Shown: piece after piece, positions 1 to 32,326 of the stretch
Position numbering within the stretch: the first letter of the stretch is position 1
Layout of the letters: every line of letters begins with the position of its first letter
Assembly (NCBI GenBank): GCA_017550525.1
Contig: JAFZOU010000114.1
Location: forward strand, 1-32,326
Direction of reading: 5' to 3'
From: Bacteroidales bacterium
GTDB taxonomy: Bacteria > Bacteroidota > Bacteroidia > Bacteroidales > UBA932
DNA length: 32,326 bases
Translations under genes and position numbers: made by a program
The notes under the pieces: generated by a model
Database searches by the model: none
Seen by the model: only the letters and a program-made list of their open reading frames with translations
What the model was told of the DNA's origin: nothing

Positions 1-118
1 CGTCTCCAAGATGAGTTTTCCCTTGAGGGTCGTGGGAGACTACCACGTTGATAGGCAGGATGTGTAAGGTCGGTGACGGCCTCAGCAGACCTGTACTAAT
101 AGCCCGAGAGACTTTCTC
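1..118 (+). rRNA. rrl: 23S ribosomal RNA, 3' end (partial)
   Basis: The left edge of the window is the last part of a 23S rRNA gene. Recognisable conserved stretches are 'gatgagttttccc' near 11, 'acgttgataggcaggatgtg' at 45-64 and 'ctgtactaatagcc' at 91-104, which match the final domain VI region of bacterial 23S rRNA. The exact 3' end is an estimate, because the terminal helix pairs with the 5' end of the gene, which lies outside the window. A 5S gene follows about 90 bases downstream, as expected in an rRNA operon. No tRNA is visible between them. Confidence 0.93.
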
Positions 119-205
119 TAAGAGAAAAATACGCTGAATGAAATGAAAAGTCTATCGAAGGCGCGCCGGAAGGCAGCCGAAGATCTGTTCTCTCAAGTAA
201 TATAT

Positions 206-317
<112 letters not shown>

Positions 318-322
318 TTTCG

Positions 323-4784
<4,462 letters not shown>

Positions 4785-4788
<4 letters not shown>

Positions 4789-6125
4789 AGAGTATCCTGT
4801 TTCAGAGACTCAACGTACCGCGCGATCCTTTCAAGTTCGCGCGGTATAGATATACTCTGGGGGCAACGCGGCAGGCATTCCTTGCAGTGGATGCAGCGGT
4901 CGGCCTGACGTACCGTGGCCACGGCCTTGTCATAGCTTCTTAGATATGCCTTCTTGAGCTTTGCGTAATCCTTCTGCTCACGGCTCTGTGCAAAGGTGCC
5001 CTCAGTGATGGAGCGGTTGTAGTGCTGGAATACTCCCGGGATGTCAATGCCCCAGGGACATGGCATGCAGTATTTGCAGTCCGTGCAGTTTATAAGGGGA
5101 TATTCCTTCATCTGGACGGCCATCCTTTCCATGAAGGCCAGTTCTTCATCGTTGAGGGGCTCAAAGTGGCCGAAGGTCTTGATATTGTCAAGAAGCGGGT
5201 CCATTGAGGTCATGCCGGAGAGGATGCACAGCACGCGGGGGAAGCTGCCGCAGAAGCGGAAGGCCCAGGATGCGATACTCTTTTCCGGCTCCCTTTCCTT
5301 GAGCTGGCGGGATATGCCCTCCGGGACATTGGCTAATCGGCCTCCAAGGAGAGGCTCCATGATGACGATGGGAATTCCGCGCTTGTCAAGCTCTGCGTAG
5401 AGGTACTCTGCGTTTACGTTGCGGACGCCGTCTGCGTGGCGCCAGTCAATGTAGTTCATCTCTATCTGGCAGAAATCCCAGTGCATCTCCCCGCTGTCTT
5501 CAAGCTCCATGAAGTAGTCAAACTCATGCTGGGCGCCGTGGAAGGAGAAGCCAAGGTTACGGATACGCCCGGCTTCCTTTTCCTTGAGGAGGAAGGGCAC
5601 CAGGCCGTTGTCTACGTAACGTTTGTTGAAGGCATCCTTTCCGCCACGACCGATGGAATGCAGGAGATAGTAGTCAAAGTACTCCGTGCGGAGCTGCTCA
5701 AAGGAGCGGTGGTACATCTCTATTGAGGCCTTGGCCGATGAATCCCCGAAGTTGGAAAGCTTGGTGGCAATGTAGTAACTCTCCCTGGGATGGCGGGAGA
5801 GGGCCTTTCCGGCGGCGTCCTCGCTGAGACCCTGGAGGTAGGCGGGTGATGTGTCAAAGTAGTTGACGCCGTGGGCGATAGCATAGTCTACCATTTCATT
5901 TACTGCCTCCTGGTCTATGATGTCCTTGCCGTCAGGGCCGGCGCCTTTTATCATGGGCCAGCGCATACAGCCGAATCCAAGCAGGGACACGCGGTCTCCG
6001 TTACGGGGATTCTCACGGTAAATCATCTGCTCGGGCGTTTCCACGGCCTTCTTTGTGCCTTTTGGAGCGCATGCGGCGGCAACTGCTACGGCGCCGCTGG
6101 TTTTCAGAAAGTCTCTCCTGTTCAT
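4785..6125 (-). CDS. Tat-exported aldo/keto reductase with C-terminal 2x[4Fe-4S] ferredoxin domain
   Basis: A 446-residue iron-sulfur aldo/keto reductase. The N terminus NRRDFLKTSG is a twin-arginine export signal and is followed by VAAAC (C19), a lipobox-like site, so the enzyme may be a periplasmic or membrane-anchored lipoprotein. The AKR barrel covers about 40-330, with the expected catalytic tetrad D91, Y97, K122 and H156. A C-terminal domain carries two cysteine clusters, C347/C350/C353/C356 and C411/C414/C417/C421, typical of two [4Fe-4S] sites. Its start codon overlaps the stop of the upstream polyferredoxin (ATGA, 6122-6125), so the two are translationally coupled and probably exchange electrons. 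The physiological substrate is unknown. Confidence 0.9.
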
Positions 6126-7555
6126 ACGTGATTGTATTTACCGTTAACAGTTATGGCGCTTATGGGCCTTACGGGGCAGTATTGCTCGCAGGCGCCGCAG
6201 CCTATGCATACTTCTTCATTCACCGCAGGGGCCCGGAAGCCGTCTTTCTCTACCATATGGATGGCGCCTACAGGGCATTTGGAGGCGCATTTTCCGCAGT
6301 TGGTCCTGCCGGTTGCGCTGATGCAGGAGAGAAGGTCTACGTGGGCGGTGCCGATATGGTACTGGGTCTTTTCTTCCCTTGTTATCTTCTCAATTGCTCC
6401 GGCGGGGCAGACCTCGGAGCAGCGGGTACATTCAGGGCGGCAGAAGCCTTTCTCATAACCCATCTCCGGCTGCATAAGGCGCTCCGGATTTGAGGACGGC
6501 CTGAGCACCTTATTGGGGCATTCCACAACGCAAAGCTGGCAGGCGATGCAGTGCCTGTAGAAGTCCTTTACGCTCTTGGAACCGGGAGGGGTGATGGGAA
6601 TCTCACGGTCCAGAGCCTGTTTGGGGAGGACATCGGCATAACCGCCGTCAACCTTCTTTGCGGCCTCCTGAGCGCGGGCTTCAACGCCCTTCAGTGCGGC
6701 GGCGCCTACGGCAATTGCCGTTCCGGCCATAAAGGCACGACGAGATGCCCGATCGGTGTCGGGCATGACGTCTTTGCCATTTTTGTCATTCCCGGCCTGA
6801 CCGGGAATCCCCTTTTTCCAGGCAAACCTGTATTTGAGCCCGCCCTTGGGGCAGGTTTCAATGCAGTTGAAGCAGCTCACGCAGCGACTGTAGTCTATGC
6901 CCACCTTTTCCTTGGTTATCTCTATGCACTGTGCCTTGCACTTGTGCTCACAGGAGTGGCAGCGGATGCACTGACTCTCATCGATCACTGGACGGAACAT
7001 TGCAAAGCGGGAGAAGAAACTCAGCGTTGTTCCAACGGGGCAGATACTGTTGCAGTAGGTGCGGCCGCCCTTCAGGGACAGAGCAACTACCGCAATGAGG
7101 GTTATGGCTGCAATTATGAGGGTGGGGCCCATCACGGGGTGCTTTATGCTGCTTAATATCCTGCCGTAGGCGCCGTACGGGGCGAGGAGGGCAACAACCA
7201 CCTGTACCCCGGCCACAAGGCAGGCAATATATGCCACCCATATTCCGTAGCGCAGCCACTTCAGCTCCTTCTTATACTTGTACGGGGCCTTTGATTTTCT
7301 GGTGCCAAGCCATGAAATACCGTCCTGGAATACGCCAAGGGGGCATATCACGGAGCAGTATACGCGGCCGAACAGGAGGGTGAGAACCACAAGTGCGGCT
7401 ATTACCGCAACGTTAAGGGCAAGTACTGCCGGCAGGAACTGGATCTTTGCCATCCAGCCAAGGCATCCGCGCAGTACGCCGGTGGAGTCCAGAAGCAGAA
7501 GAGTGATTCCTGTCCAGAAAAGCGCTGCGGCGCATATCCTAATCTTTTTCAGCAT
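6122..7555 (-). CDS. membrane-bound polyferredoxin (NapH-like plus NapG-like 4Fe-4S protein)
   Basis: A multi-[4Fe-4S] membrane electron carrier, 477 residues from the ATG at 7555 (a GTG at 7573 adds six). Hydrophobic segments lie at about 8-28, 40-62, 102-125 and 143-162. CSVICPLG and CNSICPVG are the CxxxCP motifs of NapH/RdxA-type proteins. Two ferredoxin clusters follow near 196-237 (CIRCHSCEHKC, CVSCFNCIETCP). A second half starts with a twin-arginine-like SRRAFMAG near 271 and a hydrophobic stretch, then carries four more clusters near 336-460 (CIACQLC, CTRCSEVCP, CGKCASKCP, CIGCGACEQYCP), like NapG. It thus looks like NapH and NapG in one chain, likely passing quinol-pool electrons to the coupled exported reductase. 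The linker at 248-275 is translated from inserted REP-like DNA. Confidence 0.88.
   Translation of the reverse strand: MLKKIRICAAALFWTGITLLLLDSTGVLRGCLGWMAKIQFLPAVLALNVAVIAALVVLTLLFGRVYCSVICPLGVFQDGISWLGTRKSKAPYKYKKELKWLRYGIWVAYIACLVAGVQVVVALLAPYGAYGRILSSIKHPVMGPTLIIAAITLIAVVALSLKGGRTYCNSICPVGTTLSFFSRFAMFRPVIDESQCIRCHSCEHKCKAQCIEITKEKVGIDYSRCVSCFNCIETCPKGGLKYRFAWKKGIPGQAGNDKNGKDVMPDTDRASRRAFMAGTAIAVGAAALKGVEARAQEAAKKVDGGYADVLPKQALDREIPITPPGSKSVKDFYRHCIACQLCVVECPNKVLRPSSNPERLMQPEMGYEKGFCRPECTRCSEVCPAGAIEKITREEKTQYHIGTAHVDLLSCISATGRTNCGKCASKCPVGAIHMVEKDGFRAPAVNEEVCIGCGACEQYCPVRPISAITVNGKYNHV
6743..6768. repeat. REP-like palindrome, copy A (inside polyferredoxin gene)
   Basis: The arms atgcccga (6745-6752) and tcgggcat (6759-6766) form a perfect 8-bp inverted repeat with a 6-base loop, flanked by gag on the left and gac on the right. 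It has the layout GAGAT-arm-loop-arm-ATGAC shared by copy B and by the element at 23031. It is translated in frame as part of the linker before the twin-arginine-like motif. Confidence 0.75.
6785..6811. repeat. REP-like palindrome, copy B (inside polyferredoxin gene)
   Basis: The arms attcccgg (6788-6795) and ccgggaat (6801-6808) are a perfect 8-bp inverted repeat with a 5-base loop, starting gtc on the left. It is the same family as copy A but in the opposite orientation, and lies 16 bases away. Read on the minus strand it adds the peptide GIPGQAGNDK to the protein. Confidence 0.75.
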
Positions 7556-7572
7556 CTTACGTTGATTTTTCA

Positions 7573-7580
7573 CAAAAATA
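7573..7580 (-). promoter_or_regulatory. putative -7 element of the polyferredoxin promoter
   Basis: On the minus strand this reads TATTTTTG, matching TAnnTTTG. A start site about 6 bases further would fall between the possible GTG start (7573) and the ATG at 7555, which supports the ATG as the true start. The -33 box is poor (CTTG about 21 bases upstream). Confidence 0.4.
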
Positions 7581-7610
7581 CTAAAATTCTTTCATAGTGT
7601 ACAAGCCATT

Positions 7611-7644
7611 TTTGGACAGGGGAAAAATTTTTTTCTTATCTTTG
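7611..7644 (+). promoter_or_regulatory. promoter of the frr-aromatic operon
   Basis: TTTG at 7611-7614 and TATCTTTG at 7637-7644 match the Bacteroidota -33 and -7 boxes; spacing is 22 bases. The -7 box lies 26 bases before the frr ATG. It is divergent from the polyferredoxin promoter in the same 115-base gap. Confidence 0.65.
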
Positions 7645-7670
7645 CGTGATTCAATTCAAAACAAAGTACT

Positions 7671-8237
7671 ATGTTACCCAAGGCTAAGGAAATTGTGGAC
7701 GCAATGTCCGTCAAGATGCAGGATGCAGTAGACTATCTTGAAGAAGACCTCAAGAATTACCGTGTAGGCAAGGCCTCCCCGGCAATCCTCAACCCCGTTA
7801 TGGTGGATTATTACGGCACCGCTACTCCCCTCAACCAGGTTGCTTCCGTCACCACCCCTGATGCCAAAACCATCGCCATACAGCCCTGGGAGCGCTCCAT
7901 GATCGGCAAAATTGAGAAGGCCATCCTGGACGCCAATGTTGGTCTCACCCCTTCAAACAACGGTGAAATCATCCGCTGCATGGTTCCCCCGCTCACCGAG
8001 GAGCGCCGTAAGGAACTCATCAAGAAGGCAAAGGCCCAGGGAGAAACTACCAAGGTTACCATCCGCAACGTCCGCCGTGACGGCATAGACCTCCTCAAGA
8101 AAGCCCAGAAGAACGAGGGCCTCTCCGAGGATGGTGAGAAAGAGGGTGAAGAAGAGCTCCAGAAGATCACGGACAAGTGGGTGAAGAAGGTGGACGAGGT
8201 AATCTCCGCCAAGGAAAAGGACATTCTTACTGTATAG
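7671..8237 (+). CDS. frr: ribosome recycling factor
   Basis: RRF splits post-termination ribosomes together with EF-G in the cytosol. The protein is 188 residues, close to the usual 185. Recognisable family blocks include YRVGKASPAILNPVMVDYYG, PWERSMIGKIEKAI near 75-90 and VTIRNVRRDGIDLLKKAQK near 130-148. It is the first gene after the promoter at 7611-7644, and the next gene's ATG begins on the base directly after its TAG, so it is co-transcribed with the phenylalanine/tyrosine genes. No Shine-Dalgarno sequence is evident. Confidence 0.97.
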   Translation: MLPKAKEIVDAMSVKMQDAVDYLEEDLKNYRVGKASPAILNPVMVDYYGTATPLNQVASVTTPDAKTIAIQPWERSMIGKIEKAILDANVGLTPSNNGEIIRCMVPPLTEERRKELIKKAKAQGETTKVTIRNVRRDGIDLLKKAQKNEGLSEDGEKEGEEELQKITDKWVKKVDEVISAKEKDILTV

Positions 8238-9044
8238 ATGCATACCGTCGCCATACAGGGATATAAGGGCTGCTTCCACGAACAAGCAGCCCGTTTGTTT
8301 TATGATGAAGTTGCCATTGTGGAGTGCGACACCTTCGAGGACCTTTTCAAGGTCAAGGCCGATTCAATAGTGATGGCCATAGAGAACACCGTCTCCGGCG
8401 GTCTTCTCCATAACTTTGAACTCCTCCGTAAGTCCGGGCGTGCCGTTAAAGGGGAGGTCTATATCAGAATCGGCCAGAATCTCATGGCCGTCCCGGGGCA
8501 GAAACTGGAAGACATAAAGGAGGTCCGCACGCACTATATGGCCATAAACCAGACGCGTCCGTGGTTTGAGAAAAACGCCCCCTGGATACGCCTGACAGAG
8601 AGTGAAGATACCGCCAAGAGCGCGGCGGAGCTTTCCCGAAGCGGGGAGAAGGGCATAGGCGCCGTGGCCGGAGAACTTGCCGCAAACCTTTACGGCCTTG
8701 AGATTCTGGCTCCAGGCATAGAGACCAACAAGCAGAACTTCACCCGTTTCCTTGTGATAGATGATGCCCTGGAAGTGCCTGAGGAGCGTATAGACAAGGC
8801 TCTTCTGTGCTTCACCCTGCCGCATAAACCCGGTTCACTGGCGCAGATCCTCACCATCCTGAGTTTCTACGACATGAACCTCACCCGTATCCAGTCTCTT
8901 CCCATCCCCGGGAAGGAGTGGCAGTATTTTTTCTATGCCGATATCAAGTTTGAGAACTATCAGCGGTATCTCCAGGCCCTTCAGGCCGTGAAACCGCTCA
9001 TCGATGACCTCCAGATACTTGGAGAATACAAAGCAGCATTATGA
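8238..9044 (+). CDS. pheA: prephenate dehydratase with ACT domain
   Basis: Converts prephenate to phenylpyruvate, the penultimate step of phenylalanine synthesis. The 268-residue protein has the periplasmic-binding-like dehydratase fold at 1-175, with the catalytic TRF motif at 169-171 (NFTRFLVI) and an IENTVSGG block near 48-55. An ACT regulatory domain follows at about 188-265, starting FTLPHKPGSLAQIL. The usual ESRP motif for phenylalanine binding is replaced by QSLP in NLTRIQSLPIPG, so feedback control may differ. There is no fused chorismate mutase; that activity is on the DAHP synthase gene three genes downstream. It abuts frr and overlaps the aminotransferase by four bases. Confidence 0.95.
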   Translation: MHTVAIQGYKGCFHEQAARLFYDEVAIVECDTFEDLFKVKADSIVMAIENTVSGGLLHNFELLRKSGRAVKGEVYIRIGQNLMAVPGQKLEDIKEVRTHYMAINQTRPWFEKNAPWIRLTESEDTAKSAAELSRSGEKGIGAVAGELAANLYGLEILAPGIETNKQNFTRFLVIDDALEVPEERIDKALLCFTLPHKPGSLAQILTILSFYDMNLTRIQSLPIPGKEWQYFFYADIKFENYQRYLQALQAVKPLIDDLQILGEYKAAL

Positions 9045-10279
9045 TTGTGAAACCAGCCGACAGAACATTTTCTGTCAAAGAATATTACTTCTCCATAAAG
9101 AATAAGGAGATTGCACAGTTAAACGCCTCCCGTCCCGGAGACCCCATCATCAATCTTGGGATTGGCTCCCCGGACGGTGCTCCTTCCGAGGATGCGGTTG
9201 AGGCCATGGTGGAATGTGCCCGGAAACCCGGAAGCCACGGCTACCAGAGCTACACCGGCATACCGGAACTCAGGCATGCCATAGCCGGCTGGTATGACAG
9301 GTGGTACGGCGTGGAACTTGACCCCGCCTGTGAAATCCAGCCTCTCACGGGCTCCAAGGAGGGTGTTCTCCTCCTTTCCCTAACCTTCCTCAACAAGGGA
9401 GACAAGGTACTTGTGCCCAATCCAGGGTATCCCACATATACATCGGCCACAAAGATGTGCGAGGCAGAGGTTGTGAACTACGATCTCCGTGAAGATGACG
9501 GTTGGTATCCGGACTTTGAGCAGCTGGAGGCAATGGACCTTACCGGCGTCAAACTCATGTGGGCCAACTATCCGAACATGCCCACCGGTGCTCCTGCTCG
9601 CAGGGACGTGTTTGAAAAGCTTGTAGATTTTGCGCACCGTCATAAGATACTTCTCATCAACGACAACCCCTACGGCTTCATCCTCAATGAGCCTCAGAGC
9701 ATCCTTTCCGTTCCCGGCGCCCGTGAGTGCTGCATGGAACTGAACTCCCTCTCCAAGAGCCACAACATGGCAGGCTGGCGTGTGGGTATGCTGGTAGGTG
9801 ATGCTTCCGTCATAAAGGAAGTCCTGAAGGTCAAGTCCCAGATGGATTCCGGTATGTTCCGCGGCATTCAGGAAGCTGCCGTGGCGGCCCTCAACGCCGG
9901 CCCTCAGTGGTATGAGGGCCTCAATGCGGAGTACCGCCGCCGCCGTGAGATAGCCTGTCGCATCATGGACACCATCGGCTGCACGTATGACCCCGCAGCC
10001 GGTGGCCTCTACGTCTGGGGCCGTGTCCCGTCCGGGAAATCGGCCCAAAATCAGGATGGAAGTCCTGAAACGGCAGGCCCGTCCGGGAAATCGGCCCAAA
10101 ATCCGGATGGAGCGGCGGCAGCCATGAGTGACAAGTTCCTCTATGAGGCCGGCGTGTTCCTCACCCCCGGTTTCATCTTTGGCAGCAACGGCGCAAACTA
10201 TCTCAGGATATCCCTCTGCGCCAATGTTCCCACCCTGGAGAAGGCATTAGAAAAAATCAAGGCGGTATGCGGACAGTAG
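9041..10279 (+). CDS. class I/II PLP-dependent aminotransferase (aromatic pathway context)
   Basis: A fold-type I aminotransferase of 412 residues. The PLP lysine is K239 in SLSKSHNMAGWR; NYPNMPTG near 176-183 and DNPYG near 208-212 are other cofactor-binding blocks, and YLRISLC near the C terminus carries the substrate carboxylate Arg. Its place between prephenate dehydratase and prephenate dehydrogenase suggests it makes phenylalanine or tyrosine from the keto acids, though sequence alone would also fit LL-diaminopimelate or aspartate aminotransferases. An unusual low-complexity insertion (about 329-360) is encoded by a duplicated 34-bp repeat between GGLYVWGRVP and the KFLYEAGVFLTPG block. 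It overlaps pheA by 4 bases and tyrA by 13. Confidence 0.9.
   Translation: MIVKPADRTFSVKEYYFSIKNKEIAQLNASRPGDPIINLGIGSPDGAPSEDAVEAMVECARKPGSHGYQSYTGIPELRHAIAGWYDRWYGVELDPACEIQPLTGSKEGVLLLSLTFLNKGDKVLVPNPGYPTYTSATKMCEAEVVNYDLREDDGWYPDFEQLEAMDLTGVKLMWANYPNMPTGAPARRDVFEKLVDFAHRHKILLINDNPYGFILNEPQSILSVPGARECCMELNSLSKSHNMAGWRVGMLVGDASVIKEVLKVKSQMDSGMFRGIQEAAVAALNAGPQWYEGLNAEYRRRREIACRIMDTIGCTYDPAAGGLYVWGRVPSGKSAQNQDGSPETAGPSGKSAQNPDGAAAAMSDKFLYEAGVFLTPGFIFGSNGANYLRISLCANVPTLEKALEKIKAVCGQ
10027..10111 (+). repeat. in-frame direct repeat (2 x 34 bp) inside aminotransferase gene
   Basis: Copies at 10027-10060 and 10078-10111 differ at a single base (a/c at 10053/10104). The period is 51 bases, exactly 17 codons, so the frame is kept; each copy encodes PSGKSAQN-x-DG. 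The 17-base spacer helps form a small palindrome with the first copy (cagga-tggaag-tcctg). Confidence 0.9.
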
Positions 10280-11112
10280 GAATAATCGGCCTGGGCCTGA
10301 TAGGCGGATCCATGGCCATAGACCTTAAGAAGAGGGGCTTCGCAGACAAAGTCCTTGGCGTTGAGGCCGATAAAGTGGCGGCACAGGCAGCTATGACAAT
10401 CGGCCTGGCCGATGAAATGGTGTCCCTGGAAGATTGTGTAGACCGTTCCGACATCATAGTTGTGGCCGTCCCCGTTGGCGCCGCCGTGAAGATGCTTCCG
10501 GAAATCCTTGACAGGATAGGGGAGAAGAAGATTGTGATCGACGTCTGCTCCACAAAAGAGCACATATGTGCGGCGGTGAAGTATCACCCGGCAAGGAAGC
10601 AGTTTGTGTGCACGCATCCCATGGCGGGAACGGAGTACAGCGGTCCCTGGGCGGCTCAGCCCGGCCTCTTTGACGGAAGGGCGTGCATATTTGCAGACCA
10701 GGAGGAATCGGCCCCCTGGGCGGTCCAGACTATCCTTGAACTCTACGCCTGCCTCAATATGAGGCCCATCTTCATGAGTTCCTCAAGCCACGATATCCAC
10801 ACCGCATACGTGTCCCACATATCCCACATAACCTCCTTTGCCCTGGCACTCACCGTGCTTGACAAGGAGAAGGACGAGAAACATATCTTCGACCTTGCTT
10901 CCGGAGGTTTCTCCTCCACCGTCCGCCTTGCAAAGTCCAATGCCGACATGTGGATCCCTATCCTCACCCAGAACCATAACAACGTGCTCCAGGTGATGGA
11001 TACCTATATAGAAAAGATGCAGCAGTTCCGTGACGCGGTTGCTTCCTACGACGAAGAAGCCCTCCGGAAACTGATAGAAGACGCCAATAAGATTAAACGA
11101 ATCATACGATGA
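10267..11112 (+). CDS. tyrA: prephenate dehydrogenase
   Basis: Oxidatively decarboxylates prephenate to 4-hydroxyphenylpyruvate for tyrosine synthesis. The 281-residue protein starts with a Rossmann fold, GLGLIGGS at 8-15, and has DVCSTK near 92-97 and the conserved THPMAGTEYSGP block near 116-127 that includes the family's active-site histidine. The C-terminal helical dimerisation region follows. It starts inside the aminotransferase gene (13-base overlap) and its stop overlaps the next start (ATGA), so it is part of one tightly coupled operon. Confidence 0.95.
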   Translation: MRTVGIIGLGLIGGSMAIDLKKRGFADKVLGVEADKVAAQAAMTIGLADEMVSLEDCVDRSDIIVVAVPVGAAVKMLPEILDRIGEKKIVIDVCSTKEHICAAVKYHPARKQFVCTHPMAGTEYSGPWAAQPGLFDGRACIFADQEESAPWAVQTILELYACLNMRPIFMSSSSHDIHTAYVSHISHITSFALALTVLDKEKDEKHIFDLASGGFSSTVRLAKSNADMWIPILTQNHNNVLQVMDTYIEKMQQFRDAVASYDEEALRKLIEDANKIKRIIR

Positions 11113-12197
11113 GTCATTCGCTGGATATCATCCCCGGAACAGAGTGGGGATTCTTCACACTTCCAAGGCCAATGTGCATTGCCGGCCCCTGCAGTGCGGA
11201 ATCAGAGGAGCAGGTGATGGAAACAGCCGCAGGCCTTAACGCCTTTGGCATTCACGTTTACCGCGCAGGTATATGGAAGCCTCGTACCCACCCCGGCTCT
11301 TTTGAGGGAGTGGGCACCCCCGGCCTCAAGTGGCTTAGGAAAGTGAAGGAAACCTACGGCATGAAGGTGTGTACGGAGGTTGCCAGTGAAAAACACGTCC
11401 TGGAGTGCATCAAATACGGAGTGGACATTGTATGGATTGGAGCGCGTACCAGCGCCAACCCCTTCCTCATGCAGGAGATTGCCGATGCCCTTGAGGGAAC
11501 GGACCTCCCCGTCCTTGTGAAGAATCCCGTGAATCCGGACATCGACCTTTGGATCGGAGCTCTGGAGCGCCTCAATAGGGCCGGGCTCCGGAAGCTGGGA
11601 GTCATCCACCGCGGATTCTCTACATCGGCCCCCATCCCTTACCGCAATGATCCCGGCTGGAAGCTTGCCATTGAAATGCGCTCCCGCTACCCTCAGATGG
11701 CATTTTTTGCCGATCCTTCACATATGGCAGGAGACCGCAAGTACCTCCACGAACTGTCCCAGAGGGCCATGGACCTTGGCCTTGACGGCCTTATGGTGGA
11801 GAGCCACTGCAACCCCGCCTGCGCTATGTCAGATGCAAAGCAGCAGCTTACCCCTCATGATCTCCAGACCCTTCTTGAGAGCCTTGTGATAAGGGAAAAC
11901 ACCTCCGACAACACCGCCTACCGTGACGGAATAGAGGCCCTCCGTGCCCGCATCGACGTGATTGACGACAAACTCCTGGATCTGCTGAAGGACCGTAATG
12001 AGGTGTCAAAGGCAATAGGAGAGTACAAGCGCAGCCACAACGTTGCCATCATCCAGGCAGGCCGATGGGAGCAGCTCCTGGCCGATATGGTGGAGCGCGC
12101 AGCAGCCCTTGGGGTCTCCGAGGCCGCAATCACCGCCATCATGACCGCCATCCACGACGAATCCGTGCGGGTTCAGAACCAGGTGCTAGAAGGTTAG
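11109..12197 (+). CDS. bifunctional 3-deoxy-7-phosphoheptulonate (DAHP) synthase / chorismate mutase
   Basis: A 362-residue fusion carrying the first step of the shikimate pathway and the branch-point isomerase to prephenate. Residues 1-260 are a type I-beta DAHP synthase (KDO8P-synthase-like): MCIAGPCSAESEEQV near 18-32, RAGIWKPRTHPGSFEG near 53-68, and the metal-site blocks FFADPSHMAG and VESHCNP. Residues about 275-362 are an AroQ-type all-helical chorismate mutase (LRARIDVIDDKLLDLLKDR). A C-terminal mutase is typical of this phylum and may also feed back on the synthase. Last gene of the frr-aromatic operon; a repeat-rich terminator region follows. Confidence 0.95.
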   Translation: MSHSLDIIPGTEWGFFTLPRPMCIAGPCSAESEEQVMETAAGLNAFGIHVYRAGIWKPRTHPGSFEGVGTPGLKWLRKVKETYGMKVCTEVASEKHVLECIKYGVDIVWIGARTSANPFLMQEIADALEGTDLPVLVKNPVNPDIDLWIGALERLNRAGLRKLGVIHRGFSTSAPIPYRNDPGWKLAIEMRSRYPQMAFFADPSHMAGDRKYLHELSQRAMDLGLDGLMVESHCNPACAMSDAKQQLTPHDLQTLLESLVIRENTSDNTAYRDGIEALRARIDVIDDKLLDLLKDRNEVSKAIGEYKRSHNVAIIQAGRWEQLLADMVERAAALGVSEAAITAIMTAIHDESVRVQNQVLEG

Positions 12198-12198
12198 T

Positions 12199-12337
12199 GT
12201 CGCAGGTCAGGTTTCAATCCGTCGCAGGTCTGCATTTTTCGGCCTAACTGCGACGCAAAACGAGCACAGGACGCAAAAACCGTCGCAGGTAAAGCTTTTT
12301 TTGCAGACCTGCGACGGTTTGTTGTTTGACCTGCGAC
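12199..12337. repeat. GTCGCAGGT repeat cluster in convergent intergenic region
   Basis: Five copies of the nonamer GTCGCAGGT: plus orientation at 12199-12207, 12221-12229 and 12282-12290; inverted at 12307-12315 and 12329-12337. The second and fourth copies belong to a perfect 16-bp inverted repeat (12219-12234 against 12302-12317), and a shorter relative, ctgcgac, lies at 12248-12254. The cluster fills almost the whole gap between the DAHP synthase stop and the metK stop. Confidence 0.85.
12277..12320. terminator. bidirectional hairpin between DAHP synthase and metK
   Basis: A perfect 14-bp inverted repeat, aaaccgtcgcaggt (12277-12290) and acctgcgacggttt (12307-12320), with a 16-base loop. 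Flanking A and T bases could let it stop transcription from both convergent genes, but the T-run is short. Confidence 0.6.
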
Positions 12338-12340
12338 GGG

Positions 12341-13648
12341 CTACAAGCCGAAGGCCTTCTTTACTGCGGGTACGCTGTCAAGCAGTTCCCAGCCAAAAAA
12401 CTGGACGATTTTCTCTTTACCCTGAACCTTTACGGTTTTCTTGAAGGGCTTGCGTCCCATATGGCCGTAAGCGGCCGTAGGGGCGTAAATGGGGTTCTTC
12501 AGTTGGAATTTCCGGATGATGGAAGCGGGCCTTAGGTCAAAGATTTCCTGTACCTTGGCTGCAATTTCACCGTCTGAAAGGCCGTTTGAGGCAGTGCCGT
12601 AAGTATCCACGTACACGCTCACGGGCTTTGCTACGCCAATTGCGTATGCAAGCTGCACAAGGCATTCCGATGCCACACCTGCGGCTACAAGGTTCTTGGC
12701 AATGTAACGGGCGGCATAAGCTGCGCTACGGTCCACCTTTGAAGGGTCTTTCCCGGAGAAGGCTCCGCCGCCGTGGGCGCCCTTGCCTCCGTAGGTGTCC
12801 ACGATGATCTTCCTGCCGGTAAGGCCGGTGTCCCCGTGGGGGCCGCCAATCACGAACTTCCCGGTGGGATTCACGTGAAGGATGTAGTCGTGGATGAGGG
12901 CAGCGGTTTCTTTGGAAAGGGCCTTCTTGAGGCGGGGGATGAGGATTTTCTCAACATCCTCCCTGATCTTTGCCTGCATTGCGGCGTCCACCTTGGTGTG
13001 GCCGTACTGGGCAACAGCGTCATCGTAGGACATCTTTCCAAGGGTTTTGGGCACGAATTCGTCGTGCTGGGTGCTGAGAACAATGGTGTGGACCTTCACG
13101 GGGGCGTGGGTCTCACCATCATACTCAATTGTGAACTGGCTCTTGGCATCCGGCCTCAGGTAAGGCATGAGCGTGGGCTCATTGTGGCGGATGTCGGAGA
13201 GAATTTCAAGGATTTTGTGGCTTAAGTAGAGCGGGAGGGGCATATAGTCCTCCGTATCACGGCAGGCGTATCCAAACATCATTCCCTGGTCACCTGCGCC
13301 CTGGTCCTCGCCGTGCTTGCGCTCAACGCCGCGGTTGATGTCCGGGCTTTGCTCGTGAAGCGCGCTGAGGACGCCGCAGCTGGAGGCGTCGAACATGTAT
13401 TCGGCCTTTGTGTAGCCAATTTTGCGAATGGTGTTACGGACAGTGTTCTGGATGTCTACGTAGGCTTCGGCCTTCACTTCACCCATTACAACCACCATAC
13501 CGGTAGAGCAGAAGGTCTCGCAGGCCACCTTGGCCTCCGGGTCCTGCATTAAAAACTGATCAAGGATGGCGTCAGATATCTGGTCCGCCACTTTGTCGGG
13601 GTGTCCCTCGGACACACTCTCCGACGTAAAGAGGTAATTTTTTAGCAT
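12341..13648 (-). CDS. metK: S-adenosylmethionine synthetase
   Basis: Makes S-adenosylmethionine from methionine and ATP in the cytosol. The 435-residue protein begins with the standard [20 protein letters not shown] block, and contains [12 protein letters not shown] (ATP-binding signature), the [13 protein letters not shown] block and [19 protein letters not shown] (second signature). It is slightly longer than the ~390-residue enterobacterial enzyme, as in other Bacteroidota. It is a single-gene transcript convergent with the aromatic operon and divergent from the first receptor gene. The ~50-base leader is too short for a known SAM riboswitch and none is evident. Confidence 0.97.
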
Positions 13649-13700
13649 TTTTTCACTTCACGGAGGTTGCAAGTCATCGTAAATCCGTCCTCCGGGGCTG

Positions 13701-13731
13701 CAAAGATAGAAACTTTTGTTGGTTTTTCAAA
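13701..13731 (-). promoter_or_regulatory. metK promoter
   Basis: On the minus strand TTTG (13731-13728) and TATCTTTG (13708-13701) are separated by 19 bases, an excellent match to the Bacteroidota -33/-7 consensus. It lies about 52 bases upstream of the metK ATG. Confidence 0.75.
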
Positions 13732-13742
13732 CTGTATATTTT

Positions 13743-13774
13743 TTTGTTATAGTCCTTTATTTTTAGTAACTTCG
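13743..13774 (+). promoter_or_regulatory. putative promoter of the first receptor gene
   Basis: TTTG at 13743-13746 and TAACTTCG at 13767-13774 (one base off TAnnTTTG) are separated by 20 bases. It lies 59 bases before the ATG and back-to-back with the metK promoter. Confidence 0.5.
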
Positions 13775-13833
13775 CACCGGTTTTTGAGTAGACTACTCAG
13801 TTAGTATCAATATTTATTCTTATCAAAACCTCT

Positions 13834-16800
13834 ATGAGAAAAGCTTTTAAAAGCCTTCTGCTCGCATTCACTACGCTGATTGCGGGCACTGTCGCCTATG
13901 CTCAGGTCACTACATCGGCCCTCTCCGGCCGCGTGGTTGACCAGAACGGCGAACCAGTCGTAGGTGCTGCCGTGCTGGCTCAGCATGAACCCTCCGGCAC
14001 CATCTATGGCGCTGTTACCAACGCCGAAGGACGCTACGCCATCCAGGGTATGCGTACCGGTGGTCCTTACAAGGTTGACTTCAGCTGCCTTGGCTACTCC
14101 GATGCATCTTACACCGGCGTAGTTCTCCAGCTGGCCGAAACCTACTCCCTCAACGCCAAGATCGCTGAGAGCACAGAGATGCTTGAAGGAACTGTGGTTG
14201 TTGCTTCCCCCACCTCAAAGTTCGCCGCTCAGGAGCGCACCGGAGCTGTTACCAACATCTCCAATGACCAGATCCTGAGCCTCCCTACCGTAAACCGTAA
14301 CATTACGGACGTAACCCGTCTGTCACCTTACGGCGGTAACGGAATGAGCTTTGCCGGTTCTGACGGCCGTACCGCCAACTTCACCGTTGACGGTGCAAAC
14401 TTCAACAACAACTTCGGTCTTAACGACAACCTCCCCGGCGGTGGTAATCCTATCTCCATAGATGCCATTGAGGAGCTCCAGGTTGTTATTTCCCCTTACG
14501 ACGTACGTCAGACCAACTTCATCGGCGGTGGCGTAAACGCCATCACCAAGTCCGGTACCAACACCTTCAAGGGCACTGCATACATCTATCATAAGAATGA
14601 GAACATGCGCGGTAATGCCGTGGACGGTGATGAAATCTCCGGAGCACGTGCAACAGACCGCAGCACCACCTACGGCTTCACCCTGGGCGGACCCATCATC
14701 AAGAACAAGCTCTTCTTCTTCGTGAATGCCGAAATGGTGAAGACCCCTACCATCGCAAACCGCTGGAGGGCTTCCGAGGACGGTGTCGCCGTTCCCGACA
14801 ACTACATTTCCCGCACCACTATAGCAGACCTTCAGGCCGTTAAGGACTATGTGAAGGAGGCTTACGGATATGACACCGGTTCCTTCACAGACTTCCCCGC
14901 CAATGAGTCCAACTACAAGATCCTGGCCCGCCTGGACTGGAACATCAGCCAGAAGCACCATCTTGCTCTCCGTTACAACTACACTGGTAACACCTATTGG
15001 AGCGCACCTAACGGCACGTCCATGGACGGCGGTACACGTATGGTAGATTACCGTACCTCAAAGTCATCCATGTCTTATTCCAACGCCATGTACTCCATGA
15101 ATAACCTGGTGAATACATGGTCCCTGGATCTGAACAGCCGTCTTACTGACAATCTTTCCAACCAGTTCCTGGCAACCTTCTCCAAGCTTGACGATGTCCG
15201 CGGCACAAACTCCGATGAATTCCCCTTCATCGACATAACCCGTGGTGGCAACAACTACATCGCCCTTGGTTATGAGCTGTTCACATGGAACAATGCCGTT
15301 CACAACACCATCGCCAATGTGAAGGATGACCTCACTTATTATATCGGCAGCCACAAGATCACCGGAGGCCTCAGCTTCGAGTACCAGATGGCCGATAACC
15401 AGTACATGCGTAACGGTACCGGTTATTATCGTTACAACTGGGATGCCGGCACCAACATTGCCGATGTCTTTGCGGGCACTCCTGAGATTGTGAACCTTAC
15501 CTATGGTTACAACGGCGAAAAGTCTCCAGCAGCCCGAGTTCAGTTCTACAAAGCCGGCCTCTATGCCCAGGATGAGTGGAATATCTCAGACAATTTCAAG
15601 CTCACCTACGGCCTCCGTCTTGACGGTCTGTTCTTTGACAACAAGGACCTCATGACCAATGCCGCAATCCAGAAGCTTTCCTACTTCCCCAAGGCCAAGA
15701 ACTATCAGGAGACTCACATCGACACCGGTAAGTGGCCCACTTCCAGCGTCACAGTTTCTCCCCGTGTAGGCTTTACCTGGGATGTGTTCGGAGACAAGAG
15801 CCTGAAGGTTCGTGGTGGTACCGGCCTGTTCAGCGGCCGTCTGCCCCTTGTGTTCTTCACCAACATGCCCACTAATGGCGGTATGGTCCAGTACCAGGCT
15901 CAGATCAATGCTGCCAATGCAGCCAAGAAAGGCTTCTCAATCGACGAATTCGCCGGCGGCCTTGTGACCGATGCTAACGGCAAGGCTACCATCGACGCCC
16001 TCCTCCAGAAACTCCAGGGCCTTGGCTATCCCACCAGCGTTTCTCCTGAAGACGGAACCGTTCCTTCTGCAGTGAACGCCGTGGACCCCTCCTTCAAGAT
16101 GCCTCAGGTATGGAAGAGCTCCCTGGCCGTTGATTACACAATCCCCGTGAGCTTCCCTCTCACCGTTTCCGTGGAAGGTATCTTCAACAAGACCATCAAT
16201 GCAGTTGCAATCTCTGACTGGAGCATGAAGAATGTGGCCGGTTTCGCACGCTTCAATGGCGTTGACAACCGTCCCATCTATCCCGATGACTTCCGTAACG
16301 GCACCAAGGCATTCGTCCTTGAGAACACCTCAAAGGGTTATGGCTGGAGCGCCAACGTTACCGTAAACGCTCAGCCTGTTGAGTGGCTCAGCCTCATGGC
16401 TGCATACACCCACACCGAGAACAAGGAAATCACCGGTATGCCCGGCTCCGCAGCAGAATCGGCCTTCACCTATGTTCCTACCACCGAGGGCCCCAACTAC
16501 ATTCCCCTGCACAACTCACAGTACGTGACCCCTGACCGTATCGTTGCTTCCGCAACCGCACATGACAAGAGCGGCAACCACTACTCCCTCATATATGAGG
16601 CCTGGAGAGGTGGCTCAAAATACTCTTACATGACAACCAACGATATGAACGGCGACGGTTACAACTACGACGCAATCTATATCCCTACAGATGCACAGGT
16701 AGAGAACCGCGACTTCCGCTTCAAGTCCGACAGCGACAGAGACCGCTTCATGGACTTTGTCCACAACGATCCTTATCTGAGCAAGCACCAGGGCCAGTAT

Positions 16801-17145
16801 GCCGAAGGCTACAGCCTCTACTCTCCTTGGGTACATCGCTTTGATATCAGCTACAAGCACGACTTCGTGCTCAAGATCGGCAATGTCAAGAACACCCTCC
16901 AGCTCAGCCTGGACGTGAAGAACGTCATGAACCTCTTCAACTCAAGTTGGGGCGTATCCAAGTACCTGAATCCTGCAATCGGCTCAGATCCCCGTATCCT
17001 CAAATATGAGGGCGTAGACGCCGATGGTTACGCCACCTTCTCTACTCCTGACGCTATCAGCGGCAGCACCAAGACTTTCGTTTCCAACCACAGCCTTGGC
17101 CAGTGCTGGTATGCTTCTATCGGCATCAAGTATCTGTTCAACTAA
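13834..17145 (+). CDS. Oar-like TonB-dependent outer-membrane receptor
   Basis: A 1103-residue outer-membrane transporter. Residues 1-23 are a Sec signal peptide ending VAYA. A carboxypeptidase-regulatory-like domain (about 28-113, SGRVVDQNGEPVVGAAV) is followed by a plug (about 120-250, with TVDGANFNNNFG and GGVNAITKSGTNTFKG) and a long beta-barrel ending in aromatic-rich KYLFN. This arrangement matches Oar-type TonB receptors rather than SusC; no SusD partner is encoded nearby. It shares a transcript with the lipoprotein 18 bases downstream. Its substrate is not identifiable from sequence; the neighbouring nucleases suggest nucleic-acid fragments or phosphate esters. Confidence 0.88.
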   Translation: MRKAFKSLLLAFTTLIAGTVAYAQVTTSALSGRVVDQNGEPVVGAAVLAQHEPSGTIYGAVTNAEGRYAIQGMRTGGPYKVDFSCLGYSDASYTGVVLQLAETYSLNAKIAESTEMLEGTVVVASPTSKFAAQERTGAVTNISNDQILSLPTVNRNITDVTRLSPYGGNGMSFAGSDGRTANFTVDGANFNNNFGLNDNLPGGGNPISIDAIEELQVVISPYDVRQTNFIGGGVNAITKSGTNTFKGTAYIYHKNENMRGNAVDGDEISGARATDRSTTYGFTLGGPIIKNKLFFFVNAEMVKTPTIANRWRASEDGVAVPDNYISRTTIADLQAVKDYVKEAYGYDTGSFTDFPANESNYKILARLDWNISQKHHLALRYNYTGNTYWSAPNGTSMDGGTRMVDYRTSKSSMSYSNAMYSMNNLVNTWSLDLNSRLTDNLSNQFLATFSKLDDVRGTNSDEFPFIDITRGGNNYIALGYELFTWNNAVHNTIANVKDDLTYYIGSHKITGGLSFEYQMADNQYMRNGTGYYRYNWDAGTNIADVFAGTPEIVNLTYGYNGEKSPAARVQFYKAGLYAQDEWNISDNFKLTYGLRLDGLFFDNKDLMTNAAIQKLSYFPKAKNYQETHIDTGKWPTSSVTVSPRVGFTWDVFGDKSLKVRGGTGLFSGRLPLVFFTNMPTNGGMVQYQAQINAANAAKKGFSIDEFAGGLVTDANGKATIDALLQKLQGLGYPTSVSPEDGTVPSAVNAVDPSFKMPQVWKSSLAVDYTIPVSFPLTVSVEGIFNKTINAVAISDWSMKNVAGFARFNGVDNRPIYPDDFRNGTKAFVLENTSKGYGWSANVTVNAQPVEWLSLMAAYTHTENKEITGMPGSAAESAFTYVPTTEGPNYIPLHNSQYVTPDRIVASATAHDKSGNHYSLIYEAWRGGSKYSYMTTNDMNGDGYNYDAIYIPTDAQVENRDFRFKSDSDRDRFMDFVHNDPYLSKHQGQYAEGYSLYSPWVHRFDISYKHDFVLKIGNVKNTLQLSLDVKNVMNLFNSSWGVSKYLNPAIGSDPRILKYEGVDADGYATFSTPDAISGSTKTFVSNHSLGQCWYASIGIKYLFN

Positions 17146-17148
17146 TTT

Positions 17149-17156
17149 AAGGAGGA
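17149..17156 (+). promoter_or_regulatory. strong Shine-Dalgarno sequence
   Basis: AAGGAGGA is a near-perfect anti-SD match placed 7 bases before the ATG at 17164. Most other genes here lack any SD, as is usual in the phylum, so this site is notable and fixes the start. Confidence 0.8.
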
Positions 17157-17163
17157 TCAAACA

Positions 17164-18933
17164 ATGAAAGCAAAATATATCATCCTCTCAGTTTTTGCCC
17201 TCGTGGCAACAGTGGCTTGTGAGAAAGAAGGCGCTCACCTGATGAGTGAATTCCAGGCCGATAAACTGTATGTGACCATCCCTAACGAAGATGGTACCGC
17301 AACTATCAAAGTCACCGCCACGGAAGAGTGGTCGTTTGACTATGACATCAAAAAGGACACCACTGTCCTTGACGCAGAGAAAAAGACCAGGAAGAAATCC
17401 ATCGATGTAAATCAGCTGGAAGAGTATTCCTGGGTAGAGATTTCCCCTGCAAGCGGCAAGGCCGGTGAAACAACCGTTACCTTCAAGGATAACCGTAAGG
17501 CTTATTTCAAGAAGATAAATGGTGCCGATCCTACTGCCGACGACGACCTTGGCTCTTTCAACCAGACTTTCAAGGTGAAGGTTGGTGACAAGTACCAGAA
17601 TATCGTGGTTTCCGTAGGTACTCCTGCAAAGGCCGCCGTGGTAACCGTGAAGCAGCTTCGCGGCGAAGATCCCGACTTTACTCCCGTAGATGGCAAGACA
17701 TACCGCATCACCGGAACATGCACCAACGTTTACAACACCACGTATGGCAACTGGTATCTTAAGGACGACACCTCCGACAAAGACGTCACCATTTATGGTA
17801 CCGTAGATGCCACCGGCGCTTACAACTGGAGTGCAATCGGCATTGAAAGCGGTGACATCGTTACCGTAGAAGGCCCCTTCACACTCTACAACGGGACCAC
17901 TCCTGAGCTTGTGGATGTAAGTGTCCTCAAGATAGAGAAGGGCCTCCTTTCTTCCGTAAAGGGAACCTACATCTATATCCCCAAGGATAACACGCCTTTT
18001 GAAATCGAACTTCAGCAGAAAGGTACCGGCATCGGCGCAGAATCCAAGACTGACTGGCTTACACTTGGCAAAGCTTACACGGTAAACAAGAAGGGTAACG
18101 TTGTCTACACTGTTACACCTGAGGAAAATACCACCGGTGCAGCCCGTACTGGTTCCATCTTCTTTACCAGCAATGTCACCACCAAGGACAAGGATGGCAA
18201 AGATGTCCTTTCTACCTCAGAGATGACCATCACCATCACCCAGCAGGCCGATTTTGCAAAGGGAACCCTGAAGGATATCCGTGACCTCTGTGCACAGAAG
18301 AAAGCCTTTGACATTGAGCTCACAAAGCCTGTGACCGTAACCCTTGCAAGCGGCAAGTATATGTTTGTCGAGGATGGAGAGGTTGGTCTTACCCTCTACA
18401 ACAGCTCTGACAAGTATTCCGTGGGTCAGGAAATCTCCGGCCGCGTATTCGGAAAGAGCTCCGTCTACAACAACGTGCCTCAGGCAACTGGCTTCAACAG
18501 CTCCCTTGGCAAGGCCAAGGCCGCTCCCACAGATCCCACCAAGCTTCCCAAGGGAACAGAAGTTACCCTCCAGAAGGTCATTGACGAATGGGACACCTGG
18601 GCATATCGCCTTATCACTATCAAGGGTCTGTCCGTAAAGGATGAGATAAAGGCTACTTATCCCGTTTCAACCGGTGCTGACGAGCGTCATCCCAAGTATG
18701 ACAACGATGGTAAGGAAATTACAGAGACCGGAGACATGGAAGGTGTCGTGACTGACGGCAACAATGATATGGCAATTGTCATCAATTCTTCCAGCTTCTA
18801 TCTTAACATGGAGGTGGGTAAGAGATATGATGTCACCTGCGTTCCTTCATTCTACAAGAATGCCGACAAGCAGGTCGTTAAGGTCCTTGGTCTGTGGAGC
18901 ATTGACCACGTCAAGGAATTGGAGGCAGAATAA
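17164..18933 (+). CDS. surface lipoprotein with BACON-like and OB-fold/DUF5689-like domains
   Basis: A 589-residue lipoprotein (signal ending VATVAC, C19). The N-terminal part (about 30-165) looks like a BACON-type beta-sandwich (VTIPNEDGTATIKVTATEEW). Residues about 175-265 (YRITGTCTNVYNTTYGNWYL, then GIESGDIVTVEGPF) resemble an OB-fold of the nucleic-acid-binding type found in secreted nucleases. A second BACON-like segment (about 270-365) ends MTITITQQADF, and the C terminus (about 370-585) has DUF5689/OB-like features. It probably sits in the outer membrane as partner of the upstream receptor, a role equivalent to SusD without homology to it. Domain names are by eye and need profile confirmation. 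Confidence 0.75.
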   Translation: MKAKYIILSVFALVATVACEKEGAHLMSEFQADKLYVTIPNEDGTATIKVTATEEWSFDYDIKKDTTVLDAEKKTRKKSIDVNQLEEYSWVEISPASGKAGETTVTFKDNRKAYFKKINGADPTADDDLGSFNQTFKVKVGDKYQNIVVSVGTPAKAAVVTVKQLRGEDPDFTPVDGKTYRITGTCTNVYNTTYGNWYLKDDTSDKDVTIYGTVDATGAYNWSAIGIESGDIVTVEGPFTLYNGTTPELVDVSVLKIEKGLLSSVKGTYIYIPKDNTPFEIELQQKGTGIGAESKTDWLTLGKAYTVNKKGNVVYTVTPEENTTGAARTGSIFFTSNVTTKDKDGKDVLSTSEMTITITQQADFAKGTLKDIRDLCAQKKAFDIELTKPVTVTLASGKYMFVEDGEVGLTLYNSSDKYSVGQEISGRVFGKSSVYNNVPQATGFNSSLGKAKAAPTDPTKLPKGTEVTLQKVIDEWDTWAYRLITIKGLSVKDEIKATYPVSTGADERHPKYDNDGKEITETGDMEGVVTDGNNDMAIVINSSSFYLNMEVGKRYDVTCVPSFYKNADKQVVKVLGLWSIDHVKELEAE

Positions 18934-18955
18934 TATCTGTCCTGTCCTTACAATT

Positions 18956-18984
18956 AATCCCGGGGTGCACGCCCCGGGATTTTT
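18956..18984 (+). terminator. intrinsic terminator after the first receptor-lipoprotein pair
   Basis: The 9-bp GC-rich stem atcccgggg (18957-18965) / ccccgggat (18972-18980) has a 6-base loop and is followed by TTTT. It is a textbook intrinsic terminator and splits the envelope region into at least two transcripts. Confidence 0.88.
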
Positions 18985-19002
18985 ATTGCTGGAAAAAATG
19001 AT

Positions 19003-19010
19003 TATATTTG
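19003..19010 (+). promoter_or_regulatory. putative -7 element upstream of the BACON/FN3 lipoprotein
   Basis: TATATTTG matches TAnnTTTG and lies 42 bases before the ATG at 19053, directly after the terminator. No good -33 TTTG is seen at the expected distance because the terminator occupies that site. Confidence 0.5.
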
Positions 19011-19052
19011 TAATCTGAAAAAGGCAAGAATTAACCATAAATAACCCATAAG

Positions 19053-20726
19053 ATGAAACTAAAGAATCTCTTTTTTGCTGCAGCCGCCGTTCTGGGCGTA
19101 GTTGCCTGCCAGAACAAGCCTTCAGTAGCAGAGGGCGTTACCGTGGATCCTGCAGAGATCACGTTCGCAAAGGAAGGTGAGACAAAGGAAGTCACCATCA
19201 CAACCGCCGATGAATGGAAGCTCTCCGTCCCGGAGGATCTTTCCTGGCTTGAAATCTCCGACAAGAAGGGATCCGGTACCACCAAGATTACCCTCAAGGC
19301 CCCGGACAACACCGATGGTTATGACCGTAGCGGCAACATCACCGTAAAGGCTGGCATGTACAGCGCAAGGATCAAGATTTCCCAGCCCGGTAAGGGTGAG
19401 AAGGTGGACAGTCCCATCGAGAAACTCCTTGCAATGGAAGTTCCCTATGATGCCGCCGCCAAGAAAACCACTCCCATCGTGGGCGCTGTAGACCTTACCG
19501 ATATCTGGTGGGTTGCAAAATTTGACAAGACCGGTATCATCACTGATGGTACAGCATGCATCGTTGTTTACAGTAAGGATAAATCCATTGAAGGAGCTGT
19601 TGGTGAGAAGGGTACCATGAAGGGAGACCTTGACAACTACAGCTATCATAATCAGGTTATCAATCCTGTTTTCACAAAGACCGGTACAGTTGAGGTCAAT
19701 CATGGCACCGCTCTAGAGCTTAAGGATCAGATTGACACCTACAATTGGGAGGGTTCCCCTATCATCTATGTTCACGTTATAGGTACGGCCCGTGAGGTTA
19801 CGTCAAGCGGAAAGCAGTATATCAATATCTTCCTCTTCGACAACGATGGCAAGCAGCGCTCCAGGGATGTTTCCTTCGCTTCCAACTCGGTTGATGGTAC
19901 TCCTTATAAGGATAAGGACATCGATTTCTACGGTTACTATGTTTCCGGTACAAACCACGTTTCCGTAATGCCCGTTGGTGAGATCACCGTCAAGGGAGAT
20001 GCGGCTCCGGATTATAAGCTTACAGTAAGCGCAAAGCAGACTGAAACCGGTTTTGAGGCTTCCTGGAATGAAGTGGAAGGTGCCGATAAATACAACTGGG
20101 CGCTTCTGAAGGGTGATGAGAATGGAACCAAGGTGGACGGTGGAGACGTCACCGAAGCCAGCGTAAGCAAGGATGTTGAGTTTGAGTATGGTGCCACTTA
20201 CACCGTTGTGGTAAAGGCTCTCAAGGGCTCCGAGGAACTTGTCAGCGCAAATGCATCTTTCACTGCACGCGACAAGAGCAATACTGACGCCACCACCATA
20301 GAGCTCTCATTTGAGGCGTGCCCCGAAGGCTTCCCTTCCAGCAAGACATTGGATGAGAATACTTACACCATAGGCGGATATGAGTTCACCTTCAAGGGTG
20401 CAGGAGACGGCAACGGCTATTATTGGTCATCCACCAACAAGGTTATCATTATCGGCAAGAAGGATGCATACATCATTTTCCCTTCAATTGAAGGAAAGGC
20501 CCTTGTAAATGTAACCTTTACTACCGGTTCAAGTGCTTCCGAAAATGTGATTCTTGACATTGCCGACAAAGACGGAAAGCTTTACGGAATCAATACAGAA
20601 AAGCTTAAGAAGGGAACAGAATACAGCTGGGATGTGAATAACTCTGCTGCCGGTGAGAAGTGCCGCATTGTTGTTACCAATGCATACAACGCTCAGTTCC
20701 AGAATCTCACCCTTATCTACGAATAA
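19053..20726 (+). CDS. BACON- and fibronectin III-containing lipoprotein
   Basis: A 557-residue lipoprotein (signal ending VLGVVAC, C19). Residues about 27-112 are a BACON domain (VTVDPAEITFAKEGETKEVT, then DLSWLEISDKKGSGTTKITL). The middle part, about 115-315, is a beta-rich module with OB-like features. Residues about 318-405 fit fibronectin type III (YKLTVSAKQTETGFEASWNE, then YTVVVKALKG). The C-terminal 150 residues look like a beta-sandwich binding module (GNGYYWSSTNKVIIIGKKDA). No catalytic motif is seen, so a surface binding role is likely. It starts a new transcript after a terminator and lies 80 bases before the nuclease gene. Confidence 0.75.
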   Translation: MKLKNLFFAAAAVLGVVACQNKPSVAEGVTVDPAEITFAKEGETKEVTITTADEWKLSVPEDLSWLEISDKKGSGTTKITLKAPDNTDGYDRSGNITVKAGMYSARIKISQPGKGEKVDSPIEKLLAMEVPYDAAAKKTTPIVGAVDLTDIWWVAKFDKTGIITDGTACIVVYSKDKSIEGAVGEKGTMKGDLDNYSYHNQVINPVFTKTGTVEVNHGTALELKDQIDTYNWEGSPIIYVHVIGTAREVTSSGKQYINIFLFDNDGKQRSRDVSFASNSVDGTPYKDKDIDFYGYYVSGTNHVSVMPVGEITVKGDAAPDYKLTVSAKQTETGFEASWNEVEGADKYNWALLKGDENGTKVDGGDVTEASVSKDVEFEYGATYTVVVKALKGSEELVSANASFTARDKSNTDATTIELSFEACPEGFPSSKTLDENTYTIGGYEFTFKGAGDGNGYYWSSTNKVIIIGKKDAYIIFPSIEGKALVNVTFTTGSSASENVILDIADKDGKLYGINTEKLKKGTEYSWDVNNSAAGEKCRIVVTNAYNAQFQNLTLIYE

Positions 20727-20748
20727 TTGATTTTTAACAACTTAACCT

Positions 20749-20786
20749 AAAAGGGCTGCCCGGAGACAAACTTCGAGCACCCTTTT
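20749..20786 (+). terminator. long imperfect hairpin before the nuclease gene (terminator or attenuator)
   Basis: Arms aaaaggg-c-tgc-c-cggag and cttcg-a-gca-ccctttt pair with small bulges around an acaaa loop, and the distal strand ends in TTTT. No TAnnTTTG promoter lies between it and the ATG at 20807, so it may partly stop transcription from the upstream lipoprotein gene and lower expression of the genes that follow. Confidence 0.6.
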
Positions 20787-20806
20787 GGGTCTTTAAAAGC
20801 TTAGAT

Positions 20807-21949
20807 ATGAAATCCAGAATCCTTGGTCTTGCGGCTCTGCTTGCAGTGTCTCTGGCAGCGATTTCCTGTCAGGGTACTGACCCTTCCGGTGAACAGGATG
20901 TTATTCCGGTCATGAAGGTGCCCCGTGAAACGGAGGCTGCCGCCGGAGGCTCCCAGTTTGTAAAAGTTGCTGCCGTGGGGCAGTGGACACTGTCTGTAGA
21001 TTATATTGACGGTGACGGATGGATTCATCTTAGCAAAACAACGGACAGCGGCAATGCTTCCGTGGATATGACAATAGACCCCAATGAGGCTGAGACTCCG
21101 CGCAAGGCAACCCTTGTTCTTAAAACAGCTAAACACGAGGTCTCCAAAGAAATCACCCAGATGGGAAAGGTGACAGCCGCCACATCCGGATGGCTGGAGC
21201 TTCCCGCATTTGAGCATAAGGAAGGATTCTTCTTTGGAACCCACTCCATGGATGGAGGCGCATACGTGAGCGAGGAAGAGAGCGGCGTCCGAAACTGGTC
21301 ATTCTATTATGACTATGACGCATATGTATCCTGGTGGGTGGCATATCCCCTGAACCGTAGCCTGAGGGGCAGCGGCAGCCGTAGTGACATGTGGCAGGCA
21401 ACAGACCCCCTCCTTCCCGCCGATGCTGTTTGCGACATTTCTGGCGGCTCATATGGCGGTGGCTGGACCCGTGGCCATCAGATTCCATCGGCCGACCGCC
21501 TGGATTATGAGGCCAATGTCTCCACGTTCTATCCCACCAATATGACTCCTCAGGATTACGATTTCAACGGAGAGATCTGGGCTAATCTTGAGGGTGCGGT
21601 TCGCAACTGGTCGTTCTCCTCAGATACATTGTATGTTTGCACCGGGGCCGATATCCGCAACTCCTACAACTGGTCAGGAAACAAAACCGGCCATGCCGCC
21701 AAGGTGCCCACTCATTACTACAAGGCCCTTCTCAGAAAGAGAGGGCAGGAGTACTCCGCTGTCGGTTATTATATGCCCCACACATCAAGCATTGCCGGAA
21801 ATGATTATCAGGACTACGTCTGCTCCATCTCAGAACTTGAGACCCTTACCGGCATAGACTTCTTTGTAAACCTTCCGGCCCTTCTTGGCGCAGACAAGGC
21901 CAAGGAAATAGAAGAGGCTTCCCCTTCAGAAACACTGAAAAACTGGTAA
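20807..21949 (+). CDS. lipoprotein DNA/RNA non-specific endonuclease with N-terminal BACON-like domain
   Basis: A 380-residue predicted outer-membrane lipoprotein (signal ending AAISC, C21). Residues about 32-122 are a BACON-like module (VPRETEAAAGGSQFVKV). The rest is a NUC-family (Serratia nuclease/NucA type) beta-beta-alpha-metal nuclease. The active-site block is TRGHQIPSADR with the general-base H224; the family usually has D-R-G-H, so the Asp is Thr here. TFYPTNMTPQ and FNGEIWANLE near 240-262 supply the metal-binding Asn region. It likely degrades extracellular DNA and RNA at the cell surface. The next gene starts three bases after its stop. Confidence 0.88.
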   Translation: MKSRILGLAALLAVSLAAISCQGTDPSGEQDVIPVMKVPRETEAAAGGSQFVKVAAVGQWTLSVDYIDGDGWIHLSKTTDSGNASVDMTIDPNEAETPRKATLVLKTAKHEVSKEITQMGKVTAATSGWLELPAFEHKEGFFFGTHSMDGGAYVSEEESGVRNWSFYYDYDAYVSWWVAYPLNRSLRGSGSRSDMWQATDPLLPADAVCDISGGSYGGGWTRGHQIPSADRLDYEANVSTFYPTNMTPQDYDFNGEIWANLEGAVRNWSFSSDTLYVCTGADIRNSYNWSGNKTGHAAKVPTHYYKALLRKRGQEYSAVGYYMPHTSSIAGNDYQDYVCSISELETLTGIDFFVNLPALLGADKAKEIEEASPSETLKNW

Positions 21950-21952
21950 CCT

Positions 21953-23029
21953 ATGAAAAGAACCATCGTAATAATCGCAGCCCTTGTGCTGCTGGCCATT
22001 CCCCGTACGGCCGATGCCCAGAAGCATCGCAGCTATGTGATTGGCTTCTACAACCTTGAAAACCTCTTTGACACCTATCACGACGAAGGCAAGAACGACT
22101 ACGAGTACCTGCCGGACGGCGCCAACGAGTGGACAGAGGAAAAGTATGCCAAGAAGCTTAAGAACATGGCACGCGTGATTGCCGATATGAAAAAGGATAA
22201 CGGTGCCTGGCACGCCGTCCTGGGAGTATCCGAGGTTGAGAACCGCCACGTCCTTGAGGACCTTGTGAGTGAGCCCGCAATCGCAGAGGCCAACTACCAG
22301 ATTGTCCATTATGACAGCCCGGACCGCCGCGGCGTGGACTGCGCGCTGTTTTATCGGCCCAATATATTCAAGTACATCACCTCCGAGGCCATCCCGTTCA
22401 CCTTCGAGGACTCCCGCATAGACTGGAGCGCATGGACCGAGGAAGAGAAGGAAGCCTTCCGCACCCGTGATGTCCTGATGGTCCGCGGCACCATTGACGA
22501 CGAGATGTTTGCATTCTTTGTGTGCCACCTTCCTTCCCGTCTTGGCGGTAAGGGGGCCGATCTCCGTCCCCGCGGCGCAGAGATTGCCTACCAGAGGGCC
22601 ATGGAACTCCAGGAGGAATTCCCCGGAATCAAGATTGTGGTGATGGGCGATATGAATGACAACCCCACGGATGTCTCCATGACGGACTATCTCCACGGAA
22701 AGGAATTCATCGACGATGTTGAGGAAGACGACTTCTTTGACCCGTTCCTCAGCATGATCAAGGCCGGTTACAGCTCCCTCTATTACCGGGGCGCGGGCAA
22801 TATCTTTGACATTGTTATGGTGAATAACGCCCTGGCAAATGCCCCCGCAGGCACTTTCCAGATCCAGCCCATCACCAAGAAAAAGTTCTACGGCCGCGTT
22901 TTCTCAAAGCCCTACATGACCAACCAGAACGGCCAGTACAAGGGCACCCCGTTCCGCACCTTCTCCAACGGCGCTTTCGTGAACGGTTACTCGGACCACT
23001 ATCCCACATACATTGTGATCAAAAAGTAG
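21953..23029 (+). CDS. secreted endonuclease/exonuclease/phosphatase (EEP) family enzyme
   Basis: A 358-residue EEP-fold enzyme with a signal peptide ending TADA (cut near residue 22). Visible active-site blocks, in order, are YNLENLFD (N34), GVSEVENR (E94/E96), CHLPSR (H192), GDMNDNP (D233, N235) and SDHYP (D348, H349), so the fold looks catalytically complete. Members cleave phosphodiesters or phosphomonoesters in nucleic acids, nucleotides or inositol phosphates; which one cannot be told here. Three bases separate it from the nuclease gene, so the two probably act in sequence outside the cytoplasm: the nuclease makes oligonucleotides and this enzyme trims or dephosphorylates them. Confidence 0.88.
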   Translation: MKRTIVIIAALVLLAIPRTADAQKHRSYVIGFYNLENLFDTYHDEGKNDYEYLPDGANEWTEEKYAKKLKNMARVIADMKKDNGAWHAVLGVSEVENRHVLEDLVSEPAIAEANYQIVHYDSPDRRGVDCALFYRPNIFKYITSEAIPFTFEDSRIDWSAWTEEEKEAFRTRDVLMVRGTIDDEMFAFFVCHLPSRLGGKGADLRPRGAEIAYQRAMELQEEFPGIKIVVMGDMNDNPTDVSMTDYLHGKEFIDDVEEDDFFDPFLSMIKAGYSSLYYRGAGNIFDIVMVNNALANAPAGTFQIQPITKKKFYGRVFSKPYMTNQNGQYKGTPFRTFSNGAFVNGYSDHYPTYIVIKK

Positions 23030-23030
23030 A

Positions 23031-23057
23031 GAGATTCTTCTCTTCGCTCAGAATGAC
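23031..23057. repeat. REP-like imperfect palindrome between EEP gene and second receptor
   Basis: The stretch begins gagattct and ends agaatgac with a tctc-rich centre, the same GAGAT...ATGAC frame as the two copies at 6743 and 6785 but with a weaker core. Its final atgac supplies an in-frame ATG (23053) upstream of the true start of the receptor at 23071. Confidence 0.65.
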
Positions 23058-23070
23058 AAAACCAACCGAT

Positions 23071-26000
23071 ATGACTAAAAAACTATTACTGACCTTCGCT
23101 GCAGCCCTGTCGGCCGTGAGCCTTCTGGCCCAGGCGCCGCAGTTTGTGGATCCCGGCACCAGGGACGGCTATGCCGGCGGCGTGAAGGGTAAGGTCGTGG
23201 ACCGTAACGGCCGTGCGCCCATCGAGAACGCCCAGGTGGTCCTCATGCAGGGCGCGGAGCAGATAGAGACCGTACAATCGGCCCAGGACGGCTCCTTCCT
23301 TATTTCCTCCCTGCCGGATGGTACGTATGTCCTCAGGATCACCGCTCCGGAGTTCCTCGAGTCCCAGGTGCAGGTGACCGTGGCCGATGGCTACGTAAAG
23401 AACATGTTCAACCTTTCCCTCACCGGAATCCAGCATGTGACGGACGTAGACGACGACTCCTTCGCCAACTTTGACATGGACGACTCCGGCTTCAACGACA
23501 ACCCCACCATCCTGTTCGGCAGCAATGACGTGTTCAACAACATTGCGGGCTTCAACTTCTCCGCAGTGCGTTTCCGCGCCCGCGGTTACAGTTCTGAAAG
23601 CCAGGAGGTTTACCTTGCCGGCGTCAAGATGAACGACGCAATCACCGGCTATGGCCCGTTCTCCCTGTGGAGCGGCCTCAACGAGGCTATGCGTTCCAAG
23701 GAAACCGTGAACGGCGTAGAGGCCACTGACGTTGCCCTTGGCAGCTACAACGGTGTTACCAATATCTTCGGCACTGCCTCAGAGGTCCGCAAGGGCCTTC
23801 GCGGAAGCGTCCTCACCAACAGCGCCCTCTACCGCCTGCGCCTCATGGCTTCCTACGCCACCGGCCAGATGGACAACGGCTGGGCTTTCGCGGCCAACGT
23901 GAGCGCCCGCCTTGGCGGCAACGACTGGATTGACGGTGTGTATTACCGCTCCTTCGCATATTATCTTGCGGCCGATAAGATCTTCAACGACACCCACAAG
24001 CTAAGCTTTGCTATCTTTGGAACGCCCGGTGAAAGGGGAGCGCAGAACTCATCCACCCAGGAGGTGTACAACCTCATGGGGGACAATATGTATAACTCCA
24101 ACTGGGGTTACCTTAACGGGAAGGTTCGTAATACCCGTGTACGTAAGACCCATGAACCCATTGCCTTCCTGAAGTGGGATTTCACCCCTTCGGATAAGTT
24201 TGAGAGCCATACAACCCTCCTCTTCCGTTTTGGCTCCAACGGCTATACCGCAATGGACTGGTACAACGCCCAGGATCCCCGTCCGGACTACTACCGTAAC
24301 CTCCCTTCATACCTCTATAACCCGGATCCGGATTACAAGCGCAACAATCTTGAAAAGGCCACGGCAGCCTTCCAGGCATGGAAAGCCCAGGATCCTTCAA
24401 TTGTCCACTTCAACTGGGACCGCATCTATCAGGTGAACCAGATGAGTGAGAACGGCCGCAGCAAGTATGTCCAGGAAGAGCGCCGCGTAGACCAGAAGGA
24501 CCTCAACCTTGCATTCAACTTCAAGTATCGGCCCCTCCAGAACCTCACGGTCACGGGCGGCCTGAATGGCAAGTTCAATGTGACGGAATACTATAAGGTC
24601 CTGGCCGATCTCCTTGGAGGTCAGTACTTTGTGGACATAGACAACTTTGCCGACAGGGATTTTGCCGCAGAGCCCTACATGGCCCAGAACGACCTTGACT
24701 ACTACCTCTCCCACAACGGTCAGGCACGTATCCTCCACAAGGGAGACAAGTACGGCTATGACTACAACGTCCACGTAATCAATGCGGGCGGCTGGGTAAA
24801 CGGAGAGTATACCATCGGCAACCTTGACATCAACCTTGGCGGCCGCCTTGGCTACACCAGCTTCTGGCGTGAAGGCCTTGTGAGAAAGGGCCTCTTCCCG
24901 GGAATGACGTATATGGATCCCCTTACCGGAAACACCGTTGAGCCTTCAGCAGAGGCTGGTATCTATTCCACCTCCAAGGGCAATTCAGACAAGGCCAACT
25001 TCCTTACCTATGCCGGTAAGCTTGGTCTCAATTACGTGATTGGCGGCAACATGAGGGTTTATGCAAACGTGGGTTACTTCCAGGACGCCCCTACTTTCCA
25101 GCAGGTGTTCGTGAGCCCCCGTACCCGTAACGACATGGTTCAGAACCTGAGCCCCATCAAGACCTTCTCCTCGGATATCAACTGGCAGTTCAGCGGCAGC
25201 GGCATCAATGCCCGCGTCACCGCATACTACACCACCATCAAGGGCCAGAGCAAGGTCATGAGCGCCTACGATGACGTCCAGAACGCCTTCTCAAACTTCG
25301 CCCTCAGCGGAATCGACCAGCGCAACATGGGTATCGAGCTTGGCTTCAAGGTCCCTACCTACATTGTTCCCAATCTCTCCGTACAGGGTGTCCTTTCACT
25401 TGGAGAAGCCATCTACACTTCCAATCCCAAGATGATGCAGACGCTGGATAACAGCGCAACGCCCGTTGCATTTGACGGCCAGTACATCATTGACGTCCCT
25501 TACTGGAAGGAGAGTCCCGTGTACAAGAAGGACGCCTGGGGCAACTATACTGCTGCACTTGACCGCAAGCAGAAGCACTATGTGCCTTCAACGCCCCAGA
25601 CAGCCGTATCCCTTGGTCTGAGCTGGAACTACAACTACTGGTTTGTTGAGGCCGATGTAGAGTACTTCGACCGCGCATACCTTGATATGAACCCTCTCTA
25701 CCGCACCCAGTACGCCGTGGAAGGCCCCGACCGCAACGTCTATTTTGACGCAGAGGAAGAACTGGCGGCTATCGGCCGTAATCCCGAGGACGATTCAATC
25801 GCACTCAACGAGATCGAGGCCATGACCACCCAGGAGAAGTTTGCCCCGGCATTCCTCCTGAACGCATCCGTGGGTAAGTCCTGGTACATCCAGCGCAAGT
25901 ATCAGCTTGGCTTCTCACTCAACGCCAAGAACCTCCTCAACAACAGGAATGTCAAGACCGGCGGTTACGAGCAAACCCGTATGGTGGACAACACCGCCTC

Positions 26001-26085
26001 CAAGACCCGTTACTACCGCTTTGACTCCAAGTACTTCTATATGTCCGGTATCAACTATATGCTTAACATTTACTTCAGATTCTAA
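23071..26085 (+). CDS. TonB-dependent receptor with carboxypeptidase-regulatory-like domain (second receptor)
   Basis: A 1004-residue outer-membrane receptor. The ATG at 23071 gives MTKKLLLTFAAALSAVSLLAQ, a clean signal peptide; an in-frame ATG at 23053 lies inside a repeat and is rejected. A regulatory-like domain covers about 25-115 (VKGKVVDRNGRAPIENAQVV), the plug about 130-250 (FRARGYSSESQEVYLAGVKM), and the barrel ends INYMLNIYFRF with the terminal Phe expected of outer-membrane proteins. It is not SusC-like and has no SusD neighbour; the lipoprotein five bases downstream is the likely partner. Its place straight after two secreted nucleases makes nucleotides, nucleosides or oligonucleotides plausible substrates, but this is inference. 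Confidence 0.88.
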   Translation: MTKKLLLTFAAALSAVSLLAQAPQFVDPGTRDGYAGGVKGKVVDRNGRAPIENAQVVLMQGAEQIETVQSAQDGSFLISSLPDGTYVLRITAPEFLESQVQVTVADGYVKNMFNLSLTGIQHVTDVDDDSFANFDMDDSGFNDNPTILFGSNDVFNNIAGFNFSAVRFRARGYSSESQEVYLAGVKMNDAITGYGPFSLWSGLNEAMRSKETVNGVEATDVALGSYNGVTNIFGTASEVRKGLRGSVLTNSALYRLRLMASYATGQMDNGWAFAANVSARLGGNDWIDGVYYRSFAYYLAADKIFNDTHKLSFAIFGTPGERGAQNSSTQEVYNLMGDNMYNSNWGYLNGKVRNTRVRKTHEPIAFLKWDFTPSDKFESHTTLLFRFGSNGYTAMDWYNAQDPRPDYYRNLPSYLYNPDPDYKRNNLEKATAAFQAWKAQDPSIVHFNWDRIYQVNQMSENGRSKYVQEERRVDQKDLNLAFNFKYRPLQNLTVTGGLNGKFNVTEYYKVLADLLGGQYFVDIDNFADRDFAAEPYMAQNDLDYYLSHNGQARILHKGDKYGYDYNVHVINAGGWVNGEYTIGNLDINLGGRLGYTSFWREGLVRKGLFPGMTYMDPLTGNTVEPSAEAGIYSTSKGNSDKANFLTYAGKLGLNYVIGGNMRVYANVGYFQDAPTFQQVFVSPRTRNDMVQNLSPIKTFSSDINWQFSGSGINARVTAYYTTIKGQSKVMSAYDDVQNAFSNFALSGIDQRNMGIELGFKVPTYIVPNLSVQGVLSLGEAIYTSNPKMMQTLDNSATPVAFDGQYIIDVPYWKESPVYKKDAWGNYTAALDRKQKHYVPSTPQTAVSLGLSWNYNYWFVEADVEYFDRAYLDMNPLYRTQYAVEGPDRNVYFDAEEELAAIGRNPEDDSIALNEIEAMTTQEKFAPAFLLNASVGKSWYIQRKYQLGFSLNAKNLLNNRNVKTGGYEQTRMVDNTASKTRYYRFDSKYFYMSGINYMLNIYFRF

Positions 26086-26090
26086 GAGTT

Positions 26091-27371
26091 ATGAGAAAGT
26101 CCATTATTGCAATCGCCGCCCTTGCGGCACTCGTTTCCTGCCGGAGTCTGATAGAAGAATGGCAGCCGGTTGTCACGTTCAGCCAGCCGGATAAGGTTGA
26201 CTTTGTCCCCGTGGACATGGACGATGAAGTCAATACCACCATTGCCGACCTAAAGGCCATGTACAAGGAACACGGAAAGCCCGTGGTCATTTCCGGTGCC
26301 AAGATCCTGAAGGCCCAGGTTGTGTCATCCGATGAAGACGGCAACATCTACCGTGAACTCTACATCCAGGACGCTACCGGCGGCATCTGCCTCAAGCTTG
26401 GCCGCTCCAGTTCCTATGATGATTATAAGGTGGGTCAGATCCTTTACATTGACTGCGAAGACCTCTGCATAGGAGAGTACGGTTACAAGACCGGAAACTA
26501 CGGTGGAGGCGGTCTTCTCCAGCTTGGCGTTCTTGGTGACGGCTGGCAGGAGTATCTGGACGGAGACACCAATGAAGTTCCGGAATACGAGACATCCTAC
26601 ATTGACCTTGTCCCCATCATTTCAAAGCACATTTTCAGGGGAGAGATCCTGGATGAGGATGAGCGTATCAAGCCCGCCACACCTACCGGGGCGGAGCTTT
26701 CCAGCGATGCCTTCAAGAATGGCCTGGCTCCCGCAGCCGTGGGTAAGCTCACCAAACTCACAGGCCTCAAGATCAAGGGGGAGGTGTTTGCCCTCCTGTA
26801 TCCGGATTCCAACCTCAATCACGACAAAAACAACTCCTGGAACCGTCTATTCCTTTCCGACGATGACCCGATGAATTTTGATGAGCCATATGAAGGATAT
26901 CCCAAATATCCTCACAACCTTATCCACTGGGGCCTTACCAAGCGCCGCACCGTGGATCATCTTGAAAGGGGAGACTGGGATGATCTAAAGCTTGGAGATT
27001 CCGCGGCCGATATTAAGAATAACAATACCGTTGGTACCCGCAGGGTAGACGCCAAGAACTTCGGCTATGGCTACATTGCCGCAGAGCCTGAGACCTACGA
27101 TGATGCAGAGACATACAGGCAGGTTCTCATCCGCAATGCAACCGCACAGAGCGTGAGCCACTACTTCAACTATGACGGAGCAGAGGTCCAGATCCGCACC
27201 AGCGGCTATTCCCGCTTTGCCGATATCCCCATCCCCGCCGACGTCCTGGATGGCTCTAAGAAGATTGATGTGATCGGCATCATGTCCCGTTACCAGGGCG
27301 CGGCCCAGTTCATGCTCCTTGACGTCTTCTACGAAGGCAACAACACATCACTAATCAAAGACGTGTATTAA
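26091..27371 (+). CDS. DUF5689-like lipoprotein (receptor partner)
   Basis: A 426-residue lipoprotein with signal ending LVSC (C17). Residues about 45-260 fit the DUF5689 type of OB-like domain: TTIADLKAMYKEHGKPVVI, then VVSSDEDGNIYRELYIQDAT and GICLKLG. The C-terminal 160 residues (LERGDWDDLKLGDSAADIKN, then VDVIGIMSRYQGAAQFML-like end) form a second beta-rich part. No catalytic motif is seen. Proteins of this type commonly lie beside Oar-like TonB receptors in Bacteroidota and are thought to be surface components. Coupling is tight: 5 bases after the receptor and overlapping the peptidase start by one base (TAATG). Confidence 0.78.
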   Translation: MRKSIIAIAALAALVSCRSLIEEWQPVVTFSQPDKVDFVPVDMDDEVNTTIADLKAMYKEHGKPVVISGAKILKAQVVSSDEDGNIYRELYIQDATGGICLKLGRSSSYDDYKVGQILYIDCEDLCIGEYGYKTGNYGGGGLLQLGVLGDGWQEYLDGDTNEVPEYETSYIDLVPIISKHIFRGEILDEDERIKPATPTGAELSSDAFKNGLAPAAVGKLTKLTGLKIKGEVFALLYPDSNLNHDKNNSWNRLFLSDDDPMNFDEPYEGYPKYPHNLIHWGLTKRRTVDHLERGDWDDLKLGDSAADIKNNNTVGTRRVDAKNFGYGYIAAEPETYDDAETYRQVLIRNATAQSVSHYFNYDGAEVQIRTSGYSRFADIPIPADVLDGSKKIDVIGIMSRYQGAAQFMLLDVFYEGNNTSLIKDVY

Positions 27372-29371
27372 TGAAAATCAACACTTTTATTGCGGGGGCT
27401 GCACTGGCCCTCGCTTTCAGTATGACAGCTTGTAAACAGCAGAACATTTTCTTTGAGGATTGGAACACTCCTTACGGCACAGCTCCCTTCTCACAGATAA
27501 AGGAGGCCGATTACCTCCCCGCCTTCAGGGCCGGAATCAAGGAGGAAAAAGCCAATGTGGAGGCCATAATAGCCTGCAAGGACGCTCCTACCTTTGAGAA
27601 CACCATCCTTGCCCTGGAGAAGTCAAGCCCCATCCTTGACAGGGTAGAAGGCGTATTCTTCAACCTTTCAGAGAGTGATTCCACCCCTGAGATGCAGGCA
27701 ATTGAGGAAGAGATCCTTCCGGAGCTCACCGCCGCATCCAATGAGATCTATATGAATCCGGATCTCTTTGCCCGCGTGAAGGCCGTCTATGACAATCAGG
27801 AAGGCCTCACCCGTGAGCAGCAGATGGTGGTGAAGAAGATCTACCAGAGCTTCGAGCGCAACGGTGTAGGCCTTGAAGGAGAAGCCAAGGCCCGTTTTGC
27901 CGATATCCAGACCCGCCTTGCCACCCTGAGCCAGAAATTCGGCCAGAATCTCCTTGCAGAGAACAATGCCTTCAAGGAGGCTACCGGCATCACCGTAAGC
28001 GACTACTATGACTTCATGGGCTCCTGCCCGGACCGTGAAAAACGCAAGGCCGTCTTTGAGGCCTACAGCTCCCGCGGCAACCACGGAGACGAGCATGACA
28101 ACAACGCAATTGTCCTTGAGGTGCTGAAACTGAGGGCAGAAATGGCAGAGCTTCTTGGCTACCCGTCCTTTGCGGCCTTCCAGCTCTCCGACAAAATGGC
28201 CGGAAGCCCTGAGACCGTTGATGCCTTCCTCCAGCCCATCATGGACGCCTCCATGCTCAAAGCTAAGGCCGATATGAAGGAGATGGCAAAGCTTGCAGGT
28301 CACAAGATCGAGGCCTGGGATTACAGCTACTATGCAGAGAAACTCCGCGCTCAGAAGTTTGCCCTGGACGAGTCCCAGACAAAGCCTTACTTCCAGGCCG
28401 ACAGCGTCCTCAAAGGCGTCTTTGCCGCAGCCCACATGATTTACGGCATCAACATTGAGCCCGCACCGGAGGTTGAGGTTTACAACCCTGCGGCATCGGC
28501 CTATAAACTCACTGATGCGGACGGAAGCCTCATTGGCATATTCTATAAGGATTACTACGTGCGTCCCACCAAGCGCGGCGGCGCCTGGATGAACAATTTC
28601 CGTGAGCAGGAGACTGGTGTAAGGCCCGTGATTGTTAACGTGTGCAACTTCCCGGCTCCCGGAGATGACCCCACGGATGCCATTCCTTCACTGCTTTCAA
28701 TTGACAATGTCCAGACCGCGTTCCACGAGTTTGGCCACGCCCTCCACGGTTTCCTTTCACAGTGCAACTACAAGACCGTTTCCGGCACTTCCGTTGCCCG
28801 TGACTTTGTGGAGACATTCTCCCAGTTCAATGAGAATTTTGCCTTTGTGCCTGAAATCCTTGCCGTTTACGCCAAGGATTACCGCACCGGAGAGCCCATT
28901 CCCGCAGAGCTTGTGTCAAAGATCCGCAGCGCCCTCAAGTTCAACCAGGGCTTCATGTGCGGAGAACTCTGCGCAGCCTCCATCCTTGACATGAAGTGGC
29001 ATGAATTATCGGCCTCAGAACTGGCCGCATTCAACGGAGCCGAGGACATCCGCGCCTTTGAGGCAAAGGTGTGCCGGGAGATGGGCCTTATAGATGAGAT
29101 CATCCCGCGTTACCGCACCACCTACTTCAACCACATCATCGCCAGCGGTTACAGCGCCGGCTACTACAGCTATCTCTGGAGCGAGGTCCTGGCCGATGAC
29201 GCCTGGGAGAAGTTTGTGGAGGATGGCATCTTCAACCCCGAGACCGCAAAGTCCTTCCGCCAGACCTTCCTTGAGAGGGGCGGCTCTGAAGAGCCCATGA
29301 CGCAGTACCGCAACTTCCGCGGCGCCGATCCCGACCCCGCAGCACTCTCCCGTGCCAGGGGGCTTGAATAG
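27371..29371 (+). CDS. dcp: M3 family metallopeptidase (peptidyl-dipeptidase Dcp-like), lipoprotein
   Basis: A 666-residue M3A zinc peptidase. The signal ends FSMTAC (C21), so it is a predicted lipoprotein acting in the periplasm, unlike the cytosolic E. coli enzyme. The zinc motif HEFGHALHG starts at H452, and the third ligand Glu is E481 in DFVETFSQFNENF. NPAASAYKLTDADGSLIGIFYKDYYVRP and the C-terminal SAGYYSYLWSEVLADDAWEKF region are typical of oligopeptidase A/Dcp enzymes. It probably trims short peptides. It overlaps the DUF5689-like gene by one base, so it is on the same transcript; whether it serves the same pathway is unclear. A strong terminator follows. Confidence 0.93.
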   Translation: MKINTFIAGAALALAFSMTACKQQNIFFEDWNTPYGTAPFSQIKEADYLPAFRAGIKEEKANVEAIIACKDAPTFENTILALEKSSPILDRVEGVFFNLSESDSTPEMQAIEEEILPELTAASNEIYMNPDLFARVKAVYDNQEGLTREQQMVVKKIYQSFERNGVGLEGEAKARFADIQTRLATLSQKFGQNLLAENNAFKEATGITVSDYYDFMGSCPDREKRKAVFEAYSSRGNHGDEHDNNAIVLEVLKLRAEMAELLGYPSFAAFQLSDKMAGSPETVDAFLQPIMDASMLKAKADMKEMAKLAGHKIEAWDYSYYAEKLRAQKFALDESQTKPYFQADSVLKGVFAAAHMIYGINIEPAPEVEVYNPAASAYKLTDADGSLIGIFYKDYYVRPTKRGGAWMNNFREQETGVRPVIVNVCNFPAPGDDPTDAIPSLLSIDNVQTAFHEFGHALHGFLSQCNYKTVSGTSVARDFVETFSQFNENFAFVPEILAVYAKDYRTGEPIPAELVSKIRSALKFNQGFMCGELCAASILDMKWHELSASELAAFNGAEDIRAFEAKVCREMGLIDEIIPRYRTTYFNHIIASGYSAGYYSYLWSEVLADDAWEKFVEDGIFNPETAKSFRQTFLERGGSEEPMTQYRNFRGADPDPAALSRARGLE

Positions 29372-29409
29372 CCGCTGGCGGCTAACCCGCTGAAACACAG
29401 ACATTTAAC

Positions 29410-29446
29410 AAAATCTGGTTGTGCAATTTGCACAACCAGATTTTTG
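29410..29446. terminator. bidirectional terminator between dcp and manA
   Basis: A perfect 14-bp stem, aaatctggttgtgc (29411-29424) and gcacaaccagattt (29430-29443), with a 5-base loop. It is flanked by A-rich sequence on the left and a T-run on the right, so it can stop both convergent transcripts. Confidence 0.88.
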
Positions 29447-29486
29447 TAATGCGCTGAATGTCAGCTATTTGTCTGCCAGGAGGGGG

Positions 29487-30461
29487 CTATCCGATAAAAG
29501 AAGTTATCAGCTTCATTGAGTCTTCCGGAATGAAGCAGAGGTCATCGGCCGATGCCGGGATAAGGACAGTCTGTCCCTGACGTATGTCCAGGGACTCTCC
29601 GTCTACCTCCAGGGAGCCGCTGCCGGATACGCACATTACTATAATAAATGAGTCAATCTCCGAGAGGTCCTTGGCGTAGGGGAGGGTGAGGTCATAGAGG
29701 TTGGTGGTGAAGTACTTGCAGCTCACAAGTTCCACTTCCTCGTCCTTCGCGGGCTCATAGAGAGTGCGGTAAGTGTCTTCAACCTTGAAGTTGATGGCCT
29801 GCTTTGCCAGTTCCGTGTGAAGCTGGCGGGGCTTGCCGTCAAGGCCCAGGCGGCCGTAGTCCCAGATGCGATAGGTGAGATCGGAAGTTTGCTGGATCTC
29901 TGCCAGGAAGCATCCTCCGCAGATGGCATGGATGCGGCCGGCGGGGAGGAAGAATACATCTCCGGGATGAACCTCATAGCATGCGAGGGCGTCCGTGATG
30001 GTGCCATCGGCCACCATCTTCTCATATTCCGCGGGCGTGAGCGCACGTGAAAGGCCGGAGTAGAGCTTTGCGCCTGGCGCGGCATCTATCACATACCACA
30101 TCTCAGTCTTGCCGCGGAAGCCTTCCCCGTGGCAGCGGACGGCCATTTCGTCGTCCGGGTGCACCTGGATGCTGAGATCCGTGAGGGCGTCGATGAATTT
30201 CACAAGGAGGGGGAATTCATCTCCTGTTGTGGCATAGACATACTTTCCAACCAGCTCTCCCTTGAATACCTTAACTAGTTCAGTGACGGTTTTGCCGGCA
30301 TACGGGCCATCGGCCACAACGGTGGGATGCTCCGGAACTCCGCTTATCTCCCAGCTTTCGCCTATATGGGGAATGTCAGTTGAAATGCCTTTATAGGGGG
30401 CAATCTTATCTCCGCCCCACACCATGGTCCTGAGGAAAGGTTCAAATACAAGTGGCTGCAT
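29487..30461 (-). CDS. manA: mannose-6-phosphate isomerase, class I
   Basis: Interconverts fructose-6-phosphate and mannose-6-phosphate, feeding GDP-mannose and surface glycan synthesis. The protein is 324 residues from the ATG at 30461 (MQPLVFEPFLRTMVWGG). The frame is open upstream to 30590 but that part runs through the promoter and the divergent gene, so it is not used. Zinc ligands are Q99 and H101 (SIQVHPDD), E120 (KTEMWYV) and H178 (AGRIHAI). The short form with a C-terminal cupin part is usual in Bacteroidota. Single-gene transcript, divergent from the patatin gene. Confidence 0.95.
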   Translation of the reverse strand: MQPLVFEPFLRTMVWGGDKIAPYKGISTDIPHIGESWEISGVPEHPTVVADGPYAGKTVTELVKVFKGELVGKYVYATTGDEFPLLVKFIDALTDLSIQVHPDDEMAVRCHGEGFRGKTEMWYVIDAAPGAKLYSGLSRALTPAEYEKMVADGTITDALACYEVHPGDVFFLPAGRIHAICGGCFLAEIQQTSDLTYRIWDYGRLGLDGKPRQLHTELAKQAINFKVEDTYRTLYEPAKDEEVELVSCKYFTTNLYDLTLPYAKDLSEIDSFIIVMCVSGSGSLEVDGESLDIRQGQTVLIPASADDLCFIPEDSMKLITSFIG

Positions 30462-30479
30462 AGTAGAATTCTTAACGCA

Positions 30480-30487
30480 CAAAGTTA
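30480..30487 (-). promoter_or_regulatory. putative -7 element of manA
   Basis: On the minus strand this is TAACTTTG, a match to TAnnTTTG, 18 bases before the manA ATG, giving a very short leader. It mirrors the plus-strand element at 30500-30507. No -33 TTTG is at the expected spacing. Confidence 0.55.
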
Positions 30488-30499
30488 CGCAAAACTTTG

Positions 30500-30507
30500 T
30501 AACTTTG
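30500..30507 (+). promoter_or_regulatory. putative -7 element of the patatin gene (near-leaderless)
   Basis: TAACTTTG matches TAnnTTTG and ends only 5 bases before the ATG at 30513. A start site about 5-7 bases after the box would fall on or next to the ATG, so the mRNA would have almost no leader. No good -33 box is seen. Confidence 0.5.
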
Positions 30508-30512
30508 CGAAT

Positions 30513-31505
30513 ATGAAAAAAGTTGCACTTGCACTGGCCAGCGGCGGTCCCCGCGGCTTTGCCTATATCGGCGCTATTGAAGAACTTCAAAGGAGGGGAT
30601 ATACCATCACCTCCGTCGCCGGAGCATCTGCCGGAGCCCTTGTGGGAGGCATTTTTGCGGCAGGAGGCCTCCCACAGTTCAAGGAGTGGCTCTGTGGTCT
30701 GGACCCCGTAAAAGTTATGTCCCTTGTGGACGTAAGCATAAGCCTCAATTCTCTTGTCAAGGGCCAGAGAGTCATGGATGCCATCAAAGAGCGTGTCCCG
30801 GAGGTCAACATTGAGGACATGAAAATCCCCTTCACGGCCGTTGCAACGGACCTTTATACAGGAGAGGAAGTCATCTTCCGCAGCGGCCCCCTCTTTGAAG
30901 CCATCCGTGCCTCCATCTCCATCCCTTCCATGTTCGCCCCCGTCAAATGGCAGGGACGCACCCTCATAGACGGCGGCATAGTGAACACCTTCCCCCTCAA
31001 CAGGGTCCAGCGCACGGAAGGGGACATCCTTGTGGGCTTCAACGTCAACGAGATAGACGCCCGGGAAATCAATGCCTTCCTTTCAAGCCGCCAGGCGCTT
31101 GTGGAAAGTGAGGCCGATGCCCGCGCCGAAGCCCGCTCCCTCCTCAAGGATTCTTTCGGGGCCGATAAAGACACGGTCATAACCAACGTCAAAAAGGGCC
31201 GCAGGCTTGTGCGTGAGGCCATCGGCGCTAAACTTGAAGAGCGGAAAATGGTTTCCGACGGCCGTGAGGGCTGGATTCCAGTAGGGGCCGATGAAACCTT
31301 CGGCTCCATCCTCCAGCGAAGTTTCGGCCTTATGAACAGCACCATAGCCCGTATGGGCATAGAGCTCACGCCTCCGGATGTCCTTGCAAGCCTTCCCTAC
31401 GACTCCTATCACGGCGTGTACGGCTACTCTCACGCGCCGGAGATTATTGAGAAGGGCCGGGAGCTCATGGCCGCCGCCCTGGATAAATACGAGAATGCGT
31501 TCTGA
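30513..31505 (+). CDS. patatin-like phospholipase (RssA/YchK type)
   Basis: A 330-residue patatin-family serine acyl hydrolase. The oxyanion-hole motif GGPRGFAYIG is at 11-20, the nucleophile is S39 in GASAG, and the catalytic-dyad Asp is D153 in DGGIVNTFP. ISIPSMFAPVKWQG near 135-147 is also typical. There is no signal peptide, so it is probably cytosolic or peripheral to the inner membrane and acts on phospholipids or lysophospholipids. The C-terminal 120 residues, with many charged residues, are less conserved. It stands alone between manA and the ribosomal protein operon. Confidence 0.92.
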   Translation: MKKVALALASGGPRGFAYIGAIEELQRRGYTITSVAGASAGALVGGIFAAGGLPQFKEWLCGLDPVKVMSLVDVSISLNSLVKGQRVMDAIKERVPEVNIEDMKIPFTAVATDLYTGEEVIFRSGPLFEAIRASISIPSMFAPVKWQGRTLIDGGIVNTFPLNRVQRTEGDILVGFNVNEIDAREINAFLSSRQALVESEADARAEARSLLKDSFGADKDTVITNVKKGRRLVREAIGAKLEERKMVSDGREGWIPVGADETFGSILQRSFGLMNSTIARMGIELTPPDVLASLPYDSYHGVYGYSHAPEIIEKGRELMAAALDKYENAF

Positions 31506-31537
31506 TTTGGTTTTTTGCCAAATTATTCCTACCTTTG
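31506..31537 (+). promoter_or_regulatory. promoter of the rplM-rpsI operon
   Basis: TTTG at 31506-31509 and TACCTTTG at 31530-31537, separated by 20 bases, match the -33/-7 consensus very well. The leader would be about 55 bases and contains a possible small hairpin near 31540-31560 (tccctctca / tgggggga), which could take part in ribosomal-protein autoregulation. Confidence 0.75.
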
Positions 31538-31597
31538 CGGTCCCTCTCACTGTGGGGGGATCGCAACTTTTATGTTAAACCATTAATAATCAAGACA

Positions 31598-32050
31598 GTG
31601 GACACACTTAGCTACAAGACAGTTTCCCTGAACAAGGCAACTGTGAACAAAGAGTGGCTCGTCATTGATGCAACTGATCTCGTGCTCGGTCGCCTCGCTT
31701 CCCGCGTGGCCCTGATACTCCGTGGCAAGAACAAGCCCGGTTTTACCCCGCACGTGGACTGTGGTGACAACGTCATCATCGTAAATGCAGATAAGATCCG
31801 TCTTACCGGCAAGAAGATGACAGACCGCGTTTACACCCGCTACACCGGTTATCCGGGCGGCCAGCGCTTCACCACTCCCAAGGAGATCCTTGCATCAAGG
31901 CCCGAGGAACTCATCCGTATGTCTGTGCGTGGTATGCTCCCTAAGACCCGTCTCGGGGACAAGCTCATCAATAACCTGTACATTTATGCAGGTCCTGAGC
32001 ACAAGCATGAGGCACAGAATCCCAGAACCATTAAGTTTAACGAAATTTAA
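31598..32050 (+). CDS. rplM: 50S ribosomal protein L13
   Basis: L13 is an early-assembly protein of the large subunit. The start is taken as the GTG at 31598, giving MDTLSYKTVSLNKATVNKEW, the usual N terminus in this phylum, and 150 residues. A longer frame from an ATG at 31535 would begin inside the promoter and is rejected. Family blocks WLVIDATDLVLGRLAS near 20-35 and MLPKTRLGDKLINNLYIYAG near 110-130 are intact. It is followed after 9 bases by rpsI, the universal L13-S9 pair. Confidence 0.96.
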   Translation: MDTLSYKTVSLNKATVNKEWLVIDATDLVLGRLASRVALILRGKNKPGFTPHVDCGDNVIIVNADKIRLTGKKMTDRVYTRYTGYPGGQRFTTPKEILASRPEELIRMSVRGMLPKTRLGDKLINNLYIYAGPEHKHEAQNPRTIKFNEI

Positions 32051-32059
32051 ACAGAGCAC

Positions 32060-32326
32060 ATGGAACAGAAACACGCCCTTGGAAGACGTAAATCAGCTGT
32101 CGCTCGTGTTTATGTAGTACCCGGAACAGGCAAGTTCATGATCAACGACCGCCCCATGGAGGAGTACTTCAAGGAGGGAACCCTCCAGTACATCGCCAAC
32201 CAGGCTCTCGAGGTCACAGGTACTGCAGGTCAGTTTGACATCAAGGTCACCATCGTCGGTGGAGGTACCAAAGGTCAGGCAGAGGCCGTACGTCTCGGAA
32301 TCGCCCGCGCACTTTGCGAGGTAGAC
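32060..32326 (+). CDS. rpsI: 30S ribosomal protein S9, 5' part (cut by window edge)
   Basis: The frame from the ATG at 32060 stays open to the window end (89 codons). It reads MEQKHALGRRKSAVARVYVV, then PGTGKFMINDRPMEEYF and GGGTKGQAEAVRLGIARALC, the conserved S9 core. The C-terminal ~40 residues, including the tail that reaches the ribosomal P site, are outside the window. Co-transcribed with rplM. Confidence 0.95.
   Translation, partial: MEQKHALGRRKSAVARVYVVPGTGKFMINDRPMEEYFKEGTLQYIANQALEVTGTAGQFDIKVTIVGGGTKGQAEAVRLGIARALCEVD

Follow-up and report, generated by a model that had tools for sequence, protein, structure and literature searches.

Positions 19053-27371 of the window, the 32,326-nucleotide stretch of Bacteroidales DNA analysed here, probably encode an outer-membrane DNA-import complex. 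Its main role is likelier to be natural transformation, perhaps combined with DNA scavenging, and we put the probability of this reading at roughly 0.6. Transformation is favoured because the TonB-dependent receptor TBDT2 and the DUF5689 lipoprotein of this module are orthologous to a protein pair that is essential for transformation in Riemerella anatipestifer. That the module imports nucleic acid is likely; that it serves transformation rather than nutrition alone is somewhat likelier than the reverse.

In the proposed mechanism, the DUF5689 protein, an OB-like lipoprotein, and the BACON lipoprotein B would be exposed at the cell surface and hold DNA there as their putative ligand, and the lipoprotein DRGH nuclease (NUC) would nick or cut it. 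TBDT2, presumably driven by TonB, would then pass the DNA inwards across the outer membrane, and in the periplasm the secreted EEP enzyme may trim it or remove one strand, so that the two nucleases would divide the labour between the two sides of the membrane.

The cluster probably consists of two units

The seven ORFs between 13834 and 27371 are complete and all lie on the plus strand, in the order given by the first-pass annotation, whose description of consecutive genes with short gaps was borne out. The intergenic gaps amount to 18, 119, 80, 3, 23 and 5 bases; the 23 bases before TBDT2 apply to the start of the ORF as listed (23053), and the 41 bases originally reported there fit a later in-frame ATG at 23071, the other five values being correct. 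Family assignments that had been read from motifs were upheld by the Pfam profile search (Table 1), with the exception of the OB-like module of lipoprotein A, which stayed below threshold against PF01336 (E 0.0021, 18.4 bits; cut-off 27).

Table 1 Features of the gene cluster and its boundaries
Feature	Position	Strand	Profile match or remark
Oar-like TonB-dependent receptor 1 (TBDT1)	13834..17145	+	PF25183 E 1.3e-50, PF13620 E 2.4e-20
Lipoprotein A, BACON and weak OB-like module	17164..18933	+	PF13004 E 2.4e-06
Intrinsic terminator, unit 1/unit 2 boundary	18956..18981	+	11-pair stem, T-rich tail
-7-like element TATATTTG, upstream of unit 2, after terminator	19003..19010	+	
Lipoprotein B, BACON, first gene of the module	19053..20726	+	PF13004 E 1.1e-09
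NUC, lipoprotein DNA/RNA non-specific endonuclease, DRGH type, with BACON	20807..21949	+	PF01223 E 2.2e-35
EEP-fold enzyme, secreted, Exo_endo_phos_3	21953..23029	+	PF19580 E 6.1e-90
TonB-dependent receptor 2 (TBDT2), CarboxypepD_reg	23053..26085	+	start maybe 23071
DUF5689 lipoprotein	26091..27371	+	PF18942 E 7.8e-35
M3-family peptidase lipoprotein	27371..29371	+	PF01432 E 4e-123; overlaps DUF5689 by 1 base

The genes look like two units, unit 1 spanning 13834-18933 and unit 2 spanning 19053-27371. The terminator hairpin is GC-rich and lies inside the 119-base gap between lipoproteins A and B; the 67 nt around it fold with -24.6 kcal/mol (z -3.89), and a fold as good was obtained in 1 of 200 shuffles. 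Behind it, the -7-like element matches TAnnTTTG, which we take to be the consensus; at 19003-19010 this part alone was matched and the full two-part promoter pattern was absent.

Relatives of unit 1 were found in another context. TBDT1 relatives (31%) adjoin metK in loci L036 and L038/L259, and in L259 the TBDT1 relative is followed by a lipoprotein-A relative (26%). Of the two genomes concerned, G033 has its TBDT1 relative (31%) beside metK, together with a gene resembling lipoprotein A (26%), on the far side of metK from the module. The other, G022, belongs to the same genus as the window; here TBDT1 is placed between the module and metK, and no separate lipoprotein A was seen. A single seven-gene system, as initially proposed, was rejected in view of the terminator and of the position of TBDT1 beside metK in these two genomes, a comparison of three genomes with the window's included. 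Unit 1 is therefore best treated apart and TBDT1 probably stands outside the uptake module; the same evidence leaves the assignment of TBDT1 and lipoprotein A to a nucleic-acid system, and the supposed link between the two receptors, unsupported.

Properties of the module proteins

In NUC, the catalytic residues H224, N245, N254, E262 and R266 were invariant in 20 of 20 aligned sequences, with a spacing that we take to be that of the Serratia nuclease. EndA, the competence nuclease of pneumococci, presumably belongs to the same Pfam family, PF01223; both are DRGH non-specific nucleases near a DNA-entry apparatus, which for NUC is a putative one, whereas NUC differs in being a lipoprotein with a BACON domain. 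The EEP enzyme starts with a signal-peptide-like N-terminus without lipobox, and its residues E94, E96, H192, D233, N235, D348 and H349 were likewise invariant (20/20 aligned). It shares the EEP catalytic domain with ExeM/NucH-type extracellular DNases, but no NCBIfam match was obtained for the window protein, and the R. anatipestifer EEP matched NF033681 only weakly (E 7.5e-05, 21.8 bits), far below the cut-off of 300.

The predicted model of TBDT2, of medium quality (mean pLDDT 64.5), resembles TonB receptors (best E 3.5e-23). When sequences of solved structures were searched, TBDT2 gave two weak matches to a beta-sandwich protein (E 0.04 and 0.12), and EEP and DUF5689 gave none. The N-terminal domain of the DUF5689 protein models like an OB fold, which is suggestive rather than decisive; past about residue 150 the model is poor (mean pLDDT 52.2), and its Foldseek matches were mixed, with a mannanase on top (E 0.12).

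With a TonB receptor followed by a lipoprotein and enzymes alongside, the cluster is laid out like SusC/SusD loci, from which it differs in that DUF5689 takes the place of SusD. Neither SusD nor a glycosidase was found when the cluster proteins were scanned with Pfam and NCBIfam, in agreement with the earlier view that this is not a carbohydrate locus. The M3 peptidase gene downstream is perhaps co-transcribed with the module; it is not conserved with it, since relatives adjoin the module only in L032 and L036 among 20 family loci.

Conservation in the window's family

The order lipoprotein-NUC-EEP-TBDT2-DUF5689 on one strand was present in 19 of 20 loci from the window's family, all chosen for a DUF5689 match. 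L046 departs from this: its TBDT2 is divergent, its EEP lies on the opposite strand, and its DUF5689 protein measures 829 aa. An ORF of at least 268 aa, mostly recognisable as a lipoprotein, precedes NUC in all 19 NUC-bearing family loci (in L033 it is cut by the contig start). Alignment of both window lipoproteins with 18 relatives revealed BACON in 17/20, the OB family PF01336 in 6/20 (best E 1.2e-11) and DUF5689 in 5/20, all at E<=0.01. Outside the module, and leaving antisense ORFs and lipoproteins aside, no ORF family recurred in as many as 6 of these 20 regions. Two ORF families were seen in 5/20 loci each, one a C69 peptidase and the other without a Pfam match.

TBDT2 reached at least 600 bits in 27 of 79 family genomes, and five further genomes gave weak matches only (E<=1e-30). 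EEP closely followed the receptor: with cut-offs that were fixed after the scores had been seen, EEP of at least 185 bits occurred in 26 of the 27 genomes with TBDT2 and in 5 of the 52 without (Fisher 8e-15), and EEP of at least 250 bits in 23/27 and 0/52, respectively. NUC of at least 400 bits was found in 20 family genomes, all with TBDT2, by a profile built from those same TBDT2 loci. NUC was discarded as a marker of the module for lack of specificity: 7 of the 27 TBDT2 genomes had no such match, and relatives of 262-399 bits were present in 16 genomes without TBDT2.

The genes of unit 2 stay together in the neighbourhoods of relatives; unit 1 genes lie with metK in the two relatives in which they were seen. 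Gene order, co-occurrence and the OB-type domains of the lipoproteins speak for the binding, cutting and import of nucleic acid suggested by the first-pass annotation as far as 19053-27371 is concerned, and not for TBDT1 and lipoprotein A.

Distribution in the order, class and phylum

Among 247 genomes from the phylum, strong TBDT2 matches were confined to the window's class, the others being partial and weak. TBDT2 was detected at E<=1e-100 in 122 of 247 genomes of the window's order (77/165 genera), with one match per genome save in G490 and G577; counts in phylum and order are lower bounds, because three candidates were scored per genome. Gene neighbourhoods were compared in 144 loci, namely 20 from the family, 40 from the class, 20 from the order and 64 named ones (L106 and L168 represent one genome). 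In 140 of them, DUF5689 came no more than 1 kb behind the receptor and in the same orientation (family 20/20, class 36/40, order 20/20, named 64/64). The four misses were L086, L120 and L121, the latter two being weak receptor matches, and L118, in which the receptor is split in two ORFs and DUF5689 comes after the second. In 9 of the 140 loci the gap between the two genes measures 429-659 bases, so that another small gene could lie between them.

EEP was located within 1.5 kb of the receptor in 120/144 loci (family 20, class 24, order 15, named 61); the two genes share a strand in 22 of these and lie on opposite strands in 98. Of note, 12 of the 16 class loci without EEP come from one genus. 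NUC above 200 bits was restricted to 19 family loci and L082, L083, L234 and L240, and was seen in 0/64 named loci. The receptor-DUF5689 pair is accordingly the most widespread part of the module and NUC the least.

This distribution bears on two other explanations. A barrier or clearance system, which would destroy external DNA such as phage DNA, extracellular traps or biofilm DNA, might be expected to carry a nuclease like NUC, probably at the surface and with conserved catalytic residues; it would have no need for a TonB receptor, and it is the receptor-DUF5689 pair, not NUC, that is most widely kept, which makes this explanation very improbable. Alternatively, TBDT2 and DUF5689 could form a general envelope or export complex, the loss of transformation in R. 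anatipestifer being indirect. DUF5689 does occur in multi-domain lipoproteins (the 5/20 above), and some modules have peptidase genes as neighbours; however, from Weeksellaceae to the window's order the usual neighbours are of the nuclease type, and the lipoproteins carry OB-type domains. We regard such a complex as unlikely.

Relation to the transformation pair of R. anatipestifer

According to PMC8459023, natural transformation of R. anatipestifer requires two neighbouring genes, RA0C_RS04915 for an outer-membrane protein with CarboxypepD_reg and RA0C_RS04920 for a DUF5689 protein; markerless deletion of either brings transformation below detection, and RS04895 is identified as ComEC. Transcription of RS04910 was measured there, Tables 1 and 2 list no mutant of this gene, and the enzyme that degrades one DNA strand is left unnamed. 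Reduced transformation has been found in tonBA and tonBB mutants. Flavobacterium johnsoniae is reported to have homologues, yet was non-transformable as tried; as to distribution, the paper places homologues throughout the phylum Bacteroidetes and also gives Flavobacteriaceae as the sole family with the receptor (PMC8459023).

The locus of R. anatipestifer CCUG25054 (L152) is among the 64 named loci, which were collected with a receptor from a candidate genus as query; its receptor matched that query at 93%. It reads ComEC, a 145-aa gene, a carboxyl transferase, EEP, TBDT2 and DUF5689 with choice-of-anchor J. We match these genes to RS04895-RS04920, because the order of the six fits locus tags in steps of five; by synteny, in another strain, the receptor and DUF5689 fit RS04915 and RS04920, and EEP would be RS04910. 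In hhalign comparisons without shared rows, the TBDT2 profile aligned with that of the R. anatipestifer receptor over 903 columns (probability 100, E 9e-173, 30% identity) and the DUF5689 profiles of the two sides at E 3e-35. The window's genome holds a single match to the receptor at E<=1e-30.

The receptor and the DUF5689 lipoprotein therefore have orthologues in R. anatipestifer that are arranged alike, the two genes being directly adjacent in the window (5-base gap), and in both organisms EEP lies next to them. EEP is co-directional in the window and divergent in R. anatipestifer, the window adds the DRGH nuclease and the BACON lipoprotein, and ComEC lies outside the window. The choice-of-anchor-J/DUF5017 part found no match in the window's DUF5689 protein (Pfam, NCBIfam); its absence was not counted as defining, because it is the whole protein to which DNA binding has been ascribed as a proposed role. 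Going by the orthology, the module would be used for transformation in the window's organism as well.

The chief competitor of this reading is nutritional use, in which cutting at the surface, oligonucleotide import and trimming in the periplasm would supply phosphate, nitrogen or nucleosides, with no role in transformation in Bacteroidales. Two nucleases with invariant catalytic residues and BACON/OB lipoproteins in one operon, the SusCD-like layout and a module presence unrelated to competence genes would all suit it. Against it stand the strict requirement of the orthologous pair for transformation in R. anatipestifer, the absence of NUC from the named loci and the absence of any further gene family common to at least 6 of the 20 family regions around the module. 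The nutritional role had originally been argued by analogy with polysaccharide loci, and the orthologue experiments found, which concern natural transformation (PMC8459023), had not been considered; scavenging keeps a place as a clearly less probable explanation.

DNA import as transformation would also bear on questions from other Bacteroidales. For Porphyromonas gingivalis, PMC11532111 reports that ComEA, ComEC and ComF are needed, leaves import into the periplasm unexplained and states that the conjugation pilus plays no part. The outer-membrane step of DNA import in Bacteroidales is thus stated to be unclear, and TBDT2-DUF5689 is a candidate for it. More tentatively, and short of an even chance, TBDT2, DUF5689 and EEP might be the general DNA importer of transformation in the class Bacteroidia, taking over what a type IV pilus does in other bacteria, while EEP (in the window's family also NUC) would make single-stranded DNA for a ComEC without nuclease domain. 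As the receptor is present in about half of the order genomes (122/247) and the EEP gene is now named, simple deletions can address both the outer-membrane step and the strand-degrading enzyme. DNA uptake in Bacteroidota bears in turn on the spread of genes among them.

The pair itself is already known from Flavobacteriaceae (PMC8459023). What is new is that it was followed across the window's order, that EEP was recognised as its customary neighbour, and that a five-gene version was seen in which NUC and the BACON lipoprotein are added; among the literature matches listed for DUF5689, competence/DNA uptake, nuclease, R. anatipestifer and P. gingivalis topics, none was a paper on the receptor-DUF5689 pair in Bacteroidales.

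Competence genes did not track the module; they are nearly universal in the searched genomes and for this reason uninformative about its role. Weighing against the transformation reading, DprA gave no match in the window's draft genome (91% complete). HHH_3 was found there, and ComEC was present in two frames, ComEC being short across the genus.

Genes adjoining the proposed uptake module and the receptor-DUF5689 pair

The DUF5689 lipoprotein gene, the last of the uptake module, overlaps by one base at its stop codon with a gene for an M3-family peptidase lipoprotein, a relative of which adjoins the module in two of the 20 loci chosen from the window's family (L032 and L036). Five of the family loci (L039, L040, L042, L043 and L051) have a C69 peptidase gene close to the module; the assignment was checked against Pfam in L040 and L042. 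Directly 3' of DUF5689, two family loci carry a second EEP gene. In one genus of the class set (g31), 12 loci (L096, L108-L118) contained the receptor-DUF5689 pair without a nearby EEP gene, and an EEP gene was present nearby in two others (L094 and L107). In Riemerella anatipestifer CCUG25054 (L152), the transformation pair is followed a short distance downstream by type II CRISPR genes.

ComEC was short in many genomes of the window's family and about 700 aa long in others (ComEC regions L243-L258), a division that appears to run largely by genus; the uptake module co-occurred with both forms.

Elsewhere in the window, the aromatic amino-acid genes form a compact cluster, the two Fe-S protein genes overlap each other by four bases, and the subtilase gave a sub-threshold match to a T9SS sorting domain.

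Features in the window and in loci of other genomes
Sequence	Position	Strand	Feature
Window	1717-4788		Subtilase (S8), 1023 aa, with Ig domain
Window	4785-7573	minus	Aldo/keto reductase with TAT signal and 4Fe-4S; multi-4Fe-4S protein
Window	8238-12197		Prephenate dehydratase, aminotransferase, prephenate dehydrogenase, DAHP synthase with chorismate mutase domain
Window	27371-29371		M3-family peptidase lipoprotein
L042	6575-7594		Second EEP gene
L043	11698-12720		Second EEP gene
L152	15664-20775		Cas9, Cas1
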